Below are positions 1-64,000 of a stretch of 64,000 nucleotides of DNA, piece by piece; the first letter of the stretch is position 1; every line of letters starts with the position of its first letter. Under the pieces are notes generated by a model. It was not told where the DNA came from. It saw only the letters and a list, made by a program, of their open reading frames with translations, and searched no databases. Origin of the DNA: Owenia fusiformis. Its lineage: Eukaryota > Annelida > Polychaeta > Sabellida > Oweniidae. A program made the translations under genes and the position numbers. Location: positions 48,997,885 to 49,061,884 of the forward strand of contig CAIIXF020000001.1 of assembly GCA_903813345.2 (NCBI GenBank). The letters run 5' to 3'.

Positions 1-136
1 ATGCAAAGAGAGGGGTGTAACTTATTTTTCAAAAAATCAAAACATTGAATTGATCTTGATGGCTGATGATTGAATCGTTCAATTTGTTGATTTGATTATT
101 GAATATAGATTCAAGTCCGATTCTGTATCATCTGAC

Positions 137-285
137 TCATTGGTTTAGATACTTAGATCAGAAGCCTAAATAATACAGCATCTCATCTACATTTGATATC
201 ATTGGTTTAGATACTTAGATCAGAAGCCTAAATAATACAGCATCTCATCTACATTTGATAGACATTTGATAGACATTTGATAGAT
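137..285. repeat. 62-bp tandem duplication followed by 11-bp repeats
   Basis: Two near-identical 62-bp copies (137-198 and 199-260) beginning TCATTGGTTTAGATAC are followed by three copies of GACATTTGATA. They lie upstream of the first FCHO exon in the window. The remainder of 1-2688 shows no gene; it is presumed FCHO intron. Confidence 0.9.
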
Positions 286-2688
286 ATAGTACGCCACCAC
301 CAGAGGAACAAGAGTTGGGTGAATCAAAAACGAGCATTCGGGGGGCCTGGGGGTTATCCCCCAGGAAAATTTTGAAATTTGGTTGTATTTGCAACCATCT
401 GGTACGCCTGCACGTACCCAGCGTACCGGGCGCTACGCCCATGACAGTTCTCTTTCGTCCATTCCTACAGTTTAGGACCATAAATATCGGCTTCTAAATG
501 GGCCTATTAGCTTTTGCAGATTATTGCAGGCCATCCAACTGTCCCGCAATTTTCGTATTTGTCATGAATTTGCTGAAGAAATAGAAGTCACATCCGTTTT
601 AGTGTGACAGACTATTCTTGTTCGCCCATTTGTTAGTCACTCATTTTAAGTGTTCCCAGGTTGAAAGGCCTGTTATCGACATAGGCAAAAAATGAGAAGT
701 TGATTTTCTATCACCATTTATTTATTTATGGTCCAAACTGTAAGCCAAAACTGATCCATTTCTTCAATCTAAGTTTCCAAGTGTGATGTTGATAGATCAT
801 TTGTCAGTTTTGTCGATGATTGTTTTCAAGTAAGTTCAGTGAAGGATATTGACAACCTATCAAAAATCAGGCAATAGTAGGGTTTGGTTTTCTTCACTCA
901 CCTATCAATTTATCCAATGTCATCATTTAGCACTTAGAAGTAGCTAATATGAACCTTTGTAAGTAAAACACCTCCAAATTAAAACTTTTAAAGATGTACA
1001 GACTACAGAAGGCATTATACGTAAACAGGTAGTACTCACTATATATTAATAAGCTTACTACTACTTTTACCTAGGCCTATGTTGTTGACATTGCTGTTGA
1101 CATTTTGAATTAAATCCAGAGCTGCAAGACCTTTAGAAATTAGGCATGATAAGAATTTTATGAGCAAAAAATATTTTTCTTTGTGTCAATGTTTAAGAAA
1201 ATAACTCTCACTTGGCTTTGTTGTTAAAAATGTGAGACTAGTGTTTGACTAAAAATATGTAGAAAGCTACTGTAGAATTCAGCTATTGTATTTGATATTA
1301 TTTGCTCATTTCTGGCTTAGATTGAGCATCGATAAGATAAATAAATATTTTTGATCAAAATAAATAAAAATCGTATATGTAAAAAATGCCAGTATCTAAA
1401 TATTCATATTGCGATAACCACGCCCCCTTTGTCTAGATCTTACAAAACGACACATACCGTATTCGCCGTAAAAAGCGCCCACAAAGAGCACCATTTATGT
1501 TAATGTAAAAGTCAAGAAATCTTAAAAAGAAACAAGAAAGTTCACGACCTTGACATGACCTTGACAATCACTAGTTAGCAAAATATCTAAACAAAACTCT
1601 GAAATGTGATCATTCCCTTCATTCAATATGGACTATTTTGAGATAATATTAGCTTAGTATGATGTGGTTAGCCTTGCCCAAGTCGGTCTCTTTTACTTAT
1701 CTTGATTTCTATTATGACCGCCTTGTACCCAAGAGAAAGCCACGTGCTTTACCCACCCAATGTTCATGTCGGTAAAATTTGACTAATCAACGACGGCCCT
1801 GCAGTGTTAGCTCATTATTATGCACAGTCAAAAACAAGTACACTTTTCAGCTTTTCACCGGGACTTTTCACGAACAAATCTTGCACGAATTCATGATCAA
1901 AATACAAAAATTTTATCAGATAAATATCAATCAGAATTTTCAGACGTTGAAACGATTGCTGAATTTGATATTAATCTCAGCATAAATGAATACCTAAAGA
2001 ATAGAAATTATAAATACAATTGTAAATTAAACATATCATATTAGCATGGTTGAAGACTAGATTGCATTAGAACTTTGGATAGCAGCTGTTTTTTTGCACC
2101 AGTGCCCATCAGTGTCTCATCCAAAATGGCACTCTTCATGTTGGTCTAGTAAATGGGAGAGGTGAACTTGTAATATGGTATGTGTTCATCATTTTGATAC
2201 ACATGTATTGTGAGTCAGTTTGTTTGAGTCTCATTTTTAATATGTACAGCGTTCACTATTTCAATATTACTTTTTACAACCCATACTGAAAATGCTGACT
2301 TGAAATTTCTACTTCAAGAAAAATAAAAATGTAACACACAATTTTAGATTACACCAGTCTACAGTTAAACCTGTGAATACAAATGCCATTCATTGATGTG
2401 AACATCGGTAGTTTTCACTTCTTGCTAGATGACACCATATGTCAATGCTAACATCATAACATTTTATTTTTCATTCAGTTTTGTAAAATCTAAATAACAA
2501 GAAAAACGGGTTTTTGGAATCCCAACAGAATTTTCTCCTTGCAGAATTCACTAATTTCACTTGCAGAATTCACTAAAACTCGGAGGGTCAAGTTTTAGCA
2601 CTTTTTTGACATGCTTTAAGGCTATCAAACTGTAATCAAGAGATTTATGTATAGAATCACCAGTTATCAGTCAAATTTTTGTTTTTAG

Positions 2689-5600
2689 GGGGAGAAAAAC
2701 AATGGATTTGATGTGCTGTATCATAATATGAAACATGGCCAAGTTTCCAGCAAAGAATTATCAGACTTCTTAAGAGAAAGGTATGTTGTTTAGATTTAGC
2801 CTTTTTAGGTATATTCACACTTTTATAAGTTTCAATGAAGGCTTAGTTAGAGTCTAATGTTATTTTCAGGTAAGCATAACTCATTTTATACATGTGCTAC
2901 ATCTCTCGGTAAATAAACGCGAAAAAATTCAGTAACCTGCATATTTTTTGTACTTTTCAATCGTAGGTCAGTAAATTTTCTTCACTTTTAATTTATTTAA
3001 TCATTAACCCTCAGTTAATGGTCTGGGTACACCGATGTACTCTTTGCAAGACAGAAGATGTAAATTATGTATGGAATGATTCCAATTGCGAACATATGGA
3101 ACTACCTTAATTCATCCATATCAGTGTTCACAACAGGATAATTTGTGTCAGATTCTTGTTTTACCATTATTCTGACTCAGAACTCTATTTGTCAAAATAT
3201 CCATGTATCTTCTCAAACCTACAACAAATGGTGGTACAATTATTAGTTAAATGAATCATCTAGATGATTTAACGGAGAGACCATAAACTACTAGCCTTTG
3301 GTCCATTTGGTTTGGTGGTACCTAAATGATGGGAGGAGGGAGTATTGGGCATATTTTCTTTTCACATTAGATCATGGTTGGGGATAGTTTGGGTTGATAG
3401 TTGTTTTTATGTCCCCACCACATAGTGTGGGGCCATATTGTCGGCCTAGGCGCGTCCGTCTGTCTGTCCGTATGTCCGTCCGTATGTCCGTCCGTACATC
3501 CGGCAGTTTTCTCCAAAACCGCTTCAGATATCACCTTCAAATTTTCAGGGATAACTAATGAGTGCATACAGATGTGGATGAAAAAAGTTAACTCGATACC
3601 TACTTCCTGTCGGCCATTTTGAAGTCAAATGCTAAAATCCTTGTCCGTACGTCCGGCAGTTTTCTCCAAAACCGCTTCAGATATCACCTTCAAATTTTCA
3701 GGGATAACTAATGAGTGCATACAGATGTAGATGAAAAAAATTTAACTCGATACCTACTTCCTGTCGGCCATTTTGAGGTCAAATGCTAAAATCCTTGTCT
3801 GCAAACTTTAAGAAAAACGGCTTCACAGTTGCTTTTAAAACTTTAGCATCTTGTTCAGCTCACTTCATTCTACATCTGATTAGGTTTTGGACCTGTTAGC
3901 TCAGTCATGTCAGCCATTTTGAATGTTTTAAGAAAAGTAAGCGCGCGATAATACTTTGTATCATATTGAATGGTGTTTTTGAGTTTTCATACTTTAACTA
4001 TTTAGTAGCTTTATAAATAATCTCAGGTGTACTTTGTTGTAAAAGCCTATGTTATTGTTAACAGTAGTTATATGTGATAATTTTGTAAAAATAATTCAGC
4101 AAAAACTCATCACTTTTTTATTGTCGGCCATTTTGGATTTTTCTGTCCTAAAATCTTGTCTGTAAAGTCTTGTCCACACGTTTTCAGGTGAACCGTTTCG
4201 TAGATCAATATTAAATTTTCAGGGATGATTCTTAGTATGAAAATCTAGATCTGATTAGTTTTTGGGCATTCTTGGTAAATGTCAAGGCAGCCATTTTAGA
4301 TTTTCCGTCTTAAAATCTTGTCTGTTAAGTCTTGTCTATGCATTTCCAGGTGAACCGTTTGGTAGATCAATTTCAAATTTTCAGGGATGATTCTTAGTAT
4401 GAAAATCTAGATCTGATTAATTTTTGGCCATTCTGGGTAAGTGTCAAGGCAGCCATTTTGGATTTCCGTCCTAAAATGCTGTCTATAGAGTCTTGTCTAC
4501 GCATTTCCCAGTGAACTGTTGGTAGATCAATTTCAAATTTTCAGGGATGATTCTTAGTATGAAAATCTAGATCTGATTAGTTTTTTGGCATTCTGGATAT
4601 ATGTCAAGGCAGCCATTTTGAATTTTCCGTCTTAAAATCTTGCCCATAAAGTCTTGTCTACGCGTTTTTAGGTGAACCGTTTGGTAGATCAATTTCAAAT
4701 TTTCAGGGAGGATTCTTAGTATGAAAATTTAGATCTGATTAGTTTTTTGGCAATCTGGGTAAATGTCAAGGCAGCCATTTTGGATTTTCCGTCCTGAAAT
4801 CTTGTATGTAAAGTCTTGTTTACATGTTTTCTGGTTAACTGTGTGACGGATCAATTTCAAATTTTCAGGGGTGGTTCTTAGTATGAAAATGTAGAACTGA
4901 CTAATTTTTTGGCATTGTTGGTAAATTTTAAGGTGGCCATTTTGGATTTTCCGTCATCAAATTGTGTCGGTAAAGTCTTGTCTACTCATTTTTAGGATAA
5001 CCATTTGACGGGATCACCCATAGGTGGGGACATTTTGTACACATTTGTGTTCTTGTATTTTCTTGAGTGATGAAACATGTGTGTGAAACATATGTGGGAC
5101 CCCCATTAAATATGAATACATTATCTTCCCTCACTTTTTCCATGAATTTGACCACTACTTTTCATGATTTTTCAAGTGGGTGCAAATGGACTTTCAAGTT
5201 TCAAGTGGGTACTAGTCTATTTTCAAAATCTCAATTAGGTGCAGCTGACACTTGCTTAATACGTGGAAGATCATTGCTCTGTCATATTGGAATGATATCA
5301 CCTTTAGATTAGTTTAGCTCATATTTGATAAGTATATTTCAATTAAAAATATTTCTGGATTGACATTAGAGGTTTTTCAAAATTTCAATCTCATCTGGAG
5401 GTCATATTGGTGAAAATTTAGAATTAGAGTAAGTTATATATTGGTGAAAATCTAGATGGCAAGATTGAAGCAAAAAACCGTATGAGTAGACTCTGCCATT
5501 GCTAGATATTCCATAATTTAAATTGATTATTTAGTAGAAAGTGTTCCGAGAAGTTATTAGTGTTGCCTCAAACTCCCTACTTTGCCACCCCCCCCCCCCC

Positions 5601-8600
5601 TTCCCATTCTCTTCTCAATGCAACATGGAGAAACATAGAAAAGGACTCAGGCTTTTTATGTTGTATGACAAAGATGCTGTTTTATAAATAACATTTCGTC
5701 GTATGAGAATAATAATGTCCCAAGTGCCATTTTTGAAAAAAATTGAGATTCCACAGATTTCCACTATTTAAATCATCCTCTTTCTTACTGTGATATTCCC
5801 TTATCCTTATCTCCTCTCAAAAGCCTGCTTTTCAGTGTCAAATTGTCCTAACTCCATAAAAAATTAAAAAATACAATTTAACTTTGTTCTATACAATCAA
5901 ATTCTTTGAATTACACCATGTGACTTAAGAATTAATTATATTATAATTTTAAACTGAGATTTGAATTTATTATTGAAAAAACGAATAGAGAAATTTGTGT
6001 CCATTGAAAATACATAGCAAAATGGACATCTTTCGATGGTATGAAAAATTCGGAATTGGATTGTCCTATCTCCATTTTTAATATGCTCAAAAATTGGCTT
6101 AGAAGATCTTAAAATTCAAGAATATTTTAGTGTATATACACAAATATTTGATAAAAATAATGTACAATTTTCACAGATGACAGATAGATAGCATTGAAGT
6201 TACAGATGCCTAAACTTTCAAAAATTGATTTCTCAGTTTCACAAAAATGTGAGTTGGGACATTTTTATTCTCATAGGGCGATTTTCTGTTCTACGATTCT
6301 TAAAATCTAGTTATATGATCATACTGGTAATATCATATGCTGTTATATTTTATATATGAGACTGAGAATAAAAGTACTGCTTGAAAACATTAAAATAAAA
6401 AGCTACAGCATGAAAAGTGGATAAAATGCATGTTTTATAGGGTGTACTGACATTTTTAAAAGCTTCACTGACTACAGCTCGCATAGACAAAGTTGGTAGC
6501 ATAATAGATATATGGTTATGTTATTGTATTACTATGTCTCTTCATGCCTTAGGTTACCTTTTAAGAACTTAAAGCTGATTTTGGCTTTATCAGGAGCTAT
6601 CAGTTGAATTATAATAGGATTAAATTACTACTATTTTAATTTTTATTTTGATACTTGAACTATATTTCAATGTTACTGAAGAGTTTCTAAGGTGGAGAAC
6701 TTTCTTTAATTAAACCAGTTGAATCATTTAAAGTTTTTAAGTCAAATCAAAATCCTACACCTAATGAATTATGTTATATAAGTATACAACTGTACACATG
6801 TATGTGAAAATAAATTATTAGCAGTTTTTATTATTTCAATATTTTACTATATCATTCATTTCTAGAGTCTTCTAAAGTATTTTAGGACATATATTAAGAA
6901 TACACTTAAAATATGTAGGTTTGAAGATCAAATTCAAGATGGTTCATATTTACATGTAAGATAATGATACCATACAGTTATAAATCTCTCTTGAACCATT
7001 GTATTGTAAACAAGTAAGAATTATATTGTGTGAATATTTCTCAAATAGAAATATCCTCACTGGGTCATGTTGACATATGTATGGGAACTTGACCCTCTCT
7101 TGAAAATTCATTGAAATATTGAAAATAGTCTTAGTGTTAAACCTTTGCAGTTGTTTGATTTAGCTTTTTAAAAGATAGCTTCGTCTTCACTTTTTTAAGT
7201 TAAAGAGATACCTATGAACTTGCTGAACCAACCAGAGCTTGTCGAAAGAAAGACTCCTCGGTATCCCAAAAAATGAGCCACTTTCTGACAAGTGTTTTTT
7301 CAGCAAGAGATGAGCCAAATGGAATGAAAATTTTTACTGACTAACTTTTTTAAAATGTTTTTTTTCATGAAATGATTAAGTTACAAATGTACTTAAGTAG
7401 TATATTGTTCAACTTTCAAGGTAATAGCTTGATACATAGCCTTGATTAAAGCAAATAAACCTTCGCCACCAGAAGTTGAATAACTACGGTCGTTGTTGAA
7501 GGCATTGGTCATTGTACGGTACATAATAGGTTACCCCAACGTATGACGTCCAATTTGCTAAAAGATATGTTCTCTTTGCAGTTTTTGTTTCATGATGTTC
7601 AACCCAAACGCTTTTAAATCCACTCTGGAGCTTTTTATTCACCTTGAAACCTTCCTGAGCTTAATAAACTGGCGGGGAAAGAAGATTGCACAATGGCCAT
7701 ATATATTGTTTCACTAGCTTCTCTTACATGTCATACTTTAGCAAAACATATTATATACCGTTTCGATGACCAATGCGTTCAGCAAAGAACTTAGTTCTGG
7801 CGGTGCAGGGTTATTTGCTTTGATCAAACCTTTTTTATATCAAGCTATCACCTTGAAAATAGAACATTGTACTAAAATGCATTTGTAACTCAATCAATTC
7901 CTGAAAAACACATTTGTAACTCAATCAATTCCTGAAAAACACATTTGTAACTCAATCAATTCCTGAAAAACACATTTGTAACTCAATCAATTCCTGAAAA
8001 ACACATTTGTAACTCAATCAATTCCTGAAAAACACATTTGTACACCATCTTCAGAGAAGATGGAGGACCAATTGATCAATTTTTCTTTTGAACAATGATT
8101 GACGTCATATTGAAATTATCAGGAATAAGCGTTTTTTACCCATGCTTTTGATTTTGATCCCATTACCAGAAATTTTAAAGGATAAAACTGAAATTTCATT
8201 TTTATATTAGGGAGATATCAGGTGCCGAAGTACGACCCATTTTTTATGCCCACCCGGTATTGTCGTTTTCTTTGAAGTAATTATTATTTAAACATGTTTA
8301 TTTCTGCTTGTTGATTGGTTTAGAAAATGTCGGTGCTGTTGGTTTGAATTGATTTATGGCCCTAGGCTATGACAGCTACTAGTAGTATGGAGTAGTGGCG
8401 GGGCCACTGAACTGTAAATTCTCTTAACCATTACTTTACAACTAGCATCTATAGTCAGTTTACTTAGCTTCAATACTGCTACAGCTCAGAACCCTAGATA
8501 CTCGTTTGTTTAATTTTTCTTTGTATAAATATCAGTACCCTGCGTGCAGAGTCTAGTTAAACTACACTCTGCCTAGTAGAGACCATATTACAGTTAAGTA

Positions 8601-11600
8601 GCCCCGCCCCCACGACGGGTACCGGTGACAGTTTGGGTAATAATATAAATCACTTCTGACCTATGCGCTGACCTTTCTTCCACCATTCAGCGAGCCTGAA
8701 CAAACATACGCCAAATGCATTCTAATTAAATATGCGCATGTCATTGGTCAATTCCGTGCTCAACGATGACGTCAGAAGGAATGACCATATATAGAACGTC
8801 GGTCAAATTTGGCCGACGAACACTGATAGGCGCGGTGAGTTCACAGGTTTATTTTAGTTTGAAAGAGTGAAGACGAAGCTCTCTTTTAAGAAGTGAAGTC
8901 AAACGAATGCAAAGGGTAAAATATCAGATTCTTACATTACAAATGTATCATCATGGTATAATATGGCAATTTCTTTTTTTCTGCATAGGAAAAGGCCATG
9001 GCTCATAGTACTAAGTTATTATGAAAACTTGTTAAATGCTCGGGAAAGAACTTCTTGAGTGATGATTGTAGGTTATTTTATTAGAGCATCTTTCATTTGT
9101 AGGACAGAAAGATGTGATGTTTATGACAGGATGTAAATAATACATGTAAATATATACTTTTGTAGCCTCGTATATAATTTTTAAATTGATGAATTTTTAC
9201 TTTCAGTTGCTCCGTGGAGGAAAGTTACTCTAAGTTGCTGACGAAGCTTGCTAAAGTTGCCAATAACAACAGTCAGAATGGGTAGGTACAGCCTTATATT
9301 ATCTAATTATTTATCGGATTGATTTTTTACATAGAATTTTAGATGACTTTCAAATGGTTGTTATATATGTGGTGTGAAGTGGTGACATATTGTTATGTCC
9401 AACTTTTTTATGGACAGTTGGCGACTATAACAAATATAATGTGATAACATTTCACATATTAATGCCTTATTATCCCAACGAACGAAGTTCGTTAGGGATA
9501 TAGTGAAGCCCTCCGTCCGTCTGTCCGTCAGTCCATCAGTCAGTTAGTCCGTCCATCTGTCTGGAAGATAACTCAAATACTAGTTGACAGATTTTCTTCA
9601 TATTTAGTGGAAAGATGTATATTGGTAAATAGTTTTACACAAAAAAAAAAATTTTCAAGATGGCCGCCGCTTTAAAAATGACGGGACTTTTTCGCAAAAA
9701 TCATAAATTTTTCATTCTAAACCAAAGTAATTAATATTATTGTTTGAAATTTTGGTAGTGTATTCACAACATTTATCTATTTCACATATAATCTGTGTTT
9801 TTCATCCTGACCCCCAGGGGACATGTATGGGGGGACAGGAAAACAGAAATTTTCGCTAATTTTTAGATCTTTCTGAAGTATAGCTTTATTATACTCAAAT
9901 GAAAGGTAATTAAGAGTGGATTGCAAATATTGTATATTTTTTCTGATTCGAGCCTCGTAAAATTCAAAATGGCCGTCTAATGTACGATTTCGCAATAATT
10001 TTTCGATCCCTTCAAAGTATGGCTATATTATACTCAAATTGAAGGAATTTTGGAGTAGATCACAATTATGGTATTATTTTTCAGATTTGTACCTCAGAAA
10101 ATTCAAAATGGCTGCTTTGCAGGAATTCGCAATTCTAAAATCTAATTTTTTCATTTTCAACCAAAGTAATGAGTATAATTGATTGGAATTTGGTAATTGA
10201 TATTTTGTTCGTTGGGATTTGCTACTCCGCGGAGTTGCCGTTATCTAGTTGATGTTGTTTTGAACTGTGCCTATATCTGATACATTAAAAGTTTCTCATT
10301 CGGTAAAAAAAATAACAGCTAGTGGTTATAATGTTGAAAACAATCATGATTTATATGTTCGCAACAGTGATTATTAAATTGTCGAAAACAAATAAGAGAC
10401 CAGGATGTATCATCTGGATTTATAGCCTACTTTCCAATCTAGAAGAACATGTACTTTTTTCCGTTATATCAACTGTTATATAAATTTAATTATAAAGAAG
10501 TGTTCGGATATTAAGTTTCTGCAAATTGGCAATTTGATATTCAGTTTCATTAAATGGTGCAGTACAATTCTGTCTAAATGTTAACAATCAATAAGAGTTC
10601 CAAAAACAAATTATTATACCAATATTTTTTATGGCAGCAATAAACTATCATTTTTATAACATCTTATCTACTTCGTATATTAAGTGTAAATTAGATTAAG
10701 AAAACCTTTTTGTGCAAAAGTAATTTATAAGAGGATTAGACCTCATTTCCACCTCTTTTTGAAACCTTATTCACTATAACATTTTATTGACAGAATGTAG
10801 GCCCTCCAGCCTCACCTCCCTATTCTACTTAACCTCCCCCTAAGGTAGACCTGCATGATGATAATTTTTATGTAATTTTCAGATTAATTACTAATTATAA
10901 ATCAAAAAGTAAATTTTTCACATTTTTATGTAAATATTTACATTTTATGGTAGAATAAATGATTTGTCATCAAAATATCATAAAAAATGTAGAAATGAAA
11001 TTTCCCAGAAAATAATTTGTTCAATTTCTTTGTGAAATTACCTAAGCCTTGAAATATATTATTCTCTACAGTGATCTCCCAAGAACCTTTTCTCCTGGTA
11101 GGTGCAAAATTCTCATTTTCACAATTCAGACAAAAATTGGTCAAAATATGCCAATTTTTCATGATTTTCCTCATTTTCAAGTGGGTGCAAATGGATTTTC
11201 AGGTCGGTGCAAGCATATTTTCAAAATCTCAGGTGGGTGCTGCACCCACTTGCTTTAATGCTGGGGAGATCACTGCTCTATATACTGAATGTACTGCATC
11301 ATTGGTGAACGGTGAACAATCAGGCTGAAGATTTTGAAATTGAATTCATAACAGGGCTAGAAATTACCAGTTGTCTTATCGCTAATGACAGTCACTTTTC
11401 ACTTTTGGCAACCATGCTTAGAAATATTCCTTGCCTATTAAGCAATGGACTAATTGCCAGCATGGTAAATTGTGGCAAGAAAGTTTCAACCCTAGTGAAG
11501 AACCCTGATCCATGAACAACTGCATCATCTCTATGAACCTAATTTTATTCCTTATTTGCAGTTCATTTGCCTTATTTTGGCAGGTATTGAACCTAATTTT

Positions 11601-14600
11601 ATTCCTTATTTGCAGGTCATTTGCCCCATTTTGGCAGGTATTGAACCTAATTTTATTCCTTATTTGCAGGTCATTTGCCCCATTTTGGCACGTATTGAAC
11701 CTAATTTTATTCCTTATTTGCAGATCATTTGCCCCATTTTGGCAGGTATTGAACCTAATTTTATTCCTTATTTGCAGGTCATTTACCCCATTTTGGCAGG
11801 TATTGAACCTAATTTTATTCCTTATTTGCAGGTCATTTGCCTCATTTAGGCATGTATTGAACCTAATTTTATTCCTTATTTGCAGGTCATTTGCCCCATT
11901 TTGGCAGGTATTGAACCTAATTTTATTCCTTATTTGCAGGTCTTTTGCCCCATTTTGGCAGGTATTGAACCTAATTTTATTTCTTATTTGCAGGTCATTT
12001 GCCCCATTTTGGCAGGTATTGAAGGCCCTTGCAGAGAAGCTGTCCTCTCTACACATGCAGTTGATGCATTCATGGCAGGACCTCATCAAAGATGTACAGA
12101 AATACACAGAGGAACAACATAAGAAACATAAATCTGTGAGTACCATGTGTTAAATACTGTAAATACACTTATTTGGCTACTGGTTTTAATGACGGATTTG
12201 CAATTATTTTCCTAATGTGTAAGTATTCCTATTTGGATGTCAGTGCTATGGCAAGACTTACTGAAAGTAGAACACATGAATCTGAAATGCTTGTTTTCAG
12301 ATCAATGATAAAACTTGAGCTCAATCCTAACTCCGCCAAAGATAGCCGCCAATATTTGAGTCAAATTGAGTGTATCTACAGTACTATTTCAGTGCATTGA
12401 TTCAAGGTATATCGTCAACTGAGCAGAAACATTATTTAGAATCATATTTCGCCTTTTTGATTTCATAATGAACTAAACATTAAAAGAGGGATGTCTTCAT
12501 TGTGCATTATGATTTCATAAAGAATTGGACAATGTCATTTTTATTAAGGAGTGGTGGTATATTTGAAGTATTATTGAATAAAGAACCCTCATATCATTGT
12601 TTCTTGGATTTAAAAGCATTCATGAATGTACTAACCCATTTGCCCCATTTTGCAATGTAATGTTCTCGGACTGTGATCTAGTGCATGATGTGTTCTTTCA
12701 TCTGAAAGTAGTGAGTAGCAAAGACCAATTTTGGAAAAAATTGGTGTCCCTATTTTCCACAAATACGCCTTTTTTATGTATGTTTTAACTATTGTTTTCC
12801 ACCTACCATTGTGGGACTTTTGTCACATGTGCATATTTCCAGTGAAAGGTTACACTTAGAAATATTGCAACTTGGTTATTTTCCCATTTTGGAGAAAAAG
12901 GTTGATATCTTATCTCTAGAAATCCAAGGATTGGGTGCAAAATTCACATTCTCATAATTTTGACCGTATAGCATTTCTAAAGGGAAACTCCTTCTGTATT
13001 TATGAATCTAAAGAATGCTTACCAAAGTCTCTGGACCTGTGTTTGATACAGTTCAATGAACCTGCATGTTACATCATGGTAATTATCAGTGAGATTGAAG
13101 AGCAGAATAACATTGCCTGACTGTATACATTTGACATTGAGATTTATGTTCTCATCAAAAATTATCCAGATGGCATCAATATTTCAGCGTTTCATGAATA
13201 TTAAGGCAAGTTCTTACATATGAGGTTTTGTGTGTTATTTGGAGCATCAACATCATAGTTTGTTTTCATAATTCCATGCTCTATTTCCTTCTTATCTCAT
13301 GCACAGATCCCTCTCTACAATGAAGTAAGGCTAAAAATCGGTCTGTTTTGGACATTTCAAAACTTTGTTAAAAATGTAGCTGAATTTCTGCTTTTTAGGG
13401 CAAGGTATAGATTTCCTCAAAATTTAGTTATAAATATTTTAATGATTTTATATGTATAAGAGCGGGGGGGGGGGGGTCATCCCTTCTAAAGTCCAGATTC
13501 ACCCTTGCACACATGAAACACAACCCCCTTCTAAAAAGAAGCATTTTAGAAAGTGGCTAGGTTGGATTCTAGTACAGTGATGATTTGATAACATCAAACA
13601 TATTTATTCTAATCTGGTTATACATAAGGGATGGTGTCTGGCATGGTGCTGATACCATGTACAGTACAACCCGTTTAGAGTGAATGCTACTGGGATTGAG
13701 TAGAAGTGTTTACATTGCATTTACAGGTTGCCATAACATGGGAATCAATAGGACATTAAAAAATAAAATTGTTTACAATGGAAAAGTGTTTACATTTCAC
13801 AGTGTTCATTTTAGGGAGGTATTATTATACATGAGGGTGTTTACATATGCAGGTTTTAAAGTATATGTACAGTAATTCTCTATCGTTAAACTCAACTTGA
13901 TCATCTTGATCGTATCATCGCAACATGTAAATGTCATCACACCATGAAGTCTGCAAAACTTTGCATGCTGTAACTAATTGAACTTGTTAGTGTCCATGAT
14001 GGTTTTACTTCTTGTTTTCTTAGTTCTGATCTGAGGAATAGTATTTTAAAATTAGGGGTTGTTATTAATCTGTTGACTATTAAAAATTTTATTGTGATTT
14101 AGTAGTCAAAAGATTACTCCTTATTTTGTAATGACTATAGCAAAATATATTATAAATATTTTCGAATATTATATTAATTTTCAATCAAAAATCACAACTA
14201 CAACACAGTGAAATATTTAATTTGGCAGTATCTTGATTGATCCAAACCACAGTGTTGACTTACAACCTACCACTGATATATCTTACTGCTTTCATCTGAC
14301 TGTTACCTATGTACCTACCAGGCTTTACTACCATGTGACATAAAATCTCAACCAATCAGCATTGAGCTTTTCCAGTTGAATTTGGAAGAATATGGGTAAT
14401 AAATTTCATTCATTGATTTGTTGGGCAAGGTACATGATCAAATCAAGCATCTGTATCTGGAAGAACGAAGTTTCTGATTTTGGAGATCAATAACTTTGAT
14501 GGAGTCCAGCTGTTTCAGATTTGGTTAACAAGCTTCATATTATTATTTTTATTGATCAACATATTAAGTTAAGGAGTTTATTATGTAGAATGGTAATAGT

Positions 14601-17600
14601 TTCTGGAGTAAGATGAACTGTTGATATGGTCAGTCTAATATGCATAGTACATGATAACATGGTTGATTCAGTTATGTGCCACTAAATTATGAAAAAAGGA
14701 ATTTTATCCTATGCCAAGTAGAGTTTTAGGGAGATAAGCTGGTAAGATATATCCCGTATCCTGATTTTGAGGTTTCCATATCCAGAACCTCCATATCTCC
14801 CGCCATATCTCCCACTTCGGTGCATATCTTCCCGCTTCCGGTGCATATCTTCCCGCTTCCGGTAATGCAATAAAATGACTTTGCATATGAATGATTTGTT
14901 TATTTTTACACCTTGTACTATTGAAATGGCCATATGCCCCTGAAAACTCAACTTGGTCCGTCCGTCCGTACGTCCGTCCGTCCGTCTGTCCGTCCGTCCG
15001 GGCAATAACTCAAATACCGTTGGCCCGATTTTGTTCATATTTTGTACACATATACCCTATGGGGGTAGAAGTTCTGCTCGAAAGCCGATTTTCAAAATGG
15101 CCGCTCATTTCAAAATGGCGGCCATTTTAGTGCCGATTTTACAGTAATTTTGGTGCAATATGTAAAACTGTAATAGCAATATGTTTTAAATGTCAAAAAT
15201 TTTTAAAGGACATTAATAGTGCTACAAATGTAGATATTAAAGAAGCACATGGCAGCCATCTTGAAAAATGGCCGCCTTTACTCGTCATTTTACGATTTTT
15301 GCTGTAACTCAAAAAATAGTGGAGCGATTTTGTTCATATTTGGTATGTGAATACTATAAGCGTTGCACACTGTCTAAAGACACTTTTGGTAGAAGGCGGC
15401 CATTTTGAAAAATGGCCGCCATTTTGACGTATTTTACTATAACTCGAAAAGTAGTGGAGCGATTTTGTTCATATTTGGTATGTGAATACTATAAGCATGG
15501 CACACTGTCCTATGACACTTTGAGTAGAAGGTGGCCATTTTGAAAAAAAATTGAAAAATGGCCGCCATTTTAACATATTTTACTATAACTCCAAAAGTAG
15601 TGGAGCGATTTTGTTCATATTTGGTATGTGAATACTATAAGCATGGCACACTGTCCTATGACACTTTGGGTACAAGGCAGCCATTTTGAAAAAAAATTGA
15701 AAAATGGCCGCCATTTTAACGTATTTTACTATAACTCGAAAAGTAGTGGAGCGATTTTGTTCATATTTGGTATGTGAATACTATAAGCATGGCACACTAT
15801 GACACTTTTGGTAGAAGGCGGCCATTTTGAAATATTTTTTTTATAAGCATAAGCATGGCACACTGTCTATTTCTAATGACACTTTTGGTAGAAGGTGGCC
15901 ATTTTGAAAAATGGCCGCCATTTTAACATTTTTTACTATGACTCGAAAAGTAGTAGAGCAATTTTGTTCATATTTGATATGTGAATACTTTAAGCATGGC
16001 ACATTGTCTAATAAAACTTTGGGGAGTAGTCGGCCATTTTGAAAAATGGCCACCATTTTTATGTGTGTTATTTAACAAGTACGTGTGCGATTTTTCAAAA
16101 ATTTTAGAGGTGGCTACTTAAAAGCATATTATTTCTTCTGATGACAACTTGGCTAGTGAGCAACCATTTTGAAAATGGTGGCCTTTCTGGTGTGTTGTTT
16201 TATGATATTTGCTATTCGTTTGTAAAAATGCCTGCCATTTCTGTTCGATGGGATTCGCTACGCTTTGGCGTTGCCGTTGTTCTGGTTAGAAAATGCTCCC
16301 AGTTTAAAAGGAATCTCACACAAGTTCAGGAAGGCGTTTTGATAATTCACAATATTGGTCTCAATATTGGTTTATCATGATGTTAAATACCACATTTTCA
16401 CAATATACAGACTCATGTGAGCTTACCAAATCATTTCATCCTATAATAGTTTGTCTCTTCTTTTTCTAGTTCCATCCCTGGCCTATACATCAAAATGATT
16501 GTGTTGATGAAATGCATTTATTCATATGTGGAAACAACATCCATACTTTATGTTATAATCAATGCACTCTAATAGAAACTTGTTATTATAAATATGCAAG
16601 AGATCTTGGACACTTCTATTCATGGGGGGATAATATTATTATGTAAACTGTAAACTTTGCCATGTTTGATTTATGGGTTCTTAGTCAGTGAAAAGTAATA
16701 TATAAGAATAATGTTAATCATTTATGATATAAATCGGCATTAATCATATGTAATTGTGCAATAAAACAATTGTTGATAAGGGTGAAAAATGAAAAAGACA
16801 CTTTTGAGTCAATCATAAAGCTTTCAGCCTGGTTGTGAGTTTTTCCGAAACATTAACCTTACTGTTATTTATTGTTTAGGTGAAGGAATCTGAATCCAGT
16901 ACAATAGAAACAGTGCAATCCATACAAACAACCACAGTTGCTTTACAAAAAGTAAGTAGTGTTTTATTTAGAGAAAGATCCCTCAACTGGAAATATTTTA
17001 AAAATCTAATCCACTCATAAATGGATATTAGCTAATGGCAGACATGACACATATCCTATTGTCGCATGAAAAAGGATTTGAAGATCTGATTTGACAAAGC
17101 CAATTAACATCATAACCTCATTATTCTTGAAATATTTTTGTAATCTATTTTGGCAAAGGCAGTTAATATTATAACCTCTATTCTCAACATTATATTTTTC
17201 AGGCTAAAGACTTGTACCACACCAGGAGTATAGAGTACGAGAAGTTAAAACGGGATAACGCATCTGCTAAAGAAGTAGAAAAAGCAGAAGTAAAGTGCAA
17301 AAAAGCAGGTATGATTCCCCATTTCTGTATTTTTGTATTTTATATAAAAAGCTTATAGACATGAGACTGTTATGGTAGATTATGGATCAAACAGAGAGAA
17401 GGCTTATATGTCATTGATTAAATTGATTTTGACATTTCAATTTAGGGCTTAACTAAATAGCTTCATTTCTCATTCAAGTAACCTTGAAATATCACTAATT
17501 TGTAATGATATGTAACTTACACAATCAAACCTTCATTTCTTTGATTATCAAACATAATATTGAAGCTTAAAAAATTCATCAAAAAGAATATGAATTAATT

Positions 17601-20600
17601 GCCTTTTGAAATTGAAAAAGATGCAAGTAGTTTATTCTATGTAAAGCTTTTATATTTACAGAGAAGAGTTATGTCCTTGTCTATTGATTCTGCAAGTTAC
17701 AAAACATTTTAGAGTTATTTTAGAGCCATTGGCCCTTTAATTAATGATTATGAAATATGAAACACTTAGTTTGTGGTCTTTAGAAAGTCTAATTGAGTAC
17801 CACGATGTTGAGTAAATGTAATTAAATGGCAATGGTGAGACTTTGATTAGAGGAAGTAGATAAGGGAGGGGATCAACTTTCATTATTCCCAATCACACTA
17901 GGTTTACTTATTACTGATAATGTCATTTACCTGCAGATGTTTTGATATGGTTTTCAGTTAAGATTTTTGTTATTCTATTTTGTCATTTGTTTTTCAGGTG
18001 ATGACTATAAAGGTCTAGTGGAAAAATACAATAATATTAGGAATGATTTTGAAACAAAAATATTTGACGCATGTAATGTAAGTTGTTGTTTACATTGAAA
18101 AGCATTCACATTTGTCATACAAATATATAAGGAAATGTCAGATGTATTTAGAAATTGATACTATTCCCAAGAGAATCCACTTCATCTGCACTCTTTAAAT
18201 TGCAGATAATTTTTTCATCTTGTGTGTCATCAATCTGATCTTTTTGTACAGTACATGTAGTCAAAAATCACTGCACTACATTGATTTTACTTATTAGTAA
18301 AAGATTTACATATAGTTAAAATTTGTTCCACATTAATCTCATGCAGGGGATTAAAGGCGTTCAGCATCTGTAAGAAATACAACAAATGGCAGGTAGTGCC
18401 ATTTTTCATGTTCATGTTGTTGAAAAATTGCTTCGATCTCACCTTATGGCTTTATTTTCAGAAATTCCAAGAGATTGAAACAATGCACATACAGCAGATG
18501 AAGAGCTTTTTAGCCACATATGCAAAGGGTTGGGAGGGGGGCCATACACTCATAGGCCAAGTACATGAAACATTTAGGAACAGTTTAGATGAACTCAATG
18601 AGGAAAAGTTATTAGAAACATTTGTTGAGAATAAAAAGACTGGTGCTGAGAAACCAGGTAAAGAAAATTTATTTTTGTAAATTATGCAAATTTTATATTT
18701 TTGGACAACACAAATGTTCTCATTTGTGATATTTATAATATGAAATATTTTATAAAGTTCATTATGGTTTTGAAAACATATTTCAATATTTTTCATTTAT
18801 GTAAAACTAAAATCAGAAATATTTTTAGTGAAAGATTTCTAGAAATAGATTGTTCTCATTAGTACTGTGTGGAGTTATTTATTGGCAACCATCCAGGCTA
18901 CAAACACATTGACATAACCTTTGACCTCTACGCAGATAGCTTACTATCTATCGATGTGTACTTTGATTTGTATTAAAATAAAACTGCATATTGGCAATTT
19001 CACATATGTAGTGTTTTATTTAAGGTTTAATACAGTTTGAGGAACCTGACTTGTCTTCATTGCCAGCTGCAACATCAAGTACCTCGCTAGAAAGCCAAGA
19101 TAAAGCTCCAGTAGACAAACCTAAACCTCTAAGTCTCGGTAAGTTGAACAGACCCTTTTTAGCAAAATTTTAATATTTTCTTCTTTTTGTTAATTTCTCG
19201 TAATGTTTCTTTCTACACTTGCTCAAATGATTTGGTAATGGTGTATCTTTTGTATTTTTATCTTATTCTTAATTTTTTTATGAAATAAACAGTGAATTTA
19301 GTAATGCTTTATTTTTAACTCTTATGCATGAATAATTACATCTGTATATGCATGAGGAAAAGGGATTATATATCCTCAATCTGTTTTGGGGAATGCACCT
19401 CCTTTCTCCTCACTAGGTGTTAAAGGGAAACCTTAAAGGAATTAGAAGTGATAGAGAGTTTAAAGTGTTGGAAGCAATCTTCAAAAGGAATGCCAATTTT
19501 TAAATGACAATTCTGATCTCATTTTTTTTAACTGAGAATTTAGATATTAAATATATAGAAGTTTTTGATGATTTTAGATTCAGAAATGTCCAAATTCAGT
19601 ACTCTTTTTAAAACATGCAAGATAACCCACAAAATCACAGTGTTATCCTAAAATAAATTAAGAAATTATGGACATTTTAGAAACTAGGCATAGCATGGAA
19701 TGATGACTCCAAAACATATAAACTAGTAATTATTTTTTTGCCGAACTAATTCTCAACTTGTCTCTATCCCTTCTAGTCCCATTTATGTCATCTATTTCTG
19801 CATGTTGCACTGTTGTAGGTGTTGGTGACATGTCTTTTGGCAATTCAACATATCACATGCCTCCTATAATACGTGGCAGTCCAGTATCAAGCCCAAAAAC
19901 CAAGCGAACAACCACATGGGGAAGTCCCAAAGGATCGCCTAAATCTCAGAAATCGGGGCAACACTCTCACGACAAAGCGCCATCTGGCGTTAGTCACAGA
20001 ACCAGCCCAGTTCTATCAAAACTCACTGATCCCTTTGGTGCGCTGACTCTAAGGGGCTCAAAGTGTAAAAAATGTTGATGTTGCTTTGTTAAATTGTTTG
20101 ATATTATAGGATAATTACTGCTTTTTGGAGGAAGATCAGCATCCTGTGTACAGACTGTTCTGTTGCAGAATATATTGCTTTCCCAAGATAAGGCAGTCGT
20201 AATTATTTCTAGATAATGATTATTTAATAATTGTAAGAATATTTAGGATGTTATGAGAAGTGTTTGACCAGTTTGTATAAAATGAGTATTCATTGTGACC
20301 AGAGATTACTGCTTCCACAGAATTCAACAACATGTTTTGATTACATCTGAATGAATATACATTTGCAAACTATGAGATTTCTATGCAAATCAGAAACTGG
20401 AGATCTGTGTAATTTAATTCCTCGATCTAAATGATTGCTAAATACATACAAATAAAAAGATTGACAAATACAATTTTGAAAAGAAAAATCCTGAAACTCT
20501 TTGAAACTGCTTTCTTTATTAGCCTCTGTATACATGTATAAGTACCTTTTATTAATCAAGTAGATTCATTTTTCTTGTATGCTTTTGCTTAACATTATTT

Positions 20601-23600
20601 TACTTCTTTCTTGTTGGTATGGAAAGATTGTGAACATGGGAAGGGGCACTTGGTGCAAGACTTAGGTTGAAGCTGTTTTTCTAATATTGTTTGAATTTTA
20701 TATTACATGTATTGCTATATCATAGCGTTGTATTTTAATATTACATTACACTTACAATTAAAATTACACATCTCTTGTACATTTGATATTCACATTATTT
20801 TATAGCATAAAACACTTTTATGTATTAAGCTGATATTAATTATGTGTTAAAAAGCATAATCTGTTTGGAGTCTTATATCTTGTAATTCTTCAGGAGGGTC
20901 ATGCATATGCACTAATAATCTGTCATTGCCACATGTACTAATACTGTCTTGTCATTGTCATTGTAGGAGCTATTACATACATTCCAGGGTTTAAGAAGAA
21001 GAAAGATAAGCGTGACAAGAAGAAGAAGAAAGACAAGAAGAAAGGAAAAGATCAGGTGGAGCAAGAAGAGAGGAAAACTCCAGAAGTTGATGAAGATGGT
21101 TTCTCTATCAGACCAGAGAATCCTTTGGGAGACAAGGATGGCAATAGCTGGTACTCAAGTTCAGATTCAGACTCAGGTAATACAGGGTGATCCAAAAATG
21201 CAACACCCTATTTTTGGAATATATTTCTTGTGTAAATAAAAAAAACGGAGTGAACAGTGGTATATTCATGTTGCATCTTCAACTTTGAGACAAGGATGGC
21301 AATAGCTGGTACTCAAGTTCAGATTCAGACTTAGGTAATACAGGGTGATACAAAAATGCACCATTTAGTTTTGGAATACATTATTTGTGTAAATAGAGTG
21401 AACAGTGGTATATTCATATTGCATCTTCAACTTTGATATATAGAGAAATTTTGTTTTCTGTCAAGCCTCGTATTATATTAGTTTCACCCAAAGCTAGTGA
21501 TTCTATATCCCTCTCAGACCAATCAGAATACAGTACAATCATGCTGTATAGCAAAAGAGCATGGTTACTAAAGAAAAACTAATAAGTGGTCAAAAGCTCA
21601 TGGTTTAAGGGTTGAAAATGAAACCCTAGTGTATTAAATCACTCATAAAGCATATAGAGACCTGGGTATATGTTTATGTTGTACTAATGTATGAGAATCT
21701 CATCTACAAATATGAAAAATACTTGTATCATGTAAATGCTTTTACTTTAGATGGGGAAGAAAAGAAGAAAATTAAAGTTGAAATCAAACCAGTGAACTCC
21801 ACTGCACCAGTTGCCACTGGCAACGTGGATGACATCAGAATATCTGTAGGATCTCTACGTTTATCACCCACACATACGGTAGGAAACAAAGGCTTTGCTT
21901 CACAATTATGAGGAAATCACTTAGGGCACTTAGAAACAAAGTGTCCCCACTTGTTGACTGAATTAGATTTCTTACATTTAGTGCTGCATTAAACTGATAA
22001 GTTAAATATTCCAAGAAGAAGGGGTCTACATGTATATTTATAGAACAAGGTGTTTTGTACATAAAGCAAAATATAATAACTTTGTTGTTATGAGATTGCA
22101 TTTTATTGTCTTTTGCAACCCAATTAGATCAAATAACAATACAAATTAAAGAAGCAAATCTTTTATTCTTAGTTTCCTTCACCAAAAACTATTTTTTACA
22201 ATCAAAACCACTCAATAACATTGTATGCAGTTATTAGCATTTCATATTATAAGTTTATATCTGTCTTTGAAATGGCAACATGTAGCTATTCGAGTGCTTA
22301 CATGCATGTTGGTGAACTAGAATTTGATTTCAGAAAAAGCCAATGAAGACAAATAACTCAGATGCCAATATGAAGAGGTCACAGTCCGTTTCAGATACTC
22401 TAGGGTATGTATTCTGCTTGAATAGTTGTAATATGAGTCTGTACAGGACTTTCAAATGTATAACACCCAGATGCAGGTTATCATTATTTATTATGTCTTG
22501 ACAATGAAGTGTAGAAACCTAAGATCTGTTTAATTTCTAAAATTTTTTTTCATTGCTGTACATCAATTAAGAGATCAATATTGTTCTATGCATAAGTGTG
22601 AAAGCATTTGAACTGTATTGTATTGGCATAATAATTATTTTTTAATTTATTTAATTTTTAGGAATTCCAAGATGCCAAGTCAGGATCTACTAGGTTTGGA
22701 TCTATTTGGTTTGTCTTCAAGTGCTTCCACACCTACTGGGACTACCTATACATTCCCCTCACCCAACAACTCCTTACATAATGACACAACTAGCAATACA
22801 AGTCGTGACAACACCCCCTCTTCTAGTAAGTTCATCCTCACCCAGCTTACCCAGGGGTCAGTTTCTCCGCGCATCAAGGATCCACAAATCAGTTGTTTGT
22901 TTGCTTTAATTCTGAGAAAGAACAATTGATTTGTGGAATGGACGTTTTACAATGTTTGGAGTTTACCCCAGCACTTTAGCTAAAGGTTTAAGGCCAGCTA
23001 GTCAAAATAATATTATGGACCAATTTCAATGCAATTTTTCTGATCTCATGAAAATATCTTCTCATGAATATTGTGAGTTATGCATTGTAAAATTCAGCTG
23101 TCTTTTACAACATTGCCTCAGTTACTGTAAGACAATTGATTTTTTATGAATTCTAATTCACGGCACAATACTTTTGAGGGATGGACTGTGATTATCTGAT
23201 TGGCCTTTAGCTAGAGCCTAAATGTTGCTTGTTACACACTCTTGTGTCTCTAAGCCTTCCTATCCAGGGGTCAACTTGTCACAGTGGACAGTTGTAAAAA
23301 ACAATCCATAGTATAAGTATCAATAGTTAAAATTCAATCTCATCATATATTCAAGTTTTCCTCAATGTAATACAGTTAAACTCGTGAGAGTGGCATCCCC
23401 TTGGTTCAGCTAAAAGTGTTGGACTAAGGAAGTGTTCAACTTATATAACAGACTGAAAAAGTTTTTACAAAAGTGTTCCACTTGTAGAGGTGTTCCACTT
23501 GACAGGGTTTACTGTATGTGGCATGCTTCCTACCTTATATAATAAGATTTAGAATAAGCACATGTATATAAATGCTTGCACTTGTTTTGTCACCATGGAT

Positions 23601-26600
23601 ATGTATGTTCTGTCATGTATTTGATGCCAATTAGGCAGCAGAATTAGCATGGCATATCATATTGCATGCTCAAAGCAGTGATAGTGAAGAAATGATTTTG
23701 TTACAAATTCTTGATAAAAGAAGATGTGTCATTATTTTAGGTCTGAAAATAACCAAAATGCCTGAATGTGATCTACTTATTTAATAAAGACACTAAGTAT
23801 TTGTAATTTAAAAAATGACATATGTCGAAAAGAAATTGTAGCACCTTGTAACTTGTGATACTACTGTTAGATTTTGATACAAACCTTCTTTTCTAATTCG
23901 GGAAATATTTGAGCATGAAAAAATCTTGTATAATTGAATATCAAAAAGCAATCCAACTCATTCTCTAATTGAGCATTTTCAAGTGTTGGTGTTTATAGGT
24001 AAGAGGATTTATATCAGTCATTTTTAAACTGGGGTATTCTAAGATCTCAGTTTTAGCCACAACATTAATTTTATTCAAAGATTTTTTATTTCAGATCCTC
24101 TATTCAATTTAGATGAATCTGGTAGTAGTGAGGGTGGAACAATTGCCCCCTCTTTGCCTAATAAACAACGGCCTCGTTCAACCACTCCCACTGCTGGCTC
24201 TAGTCTATTTCCTGCCCCACCCCCGCGGCTTGCAGCACCTAGGAAAATTAGTGGCCCACAGGTAGGCAAACCTTGATATTATAATTGCCCTGAAAAACGT
24301 TGATATTATAGTATCCCTGATAAAAGCTTTGATATTATAGTAGCCCTGACAGAGCTTTGATATTATAGTATCCCTGACAGAACTTTGATATTATAGTAGC
24401 CCTGACAAAACTTTGATAGTATGGTAGCCTAAGATGTTAGTTATCATCTGTTGGGTTTCTACTATACTATTAGAATAGTCATTTATAAGCTGGATTTTTA
24501 TTTATTCTATTTTGCAGTCAACAAGTAGACCGACTGGCCGTCAAAGTCCCGCAGCCCCATTTACACGGGCAGATAGTTCAGGTAGTTTAGGTTCCGTCAC
24601 ATTCAATACCACTTCAATGCCAACAGGATCATCAAGGGGACCCAGCCCTCTAACTATAGGTACAAGTGAAAACATTGTATATTTTATTGCTTTTAGTTAA
24701 TAAATATAAATCATGTAATACCTCAAGTAGAACACTTTCTCGCAAGACCAAGGGTATTCCATTTACACATATTTACTCTTATTTACACATGCAATAGTGC
24801 TGTCTATTCTTCTAATTCATTTCAAGCAAATCTTGTTATTCTTTTTTTTAGGAATGTCTGACACAATTCCAATTGCAATAGCTTTCACGGAGCAAGTGAA
24901 TGCTCTCTTCCAAGGCTCGGATGAAACTAAGTAGGAAATTTTGTTGATTACTTTTGAATTACCCCTCATATAAGCAAAATATTTAGAAGGATTTAGTCCC
25001 TATTGAAATCACAGTAAAATTAAAAGGTCAATGTTTGTAAGTTTAGCATACGTGTATGAATATCTTTATTGCCTGATATTAAGATGATTTTCCAATATTT
25101 TGAAAAGTATTTAAACATGAGCCTTACTCAGTTGTCAGTGGTCGATTTTAAAACTTCATACAGTAAAACATGCTAGTTTGGATAAAAAGCAATCAATTTG
25201 TTTTCTAGTTGAGAAATGTTTAAAGAGAGAATCAGAGATAGCGAGCAGGCTAAAAAAAAAATTGTATCAATTTCAGAATATTTTTGGCTCATGTCATTCC
25301 TTGTCACGTCTATTTTCTAAAAATCACAAAAGTGCACACTTTATTCAAGGAAAACAATAGATTTTTACAATAATGTATTATTTTTCTATAAGAATGGTTA
25401 CCATTCTTATTATTTGGGAGAATTTTAAGATTTTTCACCCATTTTTGCACTTTGAATCATTAATAACTTCAACAATTTATAATATATTGTGAATCTTTTG
25501 GGAGATATTGTATTTGATATTGTAAGGAATAGATTGGTAGGTCATTATGCACGTTGCTTGTAATTTTGTCACCCCCTATAGATCTGATTCTGCCTTTAAG
25601 CTTTAATGTTTATTGAAAGGAAAATTGTGTATCATAATCTTTGAAAAGAACTGGCGTTTCAATATTTAATATCGCAGGTGTAAAAAATAGGATATCGCAA
25701 TAACCTGATAAATGTTATTTGACACTAGGTGTAAAGTGAAGTCCACGGGAGATGTGACCATATCGTTCCCTACAGGAATTGTTAAGGCCCTGCTAGATAA
25801 CCCCAACCCTAGTGTTTTAACTTTCCGAATGAAAAATGTGCAAAGCTTACAAGATATAGTGGTCAATAAGCAGCTTGTAACAGAGTGAGTATGAACTATG
25901 TAAAAATACAGATAAATTATTGTGTTTGATATAATGATGTAAATGGGTTCAGATTGGATTCAAGTACAGTGAAGCCCAATTTTAGCTCCAAGTTTTACAT
26001 GTTCATTGATAATCCTTTGTACCCAAATATAAAACATGATATAGCCAACACCCTTAAGCTCTATTTCTTATTTTAACATAACAGTCTATGCTTCAGTGAT
26101 ATCACTTTATTTTCATTTCCATGTGAATTACCAAATGTTTTTCTAATCAATAGGTTTATTTCATAAATACAAACAAATATACAATGAAAAGACAGGGTTG
26201 GAGCAAATCGCCTTCCGGCATTTCATGTCCCCATTTGAATATTTACAATAGAGAGCATGTATGCAAGATTCAAATAGCTAAAATTTGGACAAATATAAAA
26301 TAAAGATAAATTACCAACTAATTTATCATATTTATCAATGAATAATTCCTTATTTCAGAGAAACATCGCAGTCAACCAGTCAATGTAGAGTGTATTCCTT
26401 TGATATGCCAAATCTCTCTGAACATCTACGGAAGCAACATGAAACTAATCAGGGTTCTAGCTATTTCAATATTGACATTCTTAAATATCAGGTATGTATG
26501 TATTCTGTGAAAGTATCCAAGAGAAATGGGAAATTAAGAATTTAGTAGGTCTACAATACAGAATTAATAAACCAGATGAAATAATTCTTGATTTTCATCA

Positions 26601-29600
26601 TTTAATATTCAGATGAGTCAATGTATGCTCATTGTCCATTGTTTTTGGAAATTGAAAATAGAAGCAGAAAAAGACAAACAAACATGTTCATGTATGTGTC
26701 TGTAGTCTAAACTGATGTCAAGTAAAAAAAACTCGCAAATAATTAACTAATATTTAATTGTTGCATACAGATTATACAGTCAGGTATACAGTCCACACCT
26801 CTACATCTGACAACATATTGGAAATGTGAGCCTCATCAGACAGACTTCAGGCTGGATTACACTTACAATGGGGCTGCTATCAGTCAGAAGTCACCTCTGT
26901 CTAATGTCACTGTGACCTGCATTGTGACTGGAGATGTTACCAACATGCAGGCTAAACCCTCAGGAATATGGTAAGAAGTTTTCCAAGTACGATAAGGGAC
27001 AATGAATTGAAAGTATATATTGGAATGTGTAGTAAGTCACTCATGACTGAGAGTGGTACTCATTACTAGGTAAAGAGGTTTGGATGTACTAAATAATAAA
27101 CAAGGACTTTTAATCAGGTCTGCCATTTTTTATGTTGTTAGTTTCTCAATCTTATAATCTTGATTGATTGAAGAGTCAATAGCTTTCATAGTTCAGTGTT
27201 AACCATGTAATTTATTGTCAATTATAAAAGTTATTATTTGTATTAAATCCTTTGTTTAAATTCAGGAGTTGAATACTTCAGATGGTTACTTTGGACTAAC
27301 CAGTTGAACTTGGATGCTGTACTTGTAGGAATGGTGCAAATAAGCGTGCAGTATGGAAGCTGCCAGATATCAGTGATATGAATGAGGATGGGGGTCAGGG
27401 ATGTTTACGTGCCAAATTTGACCTCGCAGCTGGCCCCACCAACCCCAGTGCAGTAGCGGTACAGTTCACCTGCGAAAACTCATCACTGTCAGGAATTGAT
27501 TTTGAACTTGCGGGAGGTGGTTACAGACTATCACTTGCAAAGAAACGATTCACATCAGGTGAGTTGAGTCATTCACCATATAAATCAACATTTAAATGAA
27601 CCTAATGGGGTTGAGTTGTTGACCATATAAGGCAATCTATTGCACTTGAGGTCACATTAGGAAAACCATCTGGTGAGTCAGACCCTTATTTAGTTATAAG
27701 AAACTATATTTTGGTAATATTCAGGATGATGCAATACAGAGCACTGGTTCATCTGACAGTGACTGGTGAATCTCACTGTGGGGCAGCTGTTATTTCACAT
27801 TGAATTAATAAATGGGATAATAGCAGTATAGCTCCATAATTCAATGTTGACTCAACCAGTAAAATGTTTTGTTTTGCTGATTTATTTTGATAAAATTGTC
27901 ATTAGTGTCAAGCCCTTTTTTACATGTCAAAATGAAAAAAAATCATAGAAAAGCTTAACCAGTGAGACTTAGGGGATAATCAAGCAAGCACTGATTTATA
28001 ATGGAGTTATGATGCATCCTGCCTGGTAAGATTCTGGTATTTCTATGTAAAAGTTTAATTGCAGGTCGGTATATGGTCCAGGTCTAGCATGAGGTAAGAG
28101 CCTTATATGTCACACAATTTGTATACAAGCTTTAGGGTCATGGGTACACTATAAAGCACTATCTCTGATTATCCCAACAAAGAAAGTTCGAGAGGGATAT
28201 AGAGAATCCATCCGTCTGTCTGTTCTTCCATCCATCCGTTTGTGTTTTCAGGCGATAACTCAAATACCGGTTGACAGATTCAATTAAAATTTTATAGGCT
28301 TATGCCTTATGGGTGTAGGACCTCTGCTCGAGAATGAATTTTCAATATGGGCCCTCAATTCAAAATGGCCAACATTTTTTTGTAAAAAATGTAATATTTG
28401 ATAACTCAAATACTAGTTGACAGATTTAATTCAAATTTTTTGTTAAATACAAGTAAACGGATTTGGTTCAAATTGTATGCCTAAGAATAAAGTAGCTCTG
28501 TTCAAGAAAGAATTTTCAAGATGTTGGCTGACTTTCAAAATGGCTACCATTTTTCGGAAAAAAACATAATCTTTGATAACTCAAAAACCAGTGAACGAAT
28601 TTGGTTCAAATTTTATATGCTGATGCCTAGGGATGCAGTGCTCTGTTCTAGAAAGAATTTTTAAGATGGCGGCTGAATTTTAAAATGGCCACCATTTTTC
28701 ATAAAGAACATAATCTTTGATAACTCAAATGCCAATTGACAGATTTTGTTCAAATTATGCTGCTACCTAGGGAAAAGGAGCTCTGCTTAAGAAGAAATTT
28801 TCAAGATGGCCACTTATTATCAAAATATGTTTTGTTTGGTGGGATTTGCTACTCCGTGGAGTTGCTGTTTTTAAAGTTCTTGTATATACTGGCGTAAATT
28901 TCCCACTTTTTCAAACAATGAGTTAAATCAAAGCTCATATAGTCATAGCGCTATGAATTTTTTAACCAAGGGAGTTGTACTGTTGCTTTGTCCACTGAAA
29001 AATAGTTGAAATCAACAAATCACTGTCATGTTTGTTCATTGATTGTAGTTGATAGATGCATGATTTATATATTGGATTGAAGCTTATTGTATCTCTTGGA
29101 AATTCCATATAATTTTGTCCTCGGTATCAAGTGATTACAATATGGAGCAATCAGCTTGTAGTTCAGCAAATGGTGTCTGTGTTATATGTGTGGAATATTA
29201 TACTATTCAAAATGCTCTGTTGCTTTCTGCATTAAGTAGTAAATTCCGGTGAGTCACTATACAAAATTGGTAGTGATTTTAATTTTCAGAAGTTGCAAAT
29301 AAGGTGAATCATACAAAAGTATTGCATAAATTGTACTTTAGATTAAACAATATAAGGAATCCACCTTTCCAACATCCCCATCTTCATATAATAATTCTTC
29401 AGCATTTTTAAATGAATCACACAATAGGGGGCCCAGAACTTATCTCTGTGGAACTTAATACATCCTCCAAACACAGGGGTCATTCAGACATCATTGGAAC
29501 ACAGTGGATGATATCGGGACCCCTGCATTTGGAGGATGCCCCTAATGTAAATGCTTTTTAAGTTATAATTCTATTCAAATCCTACTTTCCCAAATCCATC

Positions 29601-30823
29601 CATCCCCAAGGGTGATAGACTATGAATTAGACTGTGTCTAGACTACATCTAGACTGCAAATATCCATCCACATTCAAAATATTCTAGACTACAAATCATT
29701 GCAAAGTTTGAATTTATTCTTTGATAATCGTTAAACCATACATTTTAGCCACCATTTACAATTTAGTAATGGAGTCCTAATATACCATGTCACATGATTA
29801 CTCCTCTCCAATCAGGTATGATTACACCATAATTAAGGATTACACTTGTGTAAATGAAGGATCATGGGAATTAGACATGTCCTTAGTGAGTCAGATGATT
29901 AATTCTAACGAATAAGTAATTGCAAGCACAATCCCTTTGAATTTCTTTAACATTTTGCTGTGTGACTTTTGGGTTGTCCAGATCACAGATCATTAATATT
30001 ATACATGTATGAATGGTTTTAATCAATTAAAAGTAGTAGTGTTGGGTACAAAAGAGACATAAAAGAATTCTAAAGGCCAAGATGAAACGGCTTCAAAATT
30101 TATATTTTAGATGTGTATTGTGTAATGACATTATCATGGTACCATAAACAATATCCATATCCATTATTTCAGTCATGTGTATATACATTAAAATCTATAT
30201 GGTACCTCATAATAGTGTTCTACTCAGAAGGTGTTCCTCGTATTGAGGTTCAATTTATGCTAAGTTAATGTGTAACAGGACTATTCATATAAAAACTTGA
30301 TCTTTATTTGTCCTACTCAAAGGGTGATGATATTCCAATAACCTCATTTCAGCGGACAACATAGTGAGATTTGCCCCAATGGCTGAAATGAGGTTATTCA
30401 TATTTCAACCACCTATTGAAAACTAGGTACAAACTTATAATTCACCATTGACTTGATCATGGCAGAAAATGACAACTATGGCCCTTCATTAGACTCCATC
30501 TATTGCTCAAGTCAGTAAAGTTTTACATCTTAAGTAAACCTTCTAAACTAGGTACAAACTTATAATTCACCATTGACTTGATCATGGCAGAAAATGACAA
30601 CTATGGCCCTTCATTAGACTCCATCTATTGCTCAAGTCAGTAAAGTTTTACATCTTAAGTAAACCTTCTAAACTAGTACTTATAGCCTGAGAACAGACCT
30701 TGCAAGGTGGTGATAATTACTTTAACCCACTGGGTCACCCATCAATGCTAACTTAGGGTATTACATTTATGTCTTCCAGGTAGATACCTTGTAGAGACAG
30801 ATGCAGATGTCAGATATGTGTAG
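2689..30823 (+). CDS. FCHO2: FCHO1/2 F-BAR and mu-homology domain endocytic protein (5' partial)
   Basis: Clathrin-coat pioneer of the muniscin family: it binds PI(4,5)P2 membrane through an F-BAR dimer and recruits AP-2 and cargo adaptors at the plasma membrane. Coding exons (all phases agree): 2689-2780, 9207-9281, 11994-12135, 16880-16951, 17203-17308, 17998-18077, 18462-18657, 19025-19138, 20967-21176, 21751-21878, 22334-22404, 22662-22825, 24095-24261, 24518-24659, 24852-24930, 25729-25884, 26359-26491, 26771-26970, 27329-27558, 30780-30823 (TAG). Together 866 residues. Residues 1-254 are F-BAR ([18 protein letters not shown] near the start, IGQVHETF near its end). About 255-586 is a low-complexity linker with YSSSDSDS and SRGPSP, conserved in vertebrate FCHO proteins. 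About 587-866 is the mu-homology domain ([21 protein letters not shown]). The initiator exon is not in the window. Whether it is FCHO1 or FCHO2 cannot be told; invertebrates usually have one gene. Confidence 0.95.
3408..5034. mobile_element. Non-autonomous element with TGTCCCCACC termini and internal about 170-bp units
   Basis: The left end reads TGTCCCCACC and the right end GGTGGGGACA, a 10-bp terminal inverted repeat. The left part has a CCGTCCGTATGTCCGTC-type microsatellite. The body is at least five diverged copies of a unit containing TTTCAGGGATGATTCTTAG and GGCAGCCATTTTGGATT. Reading frames through the CCGTCC part (Ser-Val-Cys-Pro repeats) are not genes. It lies in the first visible FCHO intron. 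Confidence 0.65.
5130..5281. mobile_element. Diverged copy of the GGTGCAAATGG MITE family
   Basis: It shares CAAGTGGGTGCAAATGGA, TTTTCAAAATCTCA and a terminal GATCATTGCTCT-like end with the intact copy at 11069-11275. It is degraded at the left end. Confidence 0.55.
5698..6284. mobile_element. MITE-like inverted-repeat element
   Basis: The ends are inverted copies: TATGAGAATAATAATGTCCC on the left and GGGACATTTTTATTCTCATA on the right, about 35 bp with few mismatches. The roughly 585-bp interior is AT-rich and non-coding. It is in an FCHO intron. Confidence 0.6.
7366..8042. repeat. Foldback element with a 31-bp tandem expansion in one arm
   Basis: The left arm (about 7366-7520) and right arm (about 7755-7910) are diverged reverse complements: CTTGATTAAAGCAAATAA against TTATTTGCTTTGATCAA, and AAGTTACAAATGT against ACATTTGTAACT. 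The outer end of the right arm is amplified into about five copies of a 31-bp unit (ACATTTGTAACTCAATCAAT followed by TCCTGAAAAAC) at 7879-8042. It is in an FCHO intron. Confidence 0.7.
8740..8840 (+). promoter_or_regulatory. Possible internal promoter and non-coding first exon in FCHO intron
   Basis: In order: an inverted CCAAT box (CATTGGTCAA near 8741), a perfect CRE (TGACGTCA, 8767-8774), a TATA-like CATATATAG (8787-8795) and a consensus splice donor GTGAGT at 8835. The spacing fits a start near 8820 and a tiny untranslated exon ending at 8834, 370 bp before the exon at 9207. It might drive a shortened FCHO transcript. It could equally be chance or a transposon promoter. Confidence 0.3.
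9472..10250 (+). mobile_element. Non-autonomous repeat, TCCCAACGAA family
   Basis: It starts TCCCAACGAACGAAGTTCG, has CCGTCCGTCTGTCC, then diverged units with 'CAAAATGGCCG' blocks, and ends TTGGGATTTGCTACTCCG. The same head and tail occur at 14930, 28171, 58914 and, reversed, at 41262 and 60917. No transposase is encoded. It lies in FCHO intron. Confidence 0.7.
11069..11275. mobile_element. 207-bp hAT-like MITE
   Basis: Terminal inverted repeats CAGTGATCTCCC / GGGAGATCACTG are flanked by the direct repeat CTCTA (11064-11068 and 11276-11280). A 5-bp target duplication fits the hAT5 type. Relatives are at 5130-5281 and 54290-54479. Frames through it are not genes. Confidence 0.75.
11536..12021 (+). 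repeat. Nine 54-bp tandem copies of an FCHO intron/exon border
   Basis: Each 54-bp unit holds a pyrimidine-rich acceptor (CCTTATTTGCAG), 22 bases of exon start and a donor-like CAG/GTATTG. The last unit runs into the true exon at 11994-12135. Acceptor AGs end at 11561, 11615, 11669, 11723, 11777, 11831, 11885, 11939 and 11993. Because 54 is a multiple of three and the units contain no stop in this frame, the array is open in frame with the FCHO exon, adding 18 hydrophobic residues per unit if retained. Confidence 0.9.
14930..16290 (+). mobile_element. Non-autonomous repeat of the TCCCAACGAA family, expanded copy
   Basis: It has a CCGTCCGTCCGTACGTCC head, about six units of roughly 150 bp (GTAGTGGAGCGATTTTGTTC, then GGCCATTTTGAAAAATGGCC) at about 15290-16070, and the tail GATGGGATTCGCTACGC. 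It is in an FCHO intron. Frames through it are repeat shadows. Confidence 0.7.
19777..20078 (+). CDS. FCHO2: Candidate alternative 3' terminal exon of FCHO (short isoform)
   Basis: After the exon ending at 19138 (phase 1), two acceptors, at 19776 (pyrimidine-rich) and 19818, both keep the frame. They open an exon that stays coding to a TGA at 20076-20078. From 19819 the tail is 85 residues: Ser/Pro/Lys/Thr-rich with repeated SP/TSP and GSP motifs, ending in Cys-Lys-Lys-Cys. The product would be the F-BAR domain plus a short tail, lacking the mu-homology domain. AATAAA at 20451-20456 could end this transcript. Codon use and stop-free length look genuine, but there is no family precedent I can name and no transcript evidence. 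It could also be a cassette exon that introduces a stop. Confidence 0.55.
21129..21434 (+). repeat. Tandem duplication of an FCHO exon end plus its donor
   Basis: Copy 1 (21129-21296) covers the last 48 bases of the exon 20967-21176 and intron beyond it. Copy 2 (21297 to about 21434) repeats it with substitutions and a deletion. Copy 2 carries a second GTAATA donor but no acceptor of its own, and reading from copy 1 hits TGA at once. A mariner-type TACAGGGTGATCC end starts 4 bases inside the intron in both copies. Confidence 0.85.
23368..23517. mobile_element. Tc1/mariner- or pogo-like MITE, copy 1
   Basis: The ends are TACAGTTAAACTCGTG and CAGGGTTTACTGTA, with GTGTTCCACTTG-type repeats inside. 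It is the same family as 40087-40264 and 40411-40588. It lies in FCHO intron. Confidence 0.6.
24272..24425. repeat. 28-29 bp minisatellite
   Basis: About five to six copies of TTTGATATTATAGTAGCCCT with GACAGAGC-like joints, just inside the intron after the exon ending at 24261. Confidence 0.85.
28171..28872 (+). mobile_element. Non-autonomous repeat, TCCCAACGAA family
   Basis: It begins ATCCCAACAAAGAAAGTTCG, has CCGTCTGTCTG and four diverged units with GATAACTCAAATACC and CAAAATGGCCACC, and ends GGGATTTGCTACTCCGTGG. It is in the last FCHO intron. Confidence 0.7.
29457..29547. repeat. Short inverted repeat
   Basis: CATCCTCCAAACACAGGGGTC and GACCCCTGCATTTGGAGGATG form an imperfect 21-bp stem around a loop of about 45 bases in the last FCHO intron. 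Confidence 0.6.
30337..30400. repeat. 18-bp stem hairpin
   Basis: AATAACCTCATTTCAGC and GCTGAAATGAGGTTATT are perfect reverse complements about 30 bases apart, in the last FCHO intron. Confidence 0.75.
30419..30674. repeat. 125-bp tandem duplication
   Basis: Two nearly identical copies of a unit starting AACTAGGTACAAACTTATAA, with the second ending about 100 bases before the last FCHO exon. The near-identity suggests a recent event. Confidence 0.9.
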
Positions 30824-32650
30824 TTTAAAGTTTTTGACCTGGTAACATTGGACCATCATGTTGAAGAGACCAAAATGCATTTGTTCCTGTTGCTTCTTTC
30901 TTTGGCCCTTAGATGTCACAACAGAACTTTTATATCACAGATGACTCCAAATTGTCACAACAGAATTATGCTATGTGACAATTATTGGCACAACAGACAA
31001 GATAATTTTTAGTGCCACATTGGATTCAAATTGTCACAACAGAACTCATTTATGTTACATCTGACTTTAAATCATCACAATGGAACTCTTATATCACAGA
31101 TGACTCCAAATTGTCACAACAGAACTATTCAATGTGACAGTTGTCGTCACAACAGAAGTATTTAGTGCCTCACCGAATTCAAATTGTCCAAACAGAAATC
31201 TTTTATGTTACAACTGACTAAATTGTCACAATGTGACTCTTATTTGTGTCATCCCAATGAGCGTGATGTCACTACAGATCCCGTATACTTTCCTGCTGGT
31301 CATTGTGACCCAAAATTCTCAATGTGTAATACCATATAATAGAGCTTCAAATGAATAATCATTTTCAACTTTACAATAATGTATATGCTTGCAGGCTTGT
31401 TAGCCTTAGAATCTTGGATCCTATCTGAGATTTTTAAATTCGTCTTTGTCCGATTATGTATGTATGTCCATGTTGAACTGCGGCATATGTTGTGTGTTAA
31501 CTTTCTCAATTCTGTACAGTATGTACTTGGGTGTAAAATTGCCAAAATACAAAGTTCCAGATGATTCTGCGACACCAGTCTTGTCAAACTGATTCAGGTA
31601 TTGGTCCTTCCATATCTTGAGTGATGTACAGTCTGCAAAATTATTTGTACAACAAACTGACTAATGTACCCCAATGAGCAAAATCATTTTGATGTAAAAT
31701 GGAGAATGATATATTACGCCACCTAAGATGTTAAATATTATTGATATTAAATGTCAGTCAAATATCTATGTTTTGTCAAACCTAAAGTTAAAACCATTTT
31801 ATTTGTCCTATCTATATTCCATATTATTTATGCTAACTAAAGTGAGGGTTTGTTAAAGAATTTCACAGTGAACTTTCTTGTTATTTCCTACTGAATACAT
31901 TTTAAAGAACACCTCGTTTTCTCAATTGTTAATGAATTAAGAGTATGTTAACAGAAACATACTTACGGTCTGTAATTACATAGAAAGATGAATCTGACAC
32001 GTTCAGAGCATCTGTGTGTTAAATTTAAGAGGTAAACGAAGATATAGGAGAATAATGAGAAAAATCATCCATGTTTTTTTGTATTTCTGAAAGCATTTGT
32101 GTATGGTTTTAATAAACCAATTTGTGAGAGACTTATCAATGTTAAGATTATGTACCTTGGGATTTAATGTTTTTTTTTCTGCATTTTTGTAAGAAAACTG
32201 ATCATTATAATCTGAAGGAAATATTTTATGATGTGTTCATTTTACTTGATTCTAACAATAAAATATGTATAAATATAAATAAATAAATTGTTTTACACAT
32301 TTTATGTATAAATAACAATGAAACATATCTAAATGTAAAACATCAGGTTAAGACTGAGATTTTTCATATAATGTACATGTACTGTATATGTACTGTATAC
32401 CTATGACAGCCAATATATGTTTCTTAGTGTAACCAATATACAAATGTACACTTATGTAGATGTCTCTTTAGTTCATTTATGCGCTTCATTATGCACATTT
32501 GTAAAATGAAATCATTGCAATATAATGCATTATAAAACAGGCTGTATTCATTATGTATAAATAATGTGCCATTGTACTCTTATAAACACAGTAAATTTAA
32601 TAAATGTATATGAATTATAAAATTAAAATAAAGATATTTATTTGACATAT
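30824..32650 (+). other. 3' UTR of FCHO with polyadenylation signals
   Basis: AT-rich sequence after the TAG stop with no convincing coding frame. The part at 30895-31290 repeats the motif TGTCACAACAGAA about eight times. AATAAA occurs at 32257-32262 and again at 32627-32632; the second, followed by a T-rich stretch, is the likeliest end of the long transcript. Confidence 0.55.
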
Positions 32651-32722
32651 ATTTTGTTGCTTTGTTTTTTTTGTCATGTGGCTGGTCAAGTAGAGGCAGT
32701 ATGTAAGGCACAGTAAACAAAA

Positions 32723-33078
32723 TACTGTAAATTGATTTAAATTTGCGCTATTTAATTTGGTGGATTGGGCATATTTTGAAATTTTGGCTGCCATTTAATT
32801 TGGTGGATTTACCATCATCACAGATGCAATTTTATCTCCTGGTATCAGATTGTTTTTATCTAAACCAACAGTGACTTTGGAAATACAGTAGTTAAAATGA
32901 CATCTTATCCATGTTTCAATCAAGATTTTTACCAACGTTTTGTCTTGCAAGGTAACACATGGAAAAAGCACTGGACAAAAATCCCTGGCAATTTTATTTT
33001 CAAAAAATACTTAATTTGGTGGTTTTCATCAATCTGCCAAATTAAAACGGCTAAAAAATTAAAGCAATTTACAGTATA
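32723..33078. mobile_element. AT-rich MITE with TACTGTAAATTG ends
   Basis: TACTGTAAATTGATTTAA on the left mirrors AAAGCAATTTACAGTA on the right, with TA at both borders as in Tc1/mariner-type insertions. A 122-residue open frame starting at 32897 overlaps it but has transposon-like composition and no recognisable domain. The rest of 32651-33608 shows nothing. Confidence 0.55.
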
Positions 33079-33608
33079 CAAAGCCTCACTGAGTAAATTA
33101 GGGATATTGAAGCTTTTTGCAGTAGTTTATCTAAATAATACCTCCCCTTATCTTGAGATATGTTACCGTTTTGCTTTAAAAGAGGCCTTCATCTGCACTG
33201 TATTAGAGCTTTGCTGTGCTCAATCATTATATTGTAGTCACAGATTGTTATCCCTTCATAAGTAGCTCACATATTTTGGTGGCTACTTTGAATTTTTCAA
33301 TACATAAATCAATGAAAAGATGATATGGATTAGTGGTCTACTCTTAAAGCACTGATTTGACAAAAAAAAAATATACTCTTAAAATGAAAACAAAGGATTT
33401 CGGCAGCCATTTTAAAATTTCCAGAAGCTCGATTCACTCTGCAATATGCTCTTAAATACCTCATGATTTTCTAGTGAAATAAAGGCCTTTTAGTGAAAAT
33501 TAGTCCAAATACAAATAAAGGGAAATCTTCACAACCTTACATGTTATCAATAGAGAACATTATTCGATTTGGCTATATATCAGTTTCTTTTTATTTTATA
33601 AAATAATA

Positions 33609-35585
33609 CGAGGGGTGATCCAAGTCTTGGACATCCCGCTCTAACTTTGCTATTTTTTAATGAAATTACACGAAACTTTCAAAAAATAAAGATTAACATC
33701 TTAACAGCGTTGTGTAGAAGTTTCACTAGAAAATAATTTATTTTAGGTTCTTTTCTAGATATTTTTTAATATGGGGACCCTGCCACCCGGAACGCAAATC
33801 ACGTCACAACTGTTAATATGGCAAATAGTTTAGGTGCAGGTGAACAACCTCCCACCAGTCATTATACAAGAGCATTTTCAGAATTTGCAATCTGAATGTC
33901 ATCTGCCATCAAGAGAATCTTTCGATTTTGCAATCTGAGTGTCATCTGCCATCATCATCTCCACATATTTAGGCCTACTTTTCAACATACTTTCCATGAA
34001 TTTCGACACATTTTTCGTGGCGCTTTACCCATGAATGGAAGACATTCATGAAACCACCCTTGCTCATGTGACACAAACGCTCCTGGACTGCCACTTTAAC
34101 CTCATCCAATGAGTGAAAAACATTTCCTTTCAACTCTTCTTTCAACTTGGGAAAAAGAAAAAAAAAACACGGGGCCAAATCTGGACTATATGGTGCGTGT
34201 TGTAGCTGTTCAAGTTCGTTGATTGCAAGAATATCTTGCACAACCATGGAGCGATGGGATGGTGCGTTATCCATGTGTAGGATACGGCTGGCGGGATGTT
34301 CTACACTGTTGCGCTTTTTACACAAGGCAACTCTCAGATGTTTTTGCAGAACCTGCAAGAACATCAAAAAGGAACTTCAATTATTTTGTTTGGCCTTGTT
34401 GGACTAAGGTATGTGTGTAGGTATAACAATGATCAAAGATTTAATGGATCATTGCCTGATTTTCCTACCTGTTTGAAATATTCCCCATTGACAGTCTGGT
34501 CTTCAGGCACAAAGTGGGTCAGGATGGGACCTTTGTAGTCAAGGAAAGTTATAATCATAACCTTATCTGCAGAGCGTCCTCTTATGGCTTTCTCTGGCCG
34601 ATCCTCAAAGGGGTAGATGTACTGTGAGGACTGTTGATTTGTCTCTGGATCACTATAATAAATCCATGATTCGTCTGTAGTAATGATGCGTTTAAGAAAC
34701 TCTTCTCCTTCTCGTCTGTACCTTTTGAGAAATGCCTCACTCAAGTCAACTCTTCTTTGCTTCTGCTCATTACTTAAAAGTTTGGGAATCCATTTGGCAC
34801 ATACTCTCTTCATCTGAAGGTCAAATTTAACAATGCGCTGTACGCTGCCATATGGTATATCTAGGATGCTGCTTATTTCTCTGATAGTCAATCTACGATT
34901 AGAGTCTAACAATGATTTGACAGCTCGAATATTATGTGGTGTTCTTGTGTCTACAGGCCTGCCTGATCTGGGTTGATCCAATACATTTTCATTACCAGAA
35001 TTGAAGTGTTCATACCATCTATACACACTTTGTCTTGATAAAGCTCTGTCCCCATGGGTGCTTCTCAATAATTCATACACTTCTTGATGTGGCTTATTTG
35101 TAGCAACCATAAACTCGATTACAATTCTTTGTTTCACTTTAATTTCTTGCATGTTCTGCATTTCAGCAGCCATCTTGGAGCAAAAATGATACCACAATGA
35201 GGCTTACATGTCTGATGTCATTTTCCATTGTCCTATGTGACATCACAGTTAAAACACAATTAATTGGTTGCTTGGCAACAAAGAAAGAAAACTAACATGG
35301 TTTAACATTCAAAATTCAAAGAAAAATAGTGGTCAAGTTTAGCGAAACTAGTCAAAAACTGGCAATATTTAAGGCTGAAATTGCCATTTTCAAATACCGT
35401 TCCGGGTGGCAGGGTCCCTATATCAAAAACTGTCTTGAAAAATACATAAAATAAATTTTTTCTCCATGAAATTAATACACAAAGTAGTTCGATTATTGGT
35501 CTTTATTATTGGAAAGTTTGAAATAATTTCATGTAAAAACAACAAAATTAGAGCAGGGCGTCCAAGACTTTTGGATCACCCCTCG
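33609..35585 (-). mobile_element. Mariner transposon
   Basis: Terminal inverted repeats of about 40 bp start CGAGGGGTGATCCAA at both ends (one 2-base indel) and are flanked by TA (33607-33608 and 35586-35587). It encodes one transposase on the minus strand. The right end lies 17 bases beyond the PUSL1 stop codon, in the same orientation as that gene. TIR similarity and the open frame suggest a young insertion. Confidence 0.95.
33975..35197 (-). CDS. Mariner transposase, two exons, third catalytic Asp missing
   Basis: Cut-and-paste DDE transposase. The first reading frame runs 35197-34469 and the second 34352-33975. The 116 bases between start GTAGGA and end CTTTTTGATGTTCTTGCAG and remove exactly in phase, giving 368 residues (360 from the second Met at 35173, close to the roughly 345 usual). 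Order: N-terminal paired helix-turn-helix (RQSVYRWYEHF), GRP linker (QPRSGRP), WIPKLL, first Asp in ITTDESW, second Asp in HMDNAPSHRS, then YSPDLAPC where D,D34D enzymes have Asp. Here that position is Phe (PCFFFLFP), so the enzyme should be inactive. The alternative reading is a pseudogene with an insertion frameshift; the neat GT-AG borders favour an intron. Confidence 0.85.
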
Positions 35586-35602
35586 TACATTAACAAATTA
35601 TC

Positions 35603-38600
35603 TTAGCCATTTTCATCCTTTCTGTCTTTCTGTTTTTTCAACAAAAATTGTTGTCTTATTTTTTCCTTATTCTCAAAGAAACCATCAGTCCTTTTTTGTT
35701 TAGTAAGTCCCTCCTCACCAGTAAATACAAGATCTGGAAACAAAATAGGTTATTATGTACTCTAATGAGATCTATGATGCAAGAATAAGAAAAGAATGAT
35801 AACAATTTCAAAGTTTTGGAATAGAAGTGATTAAAACAAACATGTATGTGTCAGTATACTCAAATGTTTTTCCCATACTGCTACTCTTACCTTCTTCTTT
35901 ATAATTCACTGACTTGAGGTAGAGCCCATGTGCTGGCATTCCATAAATGTCATGGTTCTCATTGGGCCTGTCTATCATTGCACGGACATCATCCAAGCTG
36001 ATTCTGTTCCTAGCAGACTGCACCATTGCACCTGTCATTTTCCGTACCTAAAATGCAAATATGTATGTGTTAGTATAGGGAATATTGGGCATTTCACAAA
36101 AATCAGTTTATTGTCTTTACTATAACAATTATAAAAGTTTTATGAGCATGAATGGATGCAAATGTCCAGTTAAAAATTGTATTCCAGGAAACTTTTATCA
36201 GTCTAAAGAATATGCTCTTTTACCAGAATTTTCTCCAAGATTTCAATGACCTGTCATAGATTAATTCCTGGGATATGAAAAATGTTGCTAATTACAAATT
36301 GTTAATTTTATTTTTCCTGACCGGTCTATGAAAATATTTGAAAAATCTCCATTCATTAAAATTTGAGAGGGGATCAAAAATGAGGAAATCAATGGTAAAT
36401 TGGTAAATATACACTTAATGATGAGAACCAAAAATATTGTTAAATTGTGACAATTTCTTCAAACTTACCAGACTTGCCAACCTCCCGTTTTTTTACGGGA
36501 ATCTCCCGTAAATTTTTTGTTTTTCTGTAAAAAATACCAAACTCCCGTACCGTTTTCTCCCGTAAAAACTCCCGTAAACTCCCGTACCGTATTTCTACTA
36601 AAATCTCCCGTAATTTTTTTAAAAATATGGCCGTAAAATCTCCCGTATTTTTGCTGAAATCTCCCGTAAAATCTCCCGTATTCTGGTATAACTCCCGTAA
36701 AATCTCCCGTATTCTTGGTATAACTCCCGTAAAATCTCCCGTTTTCTGGTATAACTCACGTAAAATCTCCCGTATTCTTGGTATAACTCCCGTAAAATCT
36801 CCGTTTTTTGCTGTCGAAATCTACCGTATTTAAAAGGAATTTGAAAAATTTGTGACCTTGATTATTGCAGGCACGCTTCTTTCTTTTACTCCAAGAAGGA
36901 TTGGCTCCCATGGTTCACTTTCGATACTTTCATAAATAATTAAAAGTACTTCATTCCCATGATTCAAATTGCTTTTCTGCGATCAGTTCGGTATAAGTTG
37001 GCACACCAAATGTCCACAAACTGGGACCAGTTCATATTCTGTCATACTTCTGTCGGGAGAATACATTTTGTTTTTATATGGCGCTAAACGAAATATAATA
37101 TATATATACGTATATAAGGCGCATTATGGGTAGGGACTGCTGTGAAATAATGAACGTAAGTGACATCTATCTTAGATTATAAGTTCTAATTAATTTTTTA
37201 ACTTCGCATGCGTCATAATAATTTCAACCAATTATTCGCTGGATTTAATACCGTAAAAACTCCAGTTTTTTCAAAATCTACCGTAAAAACTCCGTTTTTT
37301 TCAGAAATCTACCGTAAAACACCCGTTTTTTCAGAAACCTACCGTAAGAACTCCCGTTTTTCCGAAATCTACCGTAAAAACTCCCGTTTTTTCAAAATCT
37401 AAAGTAAAAACTCCCGTTTTTTAAGATCTACCGTAAAAACCCCAGTTTTTTCAGAATCTACCGTAAAAACTCCAGTTTTTTCAGAAATCTACCGTAAAAA
37501 CTCCAGTTTTTTCAGAATCTACCGTAAAAAACTCCCGTTTTTTCAGAATCAACCATAAAAACTCCAGTTTTTTCAGAAATCTACCGTAAAAACTCCAGTT
37601 TTTTCAGAAATGTACCGTAAAAACTCCCATTTTTTTTAAAAGCTACCGCAAAAACTCCCGTTTTTTCAAAACTTACCGTAAAAACTCCCGTTTTTTCAGA
37701 ACCTACCACAAAAACTCCCGTTTTTCTGAAATCTTCCGTAAAAAAAGTCGCGTTTTTAAAATTTACCGCGAAAAATACATTTTTTTTTTAATCTCCCGTA
37801 AAAACTCCCGTTTTTTTCAAAATCTCACGTAAAAACTCCCGTTTTTTTTTTAAATTTACCGCAAAAACTCCTGTTTTTTTTAAATCTCCAGTAAAAACTA
37901 CCGTTTTTTTCAAAAATCTCCCGTAAAAACTCCCGCTTTTTTTCAAAAAACTCCCGTAAAAACTACTGGATTTTGAAAAAAACTCCCGTAAAAGTACCGC
38001 AATTTTTTTTAAATCTCCCGAAATTTTTTCATTTTAGGTTGGCAAGTCTGAACTTACTCTCTATCCCAAGGCCCTTTACCTAAATTTTGACATGTTCAAA
38101 ACTGGTCAATGTATCCAACAAACTTCCCAGCTGAGTGCAAGGCAATCTTCAAATTCACTATTGTGTGCAGAACTCATACACACACTCAGTAAATTCAATC
38201 CTGGAGGTATCAATGGAAAGAGAGCTAGAGAGCGTTTAATACCCTCCTGGCTATTAGCACTTGGAGATTTAAATATGGTAGTGAGAAACGTTTGACATGA
38301 CACTATGAAGTCCGAGATCTACCTGATGGTATAAAAATGAGTTGCCATTAAAGATGAGGTCCCAGTACTGGAATTTGTCTCTCATATATGCTGTGTGCTC
38401 ATCCAGGAAACCATTCATGCCTCTGTGAACTGACACTTGCATATCTTTCACGGTATTCTGCCAGGGCTGTATCATGCGTGGTGCACTGAATGCCGCAAAG
38501 TCCAGCTTCCCCGTTAATATAGTCGCTGCCTCGCGTAGCTTTTCTTCATCAAATGGTTTGCTGGAACATATTGCAGTCAGATAAAATATAATTGAAATTG

Positions 38601-41600
38601 ATTGTGGATCAGATTGCCATCAGATAAAGCTTTGCGCTAAGAACTTAAAATGACCAAAAAGGCATTAACATGCAAAATGCTACCATCTGCCATTTGTTAA
38701 AGACACCGAATGCCAACCACCAGACACCATCACAATAAAGTCGGAGACCATAACAATATATCACCACTTGTGGTAGCTACATAAATAATATGATATTTCA
38801 ACTACACATACCTTATATATGCTACTTTGTCAGCTTGAAATACAGAGATGGGCAAACGATGCATATAATCAATATCCGTCTCTTCCTGACGGACTGCAAT
38901 GCGATAGAGGTAGGTACGACTAGTAGCATAAAATCTACTATGGAAATCATCATTGACTCTTTTAACATCAACAACTCTGCAATAAAATGGTGATTTCACT
39001 GACATTTCAAGGTGTAATTGGTTGCTTTACCCAACTGATAATTTAAAACTAGATTTCACCAGTTTCCATCCATATTAAATGTTCAATACATATGTTTATC
39101 GTATGATCTGTAAAATGAAGCCCTCTGATTGGTCAGTTCTTGTGCTGTACCAATCTGTATTGCTACTGAGGTTGTCCCTGTTGATCATCTCCGTCGCAAT
39201 ACAGAAAATATTGGTACGGAGGGGACAATCTCAGTAGCAATACAGAGGATCACACGATAAAAACGTTATTGAATGATTTGAAGTGCAATACAGGATATAT
39301 TCTGTCTCGATATTCTGTATGGGCACTCGACTTCGTCTCGTTCCAACACAAAATTTCTCGAACAGAATATATCCTGTATTGCACTTCAAATCATTCAATA
39401 ACTTATAACTTCACAATCAGAATACCACGTAAAATGAGATTTGCACCAAATTGAGAAAATCTCCTAAATTACGCAACTGAAGATTTCCTGCATTGTGCTA
39501 TCTTTTATTTGTCAGAGTTGGATTTTTCATGTTTTATCATCTAGGCTTAAAAGAAAGTCCATTGTTTCATTATAATTGAATTTACTGTAACAGCCTGTGT
39601 ATAAGGTGTCCCACAATGCAATAAATCTTTTAAATAATTTAAACTTTTGATACTTATTTGGTTTTCTAGACAGGCTTTACTTTTCTAGACAGGCCTTACT
39701 TGCTACAGTATATGGGATTTCTGGGCAGTATGTTTCAGCTCTGCAAATATTGCAAATAATATAACCATTAAGTATATTCCCCTTGGACTAACTGAAATAA
39801 ACCATGCCTCAAATTATTTGTGATATCAATGCATAATATTTACCTTATTCTCTCAGCTCTTTTCCTAAGGTTCTTGTTGACCAGCTGCACCAATGTAACA
39901 GGCTCATATTCACCTGTTCCATCAATATATCTAAAGAAAATGTTGTACATATTAATGTATTTAGTATTAACAAAAGGTCAATAATTACTAATGGGGTTTC
40001 ATTAGCAGCAGAAAATAGGTGATTTCCTACATTTCTATTTCAACAAAATTTTCTTTTGTTCCAAGGAATTTGAAACTGTGTCTATGTACAGTAAAACTTG
40101 TGTACAGTGGAGTGTATAGTAAACACATTTTTGTGACTCCATAGGTAAGTGTTCACTGAAAAGAGGCAATTCTATGCAGAAGTCAGTGGAGTATTTGCTG
40201 AGAAGAGGTGTTCGCTAGACACAGGTGTTCATTAGAGGGGTGTTCACTAAGACAGGTTTTACTGTTGTGTTAAAGTTATGATTTTAAACTTTAAACTTTA
40301 AAAATTTTACCTTTTATGTTCATTTTTATTTTGTATCTGTTTTCAGAAATTGTAGAAAACTGATTTACCTATTGGATCAGTGTTTAGTAAATCATTTAAT
40401 AATTTTATGTATAGTAAAACCTGAGTAAATTGAATATTTTCTTACCGAGAAAAAATGTTCAATGTTGGTCGGTGTTCACTTCAGAGAGGGTAATTTATAC
40501 AGAAGTCAGTAGAGTATGTTAGGAGGAAGAGTGTCCATTAGACATGGGTGTTCACTTGAGAGATGTGTTCACTAAGACATGATCTACTGTACCATACAGA
40601 TAGAGTTCATATTTTTTCAAATTGAGAGGATCATGTGTGGGCCTGTAGGGTCCAGTGGGCATCAACTGGGGCCCAGAATGACAGGACATGACAGATACCA
40701 TGAGTTGTGTAGGTGTGAGACACAAAATACTTTCACATAATATCTGATATGATAATACACCTAAATACATGTACACTCAATATTAAATGAGGCTGATATG
40801 ATTTCCCTTTCTCAATATACCATGAGGGTCATTTTTGAATACATAAATAAATACGTATATTGACCAATATATAAAGTCCAAATAATTTATTTGGGATTTT
40901 ACTTTACTTTTCTTTATGTTTTTCTAAACCTTCATGTTTTCCTGTTGTGATTCTAAAGAGTTGCAGCAAGGGTTAATACATAAATAAGAAACCACTTACT
41001 TATGCAGATCAGTGTGTAATGTATTAGCTATTGCATGAACTCCTGCATCTGTTCTGCTAGAGCTGCTCAGTTTGAAGTCATTCCCTGGTTTCACTCCCCT
41101 TAGGATAGCATCCTTTAAATTACAAAAATAATACAATGAGTGCTTGCCTTGCACCTAAAGAGGTACCTCAACAAATTTAAGTATTAGAGTCTGATTAAGT
41201 TTAGTAATATTGTTAACTTACATGAAATATAAAACTTCTATTAAACTAAACTAGATAACAACAACAACCCCCAGGTGTAGCAAATCCCATTAAACATCTA
41301 ATGAGTGTCAGAAAACGCTGCTAGAAATCATGTCTAAAATGGCCACCATATATATATATTTTCTCAAAGGATATAAACAAAAACAAAAAAGATATTAGCA
41401 TAATTGCTCCACAATGTAAAATAACATAAAAACTAATGAAAATAGATGCAAATTCTGGAAATGGCTGTCTGATGAAAGACGGACGGATGGACGATTGGAG
41501 TTGCTAACTCCCCAAACTTCATTTGATGGGATAAATGAACTCATTCTCTGAAAATTCTGAAATCTCTAGCAGAGAATATGGAAACTGCCCCAGGGAAAAT

Positions 41601-41756
41601 ATTTTTGCCCTTTTTCCCTCAATGGCAGTCCCTATCTATAAACTGATAAATTGTAGAAATTGAGGAAAAAAGAATAAAGTATAAATAAACCAATTAAGCA
41701 ATACCTTCAGTACATTAAATACTGACTTTGAGCCAGGGTCACCATGAGCTAGCCCC
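35603..41756 (-). CDS. PUSL1: tRNA pseudouridine synthase-like 1, TruA family (5' partial)
   Basis: Pseudouridine synthase of the TruA family; vertebrate PUSL1 is mitochondrial. Exons on the minus strand: 41756-41705, 41112-41000, 39930-39844, 38976-38812, 38560-38323, 36047-35891, 35733-35603 (TAA at 35605-35603). Phases agree and give 313 residues; human PUSL1 has 303. The catalytic motif SSSRTDAGVHA is in the 41112-41000 exon. DFHSRFYATSRTYLYRI (38976-38812), the NSFLYHQ/VRKMTGAMV junction across the next intron, and PAHGLYLKSVNY (36047-35891) are all hallmarks of the family. The C-terminus is extended and lysine-rich. The first exon, expected to carry a Y-x-G-T-x-F-x-G motif, was not found on this strand. 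A mariner follows the stop by 17 bases. Confidence 0.93.
36469..38050. mobile_element. hAT-like element filled with CCCGTAAAA satellite
   Basis: The ends are CAGACTTGCCAACCT and AGGTTGGCAAGTCTG (15-bp perfect inverted repeats), flanked by direct repeats AACTTAC (36462-36468 and 38051-38057). The left third is a 31-bp repeat (CTCCCGTAAAATCTCCCGTA). The right half (37243-38030) is about two dozen copies of a roughly 33-bp unit CCGTAAAAACTCCCGTTTTT. A unique core (about 36840-37200) is shared with 48715-48965. It sits in a PUSL1 intron and encodes nothing recognisable. Confidence 0.85.
39148..39236. repeat. Inverted repeat in PUSL1 intron
   Basis: CTGTATTGCTACTGAG and GTTGTCCC on the left match CTCAGTAGCAATACAG and GGGACAAT on the right in reverse complement, forming a stem of about 27 bp. 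It directly precedes the larger palindrome at 39265. Confidence 0.75.
39265..39402. repeat. Perfect 41-bp inverted repeat
   Basis: Arms 39265-39305 (GTTATTGAATGATTTGAAGT at its start) and 39362-39402 are perfect reverse complements around a 56-base loop. They lie in the PUSL1 intron between exons 39930-39844 and 38976-38812. Confidence 0.95.
40087..40264. mobile_element. Tc1/mariner- or pogo-like MITE, copy 2
   Basis: It starts TACAGTAAAACTTGTG and ends CAGGTTTTACTGT, with GTGTTCACT-type internal repeats. It is in a PUSL1 intron. Confidence 0.65.
40411..40588. mobile_element. Tc1/mariner- or pogo-like MITE, copy 3
   Basis: It starts TATAGTAAAACCTGAG and ends ATGATCTACTGTA, the same family as the copy 150 bases away but more diverged. 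It is in a PUSL1 intron. Confidence 0.6.
41262..41535 (-). mobile_element. Short reversed copy of the TCCCAACGAA family
   Basis: On the minus strand it starts near TTTATCCCATCAAATGAAG and CCGTCCGTC and ends near GGGATTTGCTACACC. It is a truncated copy in PUSL1 intron 2 as annotated here. Confidence 0.6.
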
Positions 41757-41797
41757 CTGCAAAAAATAAAAAGCTGTATAAAATACATATACCTACA

Positions 41798-42110
41798 GCG
41801 CTTAGGGGGGGGGGGTTCTGGTCAACCTTTTTGTACAGGGGGTTCCGCTGAGATTCAAAACTGAGATTTACCCACATCTAGGGATTATTTTCCCATAAAA
41901 CTAGGCTCACATTTTTCTTTCAAAAATAGAACCACTTCGAGGTAATTTTTCAAAAACAAGACCCACATCTAGCGCTTTTTTTCAAAAACAATACCGAGCT
42001 TTAGGATTTCAAAAAGAAGACCCAATTCAAGGTTTTTTTTCGTCAAAATGGGACCCATATCTAGGGATTTACCTTCAAAATGGAACCCACATCTAGGAAT
42101 TTAGCAGCCC
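41798..42110. repeat. Degenerate repeat of CCCACATCTAGGGATT units
   Basis: About eight diverged units of 28-35 bases containing ACCCACATCTAGG and TTTTCAAAA, preceded by a G-run. No coding signal. It lies just upstream of the first PUSL1 exon found. Confidence 0.7.
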
Positions 42111-42772
42111 ATCCCTATGGAAGTACCCCGCCCCCCAGGCTACAAAGACATCATAAGAGGTCCAAAGAAGCATTCATCAAGCCTGTACAAATATTTAATA
42201 AAAACAATATTTAAATTTAATTTTTGTTAAATATTTAAATATATAATTAGTTGCCATGGTAACAAATATGGCTGATTTAAAGATTGTCTATGTCAATTGA
42301 ACTATTTACTTTTATTCCTCTGCAGTTTGAGACAGTCGCAACCTTTTTGGCTTTGAGAGAACTTTAGGCTGGGGTTTTAATTAACTGAGGTAAGAAATAT
42401 GTGCGTAGCTTGCACCAATATTGTTTTACTTTTGAAATATAATCCCTATGGAAGTACCCCACCCCCCAGGCTACAAAGACATCATAAGAGATCCAAAGAA
42501 GCATTCATCAAGCCTGTACAAATATATAATAAAAACAATATTTAAATTTAATTTTTGTTAAATATTTAAATATATAATTAGTTGCCATGGTAACAAATAT
42601 GGCTGATTTAAAGATTGTCTATGTCAATTGAACTATTTACTTTTACTCCTCTGCAGTTTGAGACAGTCGCAACCTTTTTGGCTTTGAGAGAACTTTAGGC
42701 TGGGGTTTTAATTAACTGAGGTAAGAAATATGTGCGTAGCTTGCACCAATATTTTTTTACTTTTGAAATATA
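42111..42772. repeat. 331-bp direct tandem duplication
   Basis: Copies 42111-42441 and 42442-42772 are almost identical (start ATCCCTATGGAAGTACCCC). Each contains a perfect-looking acceptor CTTTTATTCCTCTGCAG (Ctcc in copy 2), about 63 bases and a donor GAG/GTAAGAAA on the plus strand. The enclosed sequence has a stop after about 14 codons in one frame. No recognised product. Confidence 0.9.
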
Positions 42773-43181
42773 ATGTGTGGTTCGAGATTATTGTATGTGC
42801 GCAAGATCTGAGATTAACATACAGTTTTATGATAGTCTAAAGCAAGTCCAAAATGGAGAGATGGTCTTGGTTCTAGATCACGGGGAGTAAGTCACCCCCC
42901 CTTCTCTCTAATATTCTCTTTATAAGCTTTAGAATATAAGAGGGAGAGGTGACTAACACGTACTAGAATATAAGGGGGAGGGTTGACTTACTCCCCATGT
43001 AATATCAGTAGATCTAGTATCAGGAAATATTAGAACCCAATTGAAAAATCCTGGGTACGCCACTGTCTGTAGCTCAACTTCAATATGTGTTCAAAATATT
43101 ATTATAGTATGGCGATAAATTTTACAGAGAACTATTTGCATATGATATGTATCGTTTTTTAGTGTTTTTAATGTTAGCACG

Positions 43182-43321
43182 ATGTCTAACCCAAACGCTC
43201 TTATATGCACGACGGAGCATCTCATTACTGAAACTAAACAAAAGAAACGCTCTGGAGTAGGAAAAATGGCAGGCGGGAATGATGAGCCATCTTACGATTT
43301 CCCTGATAATGAGAATAAGAA
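43182..43321 (+). other. Exon-like sequence with start codon, possible 5' exon (copy A)
   Basis: An open frame from the ATG at 43182, with an internal Met at 43266, encodes MAGGNDEPSYDFPDNENKK and meets a consensus donor GTATGT at 43321. The same sequence up to AAAATGGCAG recurs reversed at 46230-46350. If the first donor is ignored, the frame continues KYVLLIWSIPFDG to a second possible donor (GTGTGA). This resembles the missing PUSL1 N-terminus weakly and is in the matching splice phase, but it is on the opposite strand. Function unknown. Confidence 0.3.
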
Positions 43322-43831
43322 GTATGTGCTACTTATTTGGAGTATACCATTCGATGGGTGTGATATTCATGTTGTACTTGGTTGGCTGTTGACGTTTGAA
43401 GCAATCAGGAAGAGCTGTACAAAGCAATATAGTTATCAAAAATTCATAAACATATTTGTCATTCTACCGGTCAAAACCCCTTTTGTCGAGACATGTGATT
43501 AGTTGAGTCAAGATTAGAGCATCAGAGTATATTTTGGTCAAATTCCAAAGCTTCCACACCATACAATATCGTAATTGTGATTTGATGACCAAAAATCCAG
43601 TCTTAAAAATGATGACATTCTCGTATTCAAGAAACACTGCGACCTGGTTAACACAGTGAACTGGAAACGCTGCGGTACTAGTCTAAATATGTTTAGGAAT
43701 TAGCTTGACTTTCCTTTTCAGGAAGACAGAGAAAGAAAAGATCTATTATACCCCTTGGGACCAAAAGAAGAAAGATTAATTCTCATATAAACTTTTTGTT
43801 TTGTCGTCAATAGTTTTATGTTTTAGCACAC

Positions 43832-45814
43832 CAGGCCCGTAAGACACTTTTCTCCAAGGGGGGTGCGGTTTTAACTAGAGAAAATAAAATTGTCAATTTT
43901 TTGCCGCGTAAATCAAATTGCGTAAGTCAAAGGGGGGGGGGGGGTCGGTTACTCCCTATATTTTGTAGTATTTTATTGTTTTCGTATTGTTTTTAGACTA
44001 AATATTGTATGAGCAATTTGGAGAAATACTGGAATAGGGGGAGGGTGTACTAGAAGGGCATAAATGCCCGAGAACTTTTACCAGTTCAAGATCACATTCA
44101 GTGATTTCTTGATCCTTTCAAGGTGTTTTAATTGAAACAGAATCTAATTATAAGAAATTCAGATTTTTTCAATCATTTTCTTCTTAGGGGGGCAGCAAGG
44201 AAAATTTTACAAATTCAAGATGCTGTCTGGTTAATTCTGAGCACTTTTAATGTGTTTGAGTAAATGAATGCTTTTGTTTTTGGGGTTGGCTGCCAGAAAT
44301 TTTTATGTTTTTATGATTTCATTATGTCACTTGGTGACTTCTAGGCACTTTAAAGCGTTTAAAATTAACAAATGCAACTTCCAAACTTGTGAGGAGTGAC
44401 CCACTCCCCTTAGAAAATTTTACACTTTTGAGATGCCATTTGGTGCTTTCTGGGCACTTTTAAAGTGAATGAGTCGTCGATAAAACAAATTTCAAATTCT
44501 TTTTGGGGATGTCAAAGAGAATGAAAGGGTGAAGTGGGGTGGAGTGTCAGAGGGGGAGCATTAAGGGGTTGTTCCCAAGAAACAGTGACCATATCAAGGT
44601 GCCATTTGATGATGTCTGGGCACTTTAAAAATGTCTGAGACAATACATGAAATTCAGAATTTTTTCAATTGTTTTGTGGGGGATGTGAGGGGTGGTCAAC
44701 TCTCCTAGAAAATTTTACAATTTTAAGATGATATTTGGTGCTTCTAGGCACTTTTAAAGTGTATGAGTCAATCGAAAAAAAAAGAAAAACAATTACATTT
44801 TTTCAATTTTTAGGGGTGTCAAAGGGGGATGCCAGAGGGGGAGGTGAGATTAGGGTGCCAGAGGGCCAGCAAATGTTTTTCCCCAATATCTGTCCCCAGA
44901 AACATTGACCATATCAAGGTGCTAGTTGATGAGGTCTGGGCACTTTAAAAGTGTCTGAGACAATGCATGAAATAAATTCAGAATTTTTTGTGGGGGATGG
45001 GAGGGGTGGCCTACTTCCCTGGAAAATTTTACAATTTTAAGATGCTATTTGGTGCTTTCTGAACACTTTCGAAGTGTATCACTCAACAAAAAATTTGAAA
45101 AATCACAATATTTTGGGGGTTGTCAAAGGGGGAGGGGGTGCCAGAGGGGCAGGTGGGGTGGGGATGCAAGAGGGCGAGTAAGTGTTAGTCTCCCAGAATC
45201 ATTGACTATATCAAGGTGCTATTTGATGATGTCTGGGCACTTTACATGTGTCTGAGATGATGCATAAAATAAATTCAGAACTTTTCAATTTTGCTTTGGG
45301 TGTGAGGGCCGACTCCCCCTAGAAAGTTTTACAATTTTAAAACGCTATTTAGTGCTCTCTGGGCACTTTCAAAGTGTATGAGTCAATTAAAAATTTGAGA
45401 AAATCACAATTTTTTGGAGGGGTGTCCAGGGGGCGAGGCCGAGGGTGCCAGAGGGGGAGGTGGGGTGGGGTGGGGATCCCGAAGGGGAGCAAGTGTTTGT
45501 CCCCCACCAGAAACATTGACTATATCAAGGAGCTATGTTATGAAGTCTGGGCACTTGGGCACTTTAAAAGTGTCTGAGACAATACATAAAATAAATTCAG
45601 AACTTTTCCATTGTATTGAGGGGGTGTGAGGGGTGACCCACTCCCTCTAGAAAATTTTACAATTTTAAGATGCTATTTGATGCTTTCTGGGCACTCTAAA
45701 AGTGTATGAGATGATGAAAAATAATTACAAAAAAAATATTTTTCAACATTTTTTTGGGGGGTGTCAAAGGGGGGTGCGGTCGCACCCATCGCACCCCCCC
45801 ATCTGACGGGCCTG
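43832..45814. mobile_element. 2-kb hAT-like element with about 300-bp internal repeats
   Basis: The ends CAGGCCCGT and ACGGGCCTG, each followed inwards by a GGGGGGTGCG block, are inverted repeats. The 5-bp direct repeat CACAC flanks them (43827-43831 and 45815-45819). The interior has at least four units of about 296-320 bases (GTCTGGGCACTTT at about 44615, 44935, 45231 and 45546) with G-rich GGGGTGCCAGAGGGGGAGG. No transposase. Frames at 45049-45629 are repeat shadows. Confidence 0.85.
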
Positions 45815-45859
45815 CACACATGTAGGCATAACATCATCTAATGTAGGCTTAAATCGGCT

Positions 45860-45966
45860 TGTTGAACGTGTAGCACCACCAAGTTGGGACATTTCAATTT
45901 GCCTAACAAGTACAACAAATTTGTTAGAGATAGATTCCATTCCAAACTCTTCTGTAATAATCTGAA
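45860..45966 (-). other. Coding-looking exon of unrecognised gene
   Basis: On the minus strand an acceptor TATTATTTTCAG at about 45965 opens a stop-free frame (FGMESISNKFVVLVRQIEMS, then a Thr/Ser/Arg-rich part) that runs to the border of the hAT-like element at 45814. It seems to be interrupted by that insertion: beyond the element, on the other flank, the frame continues for about 20 codons to TAA. No family recognised. Confidence 0.25.
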
Positions 45967-46229
45967 AATAATATCAAAACAAAATGGTGACAGCGTATCT
46001 AAAATTGTGTCCATAATCTAAGGAGCATTTCGAGGAAAACAAGCGATTTCTCGAGAACAAGTAATGGATTTGAACTGAGATTTTAGCAAATGAGAATATA
46101 TGAGTTTGTGATCTACTACTTTGACAGAAAGATTGACGTTTTCATATAAATACGTGTTTAATTCGTAATTTGTTCGATCTACACTACGGAGCCACGATCA
46201 AGCAAATAACAGTTGACCACCAGAAGAAC

Positions 46230-46350
46230 GAGTGAAACAGTACAGTCATAGTGGGATCTTCATTAGCTGCCATTTTATTTCGCTCTGCAGAGTTTCCGCG
46301 TGAATGAAACTCGCCGTAGTGCATGTAAAAGCGTTTGGGTTGGATACCGT
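46230..46350 (-). other. Reversed relative of the exon-like sequence at 43182 (copy B)
   Basis: Reading the minus strand, CCAACCCAAACGCTTTTACA, then GGCGAGTTTCATT and AAAATGGCAGCTAATGAAGA parallel copy A on the plus strand, including the ATG (46275 region) and an acidic start Met-Ala-Ala-Asn-Glu-Asp-Pro. The two copies point at each other. It could be the true 5' end of a minus-strand gene. Confidence 0.35.
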
Positions 46351-47061
46351 TGTAAGTGTAAAAACAAATAATTCCCTCTGATAAATTTAGTCTGCTAAGC
46401 TTATGGGCGATAATACGTGAGTATGATCATGCTTTCACTTTCACTATCATTTCTCACTTAGACCAACATCAAACTTCTTAATATAACTACTGTATATTAC
46501 CTATAAGGCGTCCCTTCATATGATATGTAAAATAAATATCTTCCCATTCTAAATTAGATGTTATTGTTCATTTTAGTACGAATAAAATTTGACAGAAAGA
46601 TGATCATGTTGCATTGTGGGATATATTGACCTATTTTTCAAAACGAGGGCTGCGACGTGGCTGAGAACGAATGACAACTATTCTGACAAATTGTTGAGTC
46701 AATACAAAGAATTCGACAGTTAAAAGTGATTAAACACGTTGTTGGATATCTCTGGAACATTCAGGTACTGAATTTTTACTGTTTACATAAAGTTATGGTA
46801 TTGAAAACATCATCAGAAATGAAGGCATTTTCAAAATGGCCGGTTTTTTTTGATTTTTAATTTTGTTTTACTTTTCAGGTACGAATCAGGCTCGGTGACT
46901 CATCTTGAGGAATATTTATTGAGCAACAAATGTAATAAATTGTCATCAAAAACAAAATCACTTATATTTATTACATGGGGGGGTTCTGTTTTCTACCTGT
47001 CATCACAGGGGCTTGTCTGGAGGGTCGGGCAAGCCGTCCGATGAGTGTGTACACTCATTTT

Positions 47062-48480
47062 TTTTTATTCTGTGAACCAGTCCATATGGTTAATATAACG
47101 AAAGAATGTGATGTAACCACGTGCCTACTTACCAGCTTGTTCTACAGTTGGGGACAAAAATAAATGACAGGTCGATTTTCGATCACCATTTCCTAATTAT
47201 GGTGGTCTGAAAGCCCATAATTTCCAATATTGTCTAGATACATATCCCTTAAAATTTGTATATTTTACAATTTGTATAATCTCATCCACTGATTTATGGC
47301 CTCTTGTAAATTCTCTTATTTTTAACATGGGAAATCCTCACTTCAGCAAATCCACCTGTCATTTATTTATGTCCCCAACTGTATGTCATCTATCGGACTA
47401 GAGTCCATTTCACTGCTTCATTTCGTCAGTAGAACGGCAAAAATAAGAAATTGGGAGACCATTGTGCAATAATATATGGAAAAGTATATTCATAATGTAC
47501 ATGAATGACATTTGTATATTTCAGATTTTTTAGTTTTTTGTGCAATAAGCCTGTGCCGTCTTGTAATTTGAAGAATTTCAGCCATGTTAATCTTATTGAA
47601 AATAACATGGCCGAGAAACATCCAAATATAAGAGGCCACACACTTTATAAGCCAAACTAGAAGCAATCCAAGATATACAAATGTCATTCATGTACATTAT
47701 GAATATACTTTTCCATATATTATTGCACAATGATCTCCCAATTTCTTACATTTGCTGTTCTACTGACGAAATGAAGCAGTGAAATGGACTCTAGGTTACA
47801 TTGTGGAACGCAGCCAAACAGGACACTGAAGGCAACAGCATATCGATCTTGATCTTAGCCAAATTTTGGGAAATTTAGATCGTCCATTTTGCAAGCTCAC
47901 GTGACTGACACGTGACACGTGTCTGATCACGTGATTAGTTACTGTATCGATCATGTGACTCAATGACGTGTCAATGACGTGTCACCCAACCATGTCTTCA
48001 AGGAAAACTGAAGTAAATATTTTGGAAAAATTTTTCCGAGCATTTGCTACTGATTATAGAAGGCCCAATTACGCAACAAACAAAATTGCTAAATTGTATT
48101 TCGTGCCTAACAGGCGCAGTACGCAATGATAGAAACTGCTAAATTGTATTTTTAGTCTGCTTATTGATCTATTGATTCATAAAGACCTGAAATGATGCAT
48201 TCAAATAAGACTGCCTACTAAATGAAAACACTACTAAAGTTGAAAGATCGCAACGTTTGCTACTTTGCTCAATTTCGGAAATCTCCAAGGGGCTGAAAAT
48301 GGCAAATTATTTAGATTTAGATTTTATAACCTCAGAATACTGGCTTCATTGTCGTGTTTGGCTGCGTTCCACAATGTAACCTAGTCCAATTGATGACATA
48401 GAACAAGCTGGTAAGTAGACACGTGGTTACATCACATTCTTTCGTTATTTTAACCATATGAACTGATTCACAGAATGAAA
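47062..48480. repeat. Nested inverted repeats (three arm pairs)
   Basis: Pair A: about 47068-47143 with 48399-48478 (GTGATGTAACCACGTG against CACGTGGTTACATCAC). Pair B: about 47401-47520 with 47682-47792, nearly perfect for about 115 bp. Pair C: about 47791-47820 with 48355-48384 (GTGGAACGCAGCCAAAC against GTTTGGCTGCGTTCCAC, allowing one base). No coding potential recognised inside. Confidence 0.85.
47898..47963. promoter_or_regulatory. Cluster of CACGTG E-boxes and CRE-like motifs
   Basis: CACGTG occurs at 47898-47903, 47909-47914, 47916-47921 and 47928-47933. These are followed within 60 bases by CATGTGACTCA (AP-1-like) and two TGACGTG motifs. Such sites bind MYC/MAX and MiT/TFE-type bHLH proteins in animals. 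It is about 4.7 kb upstream of the first visible RER1 exon; the target gene, if any, is unknown. Confidence 0.45.
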
Positions 48481-48714
48481 AATTTAATTGTAGTCTACTG
48501 GTTATTAAGAGTATAAGGGAGGTCGTTTTTGATGCTTCCTGAAATTTGTAGAAAATGATTGTTAGATATATCCAGTAAAAACATAATAGGGAATCCTTTC
48601 AATAATCGACATGCTGATTCAAACAACACTACAGAGCAAAGTTACCCAAAATGGTAGCAATCCATCCACTCATTGCTGAGAAATCTGAAGAATATGTAAA
48701 GAAGTGAGTAACGA

Positions 48715-48965
48715 CTGTTATACGGAAAAATGAAAGTACTTCATTCCCACGATTCAGAACGATTCGAATTACTTTTCGGCGGTTGGTTCGGTTTTACTTA
48801 GAAACCAAATGAAAGATTATTGCCAAGGAATGGAAAACGTATTTCGAAGATGAGAGTTATTTGTTTTATCACTAAAGGAAAATATTTCCGCAATATAAGG
48901 TGCATCATGGGAAGGGACTGCTGTGAAATAATGAAAGCAAGTGACATCTATCTATCTACGTTCGC
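48715..48965. repeat. Sequence shared with the core of the CCCGTAAAA element
   Basis: AAGTACTTCATTCCCA, GGTTCGGTTTTACTT and GGGACTGCTGTGAAATAATG match 36940-37180 with substitutions. It has TATA-like ATATAAGG and, in the other copy, ATGAAC/GTAAGT. It may be the source of, or a remnant of, the fragment carried by the hAT-like element. Confidence 0.75.
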
Positions 48966-49269
48966 GAATTCATACATTTCTGTGACTGAGTTTAGATTTT
49001 GCCAAAGTTTTTTGGTGGTGAATTCCTTTCATACAAACGCAGTTTATAGTAATGATTTATCAATGTCTTACAATGTACCTGCATTGAATTAAGACATCTA
49101 CAGCCAGCTATTTAACGTAGTCATTCCTCAAATTGAAAAAAAAGAAAAATATTTTCATTTTTTGACAAGTTCTTCCACTCGCCAGGTGGCGCTGAGACCC
49201 TATCTGTTGCAAGACTTATGCCTGGCACAACCGTCACCATGTTATTAAGTGTTTTTATTAAGTTTCGCA

Positions 49270-49632
49270 AGGATCCTGCCATGACCGTGGTAGTGCTATT
49301 GTGATAGCCTGGTATAACTGACAATGCTATATTATATTGCATGGCCTGTCATGACCGTGGTAATATTAAAGCCTGATATGACCGTGACAATGCTATATTA
49401 TATTGCAAGGCCTGACATGACCGTGGTAATGTTAAAGCCTAATATGACCGTGACAATGGTTACAAGGCCTGTCATGACCGTGGTTATGTTAAAGCCTGAT
49501 ATGACCGTGACGATGCTATACAATATTGCAAGGCCTGACAATCTGTGGTAATGTTAAAGCCTGATATGACCGTGACAATGGTTGCAAGGCCTGTCATGAC
49601 CGTGGTAATGTTAAAGTCTGATATGACTGTGC
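49270..49632. repeat. ATGACCGTG minisatellite
   Basis: About six higher-order units of 57-66 bases made of two kinds of half-unit: CCTGTCATGACCGTGGTAAT and GCCTGATATGACCGTGACAA. The frame is open across it (Met-Thr-Val repeats) but this is a repeat shadow. The following frame to 49814 is acidic (STIDLLLDSEPIDLDNSDAS) and unrecognised. Confidence 0.85.
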
Positions 49633-50833
49633 TTTGTCATTGCTTTAATGGTCGGTATACCAAGTATAATCAAGAAAAGCTTGTATACAATGAACAACAA
49701 AATTCGGAAATGAGTACTATAGATTTGCTTCTGGACTCTGAACCAATTGACCTAGATAATAGCGATGCTTCTTCTTTGGTCAACTGCTCAGTTGTTTGTG
49801 GGTTTTCAACGTAACTCTGTAATGCAAGTTGAAGATGAGTACCTTTATTCTGTTATTGCATCAATGTTGCAGTCTGTAGTGTGGTAAGATTGGAATGAAA
49901 GTGTTAAAAGTCAATGAAATTAATTTTTCTAATATGGCGAATAGTCAACTGATCGCGTGACCTTCTCTTCCGAAATATTTTCTCACTTTTCAATCATTGA
50001 TTTCACCACACCATGAAACAGTACAATGAAAAAATATCTGTTGTTTTAAGATTAATAAGAGATCAATTGTTTCTGATAATTTTTTCTGTACTCCCGTATG
50101 GGAATATGAACGGATATATCGATTGAAAAAAGGTGTGAAAATCCCCATGTTAAACCTATGGGGGAAGACAAGGAAGTATGAATTTGTTCTTCCGGGAACT
50201 GCATCATGGGAAATATTTTGACTTTATAAGGAAAATTTTTACATCTCCTCTATTGAAGAGGGAACAACAAATACGAGAATAGATTGATATGGGTTATATA
50301 TATTGAACAACTTGATGCAAAAAGCCCCTTTGTTTAAAACCTTTGAAAGGTTCAAAAGGTATATAGAAAACCTATGATTAAACCAATATTTCTGGTTGGA
50401 ATTTACATGAACAATTTGGTCAAAATCTGGGACTAGTTAAGAAAATAAACATTCAACTTTATGAACTTTGAACTGTGAGATCACTGCTGTAAGATTACAC
50501 TTCAACATCAATTATGTAACTCTTGTTCTATATCATATACATGTACATGTAAATGAATAATTTAATACATATAACCCATATAATCTATGAAATACTGTAA
50601 ATTACTTTGCTTTAGCAACTGATTTAATTTAGCAATTCACAAAATGTTTGCACAATATTGTCAGTCTAAATCTTCATCAATAATAAGTTAACCATTGCAA
50701 ATGTTGCAATCTGTTGAATTAAATAGTCGTAAATGTTTTGAAAAAAGCAATATTAAATTTAATACCTTAAAATCAATGTAGAAGGAAATATAAGATGTAT
50801 AGTATGATGTGTAATACTTTGACATATAATTTC

Positions 50834-51119
50834 CAGGGTTCTCACCAGGAAATTTTTAGACCTCGGATTTTTGCGGGGTATCACAACTACCCTTCCCCAT
50901 GAGATCAGAGATATCCTTTTAGTATACTTTTCAAAATACTACTTAATATAATCTTCCTATTCTTTGTTTGTTTATAGTTTATGTATTTTCTCAAGAGTTT
51001 TACCACATATAATGTGACAAAAATAGACTCCCGAAAGCTATTAGACTCTGGAGCAAGAGGGTCTAAAGACATTAGACTCCGCAGAATCTTTGGAGTCTAA
51101 AAGCCTAGTGAGAACCCAA
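50834..51119. mobile_element. MITE with GGGTTCTCACCAGG ends
   Basis: CAGGGTTCTCACCAGG and TTTAGAC on the left mirror GTCTAAAAGCCTAGTGAGAACCC on the right. About 285 bp, non-coding. The surrounding 49815-50833 shows no gene. Confidence 0.55.
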
Positions 51120-51193
51120 GATTCTATCATTCGATAAGTAACAGAAGAATTGAGTTGGTCAAATGGTAAAGCTAAATTTTCATAATGATCACA

Positions 51194-52346
51194 CGGTGCC
51201 CATGTCAAGCTGCGCGCCTACTTAGGCGCGCAGTTTGTTTCGGTCACAAACTCAGGCATAATAACATTGCATCATTCATGTTAGAGTCTGAATTTTGAAA
51301 CGTAATTTTAAGACATTTATCCTGCATTGTTTTCTTGTTTAATGCGTTCATTCTGTGGCGAATATACGAATCTTGCAAATACTAGCAAAAACTAATGTAC
51401 AAATGGATCTAAGTTTTAAAACATAAGAAGATTAATGGCATTTTCGTCACTGATTTAACAGGAATTTATACGTAAATTGATCTAGCACTTTAAACATAAA
51501 TGATAAATACTTCCAGACTCGTTTTATATTTAATTCCTTACATATTTATCATGTATAATTCAAAATATTTCGAGATAAACAGATAATCAGGAGATTAAAA
51601 GGAAATAAAGCACAAACTGCGCGCCTATTTTAGCGAAGAAAATTACAAACTGCGCACATAGTATCAAAACTACATATTATCATTGGTGTGTAGGTGTTTT
51701 TCATATGGCTTTGGAAATTTTGCTATCGTCAGATTTTATGAGATTTTCATATTGAAAGTCAAAATGTATAATAGAAGTAACAATTAAGTTGGGAACGAAA
51801 AAACTTTCATTTCCAGATCATCATCTTGGTGGATGGACTCACATAGTATTTCAATTATGGGGTTCTACTATTAGATAGTAAGATACATATGTGCCTTACA
51901 TATGGCGCTTACGTTTTCTAATAATACAAAACAAGCTTGGATAGGCAAGCAGTTTGGAAATATTAGGCACGCCGTTTGGGAAATACATGTGAATATAGGT
52001 GCGCAGTTTGACAAGAAATATGTTTAAATCACGTTTATGGCGTATTATCGTTTTGAACACATAGATATAACTTTACACTGTAAATTTTGAACACAGAAGT
52101 TACTTAAGACCCTTATATTGAGATAACTAGGTTTACATCGGGAACAACATTGAGTACTATGAGTAAATTAAGTTCATCGTCACAGAATGGTACTATCTTT
52201 AGAACGAGACTAACCTTGTATTTGTCGTATTCTGGCTCTTTTTGGGAGTCCTATCCTCCCCGTCTTACATTTTGAAATATGCGCGCAGTTTGTCAGAGTT
52301 TCAGACTGCATGCCTAGTAGGCGCGCAGCTTGACATGGGCATCGTG
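51194..52346. mobile_element. 1.15-kb transposon-like element with GCGCGCAGTTTG motifs
   Basis: The ends read CGGTGCCCATGTCAAGCTGC and (reverse complement of the right end) CACGATGCCCATGTCAAGCT, about 35 bp of inverted repeat. GATCACA flanks it directly at 51187-51193 and 52347-52353. Inside, the motif CAAACTGCGCGCCTA recurs about six times in both orientations (for example 51615, 51648, 51960, 51998, 52280). No transposase frame. It lies upstream of RER1. Confidence 0.8.
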
Positions 52347-52613
52347 GATCACAGCTGTGTAGTGTATGGCTTGATTGATGCTTTTTCATGGGGTTAATGT
52401 TTGACAGGTTTTAATATAATACAGCACAGCAATTAAGATTAAGTAAATGGTGCAGTGAATTCTGCCCTATGTCCTTTCAAAGTCTAATACACCAACACAA
52501 AATATCTGACAAAGAAAACTATCTTTGTTGAAAATAATAAGATAAATTGCAACTAAATATTCAATGTTAACATGTATTTTATGGTGTAAAGTCATTTTGT
52601 TATTTATCTTCAG

Positions 52614-55600
52614 GTAGCAGAGTTGAAGAGTAGCTTAAGACCATGTCCGAGACGGAGGACTCCGCCCCAGCACCCCCAGGATTCTTTACTAAACTAATTA
52701 GATCTTTAAATCAGGTATTCCATCATTATCAACCTGTTCGCCAATCTAGAAAATTATATTCAGCATAAATTGGTGTTTTATGTATCTCACTACACTGATC
52801 TTGGGAGTCTTTCGAAAGTTTTGTGTAAAATTCTAGTTTAAATGACCAAAACCAGTCAGAATATCCAAATTTTTAATGATTTTCCAAATTCTTAATAAAT
52901 ATTTTTTCCTTTGTCTGCTCATCTACTGGTTAGAATTCACAATTATAAGCTGCTTAGTAACATTCACTCGGTACAGAACAATAGACTACTGATGAGTAGT
53001 ATTCATGCCACACCCTGCTTGATACTGCAACATGCTTCTAAAATCTTATTTTGTAATTAAATATAATTTTTTTCTCTTATAATTGCAGAAACACCAGCAA
53101 TTGTTAGATCAATCTACACCACACACAACTGTACGATGGGTCATCTGGGTGCTACTGCTAGGTTTATACTTCATACGGGTCTACTTTTTACAGGTTTGTA
53201 CTCCCAATTTTGAACTTGGAATATTTTCATAAACTTCCTTCATCAAACTTGGCAAAATCTGTATATGCGATGAAAAATAGGAATCTCAATCGTGCTTTCA
53301 AAAGTTGGCTCATGTTAATGCAGTTTTGATAATACAATGTACATGTATATTCATTTGTTTCTTTTCAGGGCTGGTATATAGTCACATATGCTTTAGGAAT
53401 CTATTTACTCAACTTATTTATCGCCTTCCTTACTCCTAAGATGGACCCAGCAATGGAGCAGTATGAAAATGGTAAGATTAGAATCTTATGACTATATTGC
53501 TGAAAAATGTTTGCCTGCATGTTAGACAGTGCTCGTTTTGATGTCCTATTACTCCATTCAAACTATTTAATTTCGACCTTTAGATAAGGCATTTGTTTTG
53601 ACTGTAACGATATCTGAAAACCTTGCATGCTTTCAAAAAGTTGACAGTGATAGTTTAAGTCCTCTTTGGGGGTAAATCTAAACATTTTGCAATGATTTTC
53701 TTACAATTATCAGATTTCAAAGCTTTAAGTCAAGAACAAGAAATCTAAAGAAAAAATTCTTTCAAAGTTTTCACCACTTTTTGTGAGTCACTTTGATTAT
53801 ATTCTGCTTTATTTATTCTTGTAATTTCACTTCAGATTATGATGAGGATGGGCCAACTTTACCTACCAAGTCTAATGAAGAATTCCGACCATTTATGAGA
53901 CGGTTACCAGAGTTCAAATTCTGGTGAGTGATTCAACAGTGGATGAGTTGCAATCTTTTTGTATCAAATAAAAATTAGTCTGTCTCTTTCAAAAAATCAT
54001 TTCGATTATTGGTTTAAAGTAGTACTATTGATAAAATCAAATAAATTGTGGAACACGCGTGTTTTGATATTTCAGTTTTATTTTTTAAATGTGGACTTTT
54101 ATGTTTTAATTTTATTTTTCAGGTACTCAGCATTTAAGGCTGTTATAGTAGCAATGATTTGCACATTCTTTGAGGCCCTCAATGTCCCAGTGTTTTGGCC
54201 TATACTTGTTATGTATTTTATCATCCTCTTCACAATCACAATGAAAAGACAAATTAAGGTAAGCTTTCAAATTAACCATGTGTTATCATTGCAGTTTCTC
54301 CCAAGCATTAAAGCAATTTGTGGTTGCACCAACTTTTGGGTTTGAAAAAGCTTGCATTGGAGCTTGCGTCCACCTGAAACTGATTTGACAATGTGAAAAA
54401 TAGGCATATTTTGGTCTGGTGAAAATGGATCGGGGGGAAATGAAAATTTTGCAACCATAATCCTGGGGAGAACACTGCAATGTATATTATTTTTCTTAAA
54501 TAACATCCTTAAAGGAGGAGGGAAAGTATGCAACATTTCGGACAGTCATATGTTGGATGTTTGCTATTCTCTGAGGATTTAAACAGGTGCATATGCAGAT
54601 ATGTTAGACCAATGCATGACCTCCAGGAAAGGCACTCATAGAGATGATAAAATAATTTTGACTTTGAGACAAGGCAGATGCAAACAACCAACCCACATGT
54701 TTTTTCTGAAATGTTTTCCTGATTTTCAACCCCTTCCACCCCTGCTTATTCAATTTTTGTTGTATGAATATGTTGCGTTTTGACACGCAGTTAACCACTG
54801 TAAAGGAATAAGTGATTCCTTCAGGGGTTTTAAAGATATCCATTATGGGTTACCAAAATTAGCTGAAAGCAATGGATCGCATGAGTTTTCCGTATGGGAA
54901 AATAACATGAGAAATATTGTTTTCCACTTTATTTAAAAGTAATCACTTATTCCTTTAAAGGGGTTAACTAACTGTGTGTCAAAACGCAACATATTGATGC
55001 AAGAAAAATTAAAAAACCAGGGATGGAAGAGGTTGATAATCAGGAAAACATTTCAGAAAGAACTTGTGGGTGGGTTGTTTGCATCTGCCCTGTCTCAAAG
55101 TCAAAATTATTTTATCATCTCTAGAAGTGCTTTTCCTGGATGTAATGCATTGGCCTAACATATGCACCTGTTTAAATCCTCAGAAAATGGCCAAAATCCA
55201 ACATATGACTGTCCAAAATCTGTTTGGCTAATTTCCCTCCTCTTTTGTATATTTTTACAGAATTTTAATTCATTTTCATGATCAAGAATACATTAAGGGA
55301 TATCAGTAAACAAATTAGCCAATGCTTTCCTGTTTATATTGCAGCATATGATTAGATATAACTACGTCCCATTCTCATTCGGGAAAAGTAAATACATTGG
55401 AAAGGAAGACACTGGCCTTGTAGTCAATGATCTATAGCCAGGCTAGTGGCCTAAAGGCTTGAAGTCTATAGTGACCTATGTGTGGAGATATAGTCAATGA
55501 TATCTAACGTCTGTTGACAAGTGGACCAAGACAGACCATAATAAACATATTCAAACAATTTTATATTTGAAGAATAAATGAAATCCTTGTATCCAAGAAT

Positions 55601-56603
55601 TCAATTTAATCTTTGAGGAAACATGAAACCTTGGGAGATTGTAAAATTGAATTAACATCTCACCGGCACATAGATTTGCAGTAACATGAACAGTCAGTAA
55701 TAGAACGGGTGCCTGAAGAGTGGGTTTCAATGGTGCAATGACTCCAGTTATGCATAATGCTACTCCATCCTCATGCATACCTCACTTTTTCTTCCCAGGG
55801 GAGTGAAGTTATATGGGGGTCCAGAGGCCAGGTTCAAGTCTGTATCATATCACCATTCACTTGAATATTGAATATCACCATAAATGTAGTTGCATGAATA
55901 TTTTTTCTTTTCATTTTCAAATGACATACAGTGTCTTAAAAATGTCTACATAATATTTAACATTCCTATCCAATGCAATATTATATTTTTTTACTTGTTG
56001 TATTGTGCATGTATGTTTGGTGTAGGCAGTTGTGAGTAGATTTCTTGATGCTTGAAATAAAAACATAGTTGGGAGAATTTAGAACCTGTAACCCGTACAT
56101 ACCCCTATAATTTTCTTAACCTCTGAAAATGCTGTACTAATAGTACCGAGTCAAAGTTGTATCTTTTAGAAGGCATTTTCCATGAATATTGAGGATAATA
56201 AGTTGCCATGAAAATTGTCCATTCACTATTGTTTTACTGTTTCAGAAAAAAATGTCCTTGATCGAAAGTATAGTAGAAATATTCATGCATGGTCATAAAT
56301 GGCCCCACATTTCAGAATTTTGAAATGCAAATGTTTAACAACTTTTGTTTTTATCTCGTTCATTGTTATCTGATTTTCACATCCTAATTTCATAGTTTCC
56401 TAGAGATGCCTACCATCAAAAACAGTTTGCTCTATCCCCAATGTTTGCACCATCCCTGTTGATTTAAACCTATATGTTTCTAAAATCTGACAATATGTTT
56501 TTATTTCTGCTTGCAGCATATGATCAAATATCGTTATATCCCCTTCACAACAGGCAAAACCCGGTACAAGGGGAAAGAAGACACTGGAAAAGTCGCTCAA
56601 TAA
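52614..56603 (+). CDS. RER1: RER1, Golgi-to-ER retrieval receptor (complete coding sequence)
   Basis: Four-pass membrane protein of the cis-Golgi that returns escaped ER proteins and unassembled subunits in COPI vesicles. The exon starting at 52614 has an acceptor before it, so an untranslated exon lies upstream. Coding: ATG 52643-52714, 53089-53193, 53369-53471, 53836-53923, 54123-54258, then the last exon 56517-56603 (TAA). Total 196 residues, the same as human RER1. Conserved blocks: [90 protein letters not shown] and a GKEDTGK tail. An alternative last exon is at 55345. A long inverted repeat occupies the intron after 54258. Confidence 0.97.
54290..54479 (-). mobile_element. hAT-like MITE, third copy of the GGTGCAAATGG family
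   Basis: Inverted ends CAGTTTCTCCC and GGGGAGAACACTG match the copy at 11069-11275 in the opposite orientation. It is in the RER1 intron after 54258. Confidence 0.6.
54540..55215. repeat. About 275-bp inverted repeat in RER1 intron
   Basis: The left arm (about 54540-54818) and right arm (about 54942-55215) are reverse complements along most of their length (GACAGTCATATGTTGGAT against ATCCAACATATGACTGTC; GTTGCGTTTTGACACGCAG against CTGTGTGTCAAAACGCAAC). The loop is about 125 bases. The right arm ends 130 bases before the alternative last exon at 55345. Frames in the arms are shadows of each other. Confidence 0.92.
55345..55437 (+). CDS. RER1: Alternative last exon of RER1
   Basis: Preceded by TGTTTATATTGCAG and in the same phase as the exon at 56517. 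It encodes [20 protein letters not shown] and then [10 protein letters not shown] before TAG (55435-55437), giving a 198-residue protein. It is clearly a duplicate of the downstream exon ([20 protein letters not shown]...). AATAAA at 55540-55545 could end this transcript, so the two are mutually exclusive by design. The tail lacks the usual final GK-x-A-Q/S ending of RER1. Confidence 0.8.
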   Translation, partial: HMIRYNYVPFSFGKSKYIGKEDTGLVVNDL

Positions 56604-58215
56604 CAATGTCAACCTATAGGGAATACTAGTAGTAAAATGTACATATTTACTGTACAAAATATTGTAAATATTTAAGAAACACTGGATAACTGAAACCTGA
56701 AATATTGTGCGTACAGTCATACTTTTCATACATAATATTCATCAAGAACTCAAAACAGAATCTTGAAGTTAATGTTTTAAATCAGTCATGGTTCTTTGAT
56801 TAAAGAATTATTGAGGGAGCATATTCTGCTTGCTGTTACAGCATGGTACAATGTACAGTTGTATTATATTATACGTTACACTCCTGATTTTTGAGCTTAT
56901 TTGACAAACATTCTTGTAAGAAGGCTAAGATATTTGGTTTCACTATTTCGCTCTGTATCTGCTTACAAATTGTTTCAGGCAACACCAATTTGGTGACCCG
57001 AATTCAGCGTTTGGTATTGATGTCATTGTCAAACCTTTATAATTGCAAACAGATGGTGCGGAGATTTTCTCATGTTAATGCCTTGTAAATTTTTTGGGCA
57101 GACTGATTTATGATTATGTTAAGTATGACTTGTACTAGAATAACCTGTTATAGTTGTATATGTGTATAAAGAGAATTGAGATAGTCAAAAATACGCTTTT
57201 AAATATGTAAGGGACTTGGTCAAATATGAATGTGTCATTTCTAGATTTAAGCCTTTGTAAGTGACATATAATGTCAATGTTTGCCATTTAATGAACATGT
57301 GAGTGGTACGGGCCTTTCTAATTCAGGTTCACAAAAAAACATTGATATTTTGACCTGGGCCCCAAAAGTGTATAATATATGTGTATATTCGATTGGGAAT
57401 TGAGATTAGATATGCATTAATATCAGATGACACTGTTCAGCTGTTGGTGCCGATATAAACAATGTTGGAATCCATGTCTTCTGACACAGACCAGTGTGAT
57501 ATTTAAATATTGTAAGAGAGTAGTAATTGAGGCTCATACATACATATGTGAATTGTACATGGGAATCTGAGCCTTTGTTGATTTCGTTTGGATGGATATT
57601 TCAATAATGAAGATTTTATGATCTTGCAACCTCCAAGCATCATTCAGTTAAAATGAATTTACATTATTTATTTTGGTGCAAGGCTTTTGAGTAACCCTGA
57701 TAGATATTCTTAAAATAGGGGAAGTGATTTTGAGTCCATAGTGTGGGTGAGGGTTAAATACAGTATTATAACTGTAGTTTTAATTTAATTTCATCGACAT
57801 TGATAACATGGATAATGTTGTAGCCTACCATTTGTTCAAATGTCCAAACTATTCCATTGTACTGTTGTAAGGGGCTAATTCTGACTGTATTTTTCACTCC
57901 ATATGTTGGGCTCCATATATCATTCACAATTTACTTTAGGTAAATTGATGTCGACAAAATTTTATCAAGATACACTCTACAGAATGTACTTTATTTAGGA
58001 AAATCATATATGTAGCTCTTCTGTTAATAAACATATGGTCTGTAAACGCAACACTTGAATACAAAACAGTGAAACTTCATGTTGAAAGGAACATTCTTAT
58101 TTATGATTTGACAGAATGTGTTATCAATATGATATTAATGCTTTTAAATTAATGTGCAAAATTCTATCAATCGTAATCCATTTTATAAAAAATATTGGAT
58201 GATAATAAATATTCA
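56604..58215 (+). other. 3' UTR of RER1 (long form)
   Basis: Non-coding AT-rich sequence after TAA. AATAAA occurs at 58026-58031 and 58204-58209, the second followed by a T/G-rich stretch, suggesting an end near 58230. Confidence 0.5.
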
Positions 58216-58913
58216 ATATGTTTATAAAAAATGTGTTTTGTTTACTTTATCTATTGACACTCAATTTTTTACCATATGTAATAGGGGCTTGCTGTATAAA
58301 TAGATAAATGGATATCCGTACATTTAGTAGTTTTGGTCAAAGATAAATGTATCTTCTTGGCTCCTTTTTCAATATTTATACAAGTCCATTTCCTCAGCAT
58401 TAGGTTAAGGAAGATATTATGTTTGTCAAATTGAAATAAGAAATTGTAAATCTTTTATTACCAGATTCAAGGGGTCATTTACCAGTTTACATGTAACAAT
58501 GTATGGATGTACCACTTATTTTTTTGTGTGCCACTGCTGTAAAGTCAAGTCCAATATAAATAAAAAAAGAGAAGGCTTAATTATTATGTTATTGTTTGTA
58601 AGAATTCATTCATGATGTTTATTTATTATTAAATTATCATTGTCACGATCTTCATATTGTGGTGGTCAGTCACAGCATGGTCTTTCAACAGGTTTAGTTC
58701 AAATTAACCCATGTCATTCCTAGATTGCAGGTCTTTGCAGATTGCATACTCATGTTCCAGTTCCTTTCTATAGTCATCAACAAGCAATATGACAGACATA
58801 TTTTTATAAAAAGATGGAATAGGCAGTGCAATCAATCTGTTCAAATATCTTCAATATGAACCACATTACTGCCATCTTTATATCGGCCCAAAACCTAATA
58901 TTTATCCCACCGA

Positions 58914-59600
58914 ACATAGTTCCTGAGGGATATGGAAAAGCTGCCTGTCTGTCTGTCCGGATGATAACTCAAATATGGGTTGATGGATTTGCTTAAAATG
59001 TAATAAGTTTATGCCTTATGGGTGTAGGACTTCTGCTCAAGAAGGAATATTCAATATGGCTCCTCAATTCAAAATGGCCACCATTTTTTGTTAAAAATAT
59101 AATCTTTGATGACCAAAATTCTAGTTGACGGATTTGATTCAAATTTATATGCTGATGCCTAGGGACAAAGGAGCTTTGCGGTTTTTAACATGGCCACTAG
59201 ATTTCAAAATGGCCACCATTTTTTTGTAAAAGAATGTCATCTTTGATAACTCATACCAGTTGATGGATTTGGTTCAAATTTTATATGCTGATGCCTAGAG
59301 ACAGGATTTCTGCTCAAGAAGACATTTTCAAAATGGCCATCAATTTTCTGAAAAAATGTAATATTTGATAACTCAAAAACTAGAATTTCAAAATGGCCAC
59401 CATTTTAAAATATTTAAAAAATGTAATCTTTGATAACTCAAATACCAGTGGACGGATTCGGTTCAAATATGGTATGCCGATACCTAGGGACAAAGGAGAT
59501 AAGTTAAAAGAAAATAAATTTTCAAGAGGCCACTATTTATCAAAACATGTTTTGTTTGGTGGGACTTGCTACTCTGTGGAGTTGCTGTTTTCTCTAGTTA
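58914..59600 (+). mobile_element. Non-autonomous repeat, TCCCAACGAA family
   Basis: It begins TCCCACCGAACATAGTTCC, has CTGTCTGTCTGTCCGG and five diverged units with CAAAATGGCCACC, and ends GGGACTTGCTACTCTGTGG. The rest of 58216-60916 is AT-rich with no recognised gene. Confidence 0.7.
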
Positions 59601-60916
59601 TTGCCTGAAAAGAGAAATAGAAAGGATGCTTACTGTGCTATTTGTACTACTGTCAAATTTCCAAAATGACAGAACACTCTAAAGTTGAAGAAACCTATTT
59701 GGCATTTATTCCATCAATATTCATAGTGTAAATATTACATTTTCATAAAATCAAACCTTGACATAAAAGATGAGGAAAATGTCTATTCTTAATATTGTAC
59801 TTTATGTATTGTACTTATTCTTAGAGGTGTACAATGCATATGCACATCCATTAAATACAAAGATTAAATAGAAAAATGTTCACATTAGCATTTGGGTGAG
59901 ATGGAAAGATCCCATCTGTTCCAGGACAATTTCATCTCAGACAATCCTGAATAGTGCAGGTGTTGGTCGTTGGATTATTTCCTCTACCAACAAGTGAGAG
60001 AGTCCTTCTCTCACTACAAAATTACAATTGAGACTTCTGTTAAAGAATTTCCATATCCCAAAAAGTCACATGACTGAAACTGGCCAATCAGATATGGATT
60101 TGCAATGACTTGGCGAGAGTATGAAGTACAATCGGCAACGTATAACGTAAATATAATTATATATTATACCTCCACTAACAATTTGAACTCTGCTATAAAT
60201 GTTCAATAATACAGTAATAGAAATTAGGGATATTAAAAAAACATTATGTATAATTAACAGTTGTTTTACATATAGATGTAATTTGAATAATGTAAACAGC
60301 GATATGTACCAAATATTCTTGGAATAAGATCTTTATTTTTTTGTTTACCATCTTCGAGAAAAGGACCATCAGGTATTTATTTAAAAATTGAATAATTATA
60401 TGTTTAGAATTGATAACAGCAAAATTAATAGCTCTTCAAAATTTTAGCCTGCACAAGCAAGTTATTTTGAAAGTATTCTCAATAAATGGGCCATGTAATA
60501 AGTCATGTAAGTGAGTCTTATTTCAAGAATATCTAGTATTTTGAATGATCATATCAATTAACAAAATATTGGCACCTGTATACAATCTTTGGAATATCAT
60601 TTTGAACACATGAATCTAATACTGACAGTACACTGGCCAAATGTACTGAACATTTAAAAGCATGAGTGCATGTACTTATATCCGTACACATAAAGCCCAA
60701 GTACAGGATCAGGAAGGGGTTAGTACATGTATGAATGCTTTAAATCCAAAAAGAATGATATACGTGTAAGAGTTCTTTATTACAATTCAAATATACACTG
60801 TAACTGTCCCCCAAAGTAGCTATTACACAACATATAATGAATGTACAATTTAATCTCTGTGAAAAACATAAACTTGACTAATAGAGTTGTACATCAAGAG
60901 ACAACCAGAAATCTGC

Positions 60917-61215
60917 AACTCCTCGGAGTAGCAAATCCCAACAAACACTATATTCATGAATCTGTAATGTCACAATGTAATATTTACCATCTACTCTATC
61001 CTATCTACTCTAAATTGCCTTTCATTTCAGTATAATGAAGCTATACTTCACAAAGATCTCAAAATTAACAAAAATCCCTGTTTTTTAGTAAATCTATTCA
61101 CCTTTATACTGAAGCAAATCCGTCCACTAGTATTTGACTTATCTTCCGGATGGACGGACTGACTGATGGACAGATGGAGGGCTTCACTATATCCCTACTG
61201 AACTTCGTTATGAGC
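60917..61215 (-). mobile_element. Short reversed copy of the TCCCAACGAA family
   Basis: On the minus strand: AACGAAGTTCAGTAGGGATA head, CCATCTGTCCATCAGTCAGT, then TTTGTTGGGATTTGCTACTC and CGAGGAGTTGC tail. Truncated interior. Confidence 0.7.
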
Positions 61216-61401
61216 AATATTACCCTTTGTTTTGTGCAACTGAGATTGATGTAATGATGTTTCTCTAAGTATTCTGCTACAGATTTACTGTAATTTCTAT
61301 TTTAGTTCATCATGTGTCACTGACTGATTTAAATCCTTCCGTCGATTATTAGTTTTAATTCATGGGTTGTATTTTTTGTGTCACCCTGTATTATTCATTC
61401 A

Positions 61402-63448
61402 TTATGTCTCTGACGTGACCCTCAGAAGCTGCTTGTTAACAGGACCTGCATCCCCACCTGATCCTCCATATGGAGTTCTCACTGTGAAGTCAATATCTTC
61501 TGAATTAAGCAGTTTACCATCATCCCCTGTGCTAGGCACCCTGGTATAGCTTGCGGCACTTCCTGTCTTGTGACCATTCTTTAACTGTAAGAGTGAATGT
61601 AACAACAATCAATAAGAAAATGAATTGTTACACAGGTAATAAATATTTTTTATCATGGTAACTTTTGAGGTGACTAGAATGCAAAATGGCACCATTAAGG
61701 TGGGCTCTCATGGTGATTCCTTATACAAATTTTTATCAAAAGTTCAAGATTGGAAAACTAGGTCAAATTGCAAATGTAGGTCAATATACAAATATATCAT
61801 GGATAAGTATGACCCATATAGTTCAACTGAATAACTGAATATGATTTCAAATGAGCTATTATTCCTTAATGAAGGCACTAAAGCCTGTTGTGTGTTTTAC
61901 TTCATTGATATAAGTTTTGAACTATTTCACAGTTTAAATCAAATAAATAATTAAAAATCCATTCACTTACATTTCCTAAAGGATGAGCTTCGTCATCTAA
62001 ATCAAAGTTTTCTATACTGAAGATTCTTGCTATTTCATCAAATGTTTTATTCTTAGTTTCTGGACAGAACTTGAAGATAAATATCCCGAATCCTACCAAC
62101 ATGCCTATGAATATCAGGAATGAGTAAGGCCCAATGCCTTTCTAAAACATACAAAAAAGAGAACATATAAACAATGGAATACACAAACAAGGGAGTGTTA
62201 CAACAATGGAAAACACAAACAAGGGAGTGTTACAACAATGGAATACACAAACAAGGGAGTGTTACAACAATGGAATACACAAACAAGGGAGTGTTACAAC
62301 AATGGAATACACAAACAAGGGAGCATTCCATAAAAGATCTAGAGTATCAAGCCGATTTACATTCATGAAGTATTCACAGAGTGGGCTAAAAAATGTCAAT
62401 TCTTTTCATTTTGTTGCAACATTTTGGCAATGCATTTTCAATAATATTTCTGCAGGGGATGCTCCAATTAATTACACTTGATCCTATTAAGGCATAAGCA
62501 TATCTCTAGCTTATTTGAATGAGAATTAAAGTACAATAGACAATATGGCTGTGAACGCAAACTTCCAGTTTCAAGTTAAATCTGTGATGTTTATGTTTAC
62601 AATTTTACAGTGGTTTTAGGTATGCATATTGGAACCTGATGGATATCAAGTTTTATTAGGAACTTCAAAAACAATGGAGATCAATGCCTATTAAAATAAC
62701 AGCATCTTGGAATAGAAAACTCAAGTTTACTTACTTCAATAAATGGATAACCAATGCCTACTGAAGTGTTAGCCAGCCAGTTGAGTAAACCAGCAAATGA
62801 CATAGCTGCAGGTCGTGGGCCTTGACGGAACAATTCTGAGCCAATGAATTGAGGTATAGAACCTACAACATGGGATATAAGAACACATTTAAAAAAGTTA
62901 AGGATGTACATTCATGTAGGATTTAGGAATGTAACCAATATATGTATTTGCAGTGTTTATGATTTCCCAATGAGGTGTAAAATTTCCATTTTACCTATTC
63001 CGAACCAAATGTCCAATTCAAATCGGAATACCAAATATATTTTGTCAATTAATTATTTTGTGAAATTGGCTTTATAACAGATTCTGCTCTGGTACATTTT
63101 TGAGTCTCACAGTTTTCTAAATAATCAAATTCATGCAACAAATACAAGGAATTTACATAAGATGAAATTGAATGCATGAAATTGAATGCATTCGGCCTTT
63201 TCCATGCGATTTTCTTTATAAGCTAGGCATCAATTAACAGAAAGAAAAAAAATTAACATAAAATCCTTACCTAAACCAATAGCGAAGCCAATTACAAAGG
63301 TATGCATACAGGCTATAGAAACATAGGCCATTGCAGGCACAGAGTCCTGAAGTAACAGGGCAACAGTGATAAGGGAAGCAGAGACTGTCATCAAACCCAT
63401 TCCCACCAGCAAGAGAGGACGTCGACCACAGCGCTCCATTAATGGTAC
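61402..63448 (-). CDS. SLC2A (GLUT) facilitative sugar transporter, C-terminal part
   Basis: Twelve-helix major facilitator for hexoses. Four exons on the minus strand: 63448-63271, 62862-62735, 62141-61971, 61584-61402 (TAA at 61404-61402), 219 residues, phases consistent. The gene continues beyond the window edge. Seen: the cytoplasmic loop motif [16 protein letters not shown] before helix 9; the helix 10 region with [17 protein letters not shown]; and [15 protein letters not shown] after helix 12. The last exon adds a hydrophilic 60-residue tail. The helix 10 segment reads GLGSIPQF where GLUT1-4 have GPGPIPWF, so the tryptophan that takes part in inhibitor binding in GLUT1 is Gln. The class within SLC2A cannot be settled. 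Confidence 0.93.
62172..62330. repeat. 32-bp minisatellite
   Basis: Five near-identical copies of AACAATGGAATACACAAACA + AGGGAGTGTTAC in the intron between SLC2A exons 62862-62735 and 62141-61971. Open frames through it are repeat shadows. Confidence 0.95.
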
Positions 63449-63582
63449 CTAAAATAGATCAACAATAACTTTATTTATGACAATATTACGAGTCTCTATT
63501 GATTGAATTATTTCAATTTTTTGATGAATAAGGGTCTAAACAATCCAATCCCCTAAAAGTATCTATACCCCTGGCCTTTATT

Positions 63583-64000
63583 AGACTCCAGATGTCAATC
63601 TGGAGTCTATTGTTTTTGCCAGTATTCTTATTCTTCTTATTCTTATTATTCTTTGGGAGTTTTTTCAATAACTATGAGGTATCCAGTAAGAACCATAATA
63701 CAGTTGATTTAGGTTCAGTATCTAGTTGGTGGGAAATTGGGTCAAAATTTTATCTAGGTCAAAGGTCAAGAACTAGGTCAAATCCAGTACTTTGTCACTT
63801 TTTTTGATTTTCCCGGTCGTCCTTCAATATTTTTGATCCGTTTTTTTTCATTGTGTTCCTCATAAAAAAGTAGAAAATCTAGGGTCGATTTAGTTTTTTG
63901 GTATCTCAAACCGATTTCGAGATATCAGTGTCCGAAAACGAGGTCCAAAAAAAAGTTCTCCGAATCCAATGTCCAGGATATCAGTCTTATAGGAGATTTT
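63583..64000. mobile_element. Repeat beginning with an AGACTCCAGAT palindrome
   Basis: TAGACTCCAGAT and ATCTGGAGTCTA are near-perfect inverted copies three to five bases apart, followed by T-rich sequence and AAGGTCAAGAACTAGGTCAA. It looks like the end of a dispersed repeat running out of the window; it is inside the SLC2A gene. Confidence 0.45.

Follow-up and report, generated by a model that had tools for sequence, protein, structure and literature searches.

A nine-copy minisatellite across the exon 4 acceptor of an FCHO gene that is probably removed with its intron

We describe an array of nine 54-bp units in an FCHO gene, in which the acceptor of exon 4 and the start of that exon are repeated in every unit. 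The array is probably a minisatellite of the mirage type that would have arisen by slippage, would lie within the intron and would be removed with it as part of a 2.7-kb sequence. Boundary-spanning repeats of this kind are already known from lancelet genes, as the passages on mirages in two papers describe (PMC3087553; PMC3902484).

Results

FCHO is an endocytosis gene. The window, which is the whole 64,000-nucleotide stretch of DNA that was analysed, contains a gene that is probably an animal FCHO, encoding a membrane-bending protein; its assignment to an animal follows from its closeness to human FCHO2. The features around the array are as follows.

2689..27558, forward strand: FCHO (muniscin) gene, 19 exons modelled, with F-BAR/FCH and muHD domains
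9207..9281, forward strand: FCHO exon 3, with donor GG/GTAGGT and an in-frame junction with exon 4
11534..11537, forward strand: TGAA at the left array edge, microhomology partner of 12020-12023, followed by CCTAAT
11535..12020, forward strand: nine tandem 54-bp units (the array), all containing a branch-like CTAAT, pyrimidine tract, GCAG and exon 4 start
11535..11966, forward strand: the eight upstream acceptor units
11994..12135, forward strand: likely authentic FCHO exon 4, 142 nt, part of the F-BAR domain, preceded by AG at 11992-11993
12020..12023, forward strand: TGAA at the right array edge, within exon 4, with GGCCC after 12023
16880..16951, forward strand: FCHO exon 5

The gene model is without its first and last exons, and extra exons are possible, for example within 19139-20966. 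Spliced without an array insert, the model comprises 852 codons, is open throughout and matches the Pfam families FCH (PF00611, 3.5e-14), GMIP-like_FCH (7.2e-27) and muHD (PF10291, 2.9e-56); the N-terminal F-BAR/FCH and C-terminal mu-homology domains by which the FCHO family is recognized are both present. The insert-free F-BAR part aligns to human FCHO2 (2v0o) over 255 residues with 0 gaps (3.2e-77). Because this gap-free alignment is obtained with the last unit only, 11994 is likely to be the authentic start of exon 4. The donor of this exon begins at 12136, and its flanking introns are 2,712 nt (upstream) and 4,744 nt long.

Tandem Repeats Finder (TRF) reported a 54-bp unit in 9.1 copies at 11534-12023, with 95% matches and 0% indels. 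A 24-base acceptor stretch occurs nine times in the window at three or fewer mismatches (eight times exactly and once with one mismatch), while a match of this quality was seen in 0 of 100 shuffles. These results bear out an earlier note on this DNA that had described nine acceptor copies of an FCHO exon, although they place its left end at 11534/11535, slightly (one or two bases) ahead of the 11536 given there. The unit spans the exon-intron boundary and consists of 24 intron bases, the word TGAA and between 22 and 30 bases from the start of exon 4; all nine acceptors are complete, with the branch-like site, pyrimidine tract, AG and exon start that had been ascribed to them. The earlier count of 22 repeated exon bases was too low, as the repeat extends over 30 (11994-12023), with exon 4 itself continuing CAG-GTATTGAA. 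The acceptor AG is intact in 9/9 units, and a GT directly after it is found in seven. Of the donor-like CAG/GTATTG that was said to end the unit, the CAG/GT is intact in 7/9, copy 3 having CAC and copy 6 CAT.

There are 11 differences among the nine units, each confined to one unit, and the single departure of copy 9 from the consensus makes its pyrimidine tract more T-rich. An assembly artefact or a wrong copy number might be suspected, since the sequence is known here from an assembly and since the genome draft of a lancelet contained a faulty assembly of one mirage, according to the passage concerned of PMC3087553. We regard this as very unlikely, as the 11 one-unit differences make most copies distinct (only unit 2 matches another, unit 7) and the array ends match the gene exactly. 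The TGAA at both edges and the nine units without indels support an origin by slippage.

Three further observations concern this region and the window. A frame beginning with the ATG at 11512 runs through the entire array into exon 4, and the array read-through protein had no Pfam match. G+C content is 34%. The window also encodes a mariner-type transposase, for which there were 16 pattern matches in genome contigs and 3 in viral contigs, with 0 relatives confirmed; exact matches of the acceptor motif in viral contigs numbered 0.

Scoring of all nine acceptors, as proposed in the earlier note, gave 11.17 to 14.08 for the upstream units, whose candidate exon starts are at 11562, 11616, 11670, 11724, 11778, 11832, 11886 and 11940, and a highest value of 15.05 for the terminal copy (copy 9, AG at 11992-11993), which ranks first among the 19 modelled acceptors. 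The matrix is rough, being built from 18 sites of one gene, and by this measure 6/8 upstream acceptors exceed all 18 other modelled FCHO acceptors. Among the 130 AGs in 9283-12136 the top eight by score are array units; non-array AG sites before 10085 (11.92) and 10883 (10.57) score close to unit 1 (11.17). RNA folding of 11500-12140 was no better than that of shuffles (z 0.45; 11/20 shuffles equally good), and no Rfam family reached its gathering score within 9000-13000, so that there is no sign in these searches of the upstream acceptors being hidden in stems.

The frame survives any choice of acceptor because the unit is exactly 18 codons. All nine choices leave it open from exon 2 through the final exon of the model, each unit adding 54 nt (18 residues) without a stop, just as had been predicted. 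These in-frame, stop-free and strongly scoring acceptors, together with the hydrophobic character of the unit peptide (mean Kyte-Doolittle value 1.46 over 18 residues), could be taken to indicate a length-variable protein module, in which the upstream acceptors are regularly used and 18n hydrophobic residues enter the F-BAR domain. Indeed, for 66% of boundary-repeat intron modifications in human segmental duplications there is also a transcript in which the repeat is retained within the exon, as stated in the relevant part of PMC2812944. Nevertheless, this proposal of the earlier note is improbable. The conserved form of FCHO is the insert-free one, 8/11 unit differences alter the amino acid as compared with 118/162 possible single changes, and chance readily accounts for the open frame (the probability of no stop among 11 random changes is 0.53). 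A greasy insert would also be expected to damage the helical domain.

A second suggestion was that the units act as mini-exons. The GTATTG...GCAG between adjacent units is a complete GT-AG stretch, and the array might represent the birth of introns, 32-nt GT-CTAAT-AG introns alternating with 22-nt exons, as in cases where an intron is gained through duplication of AGGT. The donor-like site of the units scores 4.85, above the weak donor of exon 4 (3.77, among the lowest of the 19 modelled donors, one at 1.69 being lower) and above 3/19 donors. Intron gain from boundary repeats has, moreover, been proposed for lancelet mirages and shown for a potato gene in the passages of PMC3087553 and PMC4974935 that deal with it. 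Against this, 16/19 FCHO donors score higher, units 3 and 6 have a damaged copy of the site, an identical CAG/GTATTG sits inside exon 4 where it codes for Q-V-L, and the 32-nt stretches are far shorter than the minimum of 192 nt among the 18 modelled introns. Each single mini-exon shifts the frame (8/8), and inclusion of 1, 2, 4, 5, 7 or 8 mini-exons, counted from those nearest exon 4, produces a stop within exons 2-5 (6/8 numbers tested); the frame is kept only when they are taken in threes, which refines the earlier statement that they would break it. Functional mini-exons are hence unsupported and extremely unlikely.

The differences among the eight upstream units are unevenly placed, 10/10 falling in the 22-nt exon part and 0 in the 32-nt GT-AG part, which is not predicted for an idle repeat. 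This skew may point to selection on the upstream acceptors, which would serve as decoys or would offer U2AF/U2 a platform and so tune how the long intron 3 is spliced. It has a P value of 1.3e-4 if differences are independent and even, of 0.0005 to 0.0024 when G/C bases are given a 3- to 100-fold higher mutation rate, and of 0.002 to 0.015 when 7 distinct positions are counted; a run test on the eight units gave P values of 0.002 (substitutions) and 0.016 (distinct positions). However, the test was designed after the pattern was seen, the run test on all nine units gives only 0.09 and 0.22, and a single sequence without relatives is involved. Nine other repeats of the window were run, of which six carried enough differences for the test, and one of these (36631) clusters similarly (P values of 0.025 and 0.006). 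Selection on the GT-AG part is hence a weak lead, and we give little credence to a role of the upstream acceptors as decoys or platform; the splicing decoy array of the earlier note is not supported as a function, lancelet mirages being the better fit. Slightly more doubtful still is a version in which selection would keep the 32-nt block of GT, branch site, tract and AG while the mini-exon part drifts, making the array an adjustable acceptor platform or a copy-number dial for isoforms with 18n additional residues.

The same gene contains another duplication across a splice boundary.

21129..21436, forward strand: second boundary-spanning duplication in FCHO, across the donor of the exon ending at 21176

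It is on the donor side, with a unit of about 158 bp, and its copies (21129-21286 and 21287-21436) are identical in 140/160 aligned columns, with 10 gap columns. Its occurrence in FCHO itself speaks for the minisatellite reading of the array. A spanning repeat within 3 kb was found at 2/38 FCHO splice boundaries as against 28/300 random window positions and, by the same criterion, 34/300 random positions of the FCHO span. Targeting of splice sites by repeats is thus not indicated, a result that neither helps nor hurts the minisatellite reading.

Discussion

Our results suggest that the array is a mirage-type minisatellite. Its growth probably started between two TGAA words that lay one unit (54 bp) apart in the ancestor and by chance enclosed the acceptor of exon 4, and tandem expansion would have followed through replication slippage or unequal exchange. 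The array would lie within intron 3 and be cut out with it, while the donor at 12136 would find its main partner in the terminal copy. This copy is expected to be chosen because the flanking introns are long, so that sites would be paired across the exon, and because the real exon follows the last copy only; its acceptor score, the highest of the 19, agrees with this. The upstream copies would be strong but mostly silent acceptors, whose occasional use would lengthen FCHO by 18n hydrophobic residues without loss of frame, and copy number may be unstable.

Pairing across exon 4 is perhaps less firm than assumed because the donor of this exon is weak. A survey in human found upstream acceptors to be less strongly preferred between long introns and the nearest sites across the exon to be favoured, as the pertinent passage reports (PMC9225289). 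As upstream 3' sites are nonetheless preferred overall in that survey, and long introns only reduce the effect, some use of the eight strong upstream acceptors is plausible. The array is a clean natural test of the choice among nearly equal 3' splice sites, presenting nine in-frame copies of a branch-like site, tract and AG that differ at few bases and lie between long introns; with a unit of 18 codons, a wrong choice would still yield protein.

Several known systems resemble the array. A minisatellite cited in PMC4526556 also multiplies a splice signal, but there, in the passage that mentions it, two downstream units are reported as used donors, whereas the FCHO array multiplies predicted acceptors. 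In the potato RdRp gene, as described in the part of PMC4974935 concerned, an intron-exon boundary is likewise duplicated with its branch site, tract and acceptor; one duplication yielded a functional new intron there, while none is evident among the 32-nt stretches of the FCHO array. Internal tandem repeats in human segmental duplications are boundary minisatellites able to alter splicing, and the relevant section of PMC2812944 reports new introns or kept repeats backed by transcripts, whereas the FCHO array is known from DNA alone.

The closest likeness is to the lancelet mirages. In the passages devoted to them (PMC3087553; PMC3902484), these are published in Adh, globin, troponin C and PGBD5 and repeat intron ends together with exon starts, the unit length being 150-160 bp in globin and 10-72 bp in Adh3; the globin units are comparable to the second FCHO duplication. 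According to the same passages, one gene has six units in one haplotype and three in another, many copies but not all bear AG/GT signals, and the authentic boundary remains adjacent to the real exon; RT-PCR suggests regular splicing, and the authors state that splicing is undisturbed. The FCHO array shares a unit that spans the boundary and copies with AG/GT signals, and it differs in its nine acceptor copies, its unit of exactly 18 codons and its gene, and in being known here from one genomic sequence. On our analysis it appears to fit this class better than it fits a protein module or mini-exons. FCHO would join a short list of genes with boundary minisatellites and, if the host is not a lancelet, would show that mirages are not confined to the animals for which the name was coined.

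Results

The FCHO exons were placed by tblastn, using a human FCHO2 sequence as query, and their boundaries were read by hand. The features concerned are:

2689-27558, + strand: FCHO (muniscin) gene, 19 exons modelled, first and last exon outside the model
21129-21286 and 21287-21436, + strand: copies of a donor-side duplication in FCHO, spanning the donor of the exon ending at 21176

The model contains 18 introns, all GT-AG and between 192 and 6426 nt long, and the spliced exons read open over 852 codons. The product matches FCH (PF00611, 3.5e-14), GMIP-like_FCH (PF22699, 7.2e-27) and muHD (PF10291, 2.9e-56), and its residues 1-255 align without a gap to human FCHO2 (2v0o; E 3.2e-77). As this alignment runs unbroken across the exon 3/4 joint (QNG-SFAPFW here versus QLG-TFAPVW in FCHO2), the conserved protein is the form that would use the AG at 11993, with exon 4 at 11994-12135, which bears out the acceptor assigned in the earlier note. 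Additional exons beyond those modelled are possible, for example within 19139-20966; a 118-codon open stretch rich in S, P and K (19722-20075, + strand), inside a modelled intron of 1828 nt, is possibly one such missing exon.

Across the start of exon 4 lies an array of nine 54-bp units in register (starts at 11535 + 54k), each reading (TGAA)CCTAATTTTATTCCTTATTTGCAG - GTCATTTGCCCCATTTTGGCAG - GTAT. The window contains nine matches to the acceptor part at three or fewer mismatches, and 0 of 100 shuffles contain any. In copy 9, which holds the start of exon 4, the A of a CTAAT lies 20 nt upstream of the exon start, and the same bases are common to all nine units. Exon 4 continues GTATTGAAG; hence 30 of its bases take part in the repeat, and the donor-like CAG/GTATTG belongs to exon 4 itself. 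The earlier account of nine units repeating an acceptor and exon start therefore stands, with its 22 repeated exon bases corrected to 30. TGAA is present at both array edges (11534-11537 and 12020-12023), and the array would most simply have been started by slippage between two such words that lay 54 bp apart in the ancestor. On the - strand, 243 codons without a stop (11421-12149) are a consequence of the 54-bp period.

Splice sites were scored with matrices that are rough, each coming from this one gene: an acceptor matrix from the other 18 FCHO acceptors, each scored with itself left out, and a donor matrix from the 19 real donor sites. The authentic exon 4 acceptor scored 15.05, and units 1 to 8 scored 11.17 (unit 1), 12.49 (unit 4) and 14.08 (the remaining six), against -1.11 to 13.85 for the other FCHO acceptors. 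Among 130 AGs scored in 9283-12136, the top eight were array units, followed by 10085 (11.92), unit 1 and 10883 (10.57). The donor-like CAG/GTATTG scored 4.85, lower than 16 of the 19 real donors and higher than exon 4's own donor (3.77). A donor-like end had been ascribed to every unit; units 3 and 6 carry damaged versions (-0.44 and 1.57).

With the acceptors of units 1 to 8, exon 4 would measure 574, 520, 466, 412, 358, 304, 250 and 196 nt. All eight choices stay open through the remainder of the modelled gene and add 18 residues per unit (mean hydropathy, 1.46), in agreement with the proposal of an in-frame, stop-free hydrophobic insertion. The companion proposal, that the 22-nt exon part between acceptor and donor-like site would break the frame as a micro-exon, likewise held for each of the eight units tried singly. 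When the n micro-exons nearest exon 4 were included, a stop fell within exons 2-5 at n = 1, 2, 4, 5, 7 and 8, and none at n = 3 or 6. The frame of an ATG at 11512 is open through all nine units into exon 4 (11512-12135); if translated, this start would put a hydrophobic repeat peptide ahead of a truncated F-BAR.

Eleven differences were found among the units, each confined to one unit. In the FCHO frame eight change an amino acid and three are silent, and the 162 possible single changes comprise 118 amino acid changes, 35 silent changes and 9 stops; the amino acid effects are as drift gives, and the lack of a stop has a P of 0.53. In the upstream eight units, all 10 differences are confined to the 22-nt exon part (unit positions 28 to 49), leaving the remaining 32 positions, which form the GT...AG stretch, free of change. 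The P value for this placement is 1.3e-4 if changes are even and independent; with G/C bases mutating 3 to 100 times more it lies between 0.0005 and 0.0024, and counting seven distinct positions gives 0.002 to 0.015. A run test with no preset boundary gave, for these eight units, 0.002 for substitutions and 0.016 for distinct positions, and 0.09 and 0.22, respectively, with the ninth unit included, whose only difference is a C to T change within the tract. When this test was applied to nine other repeats of the window, six proved to have enough differences, of which one (36631) gave 0.025 and 0.006. The clustering is an unexplained pattern and no proof of selection.

The donor-side duplication (unit of ~158 bp) is identical in 140 of 160 columns, with 10 gap columns. 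One difference falls in the 48 exon-derived bases, the remainder and all gaps being intron derived, and use of the second donor would introduce a stop. The window is rich in tandem repeats (45 TRF rows, some overlapping), including two with 100% matches, 7880-8042 (31 bp x 5.3) and 30420-30676 (125 bp x 2.1), which suggest recent expansion elsewhere in it. Repeats showed no preference for splice boundaries, occurring at 2 of 38 FCHO boundaries, whereas positions drawn at random gave 28 of 300 for the window and 34 of 300 for the FCHO span; two hits in 38 call for no special mechanism. Elsewhere on the - strand, a Mariner/Mos1-type transposase at 33978-35203 is divided between two open stretches (PF01359 and HTH_48 matches; DDE_3 under the cut-off), and searches of bacterial and viral collections confirmed no relative. 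Also on the - strand, three exon-like stretches at 61905-63448 match consecutive segments of a sugar transporter (PF00083), arranged as a single gene would have them.

Discussion

Exon 4 is flanked by introns of 2712 and 4744 nt. A human survey took acceptors at least 20 nt apart as competing at first recognition and found an overall preference for upstream acceptors, significantly weaker between long introns, where its authors conclude that the sites nearest across the exon are favored (PMC9225289). Together with the long introns around exon 4, these findings point to the last unit, whose AG at 11993 would serve as the main acceptor. Some use of upstream acceptors would be possible.

No paper on an FCHO boundary repeat was among the literature matches listed, which is weak evidence of absence. 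This kind of repeat is already known, and the FCHO array probably belongs to it. In lancelets, tandem repeats spanning exon-intron boundaries are called mirages; published cases include a 3' exon boundary duplicated with 157 bp in BflGb9, units of 10-72 bp in Adh3, and RT-PCR suggesting regular splicing, with signals that, according to the authors, could act as cryptic sites (PMC3087553). Other reports add troponin C and PGBD5 as further mirage genes (PMC3902484), boundary repeats in human segmental duplications that can create new introns or remain in the exon (PMC2812944), and a minisatellite of splice donors in IFI6, where use of two downstream units is reported (PMC4526556).
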